The position numbers were made by a program, and so were the translations under genes. This document shows positions 1 through 64,000 of a stretch of 64,000 bases of DNA, piece after piece (positions within the stretch are counted from its first letter, which is position 1; each line of letters opens with the position of its first letter). Source of the stretch: an uncultured Dokdonia sp. (GTDB taxonomy: Bacteria > Bacteroidota > Bacteroidia > Flavobacteriales > Flavobacteriaceae); assembly GCF_937910895.1 (NCBI RefSeq), contig NZ_CALEMI010000161.1:62001-126000 (forward strand), written 5' to 3'. The notes beneath the pieces are model-generated. The model was not told where the DNA came from and made no database searches. It saw only the letters and a list, made by a program, of their open reading frames with translations.

Positions 1-1511
1 GCATCTGAAACTACTTCGCTAAAAGTTCCATGAACTGCTATTCTAGCTCCATCAAGAGATCCAATCTCAGAGGTAATATTCCCTATTATTTTAAAACTAT
101 TTATAGGGGTGCTTCTATGATCTATAGAAAGATCTTTAAGTAGATACTCTAAAGCTTCTTTAGGTGTATGTCTATTCAAATCTATGTATAAACCGTCTGT
201 ATATAATACGGCTTCTTCAAGAACTTCCTTGTTTGCTTTTTTAGAGGTGCTTACGGTAAATGTGGTGTTATTAAATGTAGGTTGTAAATCAGAAAACAGC
301 GTATTTCCATCAGTAAAAATAAGAGTATACTGTCGCTTTTCGGAATTTACTTCTGTCAATGCCCTATAATCTGATGTCCCTTCATAGCTTGTATTTTGTA
401 AAAAATTGATAATGGCTTCAGAGGTTCCTCTTTTTACAGTAAAATCTTTGGTTTCTTTATATCCAAAAGCAAATTTATGAATCGTAACGTCTACATTTTT
501 TAAAGATGTAATGTATCGTTCTAATAGTTCTAATTCTGTATCTAAATTTCGATCGTTCGCTTTCGCGGAAGCGTCCCAAAAAATAGTGATCGCTTCGGGC
601 AATGGTCTGTTTATTGTTTCTTTTGTTCCCTTTTTTAAAGGATAGGATACATCCATCGTAAAACCCATTGCTTCTTTCTTATGAACCTCCCAAGAATCCT
701 GACTAATAGAGCGTGTAAAAGACATGTTTTTATTGCTACTTCCTGCAATGGCAAATCCTAAACGTTTTCCATAAATTTCTATTAACTCGATGCTGACAAT
801 AACATCGGTATCTGTAAAGATTTTATACTTGGATAACGGGATACGTTCTACTCCATTTCTTCTGGAGATGGTATGGTAAATAGCTGTGTTTAGAATATTA
901 TGTTGAGGCAATCTAGAAATAGGATCGATATCATATACATTGACACGTACGCGTATGCTATCAGACAAATTTTCTAGTACTGTAAAATGTAAACTTTTAA
1001 GTTGTGTTCCTTCTTTTTTGACTTTAATTTTAGTGGCTATTTCCCCTCCAAGACCTAATTCATTTTTCCAATAGCCAAATTTCTCTGAATCTATCTTTAG
1101 ATTTCCTATGGTTGTATTTTGAAGCTTTGTATTTCCTAATACGACTTCTTCCAAACTATAACGCTCTGGGATAAGGGTAATCGTATTTTTTTTAGAAAGT
1201 AGCGAAGAGATGAATCTTATAGGTATTTGTTTTGTCTTGAAACCAATCATTGAAAATTGAATAACATCAGATCCTTCCATTTTATCTGTAAGATATGTGA
1301 GTTCAAAATATCCTTGTGCATCGGTAACAGATCCTATGCCTTTTCCTATAAAACCTACATTTACAAAAGGAATGGGTGTTTGGGTATTTTGATCAAGAAT
1401 CGTTGCCTTTAAGGTGGTGTAAGAACCTTTAGATAAATATTGTGCTTGTACATCTGCTATATAAAAAAGGGCTACAAAAAAGCATAATAAAAAGATTGTA
1501 TTTTTTTTCAT
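1..1511 (-). CDS. Carboxypeptidase-regulatory/VWA-like envelope protein, partial
   Basis: An open frame starts at an ATG read leftwards from 1511 and is still open at base 1, so the C-terminus is outside the window. The first residues form a signal peptide (basic start, hydrophobic core, ending near VQAQ). A carboxypeptidase-regulatory-like domain follows, beginning STYTTLKATILDQNTQ-like. Further on is a VWA-like stretch starting TIFWDAS and containing LIFTDG. A second regulatory-like domain starts near the left edge. The same TIFWDAS block occurs in the next gene (1664-4129), so the two are tandem paralogues. A variant of the dispersed palindrome (558-573, one mismatch) lies inside the VWA-like region and encodes SAKA. 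Function is unknown; a surface or periplasmic role is inferred. Confidence 0.7.
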   Translation of the reverse strand, partial: MKKNTIFLLCFFVALFYIADVQAQYLSKGSYTTLKATILDQNTQTPIPFVNVGFIGKGIGSVTDAQGYFELTYLTDKMEGSDVIQFSMIGFKTKQIPIRFISSLLSKKNTITLIPERYSLEEVVLGNTKLQNTTIGNLKIDSEKFGYWKNELGLGGEIATKIKVKKEGTQLKSLHFTVLENLSDSIRVRVNVYDIDPISRLPQHNILNTAIYHTISRRNGVERIPLSKYKIFTDTDVIVSIELIEIYGKRLGFAIAGSSNKNMSFTRSISQDSWEVHKKEAMGFTMDVSYPLKKGTKETINRPLPEAITIFWDASAKANDRNLDTELELLERYITSLKNVDVTIHKFAFGYKETKDFTVKRGTSEAIINFLQNTSYEGTSDYRALTEVNSEKRQYTLIFTDGNTLFSDLQPTFNNTTFTVSTSKKANKEVLEEAVLYTDGLYIDLNRHTPKEALEYLLKDLSIDHRSTPINSFKIIGNITSEIGSLDGARIAVHGTFSEVVSD

Positions 1512-1663
1512 AAGCGACGGTTATTGCTATATATCAGATGACTATATTGCTGATCACTTACTAAGATAAATCATAAAATATTAAATCTAGTATATACCGA
1601 TAAATACTTACTTAGAATATATTCTTGTACGTACGAACTTTAAACACCTATAAAATGATCTCG

Positions 1664-4129
1664 TTATAATAAAAATTCGTCAAGCTGTGCCTTCCCAATT
1701 TCTGAAGTGAGTTTGATGACTTTTACATCTTTACGTTCACTTGGCGTACCATAGTCTCTATAAATAGTATACTTAAGATAGGGCGGAATGGTGGTGAAAG
1801 TTTCTTCCCCTAGATACTCAATATTGACTCTCCACAGTCCATGTGGGGCTTCATCAATGACAAACTCTTCTGTCTGAAAACCAGATTTTACTTCGGCTTC
1901 TAGACGTTCTTTGTTGTCAAACAATGTATGATTCCATTTAAAAAATTTATCTTCAGGATTTACAAATTGAAATTCAAAAGGAGCTTCACGATCAGACCAT
2001 TCTAATACCATACGTAAATCCAAACGATAATTAGGAAGTATCCAATCTTCTGGAAGTCTTTCTGTGTTTATTTTGTTTTTATGTAAAGAAACCAAATGCA
2101 GTAACTCATGCCCTAAGGGTTTGTCTAATCCAGAAAAATCTACTCCTAGTATTTGCTCTCCAAGCATATTGATATATAACTCTAAGGACTTGTCATAAAA
2201 TCCTGCTTCTTCATAAGCTTTAGCAAGATCTCTGTAAGACTGCGCTTCGCTAGGAGCAATACTTGTAATACGCTCATACAACTTTAAAGCATTGTCATAT
2301 TCACCCGCACTTTCATATAAGTATGCCGCTACACGAAGTACTTTTGAATTTTTTTGAGCAACTTCTACAAGTCTTGATCTTATTGTTTTTGCTTTTTCTT
2401 TATCTAAAGGCTGAAAATACAATGCCATGTCTATAAAAAATTCAGCATTTGTTGTATTTGCTTTCGCTAAATTTTGATACATAGCAAACTGAGCTTCAAC
2501 ACCATCTATGGCTTGGATCTGTTTTACATAATTAGGTTTTAAAGCCTCTAGATTAAGTTGAGCGACTTGCTCTGTATATTCATTTCCTGTAATCAATGCT
2601 GTATCTACTATCTCACCATCAGATCCAAGACGTATAAATGCATTTGTTTTTACAATAAAAGCACCACCCGATGCAATAGATCCATAACGAGCCGACGCTT
2701 GTATCGATTTTAAGATAGAAATACTCGCTACATTTTGAGGATCTATAAAACTTGGCGGTTGCTCATAAATGGAGCCGTCTACCACCCAAATAGCAGGTTG
2801 TGAACTATTACCTCCTCTAATGGTAAATACTGCCTCAGTACCAAATCCTGATACTTGAACTCCTGCAAAACGACCCCGTACAATATCTGCTAAATACTGT
2901 GCATTAGGACGTATATCTTTACTTGTAATCGTGTTTACAGAAACTCCTATTTGATCTTTACTTTTCTCTCCGAATCCTGCATCAGAGGTTTCTTTACTTT
3001 TTGCTTTTTTCCCTTCAATGATGACCTCCTTTAGTAATTCATCTATAGGTTTCATCTCTACCACTAGTGACGGTAGATCTTCTACCAGCATTTCTTTAGG
3101 ATGCATTCCTAAATAGCGTATTTGTAATACATCACCTATTTCAGCTGGAACTGTAAAACTTCCATCTGACTTTGACAAGAATTCTTCTAAATCTCCTTTT
3201 ATTGTAATACTTGCGCCTTGAATAGGACCTATAGATGTTTTTACAATACCATTATACGCCGATGATATGGCTATCGTCTTATCCTTAAAAGGAATACCTT
3301 TTTTAATTTGATTGATACTCTCTGCAATAGATGCTTCAGATAGATTTATATAGCTTCCAGAGGTAAACATTGCTAGCGATCGTAAATACTCGTGATTTGC
3401 TCTAGACAAGCTACTCACGGCATAAAACGGAATATCTCTATCACCTTGCCATTGTCCTAAAACAGCTTCTCCTTCAGAAAATAAAAGCACTGCATCTGTA
3501 TTACCCGTCGTAAGAATATCATAAGAGGTTGTCCCCTGGTATTCTAATCCCTCAACTTCTTTTTTTAGTAAAGAAATATCTTTAGTAATCGTATATCTTT
3601 TTGTCGATAGGATCGTTTCATTAAATACAACAAACGTCACATTTACCTCCCCTAATTCTTCAAAATAGGCTTCTATAAAACCCCATTCTTTTTTAAAATC
3701 TCTGCGTTCAGATGAGAGGGATGCATCCCAAAAAATAGTTACATTTTTTTGTTCTATAAATGAGGGAGTCGTGGGAATATCATCCGATTTTGTAAGATAT
3801 ATTTTACTCGATTTATTAAAGAGACCTCTTATATTATCACCTCTTAGTTCTATCATTTTGTATCCAGGAGCACTAATTCTAAGCCGAGACGCGTTTCCAA
3901 TCGTTTGATGATATTTGCGATAATTAAACAGACCATTTTCGTTTGTTACAACACCCACACCCTGATCAGAGATTCCTATTTTTGCTTCTGTAATAGGAGA
4001 CTGAGTCGTCTCATCTAAAATCTTACCTCTAAAGACTGTTTGTGCCGTTAGTGTTTGTAGAAAAAACATAACGATAAGCCCGACAACTAAGACAGTATAT
4101 TTCTTTTTCATTGATTTAAAAATCTTCAT
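1664..4129 (-). CDS. Regulatory domain, VWA-like, TonB-plug and TPR protein
   Basis: 821 residues with an N-terminal signal peptide ending near LTAQ. Domains in order: carboxypeptidase-regulatory-like (about 31-110), VWA-like region (about 125-285, TIFWDAS and AVLLFSEG), a second regulatory-like domain (about 290-370), a TonB-dependent-receptor plug-like domain (about 390-500, with IRGGNSSQPAIWVVDG), TPR-like helices (about 575-690) and a C-terminal beta-rich part. No 22-strand barrel follows the plug, so it is not a complete TonB-dependent receptor. The SusC-like plug normally gates such barrels; here it may be a docking module (inference). An in-frame ATG six codons downstream (MKKKYT) is an equally good start. 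It lies 152 bp upstream of a shorter paralogue. Confidence 0.75.
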   Translation of the reverse strand: MKIFKSMKKKYTVLVVGLIVMFFLQTLTAQTVFRGKILDETTQSPITEAKIGISDQGVGVVTNENGLFNYRKYHQTIGNASRLRISAPGYKMIELRGDNIRGLFNKSSKIYLTKSDDIPTTPSFIEQKNVTIFWDASLSSERRDFKKEWGFIEAYFEELGEVNVTFVVFNETILSTKRYTITKDISLLKKEVEGLEYQGTTSYDILTTGNTDAVLLFSEGEAVLGQWQGDRDIPFYAVSSLSRANHEYLRSLAMFTSGSYINLSEASIAESINQIKKGIPFKDKTIAISSAYNGIVKTSIGPIQGASITIKGDLEEFLSKSDGSFTVPAEIGDVLQIRYLGMHPKEMLVEDLPSLVVEMKPIDELLKEVIIEGKKAKSKETSDAGFGEKSKDQIGVSVNTITSKDIRPNAQYLADIVRGRFAGVQVSGFGTEAVFTIRGGNSSQPAIWVVDGSIYEQPPSFIDPQNVASISILKSIQASARYGSIASGGAFIVKTNAFIRLGSDGEIVDTALITGNEYTEQVAQLNLEALKPNYVKQIQAIDGVEAQFAMYQNLAKANTTNAEFFIDMALYFQPLDKEKAKTIRSRLVEVAQKNSKVLRVAAYLYESAGEYDNALKLYERITSIAPSEAQSYRDLAKAYEEAGFYDKSLELYINMLGEQILGVDFSGLDKPLGHELLHLVSLHKNKINTERLPEDWILPNYRLDLRMVLEWSDREAPFEFQFVNPEDKFFKWNHTLFDNKERLEAEVKSGFQTEEFVIDEAPHGLWRVNIEYLGEETFTTIPPYLKYTIYRDYGTPSERKDVKVIKLTSEIGKAQLDEFLL

Positions 4130-4188
4130 TACACATGTTAAAAGTACATGAACACTGCAAATATGGCAAAACGCCTACTAAAAGCATC

Positions 4189-5265
4189 TTAAAGATTGTT
4201 AAAAAGACCTAATTGTCCCTTCTCTGTCTTTATAAACAGGTCAGTATTTAATGGAGGAAGCACGCGATCCTTAAAATATAGCTTTCTTCCTATTTCAAAT
4301 TGTCTATGAATTTGGGCGGCATACTTCCCTTCTCCCTTCATTCGTTTTCCAAACCTAGAATCGTTTAATTGTCCTCCATGACAATCGGCTATTTGATGGA
4401 GTACCTTATCGGCTCTATCAGGCAAAGTTTTACGAATCCAATTTTCAAAAATTTTCCCTATAGCTCCATTTAATCGTACAATCGTATAGCCAACACTCAG
4501 CGCTCCTCGGTCTGCCACTTCCTTTAATAACGGTAAAATCTCGTGTGTATTGATTCCAGGAATCATAGGACCAGCCATAACCATGACAGGAATTCCTGCG
4601 TTGCTTAATCGTTCTATCGCTTTAAGTCTTTTTTTGATTGTTGCTGTACGCGGCTCCATGAGTCGGCGAGTCGCTTCAGATAAGGTAGTGACCGAAAATA
4701 TCACACGGCATAAATCATCTTTAGCCAATTCTTGTAAGATATCAAGATCTCGTTCTACTAATACATTTTTGGTGATAATCCCAACGGGATGCTTATATTT
4801 TAAAAATACGCGCAACAACTGTCTGGTGATTTCTAATTTCTTTTCAATAGGCTGATAGCAATCAGTATTTCCTGACATTACAATAGTAGATGCTTCCCAA
4901 GAAGCACTTTGTAGCTTTTTCTCTAATAATTCAGGTGCATTTTTCTTTACCAGAATTTTTTGCTCAAAATCCAATCCAGCACCATATCCCCAATATTCAT
5001 GGCTATTGCGAGCATAACAATAAATACACCCATGCTCACAGCCTTGATACGGATTTAAAGAATACCCCATCCCTACGTCTGGACTTGTTACCTTATTTAC
5101 GATGGTTTTAGGAAATGTATCTATATATACGGTTTGGGGGTTAGTGGGTTGTTCGCTTTCGCGAAAGCAAAATTCTAAAAAATCATCACGTATCTCTTCA
5201 CTATGCTCAGAAAAGCGATTTGACACATTTATTTGGGCACCACGTCCATTGATAGATTTCTTCAT
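4189..5265 (-). CDS. PA0069-family radical SAM protein
   Basis: A radical SAM enzyme of the SplB-like/PA0069 family. The [4Fe-4S]-binding motif reads CEHGCIYCYAR (CxxxCxxC) in the N-terminal third, and the N-terminus NGRGAQINVSNRF matches the family start. The length of about 358 residues is normal for this family, whose substrate is unknown. I chose the ATG at 5265 (MKKSINGRGA). An upstream in-frame ATG at 5310 would add 15 residues encoded partly by the dispersed palindrome at 5272-5285, which is unlikely to be coding. A second palindrome copy (5155-5168) lies inside the gene and encodes CFRES, apparently tolerated in a variable N-terminal segment. Confidence 0.88.
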   Translation of the reverse strand: MKKSINGRGAQINVSNRFSEHSEEIRDDFLEFCFRESEQPTNPQTVYIDTFPKTIVNKVTSPDVGMGYSLNPYQGCEHGCIYCYARNSHEYWGYGAGLDFEQKILVKKNAPELLEKKLQSASWEASTIVMSGNTDCYQPIEKKLEITRQLLRVFLKYKHPVGIITKNVLVERDLDILQELAKDDLCRVIFSVTTLSEATRRLMEPRTATIKKRLKAIERLSNAGIPVMVMAGPMIPGINTHEILPLLKEVADRGALSVGYTIVRLNGAIGKIFENWIRKTLPDRADKVLHQIADCHGGQLNDSRFGKRMKGEGKYAAQIHRQFEIGRKLYFKDRVLPPLNTDLFIKTEKGQLGLFNNL

Positions 5266-5271
5266 GAATAT

Positions 5272-5285
5272 GCTTTCGCGAAAGC
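5272..5285. repeat. Dispersed palindrome GCTTTCGCGAAAGC
   Basis: Exact 14-bp copy just upstream of the radical SAM start codon. It is one of at least fourteen exact copies of CTTTCGCGAAAG in this window. Confidence 0.9.
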
Positions 5286-5411
5286 GGAAACAACAGCATA
5301 TTCCGCTCACTATTTATTTTAAAAAATTTGGAATTACCGCAAATTTATGGAATATTTCCTAATTTTATATATGAATAGATTTATTTAACTTTAAAAAATA
5401 AACTCACTCAC

Positions 5412-6824
5412 ATGAAACGTCGTTCCTTTCTCAAAAAATCTGCTGCTGCTAGTGCAGCCTTTACCATCGTTCCTAGTTTTGTATTAGGAGGAAATCATAT
5501 TCCACCTAGTGACACCTTGTATATTGCTGCTGTTGGCGTAGGTGGTCGAGGGGGTGGTGTTGTACGAGAATTAACGCAACATGGGAAGGTAAAATTTGTT
5601 GCGCTTTGTGATGTGGACGATAAAATGGGAGCAGGTAGTTATGCGTTGCATCCAAAAGCAAAACAATATCGCGACTTTAGAAAAATATACGACAATCACC
5701 TCAATGATATTGATGCGATTATGGTGGGTACACCAGATCATACACACGCTACAATTGCACTTCCTTTTATGCGCGAAAAAAAACATGCGTATGTAGAAAA
5801 ACCCCTTACACATAATATTTATGAAGCCCGCCTCATGGCAGAAACAGCCGCAAAGCAAGGGATTATTACCCAAATGGGAAATCAAGGCGCTTCAAGTGAT
5901 GGAATTCGGCTTGCGCAAGAGTGGATCAATGCAGGAGTGATAGGAAAAGTGCACCGTGTGGATTGTTGGACCAATCGTCCCGTATGGCCACAAGGATTTA
6001 AGCATATCACCCAAGGACAACCTGTACCCGATCACTTAGATTGGGATTTATGGCTCGGCCCTGCTGCCAAACGTCCTTACAACGAAAACTACTTACCTTT
6101 TAAATGGCGTGGTTTCTGGGATTTTGGAACAGGAGCGATGGGAGATATGGGATGTCATATTATGGAAACACCTTTTAAGACATTAAACTTAGGATTCCCG
6201 TACGAAGCGGAGGCAAGTTGTACCACGATTTGGTCTGGGGATTTTGTAGAAGCCGACTATTCGGAGGCGTGTCCGCCAAGTTCTATTGTACGTTTGAAGT
6301 TTGACTCTCCTACCCAAGGCGATGTTTCTTTAAACTGGTATGATGGTGGGATTATGCCAGATCTTCCGTCAGAGTTAAAAGACAACGAATCACCTGGAAA
6401 TAATGGAGGTGGAAGTATCTTTTATGGTTCCGATGGCATTATGATTACAGACACCTATTCTGGGAATCCTCGTTTATTGCCTAGCGAACGTATGAAGGAT
6501 TTTAAACGCCCTGCCGAAAGTATTGCCAGAGTAAAAACTTCGCATGCAGGAGAATGGGTAGATGCCTGTCTTAACAATAAACTCACTTCTTCTCCCTTTT
6601 CTTATGGAGGTCCGCTCACAGAAGCCGTATTAATGGGGAACCTTGCGATTAAAGCCTTCCAATACAAAACTCTAAAAAGCGGCAAAAAAGTAGGGGATTG
6701 GGATCCTTATAACTATCCTGGACGTCGTACGATTAAATGGGATGGTGCCAATATGCGTGTGACCAATTATGAAGAAGCCAACGCATGGGTAAAACGTGCG
6801 TATCGTAAAGGATGGAAGTTGTAG
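5412..6824 (+). CDS. Gfo/Idh/MocA-family oxidoreductase, Tat-exported
   Basis: 470 residues. The N-terminus MKRRSFLKKSAAASAAF is a twin-arginine (Tat) signal, so the protein is probably exported folded with its nicotinamide cofactor. A Rossmann fold follows (AAVGVGGRGGGV, then ALCDVDD) and the family EKP motif appears in YVEKPLTHN. The C-terminal half is the GFO/IDH/MocA domain, with GDMGCHIMETPF typical of Bacteroidetes sugar-acting members. The family oxidises or reduces sugars and sugar derivatives; the substrate cannot be read from the sequence. No sugar-utilisation genes flank it, and an intrinsic terminator follows. Confidence 0.88.
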   Translation: MKRRSFLKKSAAASAAFTIVPSFVLGGNHIPPSDTLYIAAVGVGGRGGGVVRELTQHGKVKFVALCDVDDKMGAGSYALHPKAKQYRDFRKIYDNHLNDIDAIMVGTPDHTHATIALPFMREKKHAYVEKPLTHNIYEARLMAETAAKQGIITQMGNQGASSDGIRLAQEWINAGVIGKVHRVDCWTNRPVWPQGFKHITQGQPVPDHLDWDLWLGPAAKRPYNENYLPFKWRGFWDFGTGAMGDMGCHIMETPFKTLNLGFPYEAEASCTTIWSGDFVEADYSEACPPSSIVRLKFDSPTQGDVSLNWYDGGIMPDLPSELKDNESPGNNGGGSIFYGSDGIMITDTYSGNPRLLPSERMKDFKRPAESIARVKTSHAGEWVDACLNNKLTSSPFSYGGPLTEAVLMGNLAIKAFQYKTLKSGKKVGDWDPYNYPGRRTIKWDGANMRVTNYEEANAWVKRAYRKGWKL

Positions 6825-6903
6825 TTTTTAGTCGGTAGTCGAAATTATTTAATTAATTGTAAATCAATTTATTGAAAGCAAAATACATCAATTTTATAGC
6901 TTT

Positions 6904-6945
6904 AATAAGGGCTATGCGATATCGAATCACATAGCCCTTATTTTG
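6904..6945 (+). terminator. Intrinsic terminator after the Gfo/Idh gene
   Basis: Arms AATAAGGGCTATG (6904-6916) and CATAGCCCTTATT (6930-6942) are perfectly complementary with a 13-nt loop, followed by T-rich sequence. Confidence 0.8.
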
Positions 6946-6954
6946 TAAATCATT

Positions 6955-7060
6955 CTAGTGTTTATGAGTAAAAGTGGCTGTATCTACAGACGTTTCATAT
7001 TCATCAGAAATCGTGAAGAAATCTACACATTTCTTAACACTCTTTTTATTGTCTAAAACA
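6955..7060 (-). pseudogene. Possible coding remnant beyond the immunity gene
   Basis: Immediately after the stop of the gene at 7061-7357, another minus-strand frame stays open for about 35 codons to a TAG at 6955 and reads sensibly (VDFFTISDEYETSVDTATF). It has no start codon of its own. It may be the tail of an older toxin or immunity gene joined by deletion, or chance. Nothing else is visible between 6825 and 7060 except the terminator. Confidence 0.3.
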
Positions 7061-7357
7061 CTACCCTTTCCCCTGCATTTCCTCTAATTCTTCTATCCAT
7101 GAAGTTGGTGATATAGAATACAAAACTTCGCCTGTTTCTGCATCAATATATATTAGCATCCCTTTTTCTTCAAGTCCCCACTGAACAACATATTCAACAA
7201 CAAATTGATTTAAAAACTCACCCTTTTTCTTACCATAAAGAACCTCTTGGTTTTCGTTAAAAGTAATTTTTTCAATCTCCTCAATCTCTAAATATTCTCT
7301 CTTTCGTTCTTTCAAATAACTTTTTGCTACTTTGTATGCATGCTCTTTTGTAATCAT
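7061..7357 (-). CDS. PepSY-like putative immunity protein
   Basis: 98 residues, no signal peptide. The second half (VVEYVVQW...GMLIYIDAETGEVLY) resembles a PepSY/YpeB-type repeat, whose hallmark is a beta-hairpin followed by VDAxTGEVL. PepSY/FTP domains are known as pro-domain inhibitors of thermolysin-type metallopeptidases. It lies 7 bp downstream of a large gene ending in an HExxH peptidase-like domain, on the same strand, which is the standard toxin-immunity order. I infer that it neutralises that domain in the producing cell. The family match is by eye only. Confidence 0.6.
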   Translation of the reverse strand: MITKEHAYKVAKSYLKERKREYLEIEEIEKITFNENQEVLYGKKKGEFLNQFVVEYVVQWGLEEKGMLIYIDAETGEVLYSISPTSWIEELEEMQGKG

Positions 7358-7364
7358 AGTAGAT

Positions 7365-9515
7365 TTATTTTTTATTAATTATTTCACTCATTTTTATTTC
7401 TCTACGAATTTCAGGTATTTTTTCAATATCAAAATTAAAATCTATAGGTTCAATACTATTCTTCTTATAAACTTTTTCATTTAAATATCTTAATGCATGT
7501 TTCAACTCTTCTTTAGTAAAATACTTTCTATATTGACTTATTTTATCAAAAACTGAACGTTCTTTAATTAATTCTCCTGGTGTATTTCTACCACCTAAAG
7601 CTAAGTATTTTTTAAGTCCCAATGATTTTGCATGCCTAAAATGCATAAATTCATGGAAAAATTCATAAACAGTAGACCCTTTTCTTAATACAATAGTCAT
7701 TTTTTTACCATCTGTTATAAAAAGTGCAGCTGCGCCTTCTGGCATTTTAGCTGGAACGCCTTTGCGTATAAAGAAACCATCTATAATTTGAGATCCCTCT
7801 AAAGCATGAAGTTCTAATTTAACTCCCATTCTAGCTAACCAAGATTTCAATAACTTCAAATTAGATCTTGTTAGTCTTTGTCCACCCCGTCTACCCCTAC
7901 CACTGACAGAAAGAACATTATCCCAACTTTCCAATAAATCAGACTGAGAAGGTTTTACTTTTATCCCTAATATAGATTCCAACCTCTTTCTTACATAATC
8001 TAAAAACTTCCCATTAATAATCGCTTGTATCAACTCATCAAACTCAGCGCGTAAAAAACGTAAAATATCTGTTGTAGAGGCTACTACTTTTTTACCTGCT
8101 TGCTTTGCTAGTTTTATTCCTGCTTGTGTAGCTTTTGTAGATGCTCTAGAAATCTTATTTGCTAAACTAACAGCAAGCGAAGCGCCTCCTGTAAAAAAGG
8201 CAATAATGGCATCAAAAACTACCTCAAAAATAATAGCCCCTAAAATGAACGCTATAAAATAACGAGAGACATTTTTTAGTTTTTTATATATGCTATCTAC
8301 CAAAGCAACAAATTGAGTGCTGGCAGTAATGAAGTTTAATAACAACCCATTAAATATCTTTTCTGAGCGCTCACTCAACGTCTCTATAAGATCTTCAACA
8401 AACTCTAAGCTTTGCCCGCTTTTATCAAATTCTTCTCTGGAAAAAGGTTTTTCTAATTCTAGAATAGCAAAATTATCTATAATATATCCAATTATTAATA
8501 CCACAAGTTGTAATAAGGAGATCAGACCATTAATAATTCCGCATAACAATGCATTAAATAAAGCAGTATTAGTGTTAATCTTCTCTTTTATAGTATTTAT
8601 AAAGACTTTTGCTTGATTGACAATCGCTTTTATTTTTGTAAGTAGTTGACGCACCTGATCAGGTAATTTGTCCTGATATATAGCTCTTGCAAATAATACA
8701 ACAGCATCATCTGCCACACCTGGAATTACTTGAGTAATAGCTTGTGGATTAAATAAGATGCTATCGAAGTTATTGACAAAATTTACTAAATGATCAAAGC
8801 CTTTGTCTTTTACACTATTTGTGTTCTTATTGTTGGTGGTTAAAAAATCTTTAGTGCGTGTTTCAAAAAATACAGGAATGATAGGCTCATATTCTTTTTG
8901 TGTGCTAGCTCGCCATTTACCATATTCATAATTCTTAGCGGTAAATTTCCACTCTTCCATTTTATTAGATCCAGCATAGATCCAATTTGCAAGATCATTA
9001 TTTAATCCTAATAGATATTTAAACATCGTTTTGTCATTTAACAAACCCGACAATTCAAGATTTATAGCAGTTAATAAAACATCTGTTTCAATTCTGAGAC
9101 GATTTGCCACCACAGATGACCATTCAGAAAGTGTACGTACTTCTCTATCGCCAAGGCGTATCACTGTTTTTCTTGCAGAAATTTTTTCCATTAACACCTT
9201 TCGTTCGGTACCGAACTTGACTCTACAAGCAGTTCCGAAAAAATCTAAGGATGTATCATCTCCTTTTTCATAATAGATAAACAGTTGTTTCGAAGAAGGC
9301 AAATCTTCAGGAGCTTGAGAATTATATTTTTCAAAAACAGCTACTCCAGAGACTAAAGGGATTAATTTATAGGTATAGCCATCATTTGCATCTATTGACT
9401 GCGTCAACCCTTCCTCTATATCTAGATAAGAATGGAACAAACTCTCTTCTCCAAAAGGAGATTGGTATTGTCCAAAAAATTGATTTTTGGAGAATCCATC
9501 TATTGTATTAGCCAT
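7365..9515 (-). CDS. Putative polymorphic toxin with C-terminal HExxH peptidase domain
   Basis: 716 residues without a signal peptide. The N-terminal third has no family I recognise. The middle (about 330-470) has several strongly hydrophobic stretches (LISLLQLVVLIIGYI, FIAFILGAIIFEVVFDAIIAFF) followed by an Ala/Lys-rich linker, the layout of a delivery or pore-like module ahead of a toxin tip. The C-terminal about 170 residues form a zincin-like domain with HEFMH at residues 621-625 and downstream Glu residues (648 or 652) as possible third zinc ligand. The small PepSY-like gene just downstream fits an immunity protein. No PAAR, VgrG or Rhs repeats are visible, so the delivery route is unknown. 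It is more AT-rich than its neighbours, which suggests transfer. Confidence 0.6.
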   Translation of the reverse strand: MANTIDGFSKNQFFGQYQSPFGEESLFHSYLDIEEGLTQSIDANDGYTYKLIPLVSGVAVFEKYNSQAPEDLPSSKQLFIYYEKGDDTSLDFFGTACRVKFGTERKVLMEKISARKTVIRLGDREVRTLSEWSSVVANRLRIETDVLLTAINLELSGLLNDKTMFKYLLGLNNDLANWIYAGSNKMEEWKFTAKNYEYGKWRASTQKEYEPIIPVFFETRTKDFLTTNNKNTNSVKDKGFDHLVNFVNNFDSILFNPQAITQVIPGVADDAVVLFARAIYQDKLPDQVRQLLTKIKAIVNQAKVFINTIKEKINTNTALFNALLCGIINGLISLLQLVVLIIGYIIDNFAILELEKPFSREEFDKSGQSLEFVEDLIETLSERSEKIFNGLLLNFITASTQFVALVDSIYKKLKNVSRYFIAFILGAIIFEVVFDAIIAFFTGGASLAVSLANKISRASTKATQAGIKLAKQAGKKVVASTTDILRFLRAEFDELIQAIINGKFLDYVRKRLESILGIKVKPSQSDLLESWDNVLSVSGRGRRGGQRLTRSNLKLLKSWLARMGVKLELHALEGSQIIDGFFIRKGVPAKMPEGAAALFITDGKKMTIVLRKGSTVYEFFHEFMHFRHAKSLGLKKYLALGGRNTPGELIKERSVFDKISQYRKYFTKEELKHALRYLNEKVYKKNSIEPIDFNFDIEKIPEIRREIKMSEIINKK

Positions 9516-9843
9516 ACTTCTTCTTTTTAATCTTCATAAAACATTTTTAAGTAAGCGCATACTTATCACATCCAATGATGTTAATACATCAGACATATCA
9601 AACAATTGTTTGAGGTAGGTATAACGGTAAATAAGTGTGTGGTGTGGCTATTATGCAAAAAGAAAGACCACTAACGCTTCACATAATAGCATACAAGTAT
9701 AAAACAAAATATCACATTATACAAATAATGATTCAATTATTTTGTAATATATTTTATTAAATATGAAAATGCTCTTTTAATAAATCACTAAATCAAACAT
9801 TTGTATGTTTTTTTCAATTTTATTCCATTCAGAATAAAATACA
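9516..9843. other. AT-rich gene-free stretch upstream of the toxin gene
   Basis: No coding frame is credible here. A 9-bp inverted repeat, GCTATTATG (9647-9655) and CATAATAGC (9682-9690), is separated by 26 bases. Its role is unknown; it could be an operator or a relic end of an insertion. Confidence 0.4.
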
Positions 9844-9876
9844 AAAAGGAGTGCTTAAAATCTAAGCACTCCTTTT
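9844..9876 (-). terminator. Intrinsic terminator for the enoyl-CoA hydratase gene
   Basis: Perfect 14-bp arms AAAAGGAGTGCTTA (9844-9857) and TAAGCACTCCTTTT (9863-9876). Read on the minus strand, the hairpin ends in a T-rich tract and lies 46 bp after the stop of the gene at 9922. Confidence 0.8.
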
Positions 9877-9921
9877 GTATGACTCTCTGTTTTCCTATCT
9901 CTTTTTAAAAAACTACTATTC

Positions 9922-10704
9922 TTATTTCCCAGAAAATTCGGCTTTGCGTTTTTCTAAAAACGCCGTGGTACCTTCTTTAAAATCTTCGGTGCCAAAACAG
10001 CTGCCAAAGGCTTCTATTTCTGAGTCAAAACCATTCATCCCGTCTGTAAATCCAGCATTAATGGCTTTAATTCCTGCAGCAATCGCCACCGATGAGTTAT
10101 TCATAATTTTACTCCCTATTTTTTGGGCTAGTGGTAATAGTTCTTCTTGTGCCACAATATGATTCACCAATCCGTAATCTAATGCCGTATTAGCATCAAT
10201 CATTCCTGCGGTCATAATCATCTCCATCGCACGGCCTTTTCCTACCAATTGTGGTAAACGTTGCGTCCCTCCATAACCAGGAATGACACCTAAGGATACT
10301 TCTGGCAATCCCATACGTGCGTTATCACTTGCCACTCTAAAATGTGCCGCCATCGCAAGCTCAAGACCACCTCCTAATGCAAATCCATTGACTGCGGCAA
10401 TGACTGGAGTGCCTAAATTTTCTACAAAATCAAACAAGTCTTCTTGTCCTTTTCTAGCTAACTCAGCACCTTCTTCAATAGAAAAATGAGCGAATTCAGA
10501 AATATCAGCACCAGCAACAAAAGCTTTCTCTCCTGTTCCTGTGATGATAATTACTTTGGTAGAAGTATCGGCGTCCGCTTTCGCGAAAGCGTCATGCAAC
10601 TCCCCAATCGTCTCCGTATTTAAGGCATTTAACTTTGAAGGTCTGTTTATAGTAATGGTCGTAATCCCATTAGTTTGATCTGTAAGAATGTTGTTGTAGC
10701 TCAT
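9922..10704 (-). CDS. Enoyl-CoA hydratase/isomerase family protein
   Basis: 260 residues, the normal crotonase length. The N-terminus ITTITINRPSKLNALN, the oxyanion-hole block AFVAGADISEF and the second block NGFALGGGLELAMAAHFRVA are typical. Glutamates in GLPEVSLGVIPGYGGTQRL correspond to the catalytic region of short-chain enoyl-CoA hydratases, which hydrate 2-enoyl-CoA in beta-oxidation. The specific substrate cannot be inferred. The dispersed palindrome (10576-10591) lies in frame and encodes AFAKA in a surface helix. No fatty-acid genes are adjacent. Confidence 0.9.
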   Translation of the reverse strand: MSYNNILTDQTNGITTITINRPSKLNALNTETIGELHDAFAKADADTSTKVIIITGTGEKAFVAGADISEFAHFSIEEGAELARKGQEDLFDFVENLGTPVIAAVNGFALGGGLELAMAAHFRVASDNARMGLPEVSLGVIPGYGGTQRLPQLVGKGRAMEMIMTAGMIDANTALDYGLVNHIVAQEELLPLAQKIGSKIMNNSSVAIAAGIKAINAGFTDGMNGFDSEIEAFGSCFGTEDFKEGTTAFLEKRKAEFSGK

Positions 10705-10763
10705 ATCTCTTTATTTTTCCTTGGTCGCAGGCAGGATTTTCTCATCAAAGTCAACCTTGTGAA

Positions 10764-10783
10764 GGTCTCGACTGCGCTCGACC
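10764..10783. repeat. Short GC-rich imperfect palindrome
   Basis: The 20 bases at 10764-10783 (GGTCTCGACTGC then GCTCGACC) contain near-palindromic GGTC-CGAC/GTCG-GACC elements and are more GC-rich than the surrounding DNA. Similar GGTCGAGCGCAGTCGAGACC sequences occur as dispersed repeats in many bacteria (from memory). It sits between a histidine kinase gene and the hydratase gene. Confidence 0.4.
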
Positions 10784-10805
10784 AGACAATGATTGTATTT
10801 TATTT

Positions 10806-12257
10806 TTAGTCTTTAGGAAAAGTTACTGTAAATACCGTTCCTTTTCCTTCTTCGGATGTAAAAGTAATGGTTCCGTTATAGGTTTCCATAATATTTTTTA
10901 CCATTGCAAGTCCTAATCCCATCCCACTGTTTTTAGTGGTGAATTTTGGTTCAAAAATTTTAGAGGTATTCTCTTCTGTAATTCCTATTCCGTTGTCACT
11001 TACGGTGATTTGAACCGTATTATGAACCGATTGTACATCTACAAAGATTTTAGGGTCTGTTGTGTTTTTTGTCGCTTGAATCGCATTTTTAACCAGATTG
11101 GTCACCACTCGGATGAGTTGAGTTCTATCAAATTTTGCAAGAATTTCTTGGTCAGCTTTCGCGAAAGCGATATTGCGTTCCCTAAAAATATCTAACGCTA
11201 GTTTTATCACCTTAGGGACATTTAACGTCTCGCTTTGCTGTGCGGGCATATCTGCAAAATTTGAAAAAGCAGAGGCAATACTACTCATCGTATCTATCTG
11301 CTGAATCAGGGTGTTGCTATATTCTTTAAGCTTCACATTAATTTCGGGATCTTCAGGGTCAAAACGACGCTCAAAACTTTGCACGGTTAATCGCATTGGC
11401 GTCAACGGATTTTTGATCTCGTGAGCCACTTGTTTTGCCATCTCGCGCCAAGCTGCCTCACGTTCATTTTGAGCAAGCTGCGCGGCGCTTTCTTCCAATT
11501 CGTCAATCATTCCATTATACGCCGAAACTAATGTTAATAGCTCTGTAGGAAGGCTATGGGTGTCTACTTTTTTATTGCGTTTGTCTAATTGTGTTTCCTT
11601 AATTTTTTCTTCTATATTTTTAAGGCGAAGTGTAATATACCGCGCTAAAATATAGGCAAGAAAGATCGCTGTAAAAAAAACAATAAGTGCGACAACTCCA
11701 ATACGTATCAAGATTTCTCGCATCTCCTTATTGATAAAAGAGTCACTATCTTCATATTGTATTTGAAGAATAGCTAAACGTTTAAATTTTGGATCATTTA
11801 TATACGAATACGAAATTTGTTGAGGTGTCTTGGTGTTGATGCGCTCTACATATCTTTTTTCTAAAGCACCAGCAAGTGTATCTAAAATACGTTTAGGAAT
11901 AGCTTCCTTTGCTGGACTCTCAAATAATTTTTCGGTAGTAGATAATAAAGGTTGTCCTTCAAGGTCATAAAGGGTTATGTTTTCTCCATGAATACGTGCT
12001 ATATCGTAAATTTCATCCTTAAAAATAAATGGCACCTTGTCTGTACGCATTTGATAAGTGGTCGTTTCAAGGGTTCTGTCAATTTCCTTTTTTATCGCAT
12101 TTTCCTTACGCTCCAAACGATCAATATTATAATCTTTTACTTGCTCTCGGTATTGATAAAACGTGATTCCTGAGATTAAGGCAAAGGCAATCAATACTAA
12201 TACGAGCATTGAAGTAAAAATGCGAAAGCTTAAAGATTTCCTATCAAAATTGAGCAC
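10806..12257 (-). CDS. NtrY-like sensor histidine kinase
   Basis: 483 residues. TM1 is about 12-32, an extracytoplasmic sensor region covers about 33-185, TM2 is about 186-207, then a HAMP-like linker (about 208-262). The dimerisation box holds the phospho-accepting His279 (QVAHEIKNPLTPMRL), the HEIKNPLTP form typical of NtrY-like kinases. The HATPase domain shows NLVKNAIQAT (N box), DNGIGI (G1) and GMGLGLAMV (G2). It phosphorylates a response regulator that is not encoded nearby, so it is an orphan here. The dispersed palindrome (11155-11168) encodes AFAKA between the N-terminal part of the ATPase domain and the dimerisation region. Confidence 0.9.
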   Translation of the reverse strand: MLNFDRKSLSFRIFTSMLVLVLIAFALISGITFYQYREQVKDYNIDRLERKENAIKKEIDRTLETTTYQMRTDKVPFIFKDEIYDIARIHGENITLYDLEGQPLLSTTEKLFESPAKEAIPKRILDTLAGALEKRYVERINTKTPQQISYSYINDPKFKRLAILQIQYEDSDSFINKEMREILIRIGVVALIVFFTAIFLAYILARYITLRLKNIEEKIKETQLDKRNKKVDTHSLPTELLTLVSAYNGMIDELEESAAQLAQNEREAAWREMAKQVAHEIKNPLTPMRLTVQSFERRFDPEDPEINVKLKEYSNTLIQQIDTMSSIASAFSNFADMPAQQSETLNVPKVIKLALDIFRERNIAFAKADQEILAKFDRTQLIRVVTNLVKNAIQATKNTTDPKIFVDVQSVHNTVQITVSDNGIGITEENTSKIFEPKFTTKNSGMGLGLAMVKNIMETYNGTITFTSEEGKGTVFTVTFPKD

Positions 12258-12334
12258 AGACTATTGTATATATTGAATGACTAAGGTACTAAGATTGTGA
12301 TTGTATTGCGCAATTATCACGCCAATAATCAATA

Positions 12335-12886
12335 TTAAGCATCTGGATTTTTTTCTTGGATTTTTCGATATAATCGGATACCAAGCATTAACAATACGCC
12401 TAAACCTATAATCCCTATAACCCCATATATCCAGTGGGTAGCGCTTTTTGTAACTGCTAGAAAAACAACTGCAAATAAAATAAGGGTAGCGCCCTCATTC
12501 CAGATACGCATAAACTTGGAGGTATATGCAAACTGTCCCTTTTGTAATTGCTTGTGAATGCTCCACGTCTTTGCATGATAGATATATAGCAATATGACAA
12601 ATCCTAGTTTTATTTGCATCCAGGGTTGTTCCAATAATCCTGGAGAGATATGTAATAGTAAGAAAGCAAAAAGTGAACAAAGCACTAAAGAAGGGCCTGT
12701 AATGATCTTCCAAAGGCGCTTTGCCATCAGCCCTAATTGCTTGCCTAAAATCTCACGATCTGGAGAGGGTTTTTCATGTGCCTCTATTTGATATACAAAG
12801 AGCCGTGGCATATAAAATAAGCCTGCAAACCACGTGACCATAAAAATGATATGAAGTGCTTTTATATAAAAGTAATATTCTGCCAT
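12335..12886 (-). CDS. hemJ: Protoporphyrinogen IX oxidase HemJ
   Basis: 183 residues with four to five membrane helices. The N-terminus YIKALHIIFMVTWFAGLFYMPRLF is the HemJ signature, including the conserved His of the family in helix 1, and MQIKLGFVILLYIYH matches the third helix with its Lys. HemJ oxidises protoporphyrinogen IX to protoporphyrin IX in the membrane, the step before ferrochelatase. The assignment is strengthened by hemH at 18382 and the large hem cluster at 21429-29126. It is often annotated only as a CopD-family or DUF420-like membrane protein. No hemG or hemY is seen in the window. Confidence 0.85.
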   Translation of the reverse strand: MAEYYFYIKALHIIFMVTWFAGLFYMPRLFVYQIEAHEKPSPDREILGKQLGLMAKRLWKIITGPSLVLCSLFAFLLLHISPGLLEQPWMQIKLGFVILLYIYHAKTWSIHKQLQKGQFAYTSKFMRIWNEGATLILFAVVFLAVTKSATHWIYGVIGIIGLGVLLMLGIRLYRKIQEKNPDA

Positions 12887-12937
12887 GTGGCAAAGATACG
12901 AAGGTCATCTTGATTAAGATAAGGTCAGCTTTAGATC

Positions 12938-13543
12938 CTATAAGTATATACTAAATCCGATAGCACTTACGACTCCTGAAGTCTCAACCTCAAAGTCACT
13001 ATCTTTTGGGCTAGTCTTCAAATTATTATATCCAATAGTAAAATCTACAGAAAAATGTTTGCTGAATAGAAAAACAAGACCTACTCCCGCTTCATATCCA
13101 AAAAGGTTTTCACGATTTTTTGAATCTGTTTCGGTTGAACTACTTCCAACTCCTATACTAGCATACACAATAGGCCTAATGTTGTCTTCTAAAAAATAAT
13201 ATCTTGCAAAAGATTGTGCGAGGATAGAAGAGGTTTTGGTTTCTCCTCCATTTTCAAAATCTAATTTGTTACTTCTATATCGTACTTGTAGTCCAGTTAC
13301 CAAATTATCAATGATAAAATAACCCGCTCTAGGACTGACAGAAAATGAGGTTTCTTTTTGAATATCTCTTTCTCCAAAAAAAGGATCATTTATTGTCACA
13401 TTTTGACTAAGGAATCCAAAATTAGATCCTGCGCCTAATAGAAATGTGCCTTTACTTGTGGGAGAATTTTGATACTCATCAGACTGACCGAAACTAGAAG
13501 TCATACCAATAGTTAAAATTAAAAAAAAGAGTAAAAATTTCAT
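12938..13543 (-). CDS. Outer-membrane beta-barrel protein
   Basis: 201 residues with a clear signal peptide (MKFLLFFLILTIGMTSSFGQ). The mature part alternates polar and hydrophobic residues in short segments, with glycine and aromatic residues at strand ends (AGSNFGFLS, YFIIDNLVTGLQVRYRS, ARYYFLEDNIRPIVYASIGVG, FSVDFTIGYNNL). This matches the small eight-stranded OMP_b-brl fold common in Bacteroidetes. The C-terminus ends in an alternating strand (SAIGFSIYL), as in barrel proteins. Specific function unknown. Confidence 0.75.
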   Translation of the reverse strand: MKFLLFFLILTIGMTSSFGQSDEYQNSPTSKGTFLLGAGSNFGFLSQNVTINDPFFGERDIQKETSFSVSPRAGYFIIDNLVTGLQVRYRSNKLDFENGGETKTSSILAQSFARYYFLEDNIRPIVYASIGVGSSSTETDSKNRENLFGYEAGVGLVFLFSKHFSVDFTIGYNNLKTSPKDSDFEVETSGVVSAIGFSIYL

Positions 13544-13624
13544 GCCAAGAATATTTTAAAATGAGTCTGTGAAACTATCCATTTCTATATAAGATCATAT
13601 TAGGTAAAGGTTAAATATTAAATC

Positions 13625-13655
13625 AAAAAAACCTAACAAATTGCTTTGTTAGGTC
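13625..13655 (-). terminator. Intrinsic terminator for the BNR-repeat gene
   Basis: Arms ACCTAACAAA (13631-13640) and TTTGTTAGGT (13645-13654) with a short loop. On the minus strand they are followed by a run of seven T, 25 bp after the stop at 13680. Confidence 0.85.
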
Positions 13656-13679
13656 CCTTTATGTGTACTATTTCCTTTT

Positions 13680-16600
13680 TTAATCCTCCACAAACAGATA
13701 ATTCAGCTTCAAGCTATTAAACTCTGTATTAAACTGAGCCACCTCTGCATCTAACATAGCGTCAAACGCTTCTAATTGTTTTGCAATAGCAGCCGCTAGC
13801 TCATTTTTTACAGCAACATCTTGATCTGTCGGTCCAAAATCTCCCATCCCCACAAGGCTATTTAAATGCCCTAGCTTATTGGTTAATTTAATCGGGAAGT
13901 TTAAAGGATCTTGACCCGAACGATTCTTCGTTTGGTATAATTCCTTTTCTATTTCTCCAAACTCTTCCTGCATCTTCTTTGCTTTTTCGCGGAGATCTGC
14001 GGTACGCGTATCGTCTTTATACTGTGCTTCAAACGCTTTTAATAGGGCGTTTATTTTTCGTATTTTCTTAATGCTTTGATGTGCACGATCTACCGTCTTA
14101 TTAACATCAGATATAAAGTCATGCTGTCGTTGCATATCGGCTACTGTTGCTTCAGCATTAGGATTTGGCTTGATCATAAATGATTGTGTTTGTTCTTCAC
14201 CATTTACATTCAACACTACTTTATAATTTCCTGGAACGGCTTTTGGACCATCAAGGCTTGCCCACCAAAGAATCATTCCTTCGAGTTGCTCTGCGCCATC
14301 TGTACGGGTGTTCCAAGCAAATAGATTACTTCCTTTTTTTGCTTCTAATTGATCTTTCTTTTCTTTTGCACCCGTACTAAAAGATTGTAAGGTATCTCCC
14401 GCCACGGTCATATAGGTAAGTGATATAGTATCTTTCTTATTATCAAAATCTTTTATATTAAAATAGGTCATCACGCCGCTAGGATGGTTGGTTCCTGTTG
14501 TGAGGCTTTCTCCACGGCCACCACCTCCCATACGGTAGGTGTCTTTTGGCTTAAAAAGATGGTTTGATCCCGCTTTCGCGAAAGCGGACTGATGCAACAT
14601 CCCCAAGTCATCTATAATCCATAAACTACGTCCTTGTGTGGCTACAATAAGATTATTGTCTTTAATGGTAAGATCTGTAATCGGTACAATAGGAAGATTT
14701 AACTGAAAAGATTTCCAGTTATTTCCATCATCAAAACTGATGTACATTCCTGTTTCTGTTCCAGCATATAATAATCCTTTTTGTTTTGGATCTTCACGTA
14801 CGACACGGGTAAAATGCTCTGAAGGAATTCCGTTAGTTATTTTTTTCCAAGACTTTCCATAGTCGGTAGTTTTGTATAGATACGGAGCAAAATCGCCTGA
14901 CTTGTATCGCGTTCCTGCGATATAGGCTGTTCCTTCGTCAAAGGCACTTGGCTCAACACTATTAATCATCATCCACTCTGGCATTCCTTTTGGGGTTACA
15001 TTTTCCCAAGTGTTGCCTCCATTTTGACTTACATGTACCAATCCATCATCACTTCCTACCCACAATAATCCTTCTTTAAGAGGAGACTCGGCAGCAGCAA
15101 AAATGGTGCAGTAATACTCAACAGATGTATTGTCTTGTGTGATCGGACCTCCAGAAGATTTCATTTTTTCTGGATCATTACGTGTTAAATCTGGGCTGAT
15201 CACTTTCCAGCTTTGTCCTTCGTTTTCACTTACGTGTACATTTTGTGAGAAGGTATATAAACGGTCAGGATTGTGCTTACTAAAAATAATAGGGAAGTTC
15301 CATTGAAAACGGTATTTCATATCTTCTACACCATGTCCCATAGGATTATCTGGCCATACAGAAACAGAGCGTACCGTATTTTTCTCGTGATTGACTCTTG
15401 TTAAGAAACCATCATAGCTTCCTCCATAGACAATTTCATTATTTTCTGGATCTACCGCAATATGAGCGCTCTCGCCTCCGGCTGTACTTTCCCAATCGTC
15501 TTCAGAAATACTTCGTCCTTCCGTGCGATGCGGAATACGAATGGTACTATTATCTTGTTGTGCGACATAAATTCGATAAGGAAATGCATTATCTGTGGTG
15601 ACACGATAAAACTGCGCTGTCGGCTGGTTCATATAGGTACTCCAACTACGACCTCCATCATACGTTACCTGAGCACCACCATCGTCTCCTATAATCATAC
15701 GATTTGGATCTTCTGGGGCAATCCATAAATCATGGTGATCGCCATGAGGTGCATTGTAGGTACTAAACGATTTTCCGCCATCAGTGGATTTATGATAATT
15801 TACATTGAGAACATATACGGTATTTTCATCTTTGGTATCTGCATATAAACGTGTATAATACCACGCTCGCTGACGTAATTTACGTTCATCATTGATTTTC
15901 GTCCATTTTATCCCTCCATCTTTGGACGTGTATAGACCTCCTTCTTTTTCATTTTCCACCATTGCGTAGAGGCGGTTGCTATTTACAGGAGATACGGTAA
16001 TTCCCATAATCCCTAAAGTGCCTTCTGCAAAACCTTCGTTGGTTGAGATTTCTGTCCACGTATCACCTTCATCAGTACTTTTCCACAGTGCAGACCCATC
16101 ACCTCCAGAACTCAAACTGTACGGTGTACGTCTTGCATTCCAAGTAGTGGCATACAAGATTCTGTGATTGGTAGGATCTATAATTAAATCGACAACGCCG
16201 GCGTCTGCATTGCTAAACAACGTCTGTCTCCACGTTTTTCCTCCGTCAATACTTTTATATACACCTCGTTCTTGTATGGGTTTATAGATATTTCCTAATA
16301 CGCCTGCATATACAATATCTGAATTGGTAGGATGTACGCGGATACGAGGTATATGACGACTGTTTTTAAGTCCCATTTGTTTCCACGTTTGACCTGCATC
16401 TACGGTTTTCCAGATGCCATATCCTGAAGATACGTTTCCGCGAAGGGTTTTTTCTCCTCCGCCTACATAGATCACATTAGGATCACTTTTAGAAACGGCA
16501 ACAGCACCGATACTCCCGCCAAAAAAGCCATCAGAAATATTTTCCCATTCTTTTCCGCCATTAATAGTACGCCATACACCGCCACCAGTACTTCCCATAT

Positions 16601-16778
16601 AAAATAAATCAGGTTGTCCAGGCACGCCTGTTACTGCGGCGCTTCGCCCACCTCTAAAAGGTCCTATTAATCGATATTCTAGTGCTTCATACGAAGATGG
16701 GTCTGGTGTTTGTGCATTAGTTTCTAGTGCCATTCCTGAGAGAATACTCAGGAAAAGGAAGAGGATGTTCGTTTTCAT
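13680..16778 (-). CDS. Secreted BNR/VPS10-type beta-propeller protein
   Basis: 1032 residues with a signal peptide (ending ETNAQ). Most of the protein (about 30-720) consists of BNR/Asp-box repeats of the form S-x-D-x-G-x-T-W (SIDGGKTWRQ, STDEGDTWTE, SKDGGIKWTK, TYDGGRSWST, TTDYGKSWKK), building a sortilin-like multi-bladed propeller. The C-terminal about 250 residues include a beta-sandwich-like segment and a helical region with coiled-coil character. Homologues are often named glycosyl hydrolase, but no catalytic residues can be assigned and activity is doubtful. No T9SS sorting domain is seen at the end. The dispersed palindrome (14571-14586) encodes SAFAKAG in the propeller/C-domain linker. 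Confidence 0.85.
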   Translation of the reverse strand: MKTNILFLFLSILSGMALETNAQTPDPSSYEALEYRLIGPFRGGRSAAVTGVPGQPDLFYMGSTGGGVWRTINGGKEWENISDGFFGGSIGAVAVSKSDPNVIYVGGGEKTLRGNVSSGYGIWKTVDAGQTWKQMGLKNSRHIPRIRVHPTNSDIVYAGVLGNIYKPIQERGVYKSIDGGKTWRQTLFSNADAGVVDLIIDPTNHRILYATTWNARRTPYSLSSGGDGSALWKSTDEGDTWTEISTNEGFAEGTLGIMGITVSPVNSNRLYAMVENEKEGGLYTSKDGGIKWTKINDERKLRQRAWYYTRLYADTKDENTVYVLNVNYHKSTDGGKSFSTYNAPHGDHHDLWIAPEDPNRMIIGDDGGAQVTYDGGRSWSTYMNQPTAQFYRVTTDNAFPYRIYVAQQDNSTIRIPHRTEGRSISEDDWESTAGGESAHIAVDPENNEIVYGGSYDGFLTRVNHEKNTVRSVSVWPDNPMGHGVEDMKYRFQWNFPIIFSKHNPDRLYTFSQNVHVSENEGQSWKVISPDLTRNDPEKMKSSGGPITQDNTSVEYYCTIFAAAESPLKEGLLWVGSDDGLVHVSQNGGNTWENVTPKGMPEWMMINSVEPSAFDEGTAYIAGTRYKSGDFAPYLYKTTDYGKSWKKITNGIPSEHFTRVVREDPKQKGLLYAGTETGMYISFDDGNNWKSFQLNLPIVPITDLTIKDNNLIVATQGRSLWIIDDLGMLHQSAFAKAGSNHLFKPKDTYRMGGGGRGESLTTGTNHPSGVMTYFNIKDFDNKKDTISLTYMTVAGDTLQSFSTGAKEKKDQLEAKKGSNLFAWNTRTDGAEQLEGMILWWASLDGPKAVPGNYKVVLNVNGEEQTQSFMIKPNPNAEATVADMQRQHDFISDVNKTVDRAHQSIKKIRKINALLKAFEAQYKDDTRTADLREKAKKMQEEFGEIEKELYQTKNRSGQDPLNFPIKLTNKLGHLNSLVGMGDFGPTDQDVAVKNELAAAIAKQLEAFDAMLDAEVAQFNTEFNSLKLNYLFVED

Positions 16779-16867
16779 TGAATTTTGGTTTGGTATTACG
16801 ATAGAAATTTAAGGAATTCTTAAGAAGGATTCCTGATTTAGGAGTTTTTTAACGTATTTGATAAACA

Positions 16868-16892
16868 AAAAACCCTTTTACAAACAGGGTTT
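16868..16892 (-). terminator. Intrinsic terminator for the MATE gene
   Basis: AAACCC (16870-16875) pairs with GGGTTT (16887-16892). On the minus strand this hairpin is followed by TTTTTTGTTT. It lies downstream of the MATE gene ending at 16931. Confidence 0.65.
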
Positions 16893-16902
16893 GGGTTAAG
16901 TA

Positions 16903-16918
16903 CGCTTTCGCGAAAGCG
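16903..16918. repeat. Dispersed palindrome CGCTTTCGCGAAAGCG
   Basis: Exact 16-bp copy in the intergenic space between the MATE stop and its terminator. Confidence 0.9.
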
Positions 16919-16930
16919 GAAAAAGAAACA

Positions 16931-18316
16931 TCACCCTTCTTCTTGAACGGCAAGGTTCGTTTTGACTTCTCTGTTGAGATAATATCCTGTGACAACTGTC
17001 GAAAGAACATCGGCTATTGGAAACGAAATCCACACGCCCCAAACTCCTAAAAACCGAGGTAATATAAGAATCAACGGAATTAAGAAAAACCCTTGTTTTG
17101 TTAAACTTAAAAGCAAGGCTGGCACCGCTTTTCCAATCGCTTGAAAATAAGCCGCACCAATTAATTGTATAACTATAACAGGAGTTGCCGCAAATACCCA
17201 TCGTAACGCATTGGGTGTACGCTCTATTAAAACCTTATTGTCTGCAAGCCCTTGTGCGTCTGCATTGCTATTGCTTATAAACCATGAGACAAAGAAATCT
17301 GGAACTGCCATGATAATAATAAAAATGGCAAGTGCAAGTCCGCCTGCATATAAAATGGAGATATTTATAGTTTCGCGTACGCGGTCATACTTATCTGCGC
17401 CATAGTTATAACTCGCTATAGGCATAAAACCTTGAGTAACTCCTATGACTGGAAAGAGTGCAAACATTAACATCCTACTAATAATACCATAGGTTGCCAC
17501 GTCTAAAGCATCCCCATAGCTTATAAGCACATTATTCAATAATATAGTGAGTATGGAAATAACGCCTTGACGAGCGAGTGTGACCGCACTTAATCCTGAA
17601 ATTTCTGAAACAATTTTTCTTTTTAACTTTAAGCATTCTGCAACGACTCTAAGTTCACTTTTGAAAATAAAAAACCATACGATAAAGGCAAAGCAAATGG
17701 CATAACTGATAAAGGTTGCCCAAGCGGCACCTTCCATTCCGTAGTCTAATACGTTTATAAGTAAGTAATCCATCCCAATGTTACCGATGGCTGGAAGGAT
17801 CATAGCATACATAGCAAACTTTGGTTTTCCTTCTGCACGGATGACGTTATTACCCATCATACACATAGCTAGCATTACGATTCCGTATAATACAATACGA
17901 TAATACGTGAGCGCCATATCCTTAAATGAATCGTCTGCTCCAAAAAACTCAATAAGCGTATCTTGAAAAATGAGTCCTGATGCGGCTAGTAATCCAGAAA
18001 TGAGAAATGTAAGTGTGATCTGATTTCCAAAAACGCGAAGGGCTTTATCATCATCTCCGGAGCCTAAGGCGCGAGATAATACGGAGCTTCCGCCAATTCC
18101 TACCGCAAGACCTATTGCTGCAATAAAAAAGGTAATAGGAATGACAACAGTTATTGCACTAATTGCTAGTGGACCAATCCATCTTCCTACAAAGATGGTA
18201 TCTACAATCATATTAAGCGACATGACCAAAATACCTATAGAGGCAGGAACCGCTTGTTTAATAAGCAGTTTTGAGATAGGCTCTGTGCCTAAAGCTGTAG
18301 AATTTTTTTTGGACAA
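16931..18316 (-). CDS. MATE-family efflux transporter
   Basis: 461 residues with about twelve hydrophobic helices in two MatE halves. The N-terminus ISKLLIKQAVPASIGILVMSLNMIVDTIFVGRWIG is the classical first helix pair, and ASYNYGADKYDRV matches the start of the second half. MATE proteins export drugs or metabolites by Na+ or H+ antiport across the inner membrane. The gene starts 65 bp after the hemH stop on the same strand, so they may share a transcript. The substrate is unknown. Confidence 0.88.
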   Translation of the reverse strand: MSKKNSTALGTEPISKLLIKQAVPASIGILVMSLNMIVDTIFVGRWIGPLAISAITVVIPITFFIAAIGLAVGIGGSSVLSRALGSGDDDKALRVFGNQITLTFLISGLLAASGLIFQDTLIEFFGADDSFKDMALTYYRIVLYGIVMLAMCMMGNNVIRAEGKPKFAMYAMILPAIGNIGMDYLLINVLDYGMEGAAWATFISYAICFAFIVWFFIFKSELRVVAECLKLKRKIVSEISGLSAVTLARQGVISILTILLNNVLISYGDALDVATYGIISRMLMFALFPVIGVTQGFMPIASYNYGADKYDRVRETINISILYAGGLALAIFIIIMAVPDFFVSWFISNSNADAQGLADNKVLIERTPNALRWVFAATPVIVIQLIGAAYFQAIGKAVPALLLSLTKQGFFLIPLILILPRFLGVWGVWISFPIADVLSTVVTGYYLNREVKTNLAVQEEG

Positions 18317-18381
18317 ACTAGTGTTTTATATTATGCAAGATGCAACCCCTTTTTTAATAACAGTGTTAATGTAACGTGAAA

Positions 18382-19416
18382 TTAGACGGTCACCATTTCT
18401 GCGGTTTCCCAATCTTTAATCCATCCTGCAATCACTGCAGCCCAATCATCCCGATCATTGAGGCATGGTATAGTTGTAAATTCCTTTCCTCCAGCTTCGT
18501 GGAAAATTTCTTCTCCTTCCATAGCGATCTCTTCTAGAGTTTCCAAACAATCAGAAACAAAGGCGGGTGTGACAATCGCCATTTTCTTAAATCCTTCTTT
18601 CCCCATACGTTCTATCGTACGATCGGTGTAGGGTTGTAGCCAAGGGTCAAATCCTAAACGTGACTGAAACGATGTGGAGAAGGTACCAGGCTTTAGGTTT
18701 AGGTATTTGCCTACGTTACGAGTAGTCTCATAACATTGGTGACGGTAACAAAACTCATGTGCTTTTGAAGCCGCGCTACAGCAACTACCATCGATCTTAC
18801 AATGTATTTTGGTTATATCACTCTTACGGATATGTCTTTCTGGAACTCCATGATAACTGAATAACAAATGCTCATAATCCAGTTCTTTAAGATGTTCTCC
18901 TATACTTTCTGAAAGTACTTTTATATAATCTTCTCTATGATAAAAAGCAGGAACATCTGTGATCTTCATCTTAGGAAAATGCTTGGCACGAAGTTCTTCT
19001 GCAAGGACAACAATAGTTTCTGTTGTTGCCATGGCATGTTGAGGGTACAAAGGAAGTAACATCACTTCATCTACACCCTGGTCATGTAATTTTTGCAGAC
19101 CTTGATGTATAGAAGGTGTCCCATAACGCATTGCAATCTCTACAGGTAGTTTTGTGTGTGTTTGTACTTTCTTTTGTAAACGCTCTGTAAGAACAATAAG
19201 CGGTGAGCCTTCTTCCCACCATATTTTACTGTAGGCTTTGGCACTTTGCTTAGGCCGTGTGTTTAAGATAATTCCTTTTACAAGGAGTGCTCGTGCTGCA
19301 TACGGGACATCAATCACCCGCTCATCCATCAAAAATTCTCCTAAATATTTTTTTACATCTTTAGGGTCTGTGCTTTTTGGAGATCCTAAATTAACGAGTA
19401 AAACACCTTTGCTCAT
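18382..19416 (-). CDS. hemH: Ferrochelatase
   Basis: 344 residues, the normal length. The N-terminus GVLLVNLGSPKSTDPKDVKKYL, the block LLPLYPQHAMATTE, the catalytic-His segment LFSYHGVPERH and the C-terminal segment VSDCLETLEEI are diagnostic. The enzyme inserts Fe2+ into protoporphyrin IX, the last haem step. The Cys-containing segment (CKIDGSCCSAASKAHEFCYR) is unusually Cys-rich and resembles the insert seen in other Bacteroidetes ferrochelatases. It lies on the strand opposite the hemA-hemB cluster, 2 kb away. Confidence 0.95.
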   Translation of the reverse strand: MSKGVLLVNLGSPKSTDPKDVKKYLGEFLMDERVIDVPYAARALLVKGIILNTRPKQSAKAYSKIWWEEGSPLIVLTERLQKKVQTHTKLPVEIAMRYGTPSIHQGLQKLHDQGVDEVMLLPLYPQHAMATTETIVVLAEELRAKHFPKMKITDVPAFYHREDYIKVLSESIGEHLKELDYEHLLFSYHGVPERHIRKSDITKIHCKIDGSCCSAASKAHEFCYRHQCYETTRNVGKYLNLKPGTFSTSFQSRLGFDPWLQPYTDRTIERMGKEGFKKMAIVTPAFVSDCLETLEEIAMEGEEIFHEAGGKEFTTIPCLNDRDDWAAVIAGWIKDWETAEMVTV

Positions 19417-19569
19417 TCTTTTTTCTTTTATCTATGTATCGCTATACTAAACTAGCTCTTTTTTGAATTGTCTAATCTTCGTTAAATTTAATTAAACAAA
19501 ACTTTGTGCGCAAAAATACGGAGTATCTCACAATACGCATTACGAAAAGTATAAGAGTTTTTGATAGTA

Positions 19570-20340
19570 CTATTCTAAACACCACAAGATAGCTTCTTCC
19601 AAGTGCTTTCTAAAACCGACTTCTGTATACGATTCTTTGGTATGACCACCTCCCGTGTAAAATGCTTTTCCTCCGTCATATAGATGATACCACGCGATAG
19701 GGTGATTTGCACCGTTAGTACCTCCTTCGTAGCTGGTTTCATCCAATTGTAATACAGGCGTAATATCGAGATTGATCTCTTTATAATTATACCACTCATC
19801 TTCTCTTGAAAAGCTTTTTTCGAGATGCGATGTACTTCGGTGTTTATTTGTCGTTTTTGTGAGTCTTGCGTTTCTAATATTGGGATCATTAGGGTGACTT
19901 TCAAAATATCCGCCTACTAATTTTCCGTACCAAGGCCAGTCATATTCTGTGTCGGCAGCAGCGTGGATTCCTAGATAGCTTCCTCCTCCTTGGATGTATT
20001 TTTCGAATTTCTTTTGAGCATCATCATCTAATACATTTCCTGTAGTGCTTAAAAAAATAATGGCATCATATTGTGGTAAAAAAGCGGTAGAAAAATGCGT
20101 GCTATCTTCGGTATGTTCTACGACAAAATTATGTGTATTTCCAAAATCTTTGATAGTAGCCACGCCTGTTTCAATAGATTTATGTCGCCATCCTAGTGTT
20201 TTAGTAAACACCAATACCTTCTTCGTATGGGTTTGCTTCTCCGTGGCAAGTTCTGTTTCTTTTGATGTTGTATGTTTTTTCGCGCAAGCGGAAAAAAGAA
20301 ATAACACGAAGAGAGGTAACAATAAAAATTTAGTGCTCAT
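19570..20340 (-). CDS. ThuA-like domain lipoprotein
   Basis: 256 residues. The N-terminus has a lipoprotein signal ending LFLFSAC, so the mature protein is probably anchored through Cys19. The rest is a ThuA-like class I glutamine-amidotransferase-type domain (VLVFTKTLGWRHKSIETG, YLGIHAAADTEYDW, PIAWYHLYDGGKAFYTGGGHTKESY). ThuA is linked to trehalose/disaccharide use in rhizobia, but in Bacteroidetes the domain is common in secreted proteins of unknown substrate. A degenerate palindrome copy near 20279 encodes part of the lipobox region. Confidence 0.85.
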   Translation of the reverse strand: MSTKFLLLPLFVLFLFSACAKKHTTSKETELATEKQTHTKKVLVFTKTLGWRHKSIETGVATIKDFGNTHNFVVEHTEDSTHFSTAFLPQYDAIIFLSTTGNVLDDDAQKKFEKYIQGGGSYLGIHAAADTEYDWPWYGKLVGGYFESHPNDPNIRNARLTKTTNKHRSTSHLEKSFSREDEWYNYKEINLDITPVLQLDETSYEGGTNGANHPIAWYHLYDGGKAFYTGGGHTKESYTEVGFRKHLEEAILWCLE

Positions 20341-20351
20341 ACGTTTATATT

Positions 20352-21272
20352 TTATCCTAATGACATCAGGTATTTCTTGGGAGTGGTCCCAAATTTCTTT
20401 TTAAATCCTGCTATAAAATGACTGGACGTACTATAGCCTACTTTCAATCCAACTTCATTGACGTTATACTGACCCGATGCGAGTAATTGCCGAGCGACTT
20501 CCATTTTGTAATCAAATAAAAAGCTATACACAGAATCTCCATAGATTTGTTTAAATCCTTCTTTTAGCTTCTTTAAGGAAAGTCCTATTTCTAAAGAAAG
20601 CTCTGACAAGGTAGGTGGCTCTGCCATACGACCAATAATGATTTCCTTAGCTTTTTTGATTTTGGTGACATTATCTTCATCAGCTAGAAAAGGGCATTGA
20701 GCAACATCTGCATCGGCAGGACGATTGAAATACAGACTTAACAATTCGTAGGCTTTCCCTTTAAAGTACAAATCCTTAATACTAGGATGTAAATTATAGT
20801 TCATTAATTGATTCAACACAATTGCCATACTGGGAGTAACAGCCCCGTCTTTATAATATTTACGATCTTTATTTTCTTCGCTTAAAAAGGTTATATAATT
20901 CGCTTCGCGCGAAAAAAGACTATGAAACTTCTTAATAGAAACCAAAATAGAAACTACCCAAGTATCGGGTTGTAACTGAAGATTCATAGGTAAATCTCGT
21001 TGCGGATTATAAAGCAATAACGATTGGTCTTCTGGCATCGGCAATCGATAGGCACCATTATTAAATGTAAAAACGGATTGCCCTTTTAAACAAAAATGAA
21101 ACTGGATCACACTGCTATCTACATCACGTACAATTTGCCTATTGATAGCTAACGCATTAGAAAATGTCAGTATAGAAAAGCCAGATTCTAGCACAGTCTC
21201 TGTCTCTAAACCTTGAGCGATACTTTTTTGATCGGCTTGAAGCTCCATCTCATTTGTTTTATTTAGAATCAT
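20352..21272 (-). CDS. AraC-family transcriptional regulator
   Basis: 306 residues. The C-terminal about 100 residues are an AraC double helix-turn-helix (LSELSLEIGLSLKKLKEGFKQIYGDS and VNEVGLKVGYSTSSHFIAGFKKKFGTTPKKYL). The N-terminal part is a cupin-like sensory domain with no specific match. It is transcribed divergently from hemA with a 156-bp shared intergenic region, which suggests that it controls haem biosynthesis in response to iron or haem (inference). An internal ATG eight codons in (MELQADQ) could be the true start. Confidence 0.88.
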   Translation of the reverse strand: MILNKTNEMELQADQKSIAQGLETETVLESGFSILTFSNALAINRQIVRDVDSSVIQFHFCLKGQSVFTFNNGAYRLPMPEDQSLLLYNPQRDLPMNLQLQPDTWVVSILVSIKKFHSLFSREANYITFLSEENKDRKYYKDGAVTPSMAIVLNQLMNYNLHPSIKDLYFKGKAYELLSLYFNRPADADVAQCPFLADEDNVTKIKKAKEIIIGRMAEPPTLSELSLEIGLSLKKLKEGFKQIYGDSVYSFLFDYKMEVARQLLASGQYNVNEVGLKVGYSTSSHFIAGFKKKFGTTPKKYLMSLG

Positions 21273-21428
21273 TCTAATTAATGTTGGACTAATAATGCTT
21301 ACAACACTACTAAAATAAGGTGTTTTAAGGAATTCTGTACGTAGAAATACCTGAATTTAATCATTTCGACAATTTTGGAACGTCTAGCGTTACTTTTTTA
21401 CGTAGAAGCAAGATATTTTTGCGTGACC

Positions 21429-22679
21429 ATGAAAAACTTGAATTCTTCAGAATTTTACGTCATCGGACTCAGCTACAAAAAAGCAGATGCCGAAGTTCGT
21501 GGACATTTTAGCATCTCTGAAGAAGCTCAAGAGCTTATTCTTTCAAACGCAAAAGCAACTGGTGTAGAAGCACTCACGGTCATCTCTACTTGTAACCGCA
21601 CCGAATTATATGGTTTTTCACAAAGTCCTTCACAACTCGTACATCTTTTATGTGAGCATACCCAGGGAAGTGTCGCTGAGTTTGAAAAGGTATCTTACGT
21701 TTACGAAAGTGATGATGCTATCCAACATTTATTTAAAGTAGGAACGGGGCTAGACAGTCAGATTCTAGGTGATTTTGAAATTATTGGTCAGCTTAAAGTT
21801 GGATTTAAAAAAGCAAAAGCACATAACTTAGTCAATCCTTTTATGGATAGATTGATTAGTAGTGTGATTCAGGCAAGTAAGCGTATTAAAACGGAAACAG
21901 AAATCTCATCTGGCGCCACTTCAGTAAGTTTTGCTGCTGTGCAATATATTATGGCGCGTGTGCCCTACGTTTCTGAAAAGAACATCTTACTTTTTGGAAC
22001 AGGAAAAATAGGACGTAATACCTGTGAAAACCTCATTAAGCATACCAAAAATGAGCATATTACACTTATAAATCGCACCAAAGAGAAAGCTCAAAAAATA
22101 GCAGGAAAGTTTAATTTATTGGTAAAAGACTACGCAGATATTCAAAGTGAAATTTCACAAACAGATGTTCTCGTTGTTGCGACTGGTGCTCAAAAGCCTA
22201 CCATTACAAAAGAGCTTATTTATACAAAAAAACCATTGCTTATTCTGGACTTATCGATACCTAAAAATGTATCAAACAATGTGACGGAGTTGGAAAATGT
22301 GACACTGATTCATCTGGATCAACTTTCTAAAATGACAGATGACACCTTAAAACGTCGTCAGAAATATGTTCCAAAAGCAGAAGCAATTATCACGCAAACT
22401 ACAAAAGAGTTTAAGGCATGGCTTTCTACACGTGCATTTGCTCCTACCATCCAAGCACTAAAGACGAAACTGAATGACATCAGTTCTTTAGAATTAAACA
22501 ATCATCGCAAAAAAATAGATAGCTTTCATGAAGAGCAAGCTCAAGTAATTGCAGATCGTTTGATACAGAAAATTACCAATCGATTTGCAAACCACTTACG
22601 TACGGCAAATGGCAGCACGCAACAAAGCATTGAACTTATAGAAGCTATTTTCCAACTAGAAAAAATAGACAGTGAATAG
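21429..22679 (+). CDS. hemA: Glutamyl-tRNA reductase
   Basis: 416 residues from the ATG at 21429 (MKNLNSSEFYVIGLSYKKAD). An in-frame ATG at 21375 would add 18 residues absent from the family, so I rejected it. The catalytic Cys55 lies in STCNRTELYG. The NADPH-binding Rossmann domain starts LLFGTGKIGRNTC, and a C-terminal dimerisation helix follows. It reduces glutamyl-tRNA to glutamate-1-semialdehyde, the first committed step of C5-pathway tetrapyrrole synthesis. The stop overlaps the hemC start by 8 bp, indicating translational coupling. Confidence 0.95.
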   Translation: MKNLNSSEFYVIGLSYKKADAEVRGHFSISEEAQELILSNAKATGVEALTVISTCNRTELYGFSQSPSQLVHLLCEHTQGSVAEFEKVSYVYESDDAIQHLFKVGTGLDSQILGDFEIIGQLKVGFKKAKAHNLVNPFMDRLISSVIQASKRIKTETEISSGATSVSFAAVQYIMARVPYVSEKNILLFGTGKIGRNTCENLIKHTKNEHITLINRTKEKAQKIAGKFNLLVKDYADIQSEISQTDVLVVATGAQKPTITKELIYTKKPLLILDLSIPKNVSNNVTELENVTLIHLDQLSKMTDDTLKRRQKYVPKAEAIITQTTKEFKAWLSTRAFAPTIQALKTKLNDISSLELNNHRKKIDSFHEEQAQVIADRLIQKITNRFANHLRTANGSTQQSIELIEAIFQLEKIDSE

Positions 22680-23586
22680 AGTCATACGCATCGGGACTCG
22701 TGATAGTGAGCTCGCATTATGGCAAGCAAAAACGGTACAACAACAACTCGAAGATCACGGTTACAAAACAATACTCGTTCCTGTAAAATCGACTGGGGAT
22801 CTTGTATTAGACAAACCATTATACGAATTAGGTATTACGGGTATTTTTACAAAAACACTCGATATTGCGATGCTTAACGGCACTGTAGATATTGCGGTAC
22901 ATAGTATGAAAGATGTTCCAACAGCTCTTCCTATAGGTATTGTTCAAGCTGCGGTGTTAGAACGTGCTGCAACACAAGATATTTTGGTGCATAAAGGAGC
23001 TCCAGACTACACTAAGCCGTGTACGATTGCAACGGGAAGCCTTCGGCGGCAAGCGCAATGGCTTCATAAATATCCGCATCATCATACAACAGACATCCGC
23101 GGAAACGTAAATACCCGTTTACAAAAACTAGCCGATAGTCATTGGACTGGGGCTATTTTCGCGAAAGCGGGATTAGAACGCATCAACGTCCTTCCAGAAA
23201 ATTACGAAGTCCTTGATTGGATGACACCAGCACCTGCACAAGGCGCCATGCTTATTGTCGCTATGGAAGAAGATGATTTTTGCACCTCCGCTTGCGCGAA
23301 ATTAAACCATACCGATACCGCATTGTGTACCCATATTGAAAGAGAATTTTTACGCACACTAGAAGGAGGATGCACCGCTCCCATCGGAGCCCTTGCTACG
23401 ATCCAAGATGAGGTTATTGATTTTAAAGGTGTTCTGTTCTCTCTAGACGGAAAAACAAAAATAGAAGTCAACGAACGGTTATCCGTCTCTCATAGCCAAG
23501 GATTTGGCACAGATTGCGCTTTAGACATCTTAGATAATGGTGGTCGCAAATTAATGAAAGAAATTAAAGAAGCTATTAAAAAATAA
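22672..23586 (+). CDS. hemC: Hydroxymethylbilane synthase
   Basis: 304 residues from a GTG at 22672 that overlaps the hemA stop. The N-terminus IRIGTRDSELALWQAKTV and the block VDIAVHSMKDVPTALP are diagnostic. Cys234 in EGGCTAPIG carries the dipyrromethane cofactor. The enzyme polymerises four porphobilinogens into hydroxymethylbilane. Two degenerate palindrome copies are embedded (near 23157, encoding IFAKAG, and near 23288). Confidence 0.95.
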   Translation: MNRVIRIGTRDSELALWQAKTVQQQLEDHGYKTILVPVKSTGDLVLDKPLYELGITGIFTKTLDIAMLNGTVDIAVHSMKDVPTALPIGIVQAAVLERAATQDILVHKGAPDYTKPCTIATGSLRRQAQWLHKYPHHHTTDIRGNVNTRLQKLADSHWTGAIFAKAGLERINVLPENYEVLDWMTPAPAQGAMLIVAMEEDDFCTSACAKLNHTDTALCTHIEREFLRTLEGGCTAPIGALATIQDEVIDFKGVLFSLDGKTKIEVNERLSVSHSQGFGTDCALDILDNGGRKLMKEIKEAIKK

Positions 23587-23590
23587 ATTG

Positions 23591-24014
23591 CCCTCATCCC
23601 TAACCCTTCTCCCGCTGAGAAGGGAAAATTATGAAAAGGATTTCTAAAAAAGATATCGCTAGACATTTAAGACAGGAACAAACTCCTGCAGAAGAGTTTT
23701 TATGGGAAGTCCTTAGAAACCGTCAGTTTGAAGATCTTAAATTTAGGAGACAACACCCTATCAAGAATTATATTGTTGATTTTTGCTGTTTAGAGATTAT
23801 GCTTATTGTGGAACTTGATGGAGGATATCACAATACCATAGATCAAAAAGAAAAAGACGAACTAAGAGATATTCATTTAAGACAATTAGGGTATCGTGTT
23901 TTACGCTATAAAAATAACATTGCTTTAAAAAATCACACCATCATATTAAACGATATATCAATTCGTAATAAGGAACAAACTCCTTCTCCTTTAAAGGAGA
24001 AGGCTGGGATGAGG
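23591..24014. mobile_element. DUF559 endonuclease-like unit with inverted-repeat ends
   Basis: A compact unit inserted between hemC and the hemD body. Its left end reads CCCTCATCCC-TAA-CCCTTCTCCC (23591-23613) and its right end is a 22-bp perfect palindrome (23982-24003) followed by CTGGGATGAGG. The two ends are imperfect inverted repeats of each other. Between them lies one open frame for a DUF559/Vsr-like nuclease domain. The right end contains the ATG (24009) that begins the HemD homology, so the unit runs into hemD without a stop. A third, solo copy of the end sequence lies at 24706-24751. DUF559 genes with such flanks recur in many genomes (established by general experience, not checked here). 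Confidence 0.65.
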
Positions 24015-24704
24015 ATACTCTCCACAAAAAAACTACAACCTAACCAGCGAGAACTCATTCTCAACGCAGGTCTAAGTTTTGTGGAGTATGATGCGATCTC
24101 TATGAAGCCTATTGATTTTGACCTTCCTGAATCACTAAAAAATGTGATCATTACAAGTCAAAATGGAGCGAAGTTCTTTATAGAAAAGACCCAAGAACTC
24201 GCCTCTCTTTCAGGAGAGGAACTAGAGGTGAGGTGTTTTTGTGTCGGAGAAAAAACCACAGCCCTTTTAAAGAAAAATGGCTACAACGTGATCAAAACAT
24301 CTCAAAACGGGGCGACATTAGGTCATGATATAGCAGAAAACCATAAAAAAGATTCTTTTACCTATTTCTGCGGAAAACAACGCAGAGAAGAATTACCCAA
24401 CATATTAAAAGAAGCTGGGGTTACCTGCAACGAAGTGGTGGTTTATGAAACTCATATAAACGAGCAAATATTCAACCAGATATTTGACGGGGTACTGTTT
24501 TTTAGTCCTAGTGGTGTAACCGCTTTCGCGAAAGCAAACTTGAAAAATACATCACTCCTTGAAGAAAGGAAAAAGGAGAGGTGTTTCTGCATAGGAGAAA
24601 CCACCGCAGCAGCAGCAAGAAAATACACAAATCAAGTCGTTGTGTCTAACGCAACTACCATAGAGAGTACGATTGCAAAAGCAGTCAATACATTAAAAAA
24701 ATAA
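23631..24704 (+). CDS. hemD: DUF559 domain fused to uroporphyrinogen-III synthase
   Basis: One 357-residue frame. Residues 1-115 are a DUF559 domain of the Vsr/PD-(D/E)XK type (LRQEQTPAEEFLWEVLRNRQF, then IKNYIVDFCCLEIMLIVELDGGYH, then LRQLGYRVLRY), with the expected Asp/Glu residues. Residues 127-357 are uroporphyrinogen-III synthase (start MRILSTKKLQPNQ; VIITSQNGAKFF; VFFSPSGVTAFA-like block), which cyclises hydroxymethylbilane. HemD alone would start at 24009 and be 231 residues, the usual size. Whether the fusion is translated whole, or HemD starts internally at 24009, is unknown. The dispersed palindrome (24521-24534) encodes TAFAKAN in HemD. Position between hemC and hemE confirms HemD. 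Confidence 0.85.
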   Translation: MKRISKKDIARHLRQEQTPAEEFLWEVLRNRQFEDLKFRRQHPIKNYIVDFCCLEIMLIVELDGGYHNTIDQKEKDELRDIHLRQLGYRVLRYKNNIALKNHTIILNDISIRNKEQTPSPLKEKAGMRILSTKKLQPNQRELILNAGLSFVEYDAISMKPIDFDLPESLKNVIITSQNGAKFFIEKTQELASLSGEELEVRCFCVGEKTTALLKKNGYNVIKTSQNGATLGHDIAENHKKDSFTYFCGKQRREELPNILKEAGVTCNEVVVYETHINEQIFNQIFDGVLFFSPSGVTAFAKANLKNTSLLEERKKERCFCIGETTAAAARKYTNQVVVSNATTIESTIAKAVNTLKK

Positions 24705-24705
24705 T

Positions 24706-24751
24706 CCTTCTCCCCTCTCTTTTAAAGGAGAGGGGGCTGGGGGGGTGAGGA
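24706..24751. repeat. Solo end repeat between hemD and hemE
   Basis: The sequence starts CCTTCTCCCCTCTC and continues through TTTTAAAGGAGAGG to a G-rich GGGGGGGTGAGG. It closely resembles the right end of the DUF559 unit at 23982-24014, but no nuclease gene accompanies it. Confidence 0.6.
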
Positions 24752-24791
24752 TAAAAAGAATTAAATAACTAATTACCCGTCTACGCGGGCA

Positions 24792-25823
24792 TTGAAAATG
24801 ATAAAAAACGATTTATTTTTAAGAGCATTAAAAGGAGAAAACGTAGATCGCCCACCCGTATGGATGATGCGTCAGGCAGGAAGATATCTTCCAGAGTTTA
24901 TGGAAATCAAAGCCAAATATGATTTCTTTACCCGTTGCCAAACCCCCGAACTCGCTAGTGAAATTACCGTACAACCCATACGTCGTTATGGAATGGATGC
25001 GGCTATTTTATTTTCGGATATTTTGGTGATTCCGCAGGCAATGAATATTGAGGTGGAGATGAAGCCTAATATCGGTCCTTGGCTTCCTAACCCTATTCGA
25101 TCTGCAAAAGATGTAGATCAAGTGATTGTTCCAGACATTTATGAGACGTTAGAATATGTCATGGAGGCGATCAAAATGACCAAAGAAAAACTGAATGATG
25201 ATATCCCTTTAATAGGCTTTGCTGGAAGTCCGTGGACGATTCTTTGCTATTGTGTACAAGGACAAGGTTCAAAAAACTTTGATAAAGCTAAAGAGTTTTG
25301 TTTTACACAACCCCTCGCAGCTCATACCTTATTACAGAAGATTACAGATACCACTATTGCCTATCTTAAAGAAAAAGTAAAAGCAGGGGTAAATGCCGTT
25401 CAAGTTTTTGATAGTTGGGGAGGGATGCTTTCTCCAGAAGATTACCAAACCTTTTCTTGGCAGTATATCCAGCAAATCATTGACGCCTTAAAGGACGAAT
25501 CGCCAGTGATCGCATTTGGAAAAGGATGTTGGTTTGCACTAGACACCATGGCAAAATCGGGTGCTTCGGCATTGGGTGTAGACTGGACGGTAAGTCCTCG
25601 TAATGCACGATATTTGACAGGTGGCAATATCACCTTACAAGGTAATTTTGATCCTACGCGTCTTTTTTCGCCTCCGAGCGAAATCAAACGAATGGTACAC
25701 GAGATGATTCGTGCTTTTGGAAAAGATAAGTACATTGTCAATTTAGGGCATGGGATTTTACCTAATATCCCGCTTGAAAATGCAGGTGCTTTTATAGAAG
25801 CTGTCAAAGAATATAAAGAATAA
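24792..25823 (+). CDS. hemE: Uroporphyrinogen decarboxylase
   Basis: 343 residues. [15 protein letters not shown] is the signature motif, [13 protein letters not shown] the second block, and GNFDPTRLF plus [12 protein letters not shown] the C-terminal blocks. The enzyme removes four acetate carboxyls from uroporphyrinogen III to give coproporphyrinogen III, the substrate of HemF encoded 1.3 kb downstream. The stop is directly followed by a GTG start of the next gene, so the genes are probably cotranscribed. Confidence 0.96.
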
Positions 25824-26312
25824 GTGAACCTCAACAAGGTCATAAAATCAATGGACATCAAGCAACTCTGGAGTCTTGCAGGGCTTTGCTTACGACATCC
25901 TTTATATGTTTTGCCTACCTATAAAGCAACACGTAAAACCGTTAAGATTTGTGATCAAAAGTTTGGGAAAGCACATCATAAAAATGGCCGTGCCAATGCC
26001 TTTAGACATGCGCTATGGAACGCGCTTATTGTTCATAGATGTAACCGGTGGGCTTCTATTGAGAAAACAAGCGCTTGGGCAAAACGCATCACCGATTGGC
26101 ATGAAGATTTTTCGGTAAATGCTCCTTTAGAAAGAGCTATGGATTTACATAATAATCACATAGGACGTACCTTTGCACAAAAGCATTACGATGTAAGTGA
26201 GTCCCAACTCATACAATTGGTGATGGTGTTAATTCCGCTTTCGCGAAAGCGAACAACTATCAAACAAATGCAAGAGCATCCTGATGCATTAATACATATA
26301 GAAGATGATTAA
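25824..26312 (+). CDS. DUF6973-like protein in the hem operon
   Basis: 162 residues from a GTG that follows the hemE stop without a gap; an ATG at 25851 (MDIKQLW) is an alternative start. Conserved-looking motifs are NAFRHALWNALI and MDLHNNHIGR, with His and Asp residues that could bind metal or act catalytically. They match my memory of the DUF6973 family, but function is unknown. The dispersed palindrome (26236-26251) encodes PLSRKR near the C-terminus. The gene overlaps the next one by 8 bp. Confidence 0.65.
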   Translation: MNLNKVIKSMDIKQLWSLAGLCLRHPLYVLPTYKATRKTVKICDQKFGKAHHKNGRANAFRHALWNALIVHRCNRWASIEKTSAWAKRITDWHEDFSVNAPLERAMDLHNNHIGRTFAQKHYDVSESQLIQLVMVLIPLSRKRTTIKQMQEHPDALIHIEDD

Positions 26313-27090
26313 AGGTATTTTTAACGGACTTAAAACCTACGGAAACTCTTTTGGGCTTGTCACAAAACTAGGCTTATGGAAATACTTTGCAATTCCCATG
26401 GTGATTAGTTTACTTACAGCGACCATTATTATAGTTTCTGCGTACAGTCTTTCTGACAATATTGGACATTGGATAGAACAAATTTGGCCTTGGGAATGGG
26501 GGAAAAAAGGCTTTTTTATTTTTGCCGAAATCCTAAGCGCTTTGTTGATCGTTGCCGTTGGTTTTATACTTTATAAACATATTGTCATGGCATTAAGCGC
26601 TCCTTTTATGAGTCCTGTTTCAGAAAAGATTGAAGCACATTTATTAGGTGCAAATCATACACACAGGCAAACTAGTTTTGGCGCTCAGTTATGGCGTGGG
26701 ATTCGCATTAACGTACGTAATCTAGGTATGGAATTACTCTTGACGATTCCTATATTATTGCTAGGACTTATTCCCGTTATTGGTATTGTTTCGACAGTTC
26801 TCTTGTTTTTAACACAAGCGTATTATGCTGGTTTTGGAAATATGGATTATACGTTAGAACGCCATTTTACCTATGAAAAAAGTGTACGATTTGTACGAAA
26901 TAATAAAGGACAAGCTATAGGAAATGGTATTGTTTTTATGTTGTTTTTATTGATTCCAGTGATTGGGGTTATTTTGGTACTACCCCTCTCTGTGACAGCT
27001 GCCACCAAACAAACAATTGGATTATTGCCTCCAAGAGAAGATATAAAACTCACTATAGATCCAACAGAGACAAAGCAACTTAAAAATTAG
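26305..27090 (+). CDS. EI24/CysZ-like membrane protein
   Basis: 261 residues with four main hydrophobic segments (about 30-55, 75-100, 150-180, 205-230). The block YAGFGNMDYTLERHFTYEKSVRFVRNNKGQAIGNGIVF matches the EI24 domain shared with CysZ sulfate permeases. It overlaps the preceding gene by 8 bp and precedes hemF by 48 bp. In Flavobacteriaceae an EI24 protein is often found inside the hem cluster (from memory); its role in haem synthesis is not known. Confidence 0.75.
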   Translation: MIKGIFNGLKTYGNSFGLVTKLGLWKYFAIPMVISLLTATIIIVSAYSLSDNIGHWIEQIWPWEWGKKGFFIFAEILSALLIVAVGFILYKHIVMALSAPFMSPVSEKIEAHLLGANHTHRQTSFGAQLWRGIRINVRNLGMELLLTIPILLLGLIPVIGIVSTVLLFLTQAYYAGFGNMDYTLERHFTYEKSVRFVRNNKGQAIGNGIVFMLFLLIPVIGVILVLPLSVTAATKQTIGLLPPREDIKLTIDPTETKQLKN

Positions 27091-27138
27091 TGATTAACAA
27101 AAACAAAGTACGATCCATACATTCTAAAATAAAAACTT

Positions 27139-28041
27139 GTGAAAGACTTATTTGTATCCTACATCCATACCTTACAAGACACTATCACTGCTCGTCTGGA
27201 AACGATAGACGGTAAAGCTATCTTCCAAGAAGATGTATGGAAACGTCCTGAAGGTGGTGGTGGTCGTACACGTGTGATTGAGAAAGGAAATATCTTTGAA
27301 AAAGGAGGTGTCAATATCTCTCAAGTACACGGGAAATTACCAGAAACCATGCAACAGTATTTTGGGGTCAAAGATGCTAACTTCTTTGCCTGCGGACTCT
27401 CACTAGTACTACATCCTAAAAGTCCGATGGTGCCTACCGTACATGCCAACTGGCGTTATTTTGAAATGTATAATAAAGAAGGAGTAATTGTAGACCAGTG
27501 GTTTGGCGGTGGTCAAGATCTGACGCCTTATTATCTTTTTGATGAAGATGCGATTCATTTTCATACGGTGTGTAAAAAAGCCTGTGATGCCCATGACCCT
27601 ACATTCTATCCAACATACAAAGCGCGTTGTGATGCATATTTCTACAATGCACATCGTCATGAAGGTCGTGGTTTAGGAGGACTATTTTTTGACTATCTCA
27701 AAAAAACAGAAGAACGGTCTATGCAAGATTGGTACAACTTTGTCACGACGGTAGGTGATAGCTTTTTAGAAGCCTATATTCCTATTGTGGAGCGTAGGAA
27801 GGATACCGCTTTCGCGAAAGCGCAAAAAGACTGGCAAGAAATCCGTCGCGGTCGGTACGTAGAATTCAATCTTGTACACGACAAAGGCACTTTATTTGGT
27901 CTCAAAACCAATGGGCGTATTGAAAGTATTTTAATGAGCCTACCGCCTGTGGTACAATGGAAATATGATCATCATCCCGAAGAAGGAAGTGATGAAGCAC
28001 GACTTTTGAAAGTATTAAAGAATCCCAAAGAGTGGGTGTAG
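27139..28041 (+). CDS. hemF: Oxygen-dependent coproporphyrinogen III oxidase
   Basis: 300 residues from a GTG at 27139. Signature blocks: RPEGGGGRTRVIEKGNIFEKGGVN, WFGGGQDLTPYYLF, and GRYVEFNLVHDKGTLFGLKTNGRIESILMSLPP. It converts coproporphyrinogen III to protoporphyrinogen IX using O2, which indicates an aerobic haem route together with HemJ. The dispersed palindrome (27807-27822) encodes TAFAKAQ in a helix just before the GRYVEFN block. Confidence 0.95.
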   Translation: MKDLFVSYIHTLQDTITARLETIDGKAIFQEDVWKRPEGGGGRTRVIEKGNIFEKGGVNISQVHGKLPETMQQYFGVKDANFFACGLSLVLHPKSPMVPTVHANWRYFEMYNKEGVIVDQWFGGGQDLTPYYLFDEDAIHFHTVCKKACDAHDPTFYPTYKARCDAYFYNAHRHEGRGLGGLFFDYLKKTEERSMQDWYNFVTTVGDSFLEAYIPIVERRKDTAFAKAQKDWQEIRRGRYVEFNLVHDKGTLFGLKTNGRIESILMSLPPVVQWKYDHHPEEGSDEARLLKVLKNPKEWV

Positions 28042-28097
28042 ACATCTTAACCAAATCGCCCTTGTTTTGGTTTTAAAACAGAGGGTTTTTAATTTGG

Positions 28098-28105
28098 TAA
28101 ATTTG
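28098..28105 (+). promoter_or_regulatory. Candidate -7 promoter element of hemB
   Basis: TAAATTTG fits the Bacteroidetes -7 consensus TAnnTTTG, 32 bp upstream of the hemB ATG. No correctly spaced -33 TTTG is present, so this is tentative. Confidence 0.3.
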
Positions 28106-28136
28106 TAATAGAAAAAGAATAGCAAAATACAATTGT

Positions 28137-29126
28137 ATGTATCCATTACGAAGAAATCGTAGATTAAGAACTTCTGAGGCGATCCGAAGTCTGGTAAGAG
28201 AAACTGTTATTACACCCAACGACTTTATTGTACCGCTTTTTGTGGTAGAAGGAAAAGGGATTCGAGAAGAAATTCCGTCAATGCCTAATTATTACAGACA
28301 GAGTTTAGACCTTCTCGAAAACGAAATAAAAACACTTTGGAGCATGGGTCTCAAATCTGTGTTACTATTTGTGAAAGTTCCTGACAATCTAAAGGATAAT
28401 AACGGAACCGAAGCTTTAAATCCTGACGGACTTATGCAACGTGCTATCAAAACGGTAAAAGACGCATGTCCAGAGATGATTGTCATGACGGATGTAGCAC
28501 TAGATCCTTATTCTAGTTATGGACATGATGGTATTGTTGGAAACGGAGAAATTCTCAATGATGCTACTAATGCTGCACTTGCTAAAATGGGATTATCTCA
28601 TGCGCAAGCAGGTGCTGATATTTTAGCACCAAGTGATATGATGGATGGTCGTATTTATGAGATGCGCACAGTATTAGAAGAAGAGGGTTTCTACCATACA
28701 GGCATTATGAGTTATAGTGCCAAATATGCTTCTGCCTTTTATGGCCCTTTTAGAGATGCGCTAGACAGTGCTCCTGCTGATATACAGAATGTCCCAAAAG
28801 ACAAAAAAACGTATCAAATGGATTTTGCAAATCGTGATGAAGCGGTCAAAGAAACCCTAATGGATATTGAAGAAGGCGCCGATATTGTGATGGTCAAACC
28901 AGGACTTTGCTATTTGGATATTGTACGTGATATCCGAGATGCGGTAGACGTTCCCGTGGCTGTATATCAAGTAAGTGGTGAATATGCCATGTTAAAAGCA
29001 GCAGCAGCAAAAGGCTGGTTAGATCACGATGCCGTCATGCTAGAACAAATTACAGCGATAAAACGTGCAGGAGCACACATGATTGCTAGTTACTCTGCAA
29101 AAGATGTTGTAAAATTACTGGGGTAA
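28137..29126 (+). CDS. hemB: Porphobilinogen synthase
   Basis: 329 residues. Schiff-base lysines are Lys196 (SYSAKYASAFYGPF) and Lys254 (VMVKPGLCYLDIV). The metal-binding loop reads DVALDPYSSYGHDG: the Cys residues of zinc-dependent enzymes are replaced, so this is the Mg-type, metal-ligand-poor form. The enzyme condenses two 5-aminolevulinates into porphobilinogen, the HemC substrate. It is the last gene of the hem run and is followed by a shared terminator. Confidence 0.96.
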   Translation: MYPLRRNRRLRTSEAIRSLVRETVITPNDFIVPLFVVEGKGIREEIPSMPNYYRQSLDLLENEIKTLWSMGLKSVLLFVKVPDNLKDNNGTEALNPDGLMQRAIKTVKDACPEMIVMTDVALDPYSSYGHDGIVGNGEILNDATNAALAKMGLSHAQAGADILAPSDMMDGRIYEMRTVLEEEGFYHTGIMSYSAKYASAFYGPFRDALDSAPADIQNVPKDKKTYQMDFANRDEAVKETLMDIEEGADIVMVKPGLCYLDIVRDIRDAVDVPVAVYQVSGEYAMLKAAAAKGWLDHDAVMLEQITAIKRAGAHMIASYSAKDVVKLLG

Positions 29127-29135
29127 TATAAAACA

Positions 29136-29165
29136 ACAAAAGCCACTCTCGCGAGTAGCTTTGTC
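29136..29165. terminator. Bidirectional terminator between hemB and sod
   Basis: AAAAGC-ACTC (29138-29148) pairs with GAGT-GCTTT (29153-29162), with T-rich ends on both strands. It sits between two convergent stops, 29126 and 29186. Confidence 0.65.
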
Positions 29166-29185
29166 AATTTTATAATCGTAATTTC

Positions 29186-29794
29186 TTACTTGTTGTTAGC
29201 GTATTTTGCGCTTACAGCTTCCCAATTAATCACATTAAAAAATGCATTGATATAATCAGGACGTCTGTTTTGATAGTTTAAGTAATAAGCGTGCTCCCAA
29301 ACATCTAATCCTAAGATAGGCGTTCCTCCACATCCTACTCCTGGCATTAGACTGTTATCTTGATTTGGTGTTGAGCATATTTCTACTTTTCCGCCTTTAT
29401 GTACACATAACCATGCCCATCCAGATCCAAACTGTGTGGCTGCTGCTTTTGAGAATGCATCTTTAAATGCTTCAAAATTTCCATAAGCGGCGTGGATAGC
29501 TTCGGCAAGAGGTCCTGAAGGCTCTCCTCCTCCGTCTGGTGACATCACTTCCCAGAATAAGCGGTGGTTATAAAACCCACCTCCGTTATTACGTACAGCT
29601 CCGTTTGACATATCAAGATTTGTCAATATATTTTCTATAGTCTTTCCTGCCAAGTCTGTTCCTTCTACTGCTGCATTAAGCTTAGAGGTATATCCATTAT
29701 GATGTTTACTATGATGAATCTCCATAGTACGTGCGTCTATATGCGGTTCTAAGGCATCATACGCGTAGTTCAATTTTGGTAACTCAAATGACAT
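29186..29794 (-). CDS. sodA: Superoxide dismutase, Mn-type
   Basis: 202 residues. The N-terminus [29 protein letters not shown] holds the first metal His. The second is in [11 protein letters not shown], and the Asp and last His are in [19 protein letters not shown] Gln in the STPNQD segment and Gly at the position of the FeSOD Gln (GGGFYNH rather than AQVWNH) point to manganese or cambialistic use. It has no signal peptide, so it acts in the cytoplasm and disproportionates superoxide. Confidence 0.93.
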
Positions 29795-30053
29795 ATCTGT
29801 TTAATTTTAAGTGAATAAATCTATTATACACAAAGTTACGTAATCGTGAGAGCAATTAAAACGCTTTATATGTATAAAATTTATATCGCAGTATAGATAG
29901 TATTGATACAGCACAAATCAATGTTCTGAGCAGATTGTTTCTGTTTTTCAGTAAAATTTATTTTTTTAAAGCAACCTTTTGGATATGCTTACGTCTTTTA
30001 TATATGTAGCAATGTTGGTTTTAGTCACATTCTTACATTTTAAGTTATTTGGT
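29795..30053. other. Intergenic region between sod and the AddA-like gene
   Basis: AT-rich; no credible coding frame. It holds the probable sod promoter (CAAAGTTA at 29831-29838, read TAACTTTG on the minus strand). A small RNA ending at the hairpin 30065-30096 is possible, but I see no supporting promoter with both elements. Confidence 0.4.
29831..29838 (-). promoter_or_regulatory. Candidate -7 element of sodA
   Basis: On the minus strand it reads TAACTTTG, a full match to TAnnTTTG, 37 bp before the sod start codon. The -33 element is not clear. Confidence 0.4.
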
Positions 30054-30061
30054 TAGGTTTG
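30054..30061 (+). promoter_or_regulatory. Candidate -7 element of the AddA-like gene
   Basis: TAGGTTTG matches TAnnTTTG. Transcription would begin at about 30066, exactly at the hairpin 30065-30096, 43 bp before the ATG. Confidence 0.35.
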
Positions 30062-30064
30062 TTT

Positions 30065-30096
30065 AGAAAAGCTACTCGGTTTCGAGTAGCTTTTCT
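30065..30096 (+). promoter_or_regulatory. Perfect hairpin just upstream of the AddA-like gene
   Basis: AGAAAAGCTACTCG (30065-30078) and CGAGTAGCTTTTCT (30083-30096) form a perfect 14-bp stem with a GTTT loop. It looks like an intrinsic terminator but has no gene immediately upstream on either strand to terminate. It may be a 5' mRNA stabilising hairpin, an attenuator, or the end of an unseen small RNA. Confidence 0.55.
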
Positions 30097-30108
30097 ATAT
30101 TTAGACCG

Positions 30109-33100
30109 ATGGTATCTTCACACAGTTTAACGGTATTAAATGCTTCGGCGGGATCTGGAAAGACGTATAGTCTTGTAAAAGCGTATGTCACCACATTACT
30201 TACCAGTGAAAATCCAAAAAAATATAGACAGCTTCTTGCGATTACTTTTACAAATAAAGCTGTACAAGAGATGAAAGAACGTATTTTGGGAACATTGAAT
30301 GCATTTAGCAACTACACTACTTCTCAGGATTCCGTTCCAGATATGTTATCTACTATTGCAGAAGAAACAGGAGAATCTCCAATAACAATTGCAAAAAAAG
30401 CCACTCAAATCCTACATTCGATTTTACATAATTATGCGGCTTTTGATGTGGTGACTATAGATACACTCACGCATCGTATTCTCAGAACATTTTCTAAAGA
30501 TCTAGAAATCTCTGGAAATTTTGAAGTATCCTTAGACAGTAAAACGCTTCAAGCAAGAGCGGTAGATGCGCTTATTGATAGTGCTGGACAGGATAAACGT
30601 ATTACTGATATTTTAGTCGAATTTGCACTTCAAAAAGCTGATGATGATAAAAGTTGGGACATTACTAGAGATCTTCAGGAGATTGCGCGTTTGCTTTCCA
30701 GCGAAAATGATGCGCCGTATGTAACCCAATTAAAATCCAAAACACTGGATGATTTTGATGCCTTAAGAAAGGTGTTGAGTCAGCTTGAAATTTCGCTTAA
30801 AGCGAACATAAAAAATAGCGCTACCACACACTTAGAGTTGATACACAGTTTAGGGCTCGATGAAACCCATTTTTCTGGAAAATATTTTTATAACCATTTG
30901 GTCAAACTACAGCAAAGTCCGCTTGAGGTAGATTATAACGCAAAGTGGAAACAAGAGATTGATAGTTATCCATTTTATAAAAAAGCAGAGAAGCAACCCA
31001 TAAAAGATGATATAGATAGTATCCGCGATTCACTTATCACCTGTTTTAAAGAAACCAAAAATGGGTATTACAAACTTCAACTCATTTTAGAATTTTCAAA
31101 AAAAGTAGTGCCCCTTTCTGTACTACAACTAATAAATCAAGAACTTCAAAAAATCAAAGAAGATGAGAATATTCTTTTAATCTCAGATTTTAATGCGTTG
31201 ATCTATAAATCGCTGAGAGAGCAGCCTGCTGCTTTTATTTATGAACGTTTGGGAGAGCGATACACCAATTATTTTATAGATGAGTTTCAGGATACTTCGG
31301 TGGTGCAATGGCATAATTTGATTCCGTTGGTAGATAATGCGATTGCTGCAGATACGCTGGATACTGTTAAAAATAGCTTGCTTCTCGTTGGAGATCCAAA
31401 GCAAGCGATTTACAGATGGCGAGGAGGAAAAGCAGAACAATTCATAGATCTAGCTAACGACATTCATCCTTTTTCAATTAGTAAAGCTGAGATACAACAA
31501 CTTGGAACCAACTACAGAAGTTATTCTGAAATTATCGATTTTAACAATGGTTTTTTTACACATATCGCTTCCTCTTTTAAAGATCCAATGTATACATCTA
31601 TTTATCAAACGGATAATAACCAACGGCTAAACCATAGGAAAGGCGGATTGGTCTCTATACAATTTGTAGAAGCAGATACCATACAAGATGCTGATGAGCT
31701 TTATACAGAAGAAGTCTTAAAAATTATCAATAAGGTAGTAGCTCAAGGGTTTATTAAAAGTGATATTTGTATTCTTACCCGAAGCAATAAGCATGGGTCC
31801 CATATTGCTCAATATCTAGCAGCAAATCAAGTAAAAGTAGTCTCTTCTGATAGCCTTTTGATACATAGTGCGCCATCCGTACGATTTGTACACGCACTTT
31901 TAGAATTGCAATTGCAACCCAACACCCCTCAAATCACACTAAAAATTCTCTCATTTCTAGCCAATAAATTTAAGACAGAAGATGTTCATGGCTTTTATGA
32001 CCGTTGGGCAAAAGCACCTACCGCCGAGCTTATAAAGAGCCTAGAAGAAAGACAGATTTATTACTCACCTTCCTTATTTGAATCATTGAGCTTATATGAA
32101 GGTGTAGAATATCTTGTACGCGCCTTCCACTTAGAAAGAGAAGCCGATGCGTATTTGTTTGGATATCTCAATAGCATTTTTGAATATACTCAAAAAAATA
32201 ATGGTGGCCTCATCGGGTTTTTGGCTTATTGGGAAGAGAAGAAAGATTCCTTAAGTATTGTTGCGCCTACCCAAAGAGATGCGGTACAAATTATGAGTAT
32301 CCATAAGTCCAAAGGACTTGAGTTTACGGTTGTGATTTACCCGTATGCCGATTCTGATTTGTATTCTTATCGCAATGAGCATCATTGGTATCCTACAGAT
32401 CCATCTGATTTTGCAGGTTTTGAGTATTTACTTATAGGGCACAAAACAGACGTCGCTTCGTATAGTTCGCATGGATCGCTTTTGTATGATGAGCGTATGG
32501 CACAGCAACAGTTTGATGCTATTAATATTTTATATGTAGCCCTTACCCGAGCTGTAGAAAGGGTGTATGTGTTGTCACGCTTTCGCGAAAGCGGAACCAA
32601 AACAACTCCCGATAGTGATCCAAAAACATTTAGCGACCTATTTGTATCCTATCTCAAAGAAAAAGAGCTATGGAATGGATCTGAAGAAGCTTATGTGTTT
32701 GGAGAAGCCCTTCTGAAGGAACAAAACGATCCCAAAGATGCCAAAAAAATGGTGACGATTCCTTTTTTATCTTCTTCAAAAGAATCCCACAACATTCACA
32801 CCATTACAAAAGCTGGTTTTTTATGGAATGAAGAACGACAGAGTGCTATCACTTATGGAAATTTAATTCATGAACTTATGGCTAAGATTATAGATCGTCA
32901 AGATTTAGATCACGCCGTTTCTGAAGCCGTCTTTGAAGGAATTATCTCTGTTGAAGAAAAAGAGGTTGTAAAAGCTGTGCTGTCTACCGTTTTGAATCAT
33001 CCTGAATTGCTTCCGTATTTCTCTCAAGTAAATACCGTATATAATGAACGACAAATTCTTTCGGTAGATGGCACTGTACATATTCCTGACAGAATAGAGA

Positions 33101-33270
33101 TCTTACCTGAAGGAGACGCTGTTATTATGGATTATAAAACAGGAATCCCCTCAGAAAATCACGCGTATCAAATACAGCAATACGCCCAATTATTACATGA
33201 GATGGATATTGCCATCAAACATCTATTTTTAATATATATTAACAAAGAGGTCACTATTATTAAGGTATAA
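30109..33270 (+). CDS. AddA/RecB-like helicase-nuclease
   Basis: 1053 residues. UvrD-type helicase motifs: Walker [13 protein letters not shown] (about 11-22), [15 protein letters not shown], Walker [37 protein letters not shown] and [14 protein letters not shown]. The C-terminus is a PD-(D/E)XK RecB-type nuclease ([40 protein letters not shown]). With the AddB-like gene at 36133 it would form an AddAB-type complex for double-strand-break resection. The dispersed palindrome (32578-32593) encodes LSRFRESG after helicase motif VI. Confidence 0.9.
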
Positions 33271-33277
33271 TAATCTA

Positions 33278-33285
33278 TACATTTG
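33278..33285 (+). promoter_or_regulatory. Candidate -7 element of kbl
   Basis: TACATTTG matches TAnnTTTG, 14 bp before the kbl ATG. No -33 TTTG at standard spacing was found. Confidence 0.4.
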
Positions 33286-33299
33286 TAAAAAATAAACCC

Positions 33300-34496
33300 A
33301 TGTACGGAAAAATACAAGAGTACTTACAAAACGAACTTGCTTCTATTAAGGAAGCTGGACTTTATAAAAAGGAACGCATTATTACATCATCTCAAGATGC
33401 TGTAATCAAAATTTCGACAGGAGAAGAAGTCATTAACTTCTGTGCTAATAATTATTTAGGCCTCTCGTCTAACAAAGAAGTCATTCAAGCAGCAAAAGAC
33501 ACGATGGATACGCATGGCTTTGGAATGAGTTCTGTCCGTTTTATCTGTGGGACACAAGATATACACAAGGAGCTTGAGAAAAAGATAGCCGATTTTTATG
33601 GTACTGAAGATACGATTTTGTACGCTGCAGCATTTGATGCTAATGGAGGGGTCTTTGAACCGCTATTAGGCGCTGAAGATGCGATCATCTCAGATTCTTT
33701 AAACCATGCTTCTATTATAGACGGGGTACGTTTATGTAAAGCAGCACGCTATCGCTATCAAAATAATGATATGCAAGACTTGGAAGAACAACTTAAAAAG
33801 GCAAATGAAGCTGGAGCGCGTCATAAAATCATTGTGACTGATGGTGTGTTTTCTATGGACGGTCTTGTGGCGCCTTTAGATGAAATCTGTGATTTGGCAG
33901 ACGCTTATGATGCTTTGGTAATGATAGACGAATGTCATGCAACTGGATTTATAGGAAAAACAGGTCGTGGTACGTTAGAAGAAAAAGGTGTAATGGGACG
34001 TATTGATATCATTACAGGTACGCTTGGAAAAGCGATGGGAGGTGCTATGGGAGGATATACAACAGCCAAAAAAGAGGTTATAGAAATATTACGACAACGC
34101 AGTAGACCCTATCTTTTTTCTAATTCACTAGCGCCTGCTATTGTAGGAGCCTCTATTAAGGTCTTTGAGATGCTAGAAAATGATACTTCTTTGCGTGATA
34201 AGCTAGCTTCAAACACCGCCTATTTTAAAAATGGGATGAAAAATGCTGGATTTGATATCATAGATGGAGACTCTGCTATTGTCCCTGTTATGCTATATGA
34301 TGCTAAACTTTCACAACAAATGGCAGATGCTTTATTGGAGGAAGGAATCTATGTTATAGGCTTCTTTTTCCCAGTCGTACCAAAGGGTAAGGCTCGTATA
34401 CGGGTACAATTAAGCGCTGCTCATGAGGTTGAACATTTAGACAAAGCTATTCAAGCTTTTACTAAAGTTGGAAAAGAATTAGGCGTTATTAATTAA
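33300..34496 (+). CDS. kbl: Glycine C-acetyltransferase
   Basis: 398 residues, a type I PLP enzyme of the alpha-oxoamine synthase family. [34 protein letters not shown] and GTLGKAMGG with PLP-binding Lys244 are diagnostic for 2-amino-3-ketobutyrate CoA ligase rather than BioF or HemA-type ALA synthase. It cleaves 2-amino-3-ketobutyrate with CoA to glycine and acetyl-CoA in threonine breakdown. No tdh gene is adjacent. It is inserted between the two AddAB-like genes. Confidence 0.93.
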
Positions 34497-34547
34497 CAAT
34501 CTTTACACTATAGTGAATGCATTTTCTAAAATTTTAGTACTTTTATC

Positions 34548-34578
34548 TTTGTTGATTAGTTTTAACAACTTACTTTTG
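34548..34578 (+). promoter_or_regulatory. Bacteroidetes-type promoter of the OmpA gene
   Basis: TTTG (34548-34551), 19 bp, then TACTTTTG (34571-34578) is a perfect TTTG-N19-TAnnTTTG promoter. It is 33 bp before the ATG, consistent with strong expression of an abundant outer-membrane protein. Confidence 0.7.
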
Positions 34579-34611
34579 CTTTTAATTAACACTTAAAATT
34601 AAGAATAAACA

Positions 34612-36021
34612 ATGAAACATCTTAGCAGATTTTTAGTTGCTTCGCTTCTGATCATGGTAATCGGGTCGGTGAATGCACAAGACAAAAATAACCCTTGGGC
34701 AATTAATGTCGGTGCCAATGCTATTGACACTTATCCTGTAGGAGACCGTGCTCGTCAAGCTGGAACTAACCTTGAGATCAGAGGAGGCGTATTTGAAGAA
34801 TTTTACAATGTAAACGATCACTGGAACATTCTTCCTTCTGTCTCTTACATTAACATCTCTAGATATGTAGGTGATGGATTCGTAGTAGGAGTAACTGGAA
34901 CATTAAACAGAATTGACAAATTAGGTGATACAAGCCCTGTGAATGAATTACAACATTTTGCTGTAGACGGAGCTGTTTCATATAGTCTAAAAGAAGTTAT
35001 TGGAAGTAATTGGTTTGATCCTTACTTATCAGTAGGAGCGGGTTATACTTGGTTAGATAGTCAACTTACAGGAGGAACTCCTGGATTTGGAACTGCTAAC
35101 GGAGGTGCTGGAGTACGTTTCTGGTTATCAGAAAACTTCAACTTTGGCGTTCAATCATTATATAAGCATGTATTTGAAGACGAAACGGGACCTAAGCATT
35201 TCCAACATTCTGCTTCTGTAGGTTTTGCTTTTGGTGGAAAAGACACTGATGGTGATGGTATCTACGATAAAGATGATGCATGTCCAGAAGTTGCTGGTAT
35301 TCCTGAATTTGACGGATGTCCTGATTCTGATGGTGATGGTATCCAAGATTCTAAAGATGCTTGTCCTACTGTAGCTGGTTTACCTGAGTTTGAAGGTTGT
35401 CCTGATACTGATGGCGATGGTATTCCTGATCCTAAGGATGCTTGTCCTACTGTAGCTGGTGTTGCCGCTTTAGGCGGATGTCCAGATGCTGATGGTGATG
35501 GTATCAAAGATTCTGACGATGCTTGTCCAAATGAGGCTGGTCCACGTGCAAACAATGGATGTCCTTACCAAGATAAAGATGGTGACGGTGTATTAGATAA
35601 AGATGATGAGTGTCCAGATGTTGCAGGTACTGTAGCGAACAATGGATGTCCTGAAGTATCTGTAGAAGTTCTTAACGACCTTAATGTACAGTTCAAATCA
35701 GTTCTTTTTGATTACAACAAAGCTACTATCCGTGCTGAGTCTAATGCAACTTTAGATAACGTTGCTAAAATTATGAATGAGTATCCAACAACTCGTTTCT
35801 TAATTGAAGGACATACTGATGATAGAGGACGTGATGCATACAACTTAAATCTTTCTGACCAAAGAGCTGCTTCAGTAAGAAGCTACTTAACTGGAAAAGG
35901 GATTGCTGCTTCTCGTTTAGAGTCTAAAGGTTTTGGTGAAGCTAGACCTGTAGCTTCTAACAATACTGCTGCTGGACGTCAACAAAACAGACGTGTAGAG
36001 CTTTCTATCCTTGAGCAATAG
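34612..36021 (+). CDS. OmpA-family protein with thrombospondin type-3 repeats
   Basis: 469 residues with a signal peptide (ending GSVNAQ). Residues about 22-205 form an eight-stranded barrel. About 208-345 hold five calcium-binding thrombospondin type-3 repeats (DTDGDGIYDKDDACP and variants, each with DxDGDG and a Cys pair). The last about 110 residues are the OmpA peptidoglycan-binding domain (FDYNKATIRAESNATLDN, IEGHTDDRGRDAYNLNLSDQRA, GFGEARPVASN). The protein ties the outer membrane to peptidoglycan. A terminator follows. Confidence 0.95.
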   Translation: MKHLSRFLVASLLIMVIGSVNAQDKNNPWAINVGANAIDTYPVGDRARQAGTNLEIRGGVFEEFYNVNDHWNILPSVSYINISRYVGDGFVVGVTGTLNRIDKLGDTSPVNELQHFAVDGAVSYSLKEVIGSNWFDPYLSVGAGYTWLDSQLTGGTPGFGTANGGAGVRFWLSENFNFGVQSLYKHVFEDETGPKHFQHSASVGFAFGGKDTDGDGIYDKDDACPEVAGIPEFDGCPDSDGDGIQDSKDACPTVAGLPEFEGCPDTDGDGIPDPKDACPTVAGVAALGGCPDADGDGIKDSDDACPNEAGPRANNGCPYQDKDGDGVLDKDDECPDVAGTVANNGCPEVSVEVLNDLNVQFKSVLFDYNKATIRAESNATLDNVAKIMNEYPTTRFLIEGHTDDRGRDAYNLNLSDQRAASVRSYLTGKGIAASRLESKGFGEARPVASNNTAAGRQQNRRVELSILEQ

Positions 36022-36041
36022 AAAAAATTTATAATATATTT

Positions 36042-36069
36042 AAAAGCCTCGCTATCGCGAGGCTTTTTT
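36042..36069 (+). terminator. Intrinsic terminator after the OmpA gene
   Basis: AAAAGCCTCG (36042-36051) pairs with CGAGGCTTTT (36058-36067), followed by further T, 21 bp after the stop. Confidence 0.88.
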
Positions 36070-36132
36070 ATTTCTTTAAACTTATTTTAATATATCCTCT
36101 TTATTTCCCTAAGAAGTAATTATTTTAGAGAT

Positions 36133-38853
36133 ATGCAATCATTTATAGAAGATGTTATCGCTGCCTGCTTAGAAGAGTATGATGACCTTTCTTTGGTTGC
36201 ATTTATTGTTCCCAGTAGACGCGCAGGTAACTTTCTTCGTACTCATATTGCACAACATCTGGAAAAGTCTATTTTCTCGCCTGAAATATATAGCATTGAG
36301 GAGTTTATAGAATATCTATCTGGTCTTAAACAAGCTTCGCAAACAGATCAAATATTTGCCTTATATCAAGCCTATTTAAAAATAACACCTCCCAAAGACA
36401 AAGAGTCTTTTTCTATATTTTATGGATGGGCACAAACCTTATTAGGTGATTTTAATGAGATAGATCGCTATCTTGTTGATCATTCTTCCTTTTTTGACTA
36501 TTTGAGTGCTATACAAGATTTAAACCACTGGTCTAAGGAACAAGATGCCACTTCTCTCGTAAAAAACTATCTTAAATTCTGGAAACTTCTTCCTGAATAT
36601 TACACTCTTTTTACCTCTATATTACTTGATGCAAACACAGCACACCAAGGACTTATTTATAGAAAAGCTGCCGAAGATATTGAGCATTATATTGATACTA
36701 ATAAATCAAAAAAGCATGTGTTCTTAGGATTTAATGCGCTAAACACTTCTGAGCAACATCTTATACAGGCTTTATTAGCTACAGGAAATAGTAAGATTTA
36801 CTGGGATACAGCGTCTCATTTTATGGAAAATACTTCCCATGAAGCTTCCCTTTTTATGCGAGAGCACAAAAAAAATTGGCCTTACTTTAAAACAAATGCT
36901 TTTGAAACTGTTTATACACATTATAATGAAAAAAAGGAAATTACCATTACAGAAGTAACGCAAGGCTTGCAACTTGCAAAATATATTGGAAATCATCTTA
37001 CTTCATATACAAAAGAGCAATTGAATGAAACTGTGCTTGTGTTGGGAGATGAAACGCTTTTGTTGCCTATTATAAATGCACTCCCAAAAAACATTAAGAA
37101 CATTAATGTGACGATGGGGATTCCATTAAGGCAAACACCGCCAGCTTCTTTATTTGAACATTTTTTTACGCTTAAAAAAGAGCATAACCAAAAAGGATTT
37201 TATTATAAAAATGTAATCACGTTACTCCAACAACCGCTTATACAAAAAATGCTATTGGATCAAGCTGAATTGATTATTAAAGCGATTCAACAATCTAATA
37301 CGATATATATAAAAATTGAAGATTTACAAGATATTTTAGTGCTCACAGTACTTCCTGAAACACTTTTGATCTTATTTGAACTTTGGGAAGAAAACCCTAC
37401 AAAAGCGATTGATAACTGCTTATCGCTTATACATATCCTTAAGAACACGCTTGACCCATCTCAAGATGCACTCAACTTAGAATACTTATATGGATTTTAT
37501 AAAACGTTTAACAAATTAAATACATTAAATAAAACGCATTCATACATAGAAGACATTCCTACATTTATCCGTTTTTATAGAGATACCATCTCTTCTGAGA
37601 CTATAGATTTACAAGGAGATCCACACCAGGGACTTCAAATTATGGGGATGTTAGAATCCAGATTACTCGATTTTAAATATGTGATTCTTACGTCTCTTAA
37701 TGAAGGGATTTTACCTGCCGGAAAAAGCAACAATTCCTATATCCCGTATGATTTAAAGTATATGCATAAATTACCTACGTATCAGGAAAAAGATGCGGTA
37801 TATGCGTACCATTTTTACAGATTATTACATCGATCAGAGCATATTCATCTCATATACACCTCGGCGACAGAGGGAATTGGAACTACAGAAAAGAGTCGTT
37901 TTATTCTTCAATTAGAACTAGAAGGCATACATCCTATTCATCAAGAAGTGGCAACTCCTGCAATAAGGATGACTACCTTACCCATACAAAGTATTCCAAA
38001 GACAGATGCGGTATTACAGTCACTCAAAAAATTATTTGCTTCGGGATTATCTCCTTCATCGCTAGGCACGTATTTACGCAATCCTTTAGAGTTCTATTAT
38101 AAATATGTGTTGGGTATCAAAGAATTAGATGAAGTAGAAGAAATCGTGGCTGCTAATACAATGGGTACCATTATCCACAATGTATTAGAATATGTATATC
38201 AGCCTTATGTGAATACAACGCTGACTGTAGCGCATATCGAAGCGATAGAAAACAACATTGAGCCTGTTGTAAAAGCGCAATTTGATCTCATCTTTAAAAG
38301 TATGAATCTTTCTAAAGGGAAGAATCTTATTATTTATGAGGTCATCCAACGGTATCTCATCAATTTTCTTGCGTTTGAGAAACAATGCATCCAACGCGGG
38401 GATCGCGTCCAAATTACACAGCTAGAACAACGATTAAAGACTCCCTTGGTAGCAGACCAGTTATCTTTTCCTACCATGCTCAAAGGAACCGCAGATCGCG
38501 TTGAAATTCGTAATGACGAGATCCGTATCATCGATTATAAATCGGGTAGCGTACAACCTGCAGATCTTAGTATAAAAGAATGGGATGATCTTTTACTCCC
38601 TGAAGGGAAATATGAAAAAGCCTTTCAAGTACTTTTATATACCTATATGCTCTATAAAACAGGAGGCATCTCCTTTCCTGCAAAGGCGGGTATTATCTCT
38701 TTTAAGAAGCTCAAAAATGGCTTTATGCCCTTCAAATTTGGTAGAGATGCTAATATCACCGAAGAGACACTTCTAGAATTTGAAAAGGTGTTGACACAGT
38801 TAATTTGTGAGATTGGAAGTCAGGATGTTGTTTTTGAAGAGTATTCTTCTTAA
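36133..38853 (+). CDS. AddB-like PD-(D/E)XK nuclease protein
   Basis: 906 residues. The N-terminus resembles an inactivated UvrD-type helicase (SLVAFIVPSRRAGNFLRTHIA, no Walker A lysine motif), as in AddB. A block LESRLLDFKYVILTSLNEGILPAGKSNNSYIP is typical of AddB. The C-terminus is a RecB-type nuclease (LGTYLRNPLEFYYKYVLGI; GTIIHNVLEYVY; TADRVEIRNDEIRIIDYKSG; FQVLLYTYML). I see no four-Cys iron-sulfur cluster around the nuclease. It is the likely partner of the protein at 30109, although two unrelated genes separate them. Confidence 0.85.
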   Translation: MQSFIEDVIAACLEEYDDLSLVAFIVPSRRAGNFLRTHIAQHLEKSIFSPEIYSIEEFIEYLSGLKQASQTDQIFALYQAYLKITPPKDKESFSIFYGWAQTLLGDFNEIDRYLVDHSSFFDYLSAIQDLNHWSKEQDATSLVKNYLKFWKLLPEYYTLFTSILLDANTAHQGLIYRKAAEDIEHYIDTNKSKKHVFLGFNALNTSEQHLIQALLATGNSKIYWDTASHFMENTSHEASLFMREHKKNWPYFKTNAFETVYTHYNEKKEITITEVTQGLQLAKYIGNHLTSYTKEQLNETVLVLGDETLLLPIINALPKNIKNINVTMGIPLRQTPPASLFEHFFTLKKEHNQKGFYYKNVITLLQQPLIQKMLLDQAELIIKAIQQSNTIYIKIEDLQDILVLTVLPETLLILFELWEENPTKAIDNCLSLIHILKNTLDPSQDALNLEYLYGFYKTFNKLNTLNKTHSYIEDIPTFIRFYRDTISSETIDLQGDPHQGLQIMGMLESRLLDFKYVILTSLNEGILPAGKSNNSYIPYDLKYMHKLPTYQEKDAVYAYHFYRLLHRSEHIHLIYTSATEGIGTTEKSRFILQLELEGIHPIHQEVATPAIRMTTLPIQSIPKTDAVLQSLKKLFASGLSPSSLGTYLRNPLEFYYKYVLGIKELDEVEEIVAANTMGTIIHNVLEYVYQPYVNTTLTVAHIEAIENNIEPVVKAQFDLIFKSMNLSKGKNLIIYEVIQRYLINFLAFEKQCIQRGDRVQITQLEQRLKTPLVADQLSFPTMLKGTADRVEIRNDEIRIIDYKSGSVQPADLSIKEWDDLLLPEGKYEKAFQVLLYTYMLYKTGGISFPAKAGIISFKKLKNGFMPFKFGRDANITEETLLEFEKVLTQLICEIGSQDVVFEEYSS

Positions 38854-38867
38854 TCCATGTTTTCTCA

Positions 38868-39044
38868 AGTCTAATTTACTCGACAACTTTTATTAAAGAA
38901 ATTTATGATTTTGAAAAATGGGAATACAATCCAGAAAACTCAGATTGGATAGATACAATGACAGGCGAAGTACTTACAGATTATAAAATGCCCTCTAATT
39001 TACAAGCTATTTTGGATAGTAATATAAATGTGGTTTCTAATTAA
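38868..39044 (+). pseudogene. 5'-truncated remnant of an unidentified gene
   Basis: A frame without a usable start reads ...IKEIYDFEKWEYNPENSDWIDTMTGEVLTDYKMPSNLQAILDSN... to a TAA at 39042. The composition looks like real protein, but I recognise no family. It marks the left edge of the accessory island, directly after the AddB-like gene. Confidence 0.45.
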
Positions 39045-39065
39045 AATTAAGGTCATATACTAAGG

Positions 39066-39191
39066 CATTCTTGCAACCCATCTTTAAAATCGACAATGAT
39101 TTTAGGACATAGTAACACGAAAACAACAGAAATATATACCCAAGTAGCTAATAATCATATAAAAACAATTAAAAATCCATTAGATTTGTAA
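39066..39191 (+). pseudogene. C-terminal remnant of a tyrosine recombinase
   Basis: The frame reads a degraded HSFATHL-like start, then LGHSNTKTTEIYTQVANNHIK and IKNPLDL before TAA at 39189. LGHSxTKTTEIYT with the nucleophilic Tyr is the C-terminal hallmark of XerC/D- and IntI-like integrases, and an (S/N)PLD ending is common in integron-type and Bacteroidetes integrases. The rest of the gene is gone. It ends 43 bp before the first cassette boundary (39234), so it may be the remains of the recombinase that built the array. Confidence 0.7.
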
Positions 39192-39233
39192 AAAACATAA
39201 TGGATATATGTGTGCCAGTATACTTGTTCCTTT

Positions 39234-39247
39234 GTTGTAAAACATTA
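39234..39247 (+). repeat. Left arm of cassette A
   Basis: GTTGTAAAACATTA is complementary (13 of 14) to TAACGTTTTACAAC at 40858-40871, just after the stop of the enclosed gene. It corresponds to the R' end of an attC-type site. Confidence 0.6.
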
Positions 39248-39269
39248 GAATAGAATTACATTAAAACCT

Positions 39270-40856
39270 ATGAAACCAAACTTTGAGGTAATTTTTAAAC
39301 AAAAAATCAAGTATGCAAATATCTTGTTTACCATCTCAATTTTTTACATCCTAGGAATTTTCGTTTTCAATTCAAATATTCAAGAAACGAATGATAGAGA
39401 AAAATATCTATATGACAACTTATACTTTAAAAAGGAAAGATTAAATAGACTGAATACGTATGAAGAAAATAAAATCAAATTTGTTAAATCTTTTACATTT
39501 GCTTACCTAAAGCACAATAATAATGGGAAGTTCGAGGACACAATCAAGTTAGGCTTTCATTATCTCTATTTATACGACACAGATGGTTTTTCTCCTAGTT
39601 TCCAAGATTATCCAAATATTAAGCAATTTGAAATTCCCAAAGCTAACAAGGACTCAATCAATACAATTATTGAAAATTGTGAATCTTTCGCTAGTGAATT
39701 AAATCTATTAATTGATTACGAAAATATTGATTTCAAGACAGCTTCTGAAATTAGTAAACAGAAGCTCGATTCAATTTTTAAGTTTAAGAAAATTTCTGAT
39801 ATTTTAGATAATGAATGGGTTGAAAGCCTATTAAAACTAGTCAAAAACCCAAATGATAAAGAAATTAATTATCGATTTATCGACTACATTCTCACAGGAC
39901 ATCATTTGGGCTATCCAGATGGGATAGGTGGTTTCAGACCAAGGAATTTTTATATCAATAATAATAATTCTGAAATAAGAGATGATACAAAAGGGCATTT
40001 TTTGTCAGCATATTTAAGAAATTTAAATTTAATTGACTTTAAAGAATTTTTAAGAGAGGATTTAAAAATTTCTTATGACCAACTAAAAAAATTTAAGGAA
40101 CAAGATAAAAGACTAAATACAAGTATTGTAGGTATCAACATTGATTTTAATTATATTTTTATACTCTCTGGTTTAGTGATTTTCTTTTTCTATACTTTAT
40201 TTTTCGTATATCATCGTTTAGAATTAGAAAGTATTGCTAAAGATTCAACAAAAAACGAATATCTATTCCCAAATTTTGGAATAATTGGCTGTCCATTTTT
40301 AAAACTAAATCCTGACCCTATAAAAAATAGATTTAATCACATTTTCACCCACAGTGTTTGGTTAATATTTTTAATAACACCAATAATAATTTTGTTTATT
40401 GGCTACTTATTTCGATATAATTTGATTGAGGTTCTTAATGATGATTTTCTCATTTCTAACTTAACCTATGATAAAAGTGAAGACATTACGTCTTTTTTTG
40501 GCGACTTAGTTAATCTAACTGCTCTTTTCTTTTCTTTTTGGATGTTTATTCAATTAACGAAAGCTAATATTGAAAGCTCTATGAAGGAAATACCAAAAAT
40601 TAGAGCTTATTATGCATTGATAATAATTATCATATTTGGAATTTTATCATATTTTAATATTATTCCTTCATATATGATTTATTCAGAATATGATGGTGTT
40701 GACATTATCGCTTTATTTTCTAATTTCATTTTTTACTTACAAATTCTAGCTTGGATAATTTTCGTCTATTATTCAATTATGAAATCATCTTTACTAGGTG
40801 CGTTCTTATCTATAATTGCATTAATAATTAATATAAGTCTACTATTTATGACATAA
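39270..40856 (+). CDS. Cassette A: membrane protein of unknown function
   Basis: 528 residues, no family recognised. One N-terminal helix (about 16-33) is followed by a large soluble Lys/Asp/Asn-rich domain (about 34-285) and then about six hydrophobic helices (FIFILSGLVIFFFYTLFFVYH, SVWLIFLITPIIILFIGYLF, LALFFSFWMF-like, YYALIIIIIFGIL and two near the C-terminus). It is very AT-rich compared with flanking core genes. It is flanked by complementary ends, which suggests capture as a cassette. Confidence 0.6.
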   Translation: MKPNFEVIFKQKIKYANILFTISIFYILGIFVFNSNIQETNDREKYLYDNLYFKKERLNRLNTYEENKIKFVKSFTFAYLKHNNNGKFEDTIKLGFHYLYLYDTDGFSPSFQDYPNIKQFEIPKANKDSINTIIENCESFASELNLLIDYENIDFKTASEISKQKLDSIFKFKKISDILDNEWVESLLKLVKNPNDKEINYRFIDYILTGHHLGYPDGIGGFRPRNFYINNNNSEIRDDTKGHFLSAYLRNLNLIDFKEFLREDLKISYDQLKKFKEQDKRLNTSIVGINIDFNYIFILSGLVIFFFYTLFFVYHRLELESIAKDSTKNEYLFPNFGIIGCPFLKLNPDPIKNRFNHIFTHSVWLIFLITPIIILFIGYLFRYNLIEVLNDDFLISNLTYDKSEDITSFFGDLVNLTALFFSFWMFIQLTKANIESSMKEIPKIRAYYALIIIIIFGILSYFNIIPSYMIYSEYDGVDIIALFSNFIFYLQILAWIIFVYYSIMKSSLLGAFLSIIALIINISLLFMT

Positions 40857-40857
40857 A

Positions 40858-41147
40858 TAACGTTTTACAACACTGGTAACCATTGCACAAGTTCATTTTT
40901 TGAAAAAAATGTGTTTGTTACTTTTTAAAAGATTTATAAGATGTTGATTTTCAATAAAAATCATTTTTTTTAATTCATCAAAATAACATTAATTTGATAA
41001 AAAACCTAGTTGCGCAACAGACACACTGTATAAAAATAATAGCGGTATGATCGCTAAACCTAAAGTGAAATATATAAATCAAACAACAGTAAATAACGGA
41101 ACAGTAAGCGCATTAAAATCCGCTACTTTTCAAGAACTGTGTAGAAT
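40858..41147. repeat. attC-like palindromic site after cassette A (interrupted)
   Basis: Begins TAACGTTTTACAAC (complement of the cassette's own left arm). After a 137-bp insertion it continues with TGTATAAAAATAATAGCGG (from 41028), whose complement appears as CCGCTACTTTT (41120-41130) followed by AAGAACTGTG. The whole can fold as one long imperfect stem-loop, as attC sites do. The right end is damaged, probably by the nearby IS110 insertion. Confidence 0.5.
40882..41018. mobile_element. MITE-like insertion, possible IS1182 derivative
   Basis: About 137 bp, non-coding, bounded by ATTGCACAAG (40882-40891) and an inverted, diverged CTAGTTGCGCAAC (41006-41018). Both resemble the terminal repeat GTTGCACAAGTC of the IS1182 element at 45811. 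The bordering bases GGTAACC on the left and (T)GTATAAAAA on the right are the same as around that IS. Confidence 0.45.
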
Positions 41148-41271
41148 TCCAAGCTTTTTCCTCATTAATTTAAGCACATACTTTTTGGGGCATTGTTGAA
41201 GTGGAATAATTCTTCTACGTCGATTTATTTCCAATCCAACAAGCCTAACAGCATAACTACATTCTTATAAT

Positions 41272-42237
41272 TTAATGTAATACGGAGCGATACTCTCTAT
41301 CATACGGCACTCCAGATTTTGCAATAGCAAAAGCCTGCTTCAATAATTTGTTACATACTGCAATCAGCGCTACTTTACGTGGTTTTCCCTTGGCAACCAT
41401 TCTATTAAATAGGGCAATACAAGCTTTGTTATGTTTTTTGGCCGAAAAACTACAAAGGAAGAGCATTGAACGTAATCTTCTATTACCCATCTTACTGATC
41501 CGTGCTTTTACGTGTAGACTGGATCCAGACTGACGAATAATTGGTGTTAATCCAGCATAGGAGCATAATTGCTTGGCGCTCTCAAACTTCTCAAAACCTT
41601 CAGTAAGGACAATGAGTGTTACGGCTGTTTTTCTACCAATACCAACAATACTCTCTATCCGAGTTAAAAGATCCTGATGTTCTCGTTTGACAATCCTCAG
41701 AAGTTCCAGTTCTAGAAAGTCGACCTCTTTCTTTAATCTTCTCAGGTTTTTTTCTAATGATCGCACAACAAGCTTCACAGGATTTCCAAGAGCAGCCTCA
41801 CCTTCGAGTTTAGTCTTAGTCATTACGATCTGCTTTGTATATTGATTAATAAGGCTCATCAACTGTAAACAGCCTACCTGGTCTTTTGTACGTTCTTCCC
41901 AAAGACGTAAGTCTGCCTGCTGGGCATACTGACAGATCATCTTTGCATCACTCTTATCTGTCTTAATCCTTGAGAGGTGCATCTGAATGTAACGCTTAAC
42001 AGCAAGTGGATTCTCAACGCTTACCTTGATGCCAGACTGAACCAATGCGTTTGCCAACTGCACGTGATAAAAGGCAGTAGATTCCATTACGCAGTGTGAT
42101 GACTCGTCAAGAATATCAAGAAAATCATCGAAACCTTTCTGACAATTGGTAAACTGATAATGAACATCGCAAGAGTCTACAACATCAAAGACATCTTTGC
42201 TAATGTCTATCCCAAAATAATTTGTAATTTTATTCAT
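41272..42237 (-). CDS. IS110-family transposase
   Basis: 321 residues. The N-terminal DEDD (RuvC-like) domain begins YFGIDISKDVFDVVD and continues with CVMESTAFYHVQLANAL and RIKTDKSDAKMICQYAQ, carrying the acidic residues. A coiled segment follows (about 150-190). The C-terminal Transposase_20 domain holds IESIVGIGRKTAVTLIV, CSYAGLTPIIRQSGSS with the candidate catalytic Ser, and MGNRRLRSMLFLCSF. Members of this family recombine DNA guided by a bridge RNA encoded in the element (established for IS621). The enzyme appears intact. Confidence 0.92.
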   Translation of the reverse strand: MNKITNYFGIDISKDVFDVVDSCDVHYQFTNCQKGFDDFLDILDESSHCVMESTAFYHVQLANALVQSGIKVSVENPLAVKRYIQMHLSRIKTDKSDAKMICQYAQQADLRLWEERTKDQVGCLQLMSLINQYTKQIVMTKTKLEGEAALGNPVKLVVRSLEKNLRRLKKEVDFLELELLRIVKREHQDLLTRIESIVGIGRKTAVTLIVLTEGFEKFESAKQLCSYAGLTPIIRQSGSSLHVKARISKMGNRRLRSMLFLCSFSAKKHNKACIALFNRMVAKGKPRKVALIAVCNKLLKQAFAIAKSGVPYDREYRSVLH

Positions 42238-42261
42238 ATTATTAGTTTATGAAAGAACAAC

Positions 42262-42402
42262 ACTACAGTAGTTTCAACAACTTAAAAACGAGATCGGAAG
42301 TCTCACAGAACTGTTCGAAATAAGTGTAGTAAAAGAGAGGGGGTCCTCAAGAAAAACGAGATCAATGTCTCAATATACAAGATGACCTTGCTCCTCTCTT
42401 TT
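42262..42402 (-). ncRNA. Putative IS110 bridge RNA
   Basis: Upstream of the transposase, two abutting structural modules are visible (minus-strand transcript). Module 1 is closed by CCTCTCTTTT (42393-42402) with AAAAGAGAGG (42331-42340). Module 2 is closed by TGTAGT (42325-42330) with ACTACA (42262-42267). Each encloses an internal loop and a small hairpin, and both share AAAAACGAGATC (42352-42363 and 42284-42295) followed by GTCTCA. Two similar stem-loop modules with different loop sequences is the architecture of bridge RNAs (target and donor loops). Position in the leader suits IS110 proper. Confidence 0.5.
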
Positions 42403-42466
42403 GTTCTTTCTGATTCATATTAAAATTACCTACTTTTAATAAAATCTAAACTTAAGATATACAAGA

Positions 42467-42492
42467 CAGTACAAACAAACAGTACAAACAAA
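42467..42492 (+). repeat. Tandem 13-bp direct repeat
   Basis: CAGTACAAACAAA occurs twice head to tail, ending 1 bp before the ATG of the next gene. Confidence 0.6.
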
Positions 42493-42493
42493 A

Positions 42494-42871
42494 ATGAAAA
42501 TTAAAAATGTCACAGCAATATGGATTTTAAGTAGTAACGATAGTGTGCCTCAAATAACATACAAAGGGATAACAGAAAGAATAGAAAACATTAGTGAAGA
42601 GGAAATTAAAAATATTGTGAAAGAATTTCCTGAATTATTCCAAGAAGAAATCCCTTCTAAGCACTTAGTTCAATGGAAAGTCTTAATGAATCAAGGCTCA
42701 AATAGACCAAAATGGATTGCTAAATCCAATACACAAGAAGAAGATATTAAAAATCTTAATACCTGTGATATATTCCGAAATAGATTTAGAAATTCTATTG
42801 AATCAGAACCACTCAGTTATAACTTAATAGAATGGGGAATAAATTATATAAACGAATATTTTAATCAATAG
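42494..42871 (+). CDS. Hypothetical protein, 125 residues
   Basis: No family recognised. It is a soluble, acidic, AT-rich reading frame (KIKNVTAIWILSSND, ISEEEIKNIVKEFPELFQEE, LSYNLIEWGINYINEYF) without signal peptide or membrane segment. It lies between the IS110 element and the IS200-like element inside the accessory island, in the same orientation as the cassette genes. Complementary cassette ends are not recognisable around it, perhaps because of the insertions. Confidence 0.5.
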   Translation: MKIKNVTAIWILSSNDSVPQITYKGITERIENISEEEIKNIVKEFPELFQEEIPSKHLVQWKVLMNQGSNRPKWIAKSNTQEEDIKNLNTCDIFRNRFRNSIESEPLSYNLIEWGINYINEYFNQ

Positions 42872-42876
42872 AATTC

Positions 42877-43396
42877 CCCGAGGCTCTGCCTCGGGTGTAG
42901 CGTAAAGATATTCATATATTTGTGTTCATGAGTGATCATATTCACAAGAGTCATAATAAAAGTTTGCTTTTATACCATTTTGTTTGCCCTATAGAATATA
43001 GGAGAAAAGTATTGAATGATTCAGTTTCAATGACATTCAAAGATATCTGTTTGCAGATAGAAGAGCGTTATGAGATTCATTTTGTTGAAATAGGATTAGA
43101 TGGGGATCATGTTCATTTTCTGATTCAGAGCATTCCGATGAACGCTCCAAAAAAAATAATAGGAGCGGTCAAAAGTATCACTGCAAAAGAAATTTTTAGA
43201 CTTCACCCTGAGGTGAAACAGATGCTTTGGGGAGGGAAGTTTTGGGCGAGTGGTTACTATGTGAATACAGTAGGTCAATACGCGAATGAAGAAGTGATAA
43301 AGAAGTACCTTCAGAATCAAGGGAAGTCAAAATATACTGAGTTGCACAGAAATCAGCTCAAATTATTTTGATACCCCGACGGCTCTGCCTCGGGGT
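42877..43396 (+). mobile_element. IS200/IS605-family element
   Basis: A single transposase gene is bracketed by two similar hairpins: CCCGAGG-CTCTG-CCTCGGG (about 42878-42897) and CCCCGACGG-CTCTG-CCTCGGGG (about 43374-43395). Such subterminal hairpins with no inverted repeats are typical of elements moved by single-strand Y1 transposases. There is no accessory tnpB. Confidence 0.75.
42922..43371 (+). CDS. tnpA: IS200/IS605 transposase TnpA (Y1 HUH)
   Basis: 149 residues; an ATG two codons downstream (MSDHIHKSHN) is an equal candidate. LLYHFVCPIEYRRKVL is the N-terminal motif. HVHFL in DGDHVHFLIQ is the HUH metal-binding motif. The nucleophilic Tyr lies in the C-terminal helix (VGQYANEEVIKKYLQNQG). 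It cuts and joins single-stranded hairpin ends. Length and motifs look intact. Confidence 0.92.
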   Translation: MFMSDHIHKSHNKSLLLYHFVCPIEYRRKVLNDSVSMTFKDICLQIEERYEIHFVEIGLDGDHVHFLIQSIPMNAPKKIIGAVKSITAKEIFRLHPEVKQMLWGGKFWASGYYVNTVGQYANEEVIKKYLQNQGKSKYTELHRNQLKLF

Positions 43397-43398
43397 AG

Positions 43399-43872
43399 TT
43401 CATTAAAAAAGAAAGAGATAAAAATAAAATTTGGCAAAGAATAGGAACAATTGTTTTACCCTTAGTATCTCTTCTAATTGCTGGATTTTCTATCTATAAT
43501 AGTTCTACACTTCAGTTAGAATCAATGAAAATTGAAAAACTAAAATTGAATAGAGAAATCATAATACCAGAGTACAAAAAATTTAATTCCTCATTCTCCA
43601 AAACTATGGAGAAGCTTGATTTTAATCGTAAAATGTCAATCACAAATGAGATGATTGCAACGCAAAGGGCTCTTTCTGAATTAGCACCATATATTGATAG
43701 TACAGATTATAGCAGTATACTAGTTGATTTTTCTAAATATTTTCATTTAATTAAAGCAAACCAAAACACCGATTCTCTAAAAGTGGAACAAAAAGATTCA
43801 ATAGTAGATATGTATTTGAATGTTGAACACAAGGTTAGGAAAGCAATTTCAAAAAATATTAATGAGGAATAA
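43399..43872 (+). pseudogene. Membrane-anchored protein truncated by the IS200 insertion
   Basis: The open frame continues upstream of its first ATG (43525) to a TAG overlapping the IS end at 43396. The upstream part encodes a good membrane helix (IGTIVLPLVSLLIAGFSIY). The rest is a soluble helical domain (MEKLDFNRKMSITNEMIATQRALSEL). So the native start has probably been lost with the IS200 insertion. A 115-residue form could be made from 43525. No family recognised; it is likely another cassette gene. Confidence 0.5.
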
Positions 43873-43876
43873 AACA

Positions 43877-44066
43877 ATACCCTACACTATATATAGCAAA
43901 TAGGGCAATTAGCGTTTAAGCCAAAGGTTGTTGCTTATTTGCAAGGTCGCCAAATCTTTTGATTTGGTATTAAAAGAAAAAAATTAAAACAAAATAAAAA
44001 GATTTGGCTTGTGGTTAAACCAAAAACAATCGCTTGTTTTCTGCCCAACTTGCCATATATTTATCG
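43877..44066. repeat. attC-like palindromic site before the SMEK gene
   Basis: About 190 bp of gene-free, strongly self-complementary DNA. TATATATAGCAAATAGGGCA (from 43893) is imperfectly complementary to TGCCCAACTTGCCATATAT (44042-44060). Inside, GCCAAATC (43949-43956) pairs with GATTTGGC (44002-44009). It ends CG then TTAGGC, the recombination point expected of an attC site. Confidence 0.5.
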
Positions 44067-44083
44067 TTAGGCAACATTAAAGA

Positions 44084-45091
44084 ATGATTACAAGAGGAAC
44101 AATAATTGGAAAAATAATTGACGATTTAGCTCGTCTTCTATCTCAAATAGAACTTCGCAATAAAGTTGGCTTACTTGATTTAACAAAAGTGAGTGAAGAT
44201 TTTTTTAAGGAATTATTAAACATTGTTTATGATTTGAATCTCACCAACCTAAATGGAGATAGAATTAATGAGCCAGGAATTGACTTAGGTGATTTAAGTA
44301 AGAATACGGCTTATCAAATAACCTCGACCAAAACTTCCGATAAAATAAATAATACCCTCGAAAAGGTAACTAAAGAACAACTTGGAAAATACTATATCAT
44401 TAAGATTCTAATTATTGGAACAAAACAGAGTAAATATTCAATTAAAAAAAACCTTATAACTAAAACAAAACTTAATCCAGAAAAAAATATTTTGGATATA
44501 AATGACTTAACAAGAGATATTTCAACATTAAACATTGACAAATTGGAAACTCTTCATACTTTCTTTTCCAGATCATTTAGGGAATTAATCATTGAATTAG
44601 AACCTATGGACGTAGATGGGGATTTTGAAAGTTCTATTTATCGTTACGTTGAGCAAATACCAAATCATCCTCCTAAAGATTTACAAAAAATGGATGATTA
44701 TTATGGTGAACCAAATGACCTTATTGAATACACAAATGTTTATAATAAATTAGCCTCTATACCTAAAAGTCAAAGAGAATATATTTGCTTAATAGCTGAA
44801 CGAGGAAAATTGAAAACTAGAGGATTAACTTATATGCATGAAATTGCTTGTACTAAATTAGCTGGAATTTTAGGAATCGAAGAAAGAACACTATTTAATA
44901 GAATGGCATATTTGGAGGATGAGAGTGTTGTTTACTTTTCTGAAGATACAGATGGACATGATAGACCAAATTATAAATATCAAATTTCTAGTGAATATTT
45001 GAATTACATTATTACTTTCTTAAAAGAAAATGGACTTTCAGTTAGAAAAACTATTGTAGCTATGGATTTTTCTGTTTTAGGAAACGTGTAA
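44084..45091 (+). CDS. Cassette C: SMEK-domain protein, possible defence nuclease
   Basis: 335 residues. The N-terminal about 170 residues match the SMEK domain as I know it from Bacteroidetes (LIDDLARLLSQIELRNKVGLLDLTK-like start, FFKELLNIVYDLNLTNLN, PGIDLGDLSKNTAYQITSTKTSDKI). IDLGD followed by AYQITSTK has the D...QxK pattern of PD-(D/E)XK nucleases. The C-terminal part (about 215-335) looks like a winged-helix (LTYMHEIACTKLAGILGIEERTLFNRMAYLED). Left arm GTTAGGCAACATTA (44066-44079) is complementary (11 of 14) to TAACATTGCCTAGC (45092-45105), so the gene sits in a cassette. Function unknown. Confidence 0.65.
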   Translation: MITRGTIIGKIIDDLARLLSQIELRNKVGLLDLTKVSEDFFKELLNIVYDLNLTNLNGDRINEPGIDLGDLSKNTAYQITSTKTSDKINNTLEKVTKEQLGKYYIIKILIIGTKQSKYSIKKNLITKTKLNPEKNILDINDLTRDISTLNIDKLETLHTFFSRSFRELIIELEPMDVDGDFESSIYRYVEQIPNHPPKDLQKMDDYYGEPNDLIEYTNVYNKLASIPKSQREYICLIAERGKLKTRGLTYMHEIACTKLAGILGIEERTLFNRMAYLEDESVVYFSEDTDGHDRPNYKYQISSEYLNYIITFLKENGLSVRKTIVAMDFSVLGNV

Positions 45092-45172
45092 TAACATTGC
45101 CTAGCCGTATATAATTTATTGCTAGTTCTAGCCTATTTACGAAATTAGGTGCTTAAACCATATACAAACACG
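45092..45172. repeat. attC-like site between cassettes C and D
   Basis: An 81-bp imperfect palindrome: R''-like GCCTAGC (45099-45105), GTATAT (45107-45112) pairing with ATATAC (45160-45165), inner arms AGCCTATTT and AAATTAGGTGCT, ending at the G of GTTAGCT (45172). Size and layout match short attC sites. Confidence 0.6.
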
Positions 45173-45194
45173 TTAGCTGTAATATTCAAACTAA

Positions 45195-45827
45195 ATGGAC
45201 AAGAATAAAATTTACGAATTATTATACAATAAATCAGAAATTTTGCAGAAACGGTTAAATCGTATTTTTTTGTTTTTATTTGTTTTTCCTTTGATTTATT
45301 TTCTATTAGATAATTCCTTTGTTTCGGAAGTGAAAACTCCTTTAATTTCAATAGATCAAACCGAAATTATTTTACTTACATTTCCAATTGTATATGCCAT
45401 ATTATTGCTCTTAATTGTAATTCTTAGCGATAGAATAACTGATATTAAAGAAGAATTGGATGAATTTGAGAGTCACAATAACCTTGTAACAAAAAGGGTG
45501 ATGAAGTTGCTCTCTCCTGTGTCAACTGTAGCAGATTTCGCGAATAAGGTTAATTCAAAAGGTTTCTTTGGCTGTCTCGGAGTTCTTCTTATTTACGCGC
45601 CCATTATCATTTTTTGTTTAATATTCCCGTTTGTATTTTTTGGATTCACCATTTACGATAATTTCACATATGCAGGTGAGTTCAAAGAATTAGCTGTGTG
45701 GAGTTCTATTCTTGCTCTATGGACATTTATAGCAACTATTGTTAAACTAATTACTGCTATCAAAGAGAATCAAATAAGTCGTGCGAATACTACAGCTAAC
45801 AACGGTAACCGTTGCACAAGTCCATAA
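45195..45827 (+). CDS. Cassette D: four-helix membrane protein
   Basis: 210 residues as read, no family recognised. Hydrophobic segments at about 22-40, 55-80, 125-150 and 165-190 flank a charged linker (DRITDIKEELDEFESHNNLVTKRV). Left arm GTTAGCTGTAATATTC (45172-45187) is complementary (15 of 16) to GAATACTACAGCTAAC (45785-45800), which lies inside the 3' end of the gene. The last about 8 residues and the stop codon come from the IS1182 end at 45811, so the native C-terminus has been changed. Very AT-rich. Confidence 0.6.
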   Translation: MDKNKIYELLYNKSEILQKRLNRIFLFLFVFPLIYFLLDNSFVSEVKTPLISIDQTEIILLTFPIVYAILLLLIVILSDRITDIKEELDEFESHNNLVTKRVMKLLSPVSTVADFANKVNSKGFFGCLGVLLIYAPIIIFCLIFPFVFFGFTIYDNFTYAGEFKELAVWSSILALWTFIATIVKLITAIKENQISRANTTANNGNRCTSP

Positions 45828-47496
45828 TTCTGATGAAAATGGTGCATTATAAGCCTCTCTCTAGAGACTTTTTTTATGACACCTACTATTGAGATGGAAT
45901 TTTAGAGACCTTTATATCGAAGCAAAACAGTGATGAGAGGATGATTTACAAAATCCTAACAAAAACTCCATCCCTACTCCACTTTTTACCCGTTTTTGAG
46001 CGAATTTGAGATACTTCTTCAAATTATAAGCCATAGCACTCAGATGCATCACCTTGTTTGCCTGTTGAAGTCCTATCGTATTGATCTTCCTGAGTCCCAT
46101 AAATTGAGTTAACGTACCAAAAACAGGCTCTACGGTGCTTTGTCGTTTGCCTTTCATATAACGCCCTTGGGGACTTTTCATTCTAGCGATGTTACGTTCA
46201 TATTCCTCTCGATAATACGTGACTGTAAATTTCTTCTCCTGTGCACTCTTGCCTAAACATGCACTTCGGATCGGACAGTCGATGCATAATCGCTTTGATC
46301 CTCGGTATTCCTTCTTCTTCGTCTGGTTCTTCTTCTCTATAAATACTTTCTTAAAAGGGATGATCTTTCCCTGTGGACATACATAATGATCGTTTTGCTC
46401 ATCATACTCAAAACCATCGGGACCACCTTTATACGTACCGTGTGCGGGGATAAAACTCTTCAAACCCATTGCCTCTAAAAAAGCATAGTTCTCACCACTA
46501 CTATACCCCGTATCGGCTACACAGTTTTGCCATACAAAGCCTTCTTTCCATAAACGACGTTGTAAACGGTTGGTTATATCCTCTAGCTGTTGACTATCCT
46601 TCCCATCGGCATGATAGGCACGTATATCGGTAATCACATGATGAGCTGTGTCTACACTCAACTGACTGCAATAATTTAGCTTTCGTGCCTTACCAGGTTT
46701 GACACTAATGCGAGCATCAGGATCTGTGGGACTGTAGTGTGTCTTATTACTGGTATAACGACTCCCTTTATTCCCAGAACCTGGACGTTGGTCTTGGTCT
46801 TTTGACCATTTCTTATTTCTCGATTTTATACCGTCTAATTCCTTTTGACTAGCGGTAATGATTTGTTGTTCTTTACTCGCTTTATTTTCCTTCGCTTTGC
46901 GAAAAACCTCTTTATCACGAGCACTAATATGACGGATCTCTGATAAATGAGCCTCCAAGTCTTGAGAAGGAACCTTCAGCTCCAAACTATCCATACTCGC
47001 ATTGGCCTTTACAGGAGCAGAGTCTATGCACTGCGTATGACCGCTGACCATTCCTTTAGAAATACACATCTGTAAAATATGCGTAAAAACAGATTCAAAT
47101 ACGTCTTCTGGAAATAACTGACGCGTACGACTGATCGTACTATGCCAAGGTAATTCTTCATCAATATCATAGCCTAAAAAATATAAAATATCCAAGCGCA
47201 TACTACAATGATCGATCAGCTTACGATCACTTATGATATTTTCTAAATAGCCTACTAAACAAAACTTAAAAAACACTACAGGATCAATACTCTTTTGACC
47301 ACTACTTCCATAATACTGATCAGTATCCGAGTACAAAAAATCTAAATGTAACACCTCTTTTAAAAGCCTATAGAAATTGGTGACGGGAACCCGATCACTT
47401 AATTGAAAACTGTTGAATAATTTCTCCTGATAAATCTTAAATCCTTGCATACAACAAGTTACTAATTTTATGTATTTTTAGCAAGACTTGTGCAAC
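45811..47496 (-). mobile_element. IS1182-family insertion sequence
   Basis: 1,686 bp bounded by perfect 12-bp inverted repeats GTTGCACAAGTC (45811-45822) and GACTTGTGCAAC (47485-47496), enclosing one transposase gene. It is inserted in the attC-like site between cassettes D and E; GGTA flanks both sides (45804-45807 and 47499-47502 region), a possible short target duplication. Confidence 0.85.
45912..47450 (-). CDS. IS1182-family transposase
   Basis: 512 residues. The N-terminal DUF772-type domain (VFFKFCLVGYLENIISDRKLIDHCSMRLDILYFLGYDIDEELPWHSTISRTRQLF) is followed by a DDE domain. Acidic residues occur in CIDSAPVKANASM, CVADTGYSSGENYAF and VEPVFGTLTQFMGLRKI. A Cys motif (CIDCPIRSACLG) precedes the last part, as is usual for IS1182 members. 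The frame is intact and the terminal repeats match perfectly, so the element may still be active. Confidence 0.92.
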   Translation of the reverse strand: MQGFKIYQEKLFNSFQLSDRVPVTNFYRLLKEVLHLDFLYSDTDQYYGSSGQKSIDPVVFFKFCLVGYLENIISDRKLIDHCSMRLDILYFLGYDIDEELPWHSTISRTRQLFPEDVFESVFTHILQMCISKGMVSGHTQCIDSAPVKANASMDSLELKVPSQDLEAHLSEIRHISARDKEVFRKAKENKASKEQQIITASQKELDGIKSRNKKWSKDQDQRPGSGNKGSRYTSNKTHYSPTDPDARISVKPGKARKLNYCSQLSVDTAHHVITDIRAYHADGKDSQQLEDITNRLQRRLWKEGFVWQNCVADTGYSSGENYAFLEAMGLKSFIPAHGTYKGGPDGFEYDEQNDHYVCPQGKIIPFKKVFIEKKNQTKKKEYRGSKRLCIDCPIRSACLGKSAQEKKFTVTYYREEYERNIARMKSPQGRYMKGKRQSTVEPVFGTLTQFMGLRKINTIGLQQANKVMHLSAMAYNLKKYLKFAQKRVKSGVGMEFLLGFCKSSSHHCFASI

Positions 47497-47621
47497 AGGT
47501 ACAACGTATAAAAAACATAGCCAAAGGCGATGGTTAAGGCTAATTAATTCCCCACAAATCCACTATCTTTAAGCGGAACACCTCATAACTATAGCAAGGC
47601 TACGTTTTTTATACGAGGACG
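47497..47621. repeat. attC-like site between cassettes D and E, right part
   Basis: ACAACGTATAAAAAACATAGCC (starting 47501, 22 bases) pairs with GGCTACGTTTTTTATACG...ACGTTGT (47599-47624), apart from one bulge and one mismatch. The IS1182 element separates this part from the left end GCTAAC at 45795-45800. Gene-free; ends at the G of GTTGTATGC. Confidence 0.6.
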
Positions 47622-47707
47622 TTGTATGCAAGCTTACACTCGCAACATACAATAAAAATTGAAGCAAAGATTAAGCAAAGAGTATTAAACCGTTCTAAAA
47701 TTTAAAT

Positions 47708-48088
47708 TTGATACTTATGAGTAGAAAAACACTTCGTATAAATAATTTTGGAGCAAGTATATTGAGTGAGTTTGATATATTTTACATTTGGGTTACTGAA
47801 ATTCAACGGGCATATCCTGAAACTGCAAATAAACCAGATATTAATAAGGTTAAATTTAATTGGTGTTGGAATGGATATAATGGTATCGGTGAAATAGATT
47901 ATTTCAATAATACAAAGACCGTTTGTAATGTATTTGGTGAAAATTTTTCAAATATGACTGTTCTCTCTAACTCAAAAAAACAACAACCTAATGGGCGTTC
48001 AAATTGTGCATTATACAATGATGGATCTTTGGAAGAATTATTTAGCAGAATATTGAATATGATTGACTTACCAAATCTCGAAAAATAG
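47708..48088 (+). CDS. Cassette E: hypothetical protein, 126 residues
   Basis: No family recognised. It is soluble, AT-rich, with several Trp, Asn and Cys (FYIWVTEIQRAYPET, FNWCWNGYNGIGEIDYFNN, SNCALYNDGSLEELFSRIL). An ATG three codons in (MSRKTLRINN) may be the start. Left arm GTTGTATGCAAGC (47621-47633) is complementary (11 of 13) to GCCTGCATACAAT (48111-48123), which marks it as the last recognisable cassette of the array. Confidence 0.55.
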   Translation: MILMSRKTLRINNFGASILSEFDIFYIWVTEIQRAYPETANKPDINKVKFNWCWNGYNGIGEIDYFNNTKTVCNVFGENFSNMTVLSNSKKQQPNGRSNCALYNDGSLEELFSRILNMIDLPNLEK

Positions 48089-48110
48089 ATAAAGATTGTT
48101 ATGGTAAAAA

Positions 48111-48123
48111 GCCTGCATACAAT
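48111..48123. repeat. Right arm of cassette E
   Basis: GCCTGCATACAAT, complement of the arm at 47621-47633. The rest of this site (to about 48205) is AT-rich, and its partner end is not recognisable. Confidence 0.5.
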
Positions 48124-48205
48124 AAAGTATAAGAATTTATGGCTTACATTTTCAATAATTGAATAATCTGAACAAATAATTGTAAACTGAAATTGCAAAG
48201 AACAA

Positions 48206-48826
48206 TTATATCTTATCAATATCCCTTTTTGTCAATCCCGTAGCTTTCTTAATAAAATCATTATCCTGACCTAAGCCTTTAAGACGTTTCGCAATTTCAA
48301 TAGCTTTGTTTTTTTCGTTTTCCTTTTTTTCAAGTTTTAATTTGAAAGCTTTCATCTCTTCACTTTCCTTGCGTACAAGTTCGTAAAGACCGTTATTTTC
48401 AAACTCTTTAATAAGACCTTCATTTGCAAAACTGTAGTAATCGGTTTCTGTAATGATGAGATGTTCTATCACTTTAATATCAATGATCTTTCCTACTTTT
48501 AAAAGTCGATCTGTAAAGTTTTTATCACCCTCAGAAGGTCTTAAAACCCCACTAGGATGATTATGTATCAAAATCATTTTAAGAGCAAGTTTATAGATCC
48601 CCATTCTAAAAACATCGGGTGGAGATACATTTACACGGTTTGCACCGCCTATGCTAATTAACTCAACAAATAAGACATTGTTTTGATTATCCAAACCAAC
48701 TACCCAAAAATATTCCTGACTACGGCGTATTTTATTTTGTCGCAATAGAATTTGTTGCATAATCTTATACACATCACTAGCGTTTAAGATTTGGATTTTT
48801 TGATCTTCGTTAAGGCGTACGTTCAT
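48206..48826 (-). CDS. RadC/JAB-domain protein
   Basis: 206 residues. The core is a JAB/MPN-like RadC domain: EYFWVVGLDNQNNVLFVELISIGGANRVNVSPPDVFRMGI, then the metal-binding HNHPSG motif, then GKIIDIKVIEHLIITE with the Asp/His pair. RadC-like proteins without the N-terminal helix-hairpin-helix domain are common beside mobile regions in Bacteroidetes. Despite the name they have no proven repair role. The C-terminal about 50 residues are a charged coiled coil (KLKLEKKENEKNKAIEIAKR). Confidence 0.88.
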   Translation of the reverse strand: MNVRLNEDQKIQILNASDVYKIMQQILLRQNKIRRSQEYFWVVGLDNQNNVLFVELISIGGANRVNVSPPDVFRMGIYKLALKMILIHNHPSGVLRPSEGDKNFTDRLLKVGKIIDIKVIEHLIITETDYYSFANEGLIKEFENNGLYELVRKESEEMKAFKLKLEKKENEKNKAIEIAKRLKGLGQDNDFIKKATGLTKRDIDKI

Positions 48827-48904
48827 ACGTTAAAGATACCTATTTTTCGTAAAAATTTTATAAGAATAAAAAAGTAAACAGGTTAAAAACAAGCTGTTGA
48901 AACA

Positions 48905-48934
48905 AAAAAGGAGGCTATTTTACATAACCTCCTG
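48905..48934 (-). terminator. Intrinsic terminator of the tRNA-Ala gene
   Basis: AGGAGG (48909-48914) pairs with CCTCCT (48928-48933); on the minus strand it is followed by TTTTTTG, 7 bp after the tRNA end. Confidence 0.8.
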
Positions 48935-48940
48935 ATTTTG

Positions 48941-49014
48941 TGGAGAAGATGGGACTCGAACCCACGACCTCTTGACTGCCAGTCAAACGCTCTAGCCAGC
49001 TGAGCTACATCCCC
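48941..49014 (-). tRNA. tRNA-Ala (anticodon GGC)
   Basis: 74 nt without encoded CCA. Minus strand: acceptor GGGGATG/CTTCTCC, D arm GCTC-AGCTGGCTA-GAGC, anticodon stem TTTGA/TCAAG with loop CTGGCAG (anticodon GGC at 48978-48980), T arm GTGGG-TTCGAGT-CCCAT. The G3-U70 wobble, the alanine identity element, is present. Position 6-67 is a U-U mismatch. A terminator follows. Confidence 0.93.
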
Positions 49015-49030
49015 AAATACGATTGTATAT

Positions 49031-49044
49031 GCTTTCGCGAAAGC
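49031..49044. repeat. Dispersed palindrome GCTTTCGCGAAAGC
   Basis: Exact intergenic copy between tRNA-Ala and the stop of the universal stress protein gene. Confidence 0.9.
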
Positions 49045-49068
49045 GAAAAAAACACAATCATCATATAA

Positions 49069-49863
49069 TTACTCCTTTACTCGTAAAATAAGTAACGGTT
49101 TTGTTGTGAAAAAATCTCTTTTTAACACGGCATTTGCTTCCCATAATTTCTTAAAAAAACCACGCTTTCTGCGTACCACACAAATCATATCAGGTTCATT
49201 AGATTGGAAATGCTCTAAAACGCCTTGATAGGTAGTTGCATTTTTTGTTTTGGTATAGGAGGCACTAATCTTCTTCAATTTATCACTCACTTCTAGCATT
49301 TCTGGAGTACTATCTGGAGTCTCAACATGTAAAAGATGAATCTTTATTTTAAAAAGTTTTTGTAATTTATAAATAGGCTCTAACGACTTCTTTCGGGAAT
49401 ACTTCCCATCCTTAAACGCCATTAATATCTTTTTTGGCACCTTAAATGTTTCATTTTCTGGGATGACTAACACAGGAATATTTGTTTCTTTCACTAGTTT
49501 ACCAGAAGTCTTTCCTAGATATACATCTTCTCTTTGTGAATTACTACGCGGAGATATGATCATTAAATCTACAGGGACATGTTTATTAAATCGCTTTACC
49601 CCTTCTAGAATTTCTCCCTTAATCGGGTGTGCGATCACAGATACATTCTTCTTATTTACAGATTTGAGTACGGCATCAATACGCTTTTCAGATTCTTCTT
49701 TCAGTAAGGTGTTTACTTTTGACATCCCTCCTACTTTAGAAAACTCTTGAAAAACTGAAATCACATATACGTTAGCATCCACCTGTTCAGCAAGATCAAT
49801 TGCATATTGTAATGTAGTAATGGCACTATTGGATGAACCTATAGGAACAAGTATATTTTTCAT
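49069..49863 (-). CDS. Universal stress protein, tandem Usp domains
   Basis: 264 residues with two UspA folds. The first (1-140) has NILVPIGSSNSAITTLQYAIDLAEQ and a nucleotide-binding-like SPRSNSQREDVYLGKTSGKLVKETNIPVLVIP. The second (about 147-264) is more divergent (KILMAFKDGKYSRKKSLEPIYKLQ). Usp proteins act in stress survival, often by binding ATP; the exact role is unknown. A -7-like element is read outward from the start. Confidence 0.88.
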   Translation of the reverse strand: MKNILVPIGSSNSAITTLQYAIDLAEQVDANVYVISVFQEFSKVGGMSKVNTLLKEESEKRIDAVLKSVNKKNVSVIAHPIKGEILEGVKRFNKHVPVDLMIISPRSNSQREDVYLGKTSGKLVKETNIPVLVIPENETFKVPKKILMAFKDGKYSRKKSLEPIYKLQKLFKIKIHLLHVETPDSTPEMLEVSDKLKKISASYTKTKNATTYQGVLEHFQSNEPDMICVVRRKRGFFKKLWEANAVLKRDFFTTKPLLILRVKE

Positions 49864-49894
49864 GGAATAAGACTTATTTTAGCTATATATTAAG

Positions 49895-49929
49895 CAAAAA
49901 TAGGCTATATCTGTGATTGTACCCGCAAA
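49895..49929 (-). promoter_or_regulatory. Candidate promoter of the universal stress gene
   Basis: Minus strand: TTTG (CAAA at 49926-49929), 23 bp, TATTTTTG (CAAAAATA at 49895-49902). The -7 element fits TAnnTTTG, 31 bp before the ATG. The -33 element lies within the divergent GNAT coding start. Confidence 0.4.
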
Positions 49930-50440
49930 AATTTCGGAAATCCCCGAAATTCTACTTCTTACTAAAGCCTGTGCACAGGTCATGAGCTCCAAAGGCATTC
50001 ATCAATGGAATGAGCACTACCCCTCAAAACAAGCGTTTGAGAGCGATATTGATCGTAACGAGCTCTATGTCTATACATTAGAAAATAAGATTGTAGGCAC
50101 TATTGTGATTTCTACCTTTATGGATGAGGAGTATACCTCTGTTAACTGGCTTTCGCCAAATGACAACAATCTTTATATCCATAGGCTTGCTGTACATCCA
50201 TCGTTTCAAAAACAAGGGTATGCGGTTCAATTAATGGACTATGCTGAAGCTTTCGCGAAAGCAAAAAAAGCCACGTCCATACGTTTGGATACCTTTAGCC
50301 AAAATCCAAGAAATCAGAAATTTTATGAGCAAAGAGGATATAAACGTCTTGGAAATATTTATTTTCCCAAACAAAGCGAACATCCTTTTTATTGTTATGA
50401 ACTGCTTTTAAAAGAAACCTATACGAATAAACGTTACTAA
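49913..50440 (+). CDS. GNAT-family N-acetyltransferase
   Basis: 175 residues from a GTG start at 49913, divergent from the stress gene. The GNAT acetyl-CoA-binding motif is LAVHPSFQKQGYAVQLMDYAEAFAKA, preceded by the beta-strand block NNLYIHRLAV and followed by IRLDTFSQNPRNQKFYEQRGYKRLG. The acetyl acceptor is unknown. The dispersed palindrome (50249-50262) encodes EAFAKAK in the helix after the CoA-binding loop, so the repeat is tolerated in a conserved domain. Its stop is in frame with the next gene. Confidence 0.88.
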   Translation: MIVPAKISEIPEILLLTKACAQVMSSKGIHQWNEHYPSKQAFESDIDRNELYVYTLENKIVGTIVISTFMDEEYTSVNWLSPNDNNLYIHRLAVHPSFQKQGYAVQLMDYAEAFAKAKKATSIRLDTFSQNPRNQKFYEQRGYKRLGNIYFPKQSEHPFYCYELLLKETYTNKRY

Positions 50441-50563
50441 ACCCTACGCCTTATCAACTCAAACGCATCTATAGATATTTCTTTTAAACGTATTCAGCAA
50501 CTGGCAATTCCAGCCATCATTGCTGGAATAGCAGAGCCTGTTCTGTCTAGTACGGATGCTGCT

Positions 50564-51799
50564 GTGGTGGGTAATATGTCTTCCTATAGTACAGAGTCTC
50601 TCGCTGCTGTGGGTATTGTTGGTGCCTTTTTATCGATGCTTATCTGGATCTTAGGTCAAACAAGAAGTGCCATTTCTACTATTATTTCTCAAAACCTAGG
50701 TGCTGGAAAACTAGAGGATATTAAAGTGCTTCCTGCGCAGGCCATCTTTTTTAATATGATACTCAGTTTTATTGTTCTAGGCGCGACTTATTTCTTTGTA
50801 GAAGACATTTTTACATTCCTTAATGCCAAAGGAATGGTGTTAGACTTAAGCATTGACTATTACAATATCAGGGTATGGGGATTCCCATTAACACTTTTTA
50901 CGTTTGCTATTTTTGGGATTTTTAGGGGATTGCAAAATACATTTTGGCCTATGCTTGTCGCGATGTCTGGCGCGGGAATTAACATAGGGCTTGATTTTGC
51001 ATTCGTCTATGGAATTGAAGGTCTTATAGAGCCTATGGGAGTAAAAGGAGCCGCTTGGGCTAGCTTACTATCGCAAGCGATGATGGCAATCATGGCACTG
51101 ATCTTCTTGTTAGTCAAAACAAATATTTCCTTACGATTACGTTTTCCGTTGCATCCAGAAATCAATAGACTTATTAGTATGAGTTTAAATCTTTTTGTAC
51201 GTTCGTTATCACTCAATGTAGCACTTGTGCTTGCTGTAAAAGAAGCCACTGCTCTTGGGACTGCTAGTGTTGCTGCTCATACGATTGCTGCCAATATATG
51301 GTTGTTTACTGCCTTTTTTATAGACGGATATGGAGCTGCAGGAAATGTATTAGGAGGAAGATTACTAGGAGCAAAAAATTATAAAGATCTCTGGCTACTC
51401 ACCAGAAGAGTAAACACCTATAACCTCATTGTAGCAGGACTACTGATGATCGTCTGTACTTTTGGGTACAATATGGCTGGAGAGTTATTTAGCAATGAAG
51501 ATACCGTTCTTAAGGCGTTTTATAGTGTCTTTTATATTGTGATACTCATACAACCTCTCAACTCCATAGCATTTACGCTAGATGCTATATTTAAAGGATT
51601 GGGAGAAATGGGGTATCTTCGTAACACCCTATTAGTAGCTACATTTTTAGGGTTTGTGCCTATGATCTATTTTAGTAAATGGATGGATTGGGGACTTATA
51701 GGCATTTGGATCGCATTTGTAGTCTGGATGTTTTTTCGCGCAAGCGCACTATGCATCAAATATTACAACACTTATTATAAACTTGCTAAAAACGCTTAA
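50564..51799 (+). CDS. MATE-family efflux transporter with lost start codon
   Basis: 411 residues from the first ATG, but MATE homology begins about 35 codons earlier: ISFKRIQQLAIPAIIAGIAEPVLSSTDAAVVGN is the conserved first helix region, encoded at about 50477-50563 in the same frame. Between the in-frame TAA of the GNAT gene (50438) and 50551 there is no ATG, GTG or TTG. The codon at 50453 is ATC in a place where ATG would give MNSNASIDISFKRI. So either the start codon is mutated or non-canonical, or there is a base error. The rest has two MatE halves and is intact. DinF-like; the substrate is unknown. Confidence 0.8.
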   Translation: MVGNMSSYSTESLAAVGIVGAFLSMLIWILGQTRSAISTIISQNLGAGKLEDIKVLPAQAIFFNMILSFIVLGATYFFVEDIFTFLNAKGMVLDLSIDYYNIRVWGFPLTLFTFAIFGIFRGLQNTFWPMLVAMSGAGINIGLDFAFVYGIEGLIEPMGVKGAAWASLLSQAMMAIMALIFLLVKTNISLRLRFPLHPEINRLISMSLNLFVRSLSLNVALVLAVKEATALGTASVAAHTIAANIWLFTAFFIDGYGAAGNVLGGRLLGAKNYKDLWLLTRRVNTYNLIVAGLLMIVCTFGYNMAGELFSNEDTVLKAFYSVFYIVILIQPLNSIAFTLDAIFKGLGEMGYLRNTLLVATFLGFVPMIYFSKWMDWGLIGIWIAFVVWMFFRASALCIKYYNTYYKLAKNA

Positions 51800-51807
51800 G
51801 CCACTTT

Positions 51808-53655
51808 TTAGGTTTCTATTGTTTTTATTTCTCTTGTCATGGGCTTTCCTAGATATACAACTTTGCTGCCTTCAAAGGATCTGAATTCTATCTCATCAGC
51901 AAAAGAACCTATAATATCAATAACCCCATCTTTTTCTTTTACAAAAAGCGGAATCATATCCTTATCCTTTAACAACACATCTGTCACCGCTTTATATTCC
52001 TCTTGAGAATTGACAGGGACTTCTTGAATGGTTGGATATTTCCGGGCTACTTCTGTTAGATTTATAAAATCATCTGTAGGAGAAAAAAGTCCTTCTTTAG
52101 GAATACTATTGGGGTCATCCATCTCTCGTTTAGAAATCAATCGGAAAGAACCATTTTCTCCAAATTGTTTTCTAAACCTGCTCATCGCATAGTTATTAAT
52201 CTCACTACTCCCTGTAAGCGCCATGAGATACCCTACGTGATTAAGTTCTATATTATCTGTAATATCGTCTGAGTAGATATTGGCTTCAATAGCTTCTAAG
52301 TCTAGTTCTTTTGCCATATTTACATTATTACCATTACTGTCTAATAACACAACATGTCTATCATTACGTTGTAAATAACGGGCTATTAATCTAGCTACTT
52401 CAGAAGCTCCTACGATAAGGATTCCATCAGATTTTTTAAGAAAAACGCCAATTGCCTTTGCAAAAACTCGTGCAGTGGTCGCATTCAATAATACAGTCCC
52501 TAATACAATCATAAAGACCAAAGGCGTGATATACTCGGCGCCTGGCTCTCCTTTTAATAGTAGTTTTGATCCAAATAGTGACGCAATACCCGCAGCAACG
52601 ATTCCTCGTGGTCCTACCCAACTTATAAAAATACGCTCATTCATTTTGAGATCGGATCCTTGGGTGCTCAAAAACACCCCAATAGGTCGTATAATAAAGA
52701 CAACAATCGCAAATAAAACAATGGTCTCCCATCTATATAATAATTGTAAGTCTTCTATATTAATATTTGCTGAGAGTAAAATAAATAATATAGAGATTAA
52801 TAGTACGCTCAAAGATTCCTTAAAATAAAGCAGTTCCTTAATATTAGGTAAATTCATATTTCCTAACACCATACCCATAACAACGACTGCGAGCAGACCA
52901 GATTCGTGAGCAAAAATATCAGATTCTACAAACACGAGAAGCACGACAGAAAGAGAAACTACATTTAATAAATAGTGAGGAATTAATTTTTTCTTAATCG
53001 CAAAGGCAAGTCCGTGAGCAAACGTAAACCCAAAGGTGGTTCCAAAAAGTAAAATCTTTCCAAACTCAATAAGCGCTGTTTTTGTATACTGTTGTCCTTC
53101 TCCTACACTTATAAATTCAAAAACTAATACCGCTACCAAAGCGCCAATAGGATCAATCAAAATTCCTTCCCACTTCAATACAGAAGAGACATCCTTTTTA
53201 AGTGGAATATTTCTAAGGATAGGAGAAATAACCGTAGGTCCCGTCACAATAATTAAAGCTGAAAATAAGAACGAAATTTTAAGACTGAGTCCAAAAACAA
53301 AATACGCTGCAGCCCCAGCAAGGAAAAAGGTGACCGCACTTCCTATAGTAATCAGTTTTGTAATGACAGGTCCTATCGTTTTTATTTCAGAGCGTTTAAG
53401 TGTCAGACCTCCTTCAAACAGGATAATACTAATGGCAAGTGATACAAAATAATAAAGGCTTTCTCCAGGAAATAAACCTTTCTTTCCATTCCATAAAGGT
53501 TCTATCCATTTAGTTCCATCTTCAGAAAGTAAGGTAGAAATAGGACCTACAAAAAGACCTATGAGAATTAATGGCAAAATTGCAGGCAGTTTTAATCGCC
53601 AAGCAGCCCACTGCGCAATGATTCCCAAAATAATGATTCCCGCTAGTTCTAACAT
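51808..53655 (-). CDS. Cation:proton antiporter with TrkA-N domain
   Basis: 615 residues. About twelve N-terminal membrane helices form a CPA-type exchanger (SIILFEGGLTLKRSEI, ALIIVTGPTVISPILR, WEGILIDPIGALVAVLVFEF with the paired Asp-type motif, SWVGPRGIVAAGIASLFG). The cytoplasmic C-terminus is a TrkA-N/RCK nucleotide-binding domain (ILIVGASEVARLIARYLQRNDRHVVLLDSN). It is likely an NhaP/KefB-type Na+ or K+/H+ antiporter in the inner membrane, gated by nucleotide. It converges with the MATE gene, 8 bp between stops. Confidence 0.9.
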   Translation of the reverse strand: MLELAGIIILGIIAQWAAWRLKLPAILPLILIGLFVGPISTLLSEDGTKWIEPLWNGKKGLFPGESLYYFVSLAISIILFEGGLTLKRSEIKTIGPVITKLITIGSAVTFFLAGAAAYFVFGLSLKISFLFSALIIVTGPTVISPILRNIPLKKDVSSVLKWEGILIDPIGALVAVLVFEFISVGEGQQYTKTALIEFGKILLFGTTFGFTFAHGLAFAIKKKLIPHYLLNVVSLSVVLLVFVESDIFAHESGLLAVVVMGMVLGNMNLPNIKELLYFKESLSVLLISILFILLSANINIEDLQLLYRWETIVLFAIVVFIIRPIGVFLSTQGSDLKMNERIFISWVGPRGIVAAGIASLFGSKLLLKGEPGAEYITPLVFMIVLGTVLLNATTARVFAKAIGVFLKKSDGILIVGASEVARLIARYLQRNDRHVVLLDSNGNNVNMAKELDLEAIEANIYSDDITDNIELNHVGYLMALTGSSEINNYAMSRFRKQFGENGSFRLISKREMDDPNSIPKEGLFSPTDDFINLTEVARKYPTIQEVPVNSQEEYKAVTDVLLKDKDMIPLFVKEKDGVIDIIGSFADEIEFRSFEGSKVVYLGKPMTREIKTIET

Positions 53656-53674
53656 ACATTCTTATTTAAAAACT

Positions 53675-53682
53675 CAAAATTA
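53675..53682 (-). promoter_or_regulatory. Candidate -7 element of the antiporter gene
   Basis: Minus strand TAATTTTG matches TAnnTTTG, 20 bp before the start codon. At about 19-20 bp upstream lies ATTG, one base off the -33 TTTG. Confidence 0.4.
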
Positions 53683-53798
53683 CTCCACAAGTAAGGAATA
53701 TACAATTCTTTGTTAAAAAGGTATCAAGAAATCTTTGTTAAAATGCCTTTTTCGTTATTTTGCATACATTCTAGGTATAAGAAGAAGATGGTTTTATA

Positions 53799-53814
53799 CG
53801 CTTTCGCGAAAGCG
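53799..53814. repeat. Dispersed palindrome CGCTTTCGCGAAAGCG
   Basis: Exact 16-bp copy in the divergent intergenic region between the antiporter and the MBL hydrolase. Confidence 0.9.
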
Positions 53815-53870
53815 CATACGTTCTTAACACAACTTTTATCTTTTGTATCAAAAAAATACGAGTAAATCTT

Positions 53871-54728
53871 ATGAAAATATATCCCATAGAAGCTGGTCAT
53901 TTTAAACTTGACGGTGGCGCTATGTTTGGCGTCGTTCCTAAAAGTTTATGGACACGTACCAATCCAGCAGACGCTAATAATATGATTGATATTGCGGCGC
54001 GCTGCATGCTCATAGAAGATGGAGAGCGTCTTATTCTTATAGATACGGGAATGGGGAATAAACAATCTGATAAGTTTTATAGCTATTACTATTTATGGGG
54101 TGATCACAGCATAGATACATCACTCGCAACATACGGATTTCATAGAGATGATATTACCGATGTTTTTATGACACATCTTCATTTTGATCACTGCGGAGGT
54201 TCTGTACAATGGAATAAGGACAGAACAGGATATGAACCCGCCTTTAAGAATGCTACGTTTTGGAGCAATAAAGATCATTGGAAATGGGCGACTCAACCTA
54301 ATAGAAGAGAGGTCGCTTCTTTCTTAAAAGAAAATATACTTCCCATGGAAGAAAGTGGGCAATTACAGTTTATCAAAAGAGAGGGGACTGCTTTCCAAGA
54401 GTCTTCAGAATTAGGTTTTGGTATCTTTTTTGCAGATGGACATACAGACAAGCAAATGATTCCTCACATTACCTATCAAGATAAAACGATTGTATTCATG
54501 GCAGACTTACTTCCCACTGCTGGACATTTGCCATTGCCTTTTGTGATGGGATATGATACACGCCCTTTACTAACTCTTGATGAAAAGGAACTCTTTTTAA
54601 ATACTGCTGCAGATAAAGAATATTACCTTTGGTTAGAGCATGATGCTCATAATCCTATCATTACAGTACAACACACAGAAAAAGGGGTGAGACTTAAAGA
54701 CACTTTTACACTAAACGATATTATTTAA
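53871..54728 (+). CDS. MBL-fold metallo-hydrolase
   Basis: 285 residues, no signal peptide. The metal site HxHxDH is seen in MTHLHFDHCGG. A second His occurs in FADGHTDKQ, an Asp in FMADLLPTAGH, and a C-terminal His in LWLEHDAHNP. The family hydrolyses lactones, glutathione thioesters, RNA and other substrates; the nearest types by eye are the lactonase/YtnP-like hydrolases with a long N-terminal strand. The substrate is not predictable. It is 17 bp upstream of the subtilase gene and may be cotranscribed. Confidence 0.88.
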   Translation: MKIYPIEAGHFKLDGGAMFGVVPKSLWTRTNPADANNMIDIAARCMLIEDGERLILIDTGMGNKQSDKFYSYYYLWGDHSIDTSLATYGFHRDDITDVFMTHLHFDHCGGSVQWNKDRTGYEPAFKNATFWSNKDHWKWATQPNRREVASFLKENILPMEESGQLQFIKREGTAFQESSELGFGIFFADGHTDKQMIPHITYQDKTIVFMADLLPTAGHLPLPFVMGYDTRPLLTLDEKELFLNTAADKEYYLWLEHDAHNPIITVQHTEKGVRLKDTFTLNDII

Positions 54729-54745
54729 ACTTATTACTTATTAAA

Positions 54746-56413
54746 ATGCATTCTATTTTTAAAAAAATCTCCCTCGTACTTAGTATAACTGCTTTTATAG
54801 TAGGGTGTGATACTCCTAGCGCTCTTGTTACTGTTGTAGAAGCAAATGTAGATAGTAACCCCTTAAAAATTGCTCCTCTTACAGAAGTCCAAGAAAAATC
54901 TTGGGGGGCAAAAGATTTAATAAAAGATACCATTCCTGGGATGAGTATCGAAAAAACGTATACAGAAATCCTTCCTAAAAAATCAGGTGTACAAACTATC
55001 GTTGCTGTAATAGATAGCGGTATAGACATTAATCACGAAGATCTTAAAAATGCGATTTGGACAAATCCTAAAGAAATCCCAGGAAACGGAAAAGACGATG
55101 ATAATAACGGTTATATAGATGATATCCATGGATGGAACTTCTTAGGTGATGTAGAAACAGAACAATTGGAACTTGCTAGAATTATAGATCGCTACGATAC
55201 TGAATTTAAAGGCAAGACCATTGCTCAAATTCCAGCCAATAAGAGAAGTACTTTTTTAATGTATCAAAAGGCAAGAGCCGAACGCACCGAGAAGTACGAA
55301 GAGTTACTAGGTTACAAACAAGAATACACTCAGATTCTTAGGCAAGTGAAAATATCACATGCTGCTGTTTCAAAAAAATTAGGCAAAGAAACCTATACCC
55401 CTAAAGAATTAAGAGCTATACAAAACCCCACTGAAGAAATGCAAAATCATATTGCTTTTCTATCGCAGATGTTTCAATTTGAAGATACTATTCCTTCATT
55501 TATAAAAAATATAGAAGAAACTCTGGAACAGATTGAAGGTCAATTAAAAAATTATGGTCTCCAAGTGAATTATAGATCAATACTAGGGGACAACCCGTAT
55601 GATATTACTGATACGTCGTATGGTAATAATAATGTAATAGGTCCTAAACCAGAAGTTGCCAGACATGGGACTCATGTAGGGGGTATTATTGCTGCGCAAC
55701 GTAACAATGGCATTGGTATGGACGGCGTCGCAAATAGTAATATTAAACTCATGGTACTGCGTGCGGTACCTAACGGAGACGAGTATGATAAAGACATTGC
55801 CCTTGCGATACGGTATGCTGTTGACAATGGTGCCAAAGTGATCAATACCTCTTTTGGAAAATATTACGCACAAAATCCAGAATGGGTGTATGAAGCGATT
55901 CAATATGCTGCTAAAAATGATGTACTTATTGTAAATGCTGCTGGTAATGAAGGCCTCAATCTTGATGACCCTTCCAACAGAGTGTACCCTAATGACCAAT
56001 TAGATACTACCTCAGAAATGAGTGACACTTTTTTAACTATTGGAGCTTTAAACGACACCTATGGTAGTGAGATGGTCGCTTCTTTTTCTAATTATGGCAA
56101 ATCTAATGTAGATATATTTGCTCCAGGCGAGCATATATGGTCTACCACACCAAATAACACCTATGAATTTCTGGGAGGTACCTCTATGGCAGCTCCAAAT
56201 GTAGCTGGTATAGCAGCCATGTTACGAAGTTATTACCCTAGGCTTAAAGCAAAACGGATAAAACAAATTATTATAAATAGCGGTTTATCCATTACAAATT
56301 CTGTGATTGTTGCTGGTGATCAAACTAAGCGAGCAAAATTTAATGAACTCTCCAAATCGGGGAAGATAGCAAATATGTATAATGCCTTTAAACTGGCAGA
56401 AATAAATAACTAA
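54746..56413 (+). CDS. S8-family subtilisin-like serine peptidase, lipoprotein
   Basis: 555 residues. The N-terminus has a lipoprotein signal (SITAFIVGC), so the protein is membrane-anchored. Catalytic residues: Asp90 (VAVIDSGIDINHEDL), His307 (RHGTHVGGIIAA) and Ser480 (GGTSMAAPNVAG); the oxyanion Asn is in VNAAGNEG. The Asp-to-His spacing of 217 residues is far longer than the usual 30-40, because of a helical Glu/Lys/Gln-rich insertion (about 140-290). The TGA/TAA region overlaps the aminopeptidase start by 1-4 bp, so translation is coupled. Confidence 0.93.
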   Translation: MHSIFKKISLVLSITAFIVGCDTPSALVTVVEANVDSNPLKIAPLTEVQEKSWGAKDLIKDTIPGMSIEKTYTEILPKKSGVQTIVAVIDSGIDINHEDLKNAIWTNPKEIPGNGKDDDNNGYIDDIHGWNFLGDVETEQLELARIIDRYDTEFKGKTIAQIPANKRSTFLMYQKARAERTEKYEELLGYKQEYTQILRQVKISHAAVSKKLGKETYTPKELRAIQNPTEEMQNHIAFLSQMFQFEDTIPSFIKNIEETLEQIEGQLKNYGLQVNYRSILGDNPYDITDTSYGNNNVIGPKPEVARHGTHVGGIIAAQRNNGIGMDGVANSNIKLMVLRAVPNGDEYDKDIALAIRYAVDNGAKVINTSFGKYYAQNPEWVYEAIQYAAKNDVLIVNAAGNEGLNLDDPSNRVYPNDQLDTTSEMSDTFLTIGALNDTYGSEMVASFSNYGKSNVDIFAPGEHIWSTTPNNTYEFLGGTSMAAPNVAGIAAMLRSYYPRLKAKRIKQIIINSGLSITNSVIVAGDQTKRAKFNELSKSGKIANMYNAFKLAEINN

Positions 56414-58254
56414 TGACGATCAAATCTATTCTAAAATATACGCTTTTTGTAAGTGTATCTCTTTTTTTTACAGCACATATTACGGCACAAAATACGTCGT
56501 ATTGGCAACAACACGTTGATTACAATATGGAAATTGACATGAATGTAAACAACTATCAATATGATGGAAAGCAAAGGTTAACCTATACAAACAACTCTCC
56601 AGACACACTAACACAAGTTTTTTATCATCTTTATTTTAATGCCTTTCAACCGGGCAGTGAAATGGATGTGCGATCACGCTCTATTGCAGATCCAGATCGT
56701 CGTGTAGGTGATAGAATAAGTAAGTTATTACCTGATGAAATTGGATTTATGAAGGTAAACAGTCTTAATCAAGATGGAAAAAAGCTATCCTATACTGTTG
56801 CTGGAACAGTACTGGAAGTAACATTGGCAACGCCTATTCTTCCTGGACAGAAGACAACATTCAATATGGAATTTACTGGGCAAGTACCAGTTCAAATACG
56901 TCGTAGTGGTCGTAATAACAAAGAAGGTGTTGCATTATCAATGACACAGTGGTATCCTAAACTAGCCGAATATGATTTTGAAGGATGGCATGCCGATCCC
57001 TACATTGCACGTGAGTTTCACGGTGTTTGGGGGGATTTTGATGTGAAAATCACCATCGATGCAGATTTTACGCTTGGAGGTACTGGATATGTTCAAAATG
57101 GCAACGAAGTAGGTCATGGCTATCAAGACAAGGGAGCATCTGCTAATCCAAAATCAAAAAAAGGAAAATATACGTGGCATTTTGTAGCACCAAACGTACA
57201 TGATTTTACGTGGGCTGCAGATCCAAATTATCTTCACGATACACTCATCGCAGAAAATGGTGTAGAATTACATTTCTTATATAAAAATAATCCTGAGATT
57301 ATAGAAAACTGGAAAAACCTACAACCTAAAACCGCTGGTATTCTCTCGTATCTTAATAAACATGTTGGTACGTACCCTTACAAACAATACTCTGTGATAC
57401 AAGGAGGTGATGGTGGTATGGAGTATGCTATGTGTACATTAATTACGGGTGAACGAAGCTTTGGAAGTTTAGTTGGCGTAACAGCACACGAATTTGCACA
57501 CACTTGGTTTCAATTTTTATTAGCAACTAACGAAGCAAAACATGAGTGGATGGATGAAGGGTTTACATCCTATATCTCTGCAAAAGCAATGAACGAAGTA
57601 ATGCAAGAAAATAATGAAAATCCTCACACGGGTTCTTACAGAAGCTACTATAGACTTGTAGAAAGTGGCAACGAACAACCACAAACAACACATGCAGATC
57701 GTTATGACAGAAACGGTGCTTATGGTGCTACAGCTTATAGTAAAGGCGCTATTTTCCTTTCTCAATTAGGCTATGTTATCGGAGAAGAAAATCTTGCAAA
57801 AACGTTGAAAAAGTATTTTGATGATTTTGCGTTTAAACACCCAACACCTAATGATATTAAACGTACTGCCGAGAAAGTATCTGGTATTCAACTAGACTGG
57901 TATCTCACTGACTGGACGCAAACAACAAATACGATAGACTATGCTATTACAGAAGTTGTCGCAGATGGAAATAAGACTAAAATTACGCTTTCGCGAAAAG
58001 GACTTATGCCTATGCCCATAGACTTACAAATAACCACCAATAATGGAGCATCTATATATTATGTGCCCTTACGTATGATGCGTAATGAAAAACCGAATAC
58101 TACCAATTATACACAATTAGAAGACTGGCCTTGGACACATCCTACCTATACGTTTACTGTAGATGTTCCTATGTCAAAAATAAAATCAATGACCATTGAC
58201 CCTAGCAGATTAATGGCGGATGTAAATCTTGAAGACAATGATTGGAAGAATTAA
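56413..58254 (+). CDS. M1-family metallopeptidase
   Basis: 613 residues with a signal peptide (ending ITAQ), so exported. The zinc site is H359-E360-F-A-H363 (TAHEFAHTWFQ) with the third ligand Glu382 in WMDEGFTSY, spaced HExxH-18-E as in gluzincin M1 aminopeptidases. The exopeptidase GxMEN-type motif is GGDGGMEYAM. It probably removes N-terminal residues from peptides in the periplasm, and might process products of the upstream subtilase (inference). An 11-of-12 palindrome copy (about 57986) encodes LSRKG. Confidence 0.93.
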   Translation: MTIKSILKYTLFVSVSLFFTAHITAQNTSYWQQHVDYNMEIDMNVNNYQYDGKQRLTYTNNSPDTLTQVFYHLYFNAFQPGSEMDVRSRSIADPDRRVGDRISKLLPDEIGFMKVNSLNQDGKKLSYTVAGTVLEVTLATPILPGQKTTFNMEFTGQVPVQIRRSGRNNKEGVALSMTQWYPKLAEYDFEGWHADPYIAREFHGVWGDFDVKITIDADFTLGGTGYVQNGNEVGHGYQDKGASANPKSKKGKYTWHFVAPNVHDFTWAADPNYLHDTLIAENGVELHFLYKNNPEIIENWKNLQPKTAGILSYLNKHVGTYPYKQYSVIQGGDGGMEYAMCTLITGERSFGSLVGVTAHEFAHTWFQFLLATNEAKHEWMDEGFTSYISAKAMNEVMQENNENPHTGSYRSYYRLVESGNEQPQTTHADRYDRNGAYGATAYSKGAIFLSQLGYVIGEENLAKTLKKYFDDFAFKHPTPNDIKRTAEKVSGIQLDWYLTDWTQTTNTIDYAITEVVADGNKTKITLSRKGLMPMPIDLQITTNNGASIYYVPLRMMRNEKPNTTNYTQLEDWPWTHPTYTFTVDVPMSKIKSMTIDPSRLMADVNLEDNDWKN

Positions 58255-58279
58255 TTCTATTTCTTCTTTTCATAAAACA

Positions 58280-58309
58280 AAAACCCCGCCTATGAGGCGG
58301 GATTTTTTA
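58280..58309. terminator. Bidirectional terminator between convergent genes
   Basis: AACCCCGCC with GGCGGGATT flank a TATGA loop (58281-58303); runs of A on the left and T on the right allow use in both directions. Confidence 0.85.
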
Positions 58310-58326
58310 TGAACTATTTTTTCTTT

Positions 58327-61059
58327 TTATCTCTTAATAAATCTAGTGAGTACACTGCCATTATTCTGAGTGATTGCCTTTATAAAATAAACTCCATTTG
58401 TGTAATTACTTACATCTATCGTTCCTTGAGAAAGACTTTCTACAAATCCTTCATCTATCACCCTACCTGTATAATCTATAATTTGATATGCTGAAATAAG
58501 ATGAGCTCCAGAAGTTCTGAAGTTTAAGATATCGCTTGTAGGATTAGGAAAAACACGAAGTATATTTTCAGAACTATTTTCTGTAATCTCATCTACAGAA
58601 AGTACCGTTGCTACCGTATCATACATTCCATTACCATGCGTTCCTATAAGAAGGTTATTATCAGAAGGGCGATATACAAGTCCGCTTATTAAAGCCATTC
58701 CGATTTGTCCTCCTCCTTCAAGTAACCAGTCTGTCTGAGTTGGATCTGGACTGCTAAACAAACCTCTGGCAGTACCCACATAGTATCCTATTTGACCATC
58801 TACTTCTGTAATAGCTGCAGAACGTATAGAATATGCAGATAAGTTACGTTCTATAACTTCCCACGTTGGGGTATCACTTGTTGCATTTGTGGTAAGAAAA
58901 ATATTAGTAACGTTGTAGTTGCCATATACAGCCATCACAATATCTGGATTTGTAGGGTGGATAGCAAATCCTGTTACAATGGTATTTGGAGATGTAGAAG
59001 CACCTGGAGGGGTAATATTAATGGCTTCTGACAGATTTGTAGCATTTTGAGGATCATTCAGTTTAAAGACACCCCCATTTTGTCCTCCAATTAACAAATA
59101 GCTTGAAGCGGGATTATACGTACCTCTTGTCGCAGCAAATTGTCTTAAATTTTGACTAATAGACAAATTGCCCATATCATCCCACGTATTTGAACTAACA
59201 CCTATAGCATCCGTTGTTCTAAACATTCTTCCACCGTCTGCATAGTACAAAGCATTTGTATTATCTGGATCAAGATAGAAGTATGTTACAAAAATGCTGT
59301 TATTTTCATCTGCAGGGGTAATATCAATAAATGTATTATTTGCCTGATTAAATCGTGCAATTTGCCCATTCTGAGAACCTAGATATAGTCTAAGAGGATT
59401 ACCTCCATCTTCTCTCCCTATACCAACTGAAACGCCATCTCCTCCAAAAAAAGTTCCGTGTTCTGTTATGTTAGGCAGTCCAACAGTAGTTCCTCCAAAG
59501 GTAGTTCCATTGTCTTGAGCACCTCCAAAAACAAAGTCAGATCCTTCTTCTGGATCAAGTGCCACATGATAAAATTGATAGGTTTGATAATTGTTATTAA
59601 GATTTACCCATGCAACTGTAGTGGCAGTTACGTCATCTGTTCTATGCACACCTCCGTCTGTTCCTGTATAAAACACAGTAGGATTGACAGGATCAAAAAC
59701 AAGAGCGTGAATATCTGGATGGTGTGTATCTCCCCCTCCTAAATCATACAACGCAAAACTTTCATTATTACGATATCCTCCTATTCTTGTAAACATAGGA
59801 TCATTTTCAATATCTTCTATCTTATAAGCATTAGATCCTCCGATAATGACAAAGTTTTCATCATCTGGTTTTACATTGATTACTTGATCATACGCTACTT
59901 GGTGGGTATATGGGTCATTCCCAGTCAAATCTCCGCCTGGCTCATCTGGCAGAGTAGAAGAAAAATCTGTCCACGTATCGGTACTTATATCATAACGCCA
60001 TAAGTCTGCATCTATTCCAGTATTATTTCCGTTTGTATATAATGCATATAATAAATTATTATTAGAAGGAGCGGTGCTTATTACTATACGACTAATATTA
60101 GCCGTTGCGTCCCAACCTGCAGGGCTTCCATTTTGAGCAATCCGGACCCAAGAACCGTTTCCTGTTTCTGAAGTATACACCCCATTTATGGAAGAATTAC
60201 CTTGAATAGTAGCAAATACTCTTCCTTCTGCATTTATTGCTACGTCAGTAAAGCCTCCATCACCTGCCTCTTGTAACTCAGTAATAATCGTAGTACCGTC
60301 ATATCTATGTATTCTTCCTATAGAAGCTATAAAAAGATCTCCTGTTATAGGACTCACCGCTAATGCATTATTAAGGTCAAAAGAAGAATCAAAGTCTCCA
60401 AAAACAGAATCTGTCTCAGGTATTTGTTCCCAATTGAGTCCTCCATCCTCAGACTTCCAAACCCCTTGACCAAAGTAAAATCCTCCTAAGCTAGCTGAGT
60501 TTCCACGAAGTTCTCCTGTAGCATAATACCAAATATTTTGGAAACCTTCGCGAGGATCTTGAGCAATTGCAGTTACATTATGTATCTCTCCATTTGGAGA
60601 AACTTTATTCCAACTTTGTCCTCCATTAATACTTCTAAACACACCTCCACTTACTGCTCCTGCAAGCATCGTATTTCCTGAAGGATCACTTATATCTATA
60701 GCTAAGGCTCGGGTACGCCCTCCAAGATTAGAAGGGCCTCTATTTACATATACATTATCAGAGCTTCTTGTTGCGTCTTGATTTCGATATAATTCAAGAG
60801 ATGATTGAAGTTCTAATATTTTTTGATCTCTAGGAATCTCACCCGTCTGAGGGTCTCTTTGAAACGCTAATTCATATTCCAGTCTCTCTTGTGCAAATTG
60901 CCGTTTTTGCTCAATTGGCGTTTTTTCTGTTTTTTCAAATGTAGGCGCAATTAAGGTTGTTGCACTCTTTTCTGCTGTTTTATCAGTGCCACTATTTATA
61001 AGTAAATAGGAAAATACTCCCACAGATAGGAGGGCTAAAGCATACGTAGTTTTTTTCAT
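58327..61059 (-). CDS. T9SS-secreted BNR-repeat protein
   Basis: 910 residues with an N-terminal signal/anchor segment. A BNR/Asp-box beta-propeller covers about 100-830 (SINGGQSWNKV, SEDGGLNWEQI, TDGGVHRTDD and others), related to the protein at 13680-16778 but with different spacing. The last about 75 residues are a type A T9SS sorting domain (LRVFPNPTSDILNFRT, YQIIDYTGRVIDEG, VSNYTNGVYFIKA), so it is exported by the type IX system and probably attached to the surface. The ligand is unknown. Confidence 0.92.
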   Translation of the reverse strand: MKKTTYALALLSVGVFSYLLINSGTDKTAEKSATTLIAPTFEKTEKTPIEQKRQFAQERLEYELAFQRDPQTGEIPRDQKILELQSSLELYRNQDATRSSDNVYVNRGPSNLGGRTRALAIDISDPSGNTMLAGAVSGGVFRSINGGQSWNKVSPNGEIHNVTAIAQDPREGFQNIWYYATGELRGNSASLGGFYFGQGVWKSEDGGLNWEQIPETDSVFGDFDSSFDLNNALAVSPITGDLFIASIGRIHRYDGTTIITELQEAGDGGFTDVAINAEGRVFATIQGNSSINGVYTSETGNGSWVRIAQNGSPAGWDATANISRIVISTAPSNNNLLYALYTNGNNTGIDADLWRYDISTDTWTDFSSTLPDEPGGDLTGNDPYTHQVAYDQVINVKPDDENFVIIGGSNAYKIEDIENDPMFTRIGGYRNNESFALYDLGGGDTHHPDIHALVFDPVNPTVFYTGTDGGVHRTDDVTATTVAWVNLNNNYQTYQFYHVALDPEEGSDFVFGGAQDNGTTFGGTTVGLPNITEHGTFFGGDGVSVGIGREDGGNPLRLYLGSQNGQIARFNQANNTFIDITPADENNSIFVTYFYLDPDNTNALYYADGGRMFRTTDAIGVSSNTWDDMGNLSISQNLRQFAATRGTYNPASSYLLIGGQNGGVFKLNDPQNATNLSEAINITPPGASTSPNTIVTGFAIHPTNPDIVMAVYGNYNVTNIFLTTNATSDTPTWEVIERNLSAYSIRSAAITEVDGQIGYYVGTARGLFSSPDPTQTDWLLEGGGQIGMALISGLVYRPSDNNLLIGTHGNGMYDTVATVLSVDEITENSSENILRVFPNPTSDILNFRTSGAHLISAYQIIDYTGRVIDEGFVESLSQGTIDVSNYTNGVYFIKAITQNNGSVLTRFIKR

Positions 61060-61136
61060 TTTAATTTTAATTTTTAGGATTCTTATATAGATTGTAGCTA
61101 GTATCGGTAGGTCGTCTCTAACTACAATTCATTTCA

Positions 61137-61754
61137 TTAAGTATCTGTTTTAGGAAACACTTTCTTGTTAAAAACAAGAAGAATTCCTACCCCTGTACTT
61201 ATTGCCATATCTGCGATATTAAATATCGCATTAAAAAATGTAAATGTTTTCCCTCCTATAAAAGGAAGCCAACTTGGAAATGTAGCATCTTTTATAAATG
61301 GAAAATAAAGCATATCTACTACTTTTCCGTACAAAGGTTTTGCATACCCGCCTGCCTCTGGTAAAAATGTAGCTACTTGATTATCATAACTAGCGTCAAA
61401 AATTACACCATATAAAAGGGAATCTATAATGTTACCAACAGCACCTGCAAATATCAAAGAGACTGAAATGATAAGAAGTTTAGACGCATTTTCTTTTACT
61501 GATTTATACAACCAATATCCTATTAATGGAGCTATAACTAAACGAAAAACCGAAAGTACAATTTTACCATACTCACCTGGTAATCGTGTCCCCCAAGCAG
61601 CTCCTTCATTTTCTACAAAGTAAATTTGAAACCAATCCAACCCAAAAACCTGAATCGATTCATTTAAATGAAAATGTGTTTTTATATAAATCTTGGTACA
61701 CTGATCGACAAGGAGTATTAAAAAGACAATCAGTCCTGCTTTTTTTAATGACAT
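61137..61754 (-). CDS. lspA: Lipoprotein signal peptidase
   Basis: 205 residues, four membrane helices. VDQCTKIYIKTHF, FVENEGAAWG, the first catalytic Asp in AGAVGNIIDSLLYG and the second in FNIADMAISTG are the LspA signature. It cleaves prolipoprotein signal peptides in the inner membrane, needed for lipoproteins such as those at 19570 and 54746. It is longer than E. coli LspA because of an insertion (about 115-160), usual for Bacteroidetes. Position near ileS fits the ancestral ileS-lspA pairing. Confidence 0.95.
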   Translation of the reverse strand: MSLKKAGLIVFLILLVDQCTKIYIKTHFHLNESIQVFGLDWFQIYFVENEGAAWGTRLPGEYGKIVLSVFRLVIAPLIGYWLYKSVKENASKLLIISVSLIFAGAVGNIIDSLLYGVIFDASYDNQVATFLPEAGGYAKPLYGKVVDMLYFPFIKDATFPSWLPFIGGKTFTFFNAIFNIADMAISTGVGILLVFNKKVFPKTDT

Positions 61755-61787
61755 ATACTTTATTTAGGATGGTAAAAATAAGCCTTT

Positions 61788-62417
61788 TTACTGTGAATTT
61801 ATAACTGTTATGTCACCATCAATACTCTGTAAGTGCATTGTTTTAACCCCAATCATTGCTTTAGCAATATCAATGTTTCCATTACGAGATTGTGCCAGAA
61901 TCTTAGTATTTGTCGTTTCAACTACTATATTACCCGATATGGTGTTGATATATACGCTTTCGCGAAAGCGGAAATTAGATAAATAACAACCTCCTCTTCC
62001 TAAATTTATACGTGCTTTCTTGTAGTTTCCTTGTGCATATACACTTGCTAATGTTGAATATACGTCAATAACGAGTCCTTCTGGCAATATAATTTCTAGA
62101 ACAATAGATAAAATTTTATGGGCAGATAACTTATCATTAAAAGGAACAAAGTCTGGAGTGTACCCTGTAGTGATTTTTAGTACCCCATTGACAATCTCTG
62201 TATGAAGTAATGCGTTTTCAAAAGTCTCACCTTCTATCTGAGTGTATATGGCTATTTTATCTGTTTGAGCTGTGGTAAATTTGATTTGAAATATCTCGTC
62301 ACTCTCTATAAATACTGTATGAGTATCACTTACATCATACTCTTTAAATAGTTTTTTTTGTGCAAACAGACTCCCTGAAGACACAACAAATAGTATGAAT
62401 AAGAAATAATATTTCAT
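61788..62417 (-). CDS. DUF4097-like exported protein
   Basis: 209 residues with a signal peptide (ending SLFAQ). The mature part is a repetitive beta-helix-like sequence with stacked strands (VYINTISGNIVVETTNTKILAQSRNGNIDIAKA), resembling DUF4097/GIN-type adhesin-like domains. Function unknown. The dispersed palindrome (61955-61970) encodes FRFRES between two repeats. The start codon directly follows the T-tract of a terminator, so it has at most a very short leader if separately transcribed. Confidence 0.65.
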   Translation of the reverse strand: MKYYFLFILFVVSSGSLFAQKKLFKEYDVSDTHTVFIESDEIFQIKFTTAQTDKIAIYTQIEGETFENALLHTEIVNGVLKITTGYTPDFVPFNDKLSAHKILSIVLEIILPEGLVIDVYSTLASVYAQGNYKKARINLGRGGCYLSNFRFRESVYINTISGNIVVETTNTKILAQSRNGNIDIAKAMIGVKTMHLQSIDGDITVINSQ

Positions 62418-62419
62418 AA

Positions 62420-62440
62420 AAAAGCGTCCCGAAGGACGCT
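62420..62440 (-). terminator. Intrinsic terminator of the TraR/DksA-like gene
   Basis: AGCGTCC (62423-62429) and GGACGCT (62434-62440) with a UUCG tetraloop on the minus strand, then six T running straight into the next ATG at 62417. Confidence 0.85.
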
Positions 62441-62450
62441 ATAGTCTTTT

Positions 62451-62834
62451 TTAGCTCTGCATATTTTTAGCTTCTATACTCAGCGTTGTGTGTGGTACTA
62501 ATTTTAATCGTTCAGGATTAATCAGTTTTCCTGTAACACGACAAATCCCATACGTTTTATTATTGATACGCGTAATCGCATTTTTAAGATCTCTAATAAA
62601 TTTCTCTTGTCGTATAGCAAGGGTACTATTTGCCTCTTTACTCATCGTTGCGCTTCCTTCTTCAAAAGACTTAAATTGAGGAGAAGTATCATCTGTGCCA
62701 TTATCTCCATCATTGAGATATGCACTTTTGATCAAATCCAAATCACGTTGTGCTTTTTCAATTTTGTCTTGTATGATCTTGCGAAAATCTTCTAACGCTG
62801 CATCACTATACCTTTGTCCTTTTGAATCTTCCAT
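62451..62834 (-). CDS. TraR/DksA-like zinc-finger-family protein
   Basis: 127 residues. An N-terminal coiled coil (DFRKIIQDKIEKAQRDLDLIKSAYLND) precedes a DksA-like C-terminal domain (ITRINNKTYGICRVTGKLINPERLKLVPHTTLSIE). Only one of the four zinc Cys residues of the canonical finger is present (GIC), so zinc is probably not bound, a known variant in Bacteroidetes. DksA proteins bind the RNA polymerase secondary channel. The gene is 2 bp from ileS and precedes lspA, the usual flavobacterial order. Confidence 0.88.
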   Translation of the reverse strand: MEDSKGQRYSDAALEDFRKIIQDKIEKAQRDLDLIKSAYLNDGDNGTDDTSPQFKSFEEGSATMSKEANSTLAIRQEKFIRDLKNAITRINNKTYGICRVTGKLINPERLKLVPHTTLSIEAKNMQS

Positions 62835-62836
62835 AC

Positions 62837-64000
62837 TTAATGTTTTGATATGGTTAAATAGGTTATTATGTTATCAAAGCTTATTTCAAGCCCATTTGTT
62901 ACTTTTTCTGCTACTTCCAGAGAATCTGCTAATGTCTCTTCTTTTATGTAATCTGCGTTATCTTTTATAGTTTGTTTTATAAGCGGTTCTTCTTGTAAAA
63001 CGATGTTTATACGGTCTGTGACTTCAAAGCCAGAATCTTTACGTAAATTCTGAATTCGATTTACTAACTCTCTCGCGATCCCTTCTTTACGAAGTTCTTC
63101 TGTGATGGTAATGTCTAGCGCTACGGTCATTTTATTCTGACTTGCTACTAACCAGCCATCTATATCTTGAGAAGAAATTTCTACATCACCAGATTCTAAT
63201 GTAGTCATTTTTCCATTAATTTCAATCTCAATTTGTCCGTCGAGCTCAATTTTTGCAATTTCATTAGCTCCAAATCTACTTATAGCACTGGCTATCAGCT
63301 TCATATCTTTCCCAAATCGAGGTCCTAAAACTTTAAAATTAGGCTTAATTTGTTTAACTAAAATGCCAGAATCATCACTTATAAGCTCAATCTCTTTAAC
63401 ATTTACCTCCGATTTTATAAGATCTGCAACCGCAAGGATCTCTTCGCGATCACTCTCTGACAATACGGGAATCATCATACGCTGTAAAGGTTGGCGTACT
63501 TTGATTTTCTCTTTTGCACGAAGTGATAATACTAATGAACTTGCTGTTTGCGCCTTTTCCATCTTGTGTTCTAACGTACTGTCTATGTAATTAGTATCAC
63601 TTTTTGGAAATTGTGACAGATGTATGCTCTCAAAATTTTCTTTTTCTGTGATTCCGTTCAAATCTTTATAGAGTTTCTCCATAAAAAAGGGCGCTACAGG
63701 CGCTGCTAGTTTTGCCACCTCAAGCAAACACGTATAAAGCGTTTGGTAGGCACTTATTTTATCGGTTCCATACGATCCTTTCCAAAATCTTCTTCGACTT
63801 AATCTCACAAACCAATTTGATAGATTTTCTTGTACAAAAGCATCAATCGCTCTTGTGGCTTTTGTAGGCTCATATTCAGCATAAAAAGCATCTACTTTCG
63901 CAATAAGCGTATGTAATTCAGAAAGCACCCAACGATCTATTTCTGGGCGTTCTTCTAGAGGAATATCTGCTTCGGCATACGTAAAGTTATCAAGATTTGC
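62837..64000 (-). CDS. ileS: Isoleucyl-tRNA synthetase, C-terminal part
   Basis: The frame is open to the right edge, so the N-terminus and catalytic HIGH/KMSKS region are outside. Visible are the anticodon-binding domain (RPEIDRWVLSELHTLI, FYAEYEPTKATRAIDAFVQENLSNWFVRLSRRRFW) and the C-terminal DUF5915-like domain (LRAKEKIKVRQPLQRMMIP, ITEELRKEGIARELVNRIQNLRKDSGFEVTDRI) found in eukaryotic-like IleRS2 and Bacteroidetes enzymes. It charges tRNA-Ile. An internal ATG at 63928 is not the true start. Confidence 0.95.
   Translation of the reverse strand, partial: ANLDNFTYAEADIPLEERPEIDRWVLSELHTLIAKVDAFYAEYEPTKATRAIDAFVQENLSNWFVRLSRRRFWKGSYGTDKISAYQTLYTCLLEVAKLAAPVAPFFMEKLYKDLNGITEKENFESIHLSQFPKSDTNYIDSTLEHKMEKAQTASSLVLSLRAKEKIKVRQPLQRMMIPVLSESDREEILAVADLIKSEVNVKEIELISDDSGILVKQIKPNFKVLGPRFGKDMKLIASAISRFGANEIAKIELDGQIEIEINGKMTTLESGDVEISSQDIDGWLVASQNKMTVALDITITEELRKEGIARELVNRIQNLRKDSGFEVTDRINIVLQEEPLIKQTIKDNADYIKEETLADSLEVAEKVTNGLEISFDNIITYLTISKH

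Follow-up and report, generated by a model that had tools for sequence, protein, structure and literature searches.

A probable decayed, integron-like cassette array in an uncultured Dokdonia sp. and its relatives in Bacteroidota

Features of the locus

The window analyzed here is a 64,000-nt stretch from an uncultured Dokdonia sp. (contig NZ_CALEMI010000161.1, positions 62,001 to 126,000). Within it, the broken end of a recombinase gene is followed by a degenerate region presumed to be attI and by co-oriented cassettes, two of whose attC-like sites are interrupted by IS elements (Table 1). Sites were searched with R1, a covariance model trained on sequences of relatives and free of window sequence.

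Table 1. Features of the array, in window coordinates
Feature	Position	Strand	Basis and details
Recombinase C-terminal end, broken, two in-frame stops, most of gene not seen	38931..39185	+	Co-oriented with cassettes
Presumed attI region, degenerate	39191..39233	+	Recombinase stop to first GTT; position, by reading
Cassette 1	39234..40871	+	Arms 39234-39247, 40858-40871; gene 39270-40856, 528 aa
Twice-interrupted attC-like site following cassette 1	40858..42466	+	Direct reading
IS110-family transposase within attC-like site	41272..42237	-	Pfam PF02371, PF01548
Gene of degenerate cassette 2, 125 aa	42494..42871	+	Start arm not recognisable
IS200-type Y1 transposase	42922..43371	+	Pfam PF01797
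5'-truncated gene of further cassette	43399..43872	+	By reading; listed frame 43525-43872
attC-like site, 188 bp	43882..44069	+	R1 E=7.1e-7 in 88,539 bases; genome-wide 0.051
Cassette 3	44066..45105	+	Arms 44066-44079, 45092-45105; gene 44084-45091, 335 aa, SMEK domain
Short attC-like site, 74 bp	45102..45175	+	R1 E=6.1e-4; genome-wide 0.033
Cassette 4	45172..45800	+	Arms 45172-45187, 45785-45800; gene from 45195
attC-like site of cassette 4, IS-split	45797..47624	+	By reading
Transposase of IS element 45805-47500	45912..47450	-	Pfam DDE_Tnp_1_6, DUF772, DDE_Tnp_1
Right part of split cassette 4 site, scoring as full-length match	47500..47624	+	R1 E=1.3e-7; genome-wide 6.8e-6
Cassette 5	47621..48123	+	Arms 47621-47633, 48111-48123; gene 47717-48088

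The site of cassette 1 has been entered twice, by a relic with IS1182-type ends (40876-41022, 6-bp duplication ACACTG) and by an IS110-family element (about 41132-42456), both flanks of which resemble intact sites of relatives' loci L062/L063. R1 gave no match to this split site. The 3.2 kb between cassettes 1 and 3 hold the IS110 and IS200 elements, one gene and one gene fragment, and the site between cassettes 4 and 5 is split by a 1.7-kb element flanked by a 6-bp duplication (ACAACG, 45799-45804 and 47501-47506), which we take to be a member of the IS1182 family. There are IS elements (IS1111-attC) that insert specifically into attC sites of the classical kind. The earlier note had described imperfect palindromes of 80-290 bp between the genes, but this does not hold for every interval. 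R1 recognised three sites (43,882-44,069, 45,102-45,175 and 47,500-47,624), two of them weakly at genome scale, and IS elements lie in the intervals between cassettes 1 and 3 and between cassettes 4 and 5.

The product of the cassette 1 gene had no Pfam match at E 0.1. The cassette 3 protein matched Pfam SMEK_N (E=4.9e-39) and PADLOC Aga_REase-PNTD1-PNTD2 (E=1.7e-37). The gene of cassette 4 is represented by a frame of 210 aa, the last part of which extends into the IS element. Cassette 5 is presumably the end of the array, and R1 found no match downstream of it.

Four complementary arm pairs with 13/14, 11/14, 15/16 and 11/13 matches had been reported from the letters alone; they were found as described, all eight arms lying within the interval 39,234 to 48,127 that had been assigned to the array, and each arm occurs once in the whole window. 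The four pairs have a common flaw at position 11, where A in the start arm stands opposite C in the end arm. Under a strict filter applied to 38,999-48,300, the pairs of cassettes 1 and 4 are matched everywhere except at this position, and none of 300 dinucleotide shuffles of the same stretch gave more than one pair of this kind (mean 0.003) versus the two real ones, so that the suspicion that the arms might be no more complementary than shuffled sequence was not borne out. The pairs of cassettes 3 and 5 contain extra mismatches and are rejected by the filter, yet the position-11 A/C is present in both. In all, the strict filter recovers two of the four window pairs, plus one likely chance pair at 5476-6670. 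Both the recombinase remnant and the conserved position-11 mismatch had been overlooked in the earlier note.

Arms and attC-like sites in related loci

The window arm pairs belong to the class denoted A/G at position 11, and 198 of 248 G/C-bounded pairs from 23 loci (window included) fall in the same class. A second set consisted of the best 80 of 566 named loci, 79 of which had no near-identical match to the first set. Upstream sequence was taken as the control and a reverse-strand set was rejected, because the reverse strand mirrors the same pairs. Downstream of the tyrosine recombinase 142/175 pairs in the second set were A/G versus 2/59 upstream, and among pairs with no other mismatch the counts were 97/99 and 0/4. 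Arm positions 5-9 vary among the 175 cassettes, yet agree with the cassette's own far end in 173-175 of them, an agreement that is partly by construction, the filter having permitted one mismatch. Of 123 gaps below 260 bp between neighbouring cassettes, 118 measure 108-125 or 180-187 bp, and the longest frame lies on the cassette strand in 144/147 relatives' cassettes of up to 2 kb. No cassette passed the strict filter in 3/20 first-set loci (L054, L056 and L066, the last two of which stop no more than about 250 nt from the recombinase), nor was an A/G cassette found in 12 of the 47 loci that have 1.5 kb or more of downstream sequence.

Sites with gaps of 112-125 (62 of 83 non-redundant) were aligned. 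Three G.T wobbles recur, two of them outside the filter's selection (62/62 and 61/62 sites) and the third, at position 11, in 62/62 by selection; these wobbles pair on the bottom strand only. The L helix covaries in the relatives' sites, as the arms do. The published criterion for extrahelical bases in attC, as worded in part of its source, is two to three on the R''-L'' arm (PMC2727003). In the alignment an extra base is found on that arm in 4/62 sites and on the other arm in 14/62; the sites are without regular extrahelical bases and have G.T wobbles instead. In predicted folds of circularised sites the bottom strand is the more stable in 82/83, a bias that is smaller for the core alone (74/83) and for the linear form (72/83) and that random upstream segments already show in 53/83. 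Sites in the linear array juxtapose arms from different cassettes, so excision would use worse-pairing sites. All 16 regions chosen by R1 held A/G arms, and R1 gave no match in three tested loci outside Bacteroidota, nor in L112.

The recombinase, the putative attI dyad and known systems

The remnant at the head of the window array matches the IntI profile weakly (contig coordinates G000:C161:100931-101185, E=5.7e-5, 24.3 bits, below cut-off), and the genome as a whole has no TIGR02249 match above cut-off. The remnant ends like an intact recombinase on contig C53, and intact relatives are present on two other contigs. One might speculate that the C53 recombinase acts in trans on the window array. 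The best NCBIfam model is the XerA-like NF040815, to which the C53 and C71 proteins score 222.6 and 197.4 bits against a curated cut-off of 220. The C53 protein has 4a8e and 5hxy as its best PDB matches by sequence, and IntI residues 178-247 align to only 26 of its residues. In a structure model of an Arenibacter relative, IntI4 of Vibrio cholerae (2a3v) ranks third among solved folds (Foldseek E=2e-15), a likeness set against the 26 residues that face IntI 178-247 in the C53 protein. Resemblance to XerA, XerC, XerD and NF040815 (site-specific tyrosine recombinase/integron integrase) lies in the catalytic domain; the flavobacterial type differs from them in some 90 additional residues at the N-terminus, and in being followed by cassette arrays and dyads.

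In flavobacterial relatives a dyad, mostly of 22-29 bp, usually ends 3-6 nt 5' of GTT, and the dyad 5' of the first GTT outscores all 10 shuffles in 32/46 relatives. The presumed attI stretch of the window holds no intact dyad, and a DNA search with it across its own genome returned only the self-match.

That the locus is a classical chromosomal integron or CALIN, with ordinary attC sites and a lost IntI integrase, we regard as improbable. The general plan is that of integrons, sedentary chromosomal integrons and CALINs included: a head recombinase with a putative attI-like dyad beside it, co-oriented cassettes, R and L arms, a GTT core, an unpaired spacer, a variable terminal structure and a bottom strand favoured in predicted folding; in the relative L176, a classical IntI is situated some 4 kb away from new-type cassettes. 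However, the additional (I2) domain that IntI carries around patch III is absent from 49/50 measurable new-type recombinases, which form a group separate from IntI (support 95/95 and 100/100). Motif spacing is 58-63 in 49 of these 50 (the outlier, L104, has 246) versus 100 in 13/13 IntI, measured only where both motifs were present, which left out 31/81 new-type and 7/20 IntI proteins. Of 107 genomes of the phylum with an IntI match none is from the window's family. Twenty classical IntI loci, chosen without reference to known attC sites, show no A/G excess (of 56 pairs, two A/G, both in L176, and four G/A). Where 9-nt arms are exact in these 20 loci, the match continues into position 10 at a rate of 0.52, above the upstream background of 0.25, which suggests that these loci hold real cassettes. 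The classical reading was rejected on the missing IntI domain and the lack of the A/G excess in classical loci. The system also differs from integrons in its helices with G.T wobbles, in arms that are private to each cassette, about 14 nt long and fixed as A.C at position 11, in a recombinase co-directed with the array, in a putative attI that in flavobacteria is a dyad of mostly 22-29 bp, and in the R1 matches found in 175 of 199 genera sampled from the window's family. In short, it is not a standard integron.

An integron-like system might instead recombine duplex sites in the manner of Xer, the hairpin being a by-product or terminator. The lack of an I2 domain, the XerA-like best model and an attI dyad as expected for a dimer are compatible with this. 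A duplex reaction does not, however, require that the distant ends of one cassette match while neighbouring arms differ, and the invariant wobbles pair on the one strand that predicted folds favour. We consider duplex recombination unlikely, if less so than the classical integron.

Cassette movement, spread and proposed mechanism

Repeated cassettes in a relative had differing neighbours in 25/25 comparisons. Repeat boundaries lay 10 nt or less from a cassette start in 41/82 cases versus 3.6% at random, and the remaining 41 lay away from any detected cassette start, with the repeats coming mostly from one locus, L065. From these sequence traces we infer that cassettes probably moved, presumably excised and reinserted by the recombinase. 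A fixed gene order, which would have spoken against cassettes, was thus not found, the changed order having been seen in relatives only.

Dispersed palindromes, such as terminators or REP/MITE-like elements, lying by chance between accessory genes would give a similar picture in some respects, as the sites are frequent (175/199 genomes) and have been entered by IS elements. Yet every gene unit has arms common to both its ends, the arrays lie directly behind one recombinase, and the regions picked by the model all carried cassette arms. Chance palindromes are very improbable, the least likely of the readings considered, and were rejected on these arms together with the boundary enrichment and the changed neighbours.

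Because of its arms, the recombinase remnant, the sites found by the model and the changed cassette neighbours in relatives, we read the window as holding a worn-down, IS-interrupted cassette array of an integron-like gene-capture system, with a probability of roughly 0.87; its own cassettes may have moved as those of a relative seem to have done. The earlier proposal of integron-like cassettes is upheld by the upstream remnant, by the window-free model and by relatives with the same architecture and changed neighbours.

What the sequences show is the anatomy, the covariation of arms and L helix, a difference between strands in predicted folding, the lack of the IntI domain and a changed order in a relative; a mechanism may be proposed alongside. 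A head tyrosine recombinase, transcribed in the direction of the array, would insert circular, mostly one-gene cassettes at the attI dyad directly behind its gene, every cassette having an attC-like site at its close. Once a cassette is excised as a circle, its own two ends would supply the outer arms of that site, pairing over about 14 nt. The substrate would probably be the folded bottom strand, because the G.T wobbles and the asymmetric spacer favour its folding; these features would replace the extrahelical bases read by the I2 helix of IntI. Exchange, presumably catalysed by this recombinase on single-stranded DNA, would occur at or beside G^TT.

R1 matched 175/199 genomes of genera sampled from the window's family. 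When two window cassette proteins were searched in 199 family genomes, one relative besides the genome itself was found (G138, 41%), a relative of the window SMEK gene, whose 9-kb contig held no arms. Cassettes in Nitrospirota, Spirochaetota and a Micrarchaeota MAG contig obey the position-11 rule. We lean, with some reserve, towards a wider reading, in which a second integron lineage, lacking the I2 domain and extrahelical bases, would recognise folded single-stranded sites through their G.T wobbles and would rank among the main platforms for gene capture in Bacteroidota, occurring in almost all genera of the window's family and extending into other phyla.

Reviews count Bacteroidota among the integron-bearing phyla in the passages concerned (PMC8618304, PMC9668308), and one complete integron, that of Salinibacter, is named for Bacteroidetes proper in the relevant part of the IntegronFinder 2.0 paper (PMC9024848). 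The integrase search profile, as described in part of its source, is that of the IntI additional domain (PMC8352920), and would miss a cassette system lacking that domain. No description of the system was found in the parts of the open-licence literature covered by our search, bioRxiv preprints falling outside that scope. By acquiring the I2 helix, integrons are held to have become capable of single-strand recombination, with direct causal proof described as unavailable in a passage of the same paper (PMC7790495). If a second lineage exists, single-strand cassette recombination would be independent of the I2 innovation, and the system would offer a natural test of I2 necessity and possibly a new recombination tool. 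A large reservoir of cassette genes that have yet to be studied would come with it, FRG, Abi_C or SMEK domains occurring in some. Six of ten listed relatives' cassette proteins were scanned, giving three without a match, two FRG and one Abi_C. Cassettes may also be larger, as C71 contains one of 2.7 kb that carries several genes.

The window array, its decay and its cargo

The best explanation of this region, to which we assign a probability of about 0.87, is a decayed array of an integron-like gene-capture system. Confidence is slightly lowered because the genome-wide scores of two window sites are weak and one of the wobble counts results from selection. The system works in the manner of an integron and very probably is one in the wider sense; it departs from the IntI family in two defining features.

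All eight cassette arms were recovered where the earlier note had placed them, each single-copy in the window, and all four pairs keep the position 11 rule described below. The arms also exceed shuffled sequence, with two pairs perfect except at position 11 and at most one such pair in 300 dinucleotide shuffles of 38,999-48,300. The description of 80-290 bp palindromes between the genes holds only in part, since two of these intervals are occupied by IS elements. The first account had missed a recombinase remnant next to cassette 1; the recombinase of this array is broken. The cassette 1 site is split by two insertions, one an IS110 element and the other a relic of IS1182 type, and the cassette 4 site by an IS1182-type element with a 6-bp duplication. 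One more cassette has been cut by an IS200 element. A covariance model of attC-like sites (R1), built from 62 sites of relatives with the window sequence left out, matched the window at three places, which genome-wide are among 11 matches with E up to 1; it recognised no site in the window 3' of cassette 5.

Coordinates of features in the window and in relatives' loci (R1 E-values: search of 88,539 bases; genome-wide)
Feature	Locus	Position	Remarks
Tyrosine recombinase end	window	38,931-39,185	two stops; E 5.7e-5, a weak match (IntI profile against own genome); immediately 5' of cassette 1, co-directed
IS1182-type relic	window	40870-41028	in attC-like site
IS110-family element	window	~41132-42456	within cassette 1 attC-like site; flanks like intact L062/L063 sites
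R1 match	window	43,882-44,069	7.1e-7; 0.051
R1 match	window	45,102-45,175	6.1e-4; 0.033
IS1182-type element	window	45799-47506	in attC-like site
R1 match	window	47,500-47,624	1.3e-7; 6.8e-6
IS1182-type element	L016	~13000-14750	in attC-like site
Cassettes C then D	L065	5,632-6,372	100% identical to second copies
Cassette C	L065	12,106	before a different cassette
Cassettes D then C	L065	16,357-17,098	100% identical to first copies
2.26-kb cassette	L069	7777-10036; 16824-19083	same cassette twice in one array
New-type cassettes and sites	L176 (G203:C1:1200000-1219999)	3840-6505	~4 kb from classical IntI gene

The tabulated IS1182-type insertions share one motif directly after the R'' arm and a 6-bp duplication (ACAACG or ACACTG, imperfect in L016), a pattern that suggests an IS targeting these attC-like sites. 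The window cargo is mostly without names. The cassette 3 product is a SMEK-domain protein whose N-terminus matches the PADLOC model Aga_REase-PNTD1-PNTD2, which we take to represent Argonaute-associated nucleases. FRG or Abi_C domains were present in three of six scanned cassette proteins (from L062, L067 and L072), hinting at phage defence.

The arm rule and signs of cassette movement among related loci

Intact relatives of the remnant are encoded on two other contigs of the same genome, C53 and C71, with a GTT cassette start after each. On C71 a 2.7-kb multi-gene cassette precedes an element that resembles the window's IS1182-type element and occupies the same site motif. The first set comprised 20 loci with a recombinase, all from other genera within the family; a strict filter found co-directed cassettes with private arms in 17 and none in L054, L056 and L066; the sequence of the latter two stops soon after the recombinase, and L054 comprises about 6 kb without a cassette. 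Pairing of the arms spans about 14 nt, position 11 being the exception, with A at the start and C at the end (class A/G). Across 23 loci, the window array, C71 and C53 among them (334,371 bp), this class accounts for 198 of 248 G/C-bounded pairs, and the next class for 12.

A second set consisted of 80 named loci, the best 80 of 566. Class A/G makes up 142 of 175 pairs downstream of the recombinase (326,624 bp) and 2 of 59 upstream (669,305 bp), or 97/99 and 0/4 for pairs without other mismatch. One of the 80 loci is near-identical to a first-set locus, and the counts are unchanged without it. Where at least 1.5 kb lay downstream, an A/G cassette was present in 35 of 47 loci, with none detected in 12. 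The class was not enriched at 20 classical IntI loci of the phylum (A/G 2, G/A 4 of 56 pairs), and both A/G pairs belong to L176.

The 175 non-overlapping cassettes (172 from relatives, two from the window, one from C71) have a median length of 638 bp. Arm positions 5-9 vary freely, and in 173-175 of the 175 cases the far end of the same cassette matches them, partly by construction since the filter tolerated one mismatch. Gaps between neighbouring cassettes, whose lengths the filter did not select, measure 108-125 or 180-187 bp in 118 of the 123 below 260 bp, and 26-64 bp in five. Of the 147 relatives' cassettes no longer than 2 kb, 144 have their longest frame on the cassette strand.

Traces of movement are seen in L065, where two cassettes occur in both orders and identity begins and ends within a few nt of GTT. 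Repeated cassettes form nine clusters, each inside one locus and five of them in L065, and their neighbours differ in all 25 comparisons with both neighbours known. Repeats of at least 200 bp and 90% identity (43 segments) have 82 boundaries, of which 41 fall within 10 nt of a detected cassette start, against 3.6% at random; by reading, many of the remainder are IS copies or undetected starts. Within the repeated L069 cassette a stretch of about 1.45 kb recurs, perhaps an IS.

Predicted sites and the recombinase

Once a cassette is excised as a circle, its two arms are predicted to join as one helix. When 83 non-redundant circularised sites were folded as DNA, the means were -30.0 (bottom strand), -25.7 (top) and -11.6 kcal/mol (mononucleotide shuffles), the bottom strand being lower in 82/83; the bias is smaller for the core alone (74/83) and the linear site (72/83), and random upstream segments already show 53/83. 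In 62 aligned bottom strands there is an outer helix, and the L helix covaries; the G.T pairs of this structure become mismatches on the top strand. G.T stands at position 11 in 62/62 sites, as selected by the filter, adjoining the core in 62/62 and in the L helix in 61/62. The spacer is 4-5 nt on one side (3 in one site) and 2 on the other, and extra bases occur in the L''-R'' arm of 4/62 L helices and in the other arm of 14/62. In classical attC, strand choice is directed by extrahelical bases (PMC2727003), which the I2 helix of IntI docks (PMC7790495).

An inverted repeat before the first GTT, a candidate attI, beats all ten shuffles in 32 of 46 loci. The repeats of flavobacterial loci mostly span 22-29 bp and usually stop 3-6 nt short of GTT, by reading about the distance of the L-arm end in a site.

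The spacing between GKxxKxR and HxLRHSxA is 100 residues in 13/13 measurable classical IntI and 58-63 in 49/50 measurable new recombinases (outlier L104), being unmeasurable in 7/20 and 31/81 respectively; the C53 protein has this gap as well when aligned with IntI4. In a phylogeny built from 96 proteins, the new group (80) and IntI (13) are each set apart by a branch, with support of 95/95 and 100/100. The remaining three recombinases, two of which sit on the longest branches, do not fix its root. The structure predicted for an Arenibacter relative (24-row alignment; mean pLDDT 81.4, pTM 0.58) has Xer structures and IntI4 as its nearest matches. Flavobacterial recombinases have some 90 N-terminal residues in common (alignment A1, residues 1-90); this region is absent from C71, and many more distant loci lack a match to it.

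Distribution of the sites and of classical IntI

With up to 17 candidates scored per genome, R1 matches (E up to 1e-4) were obtained in 175 of 199 family genomes, one genus each, versus 103 with recombinase matches (E up to 1e-60). Named relatives point to Flavobacteriaceae as this family. All 16 regions picked by R1 hold A/G arms, 11 of them from genomes without a recombinase match at that cut-off; of their 164 pairs, A/G accounts for 135 on the leading strand of the region and 2 on the other. Outside Bacteroidota, rule-obeying cassettes were found in three of eight loci, all on MAG contigs, which can be misplaced: as the unit that comes first after the recombinase in L132 (Spirochaetes) and L135 (Micrarchaeota), and as two units further down in L123 (Nitrospirae). 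R1 gave no match in these three.

At the 20 classical loci, R1 matches below 0.01 were confined to L176 (four) and L187 (one); L176 is the clearest mix of new-type and classical there. Among the 107 phylum genomes with a listed IntI match, none belongs to the window's family and one to its class. Of 395 phylum genomes, 105 have classical IntI above the cut-off; almost all of these belong to classes other than the window's, and the number exceeds expectation from the literature.
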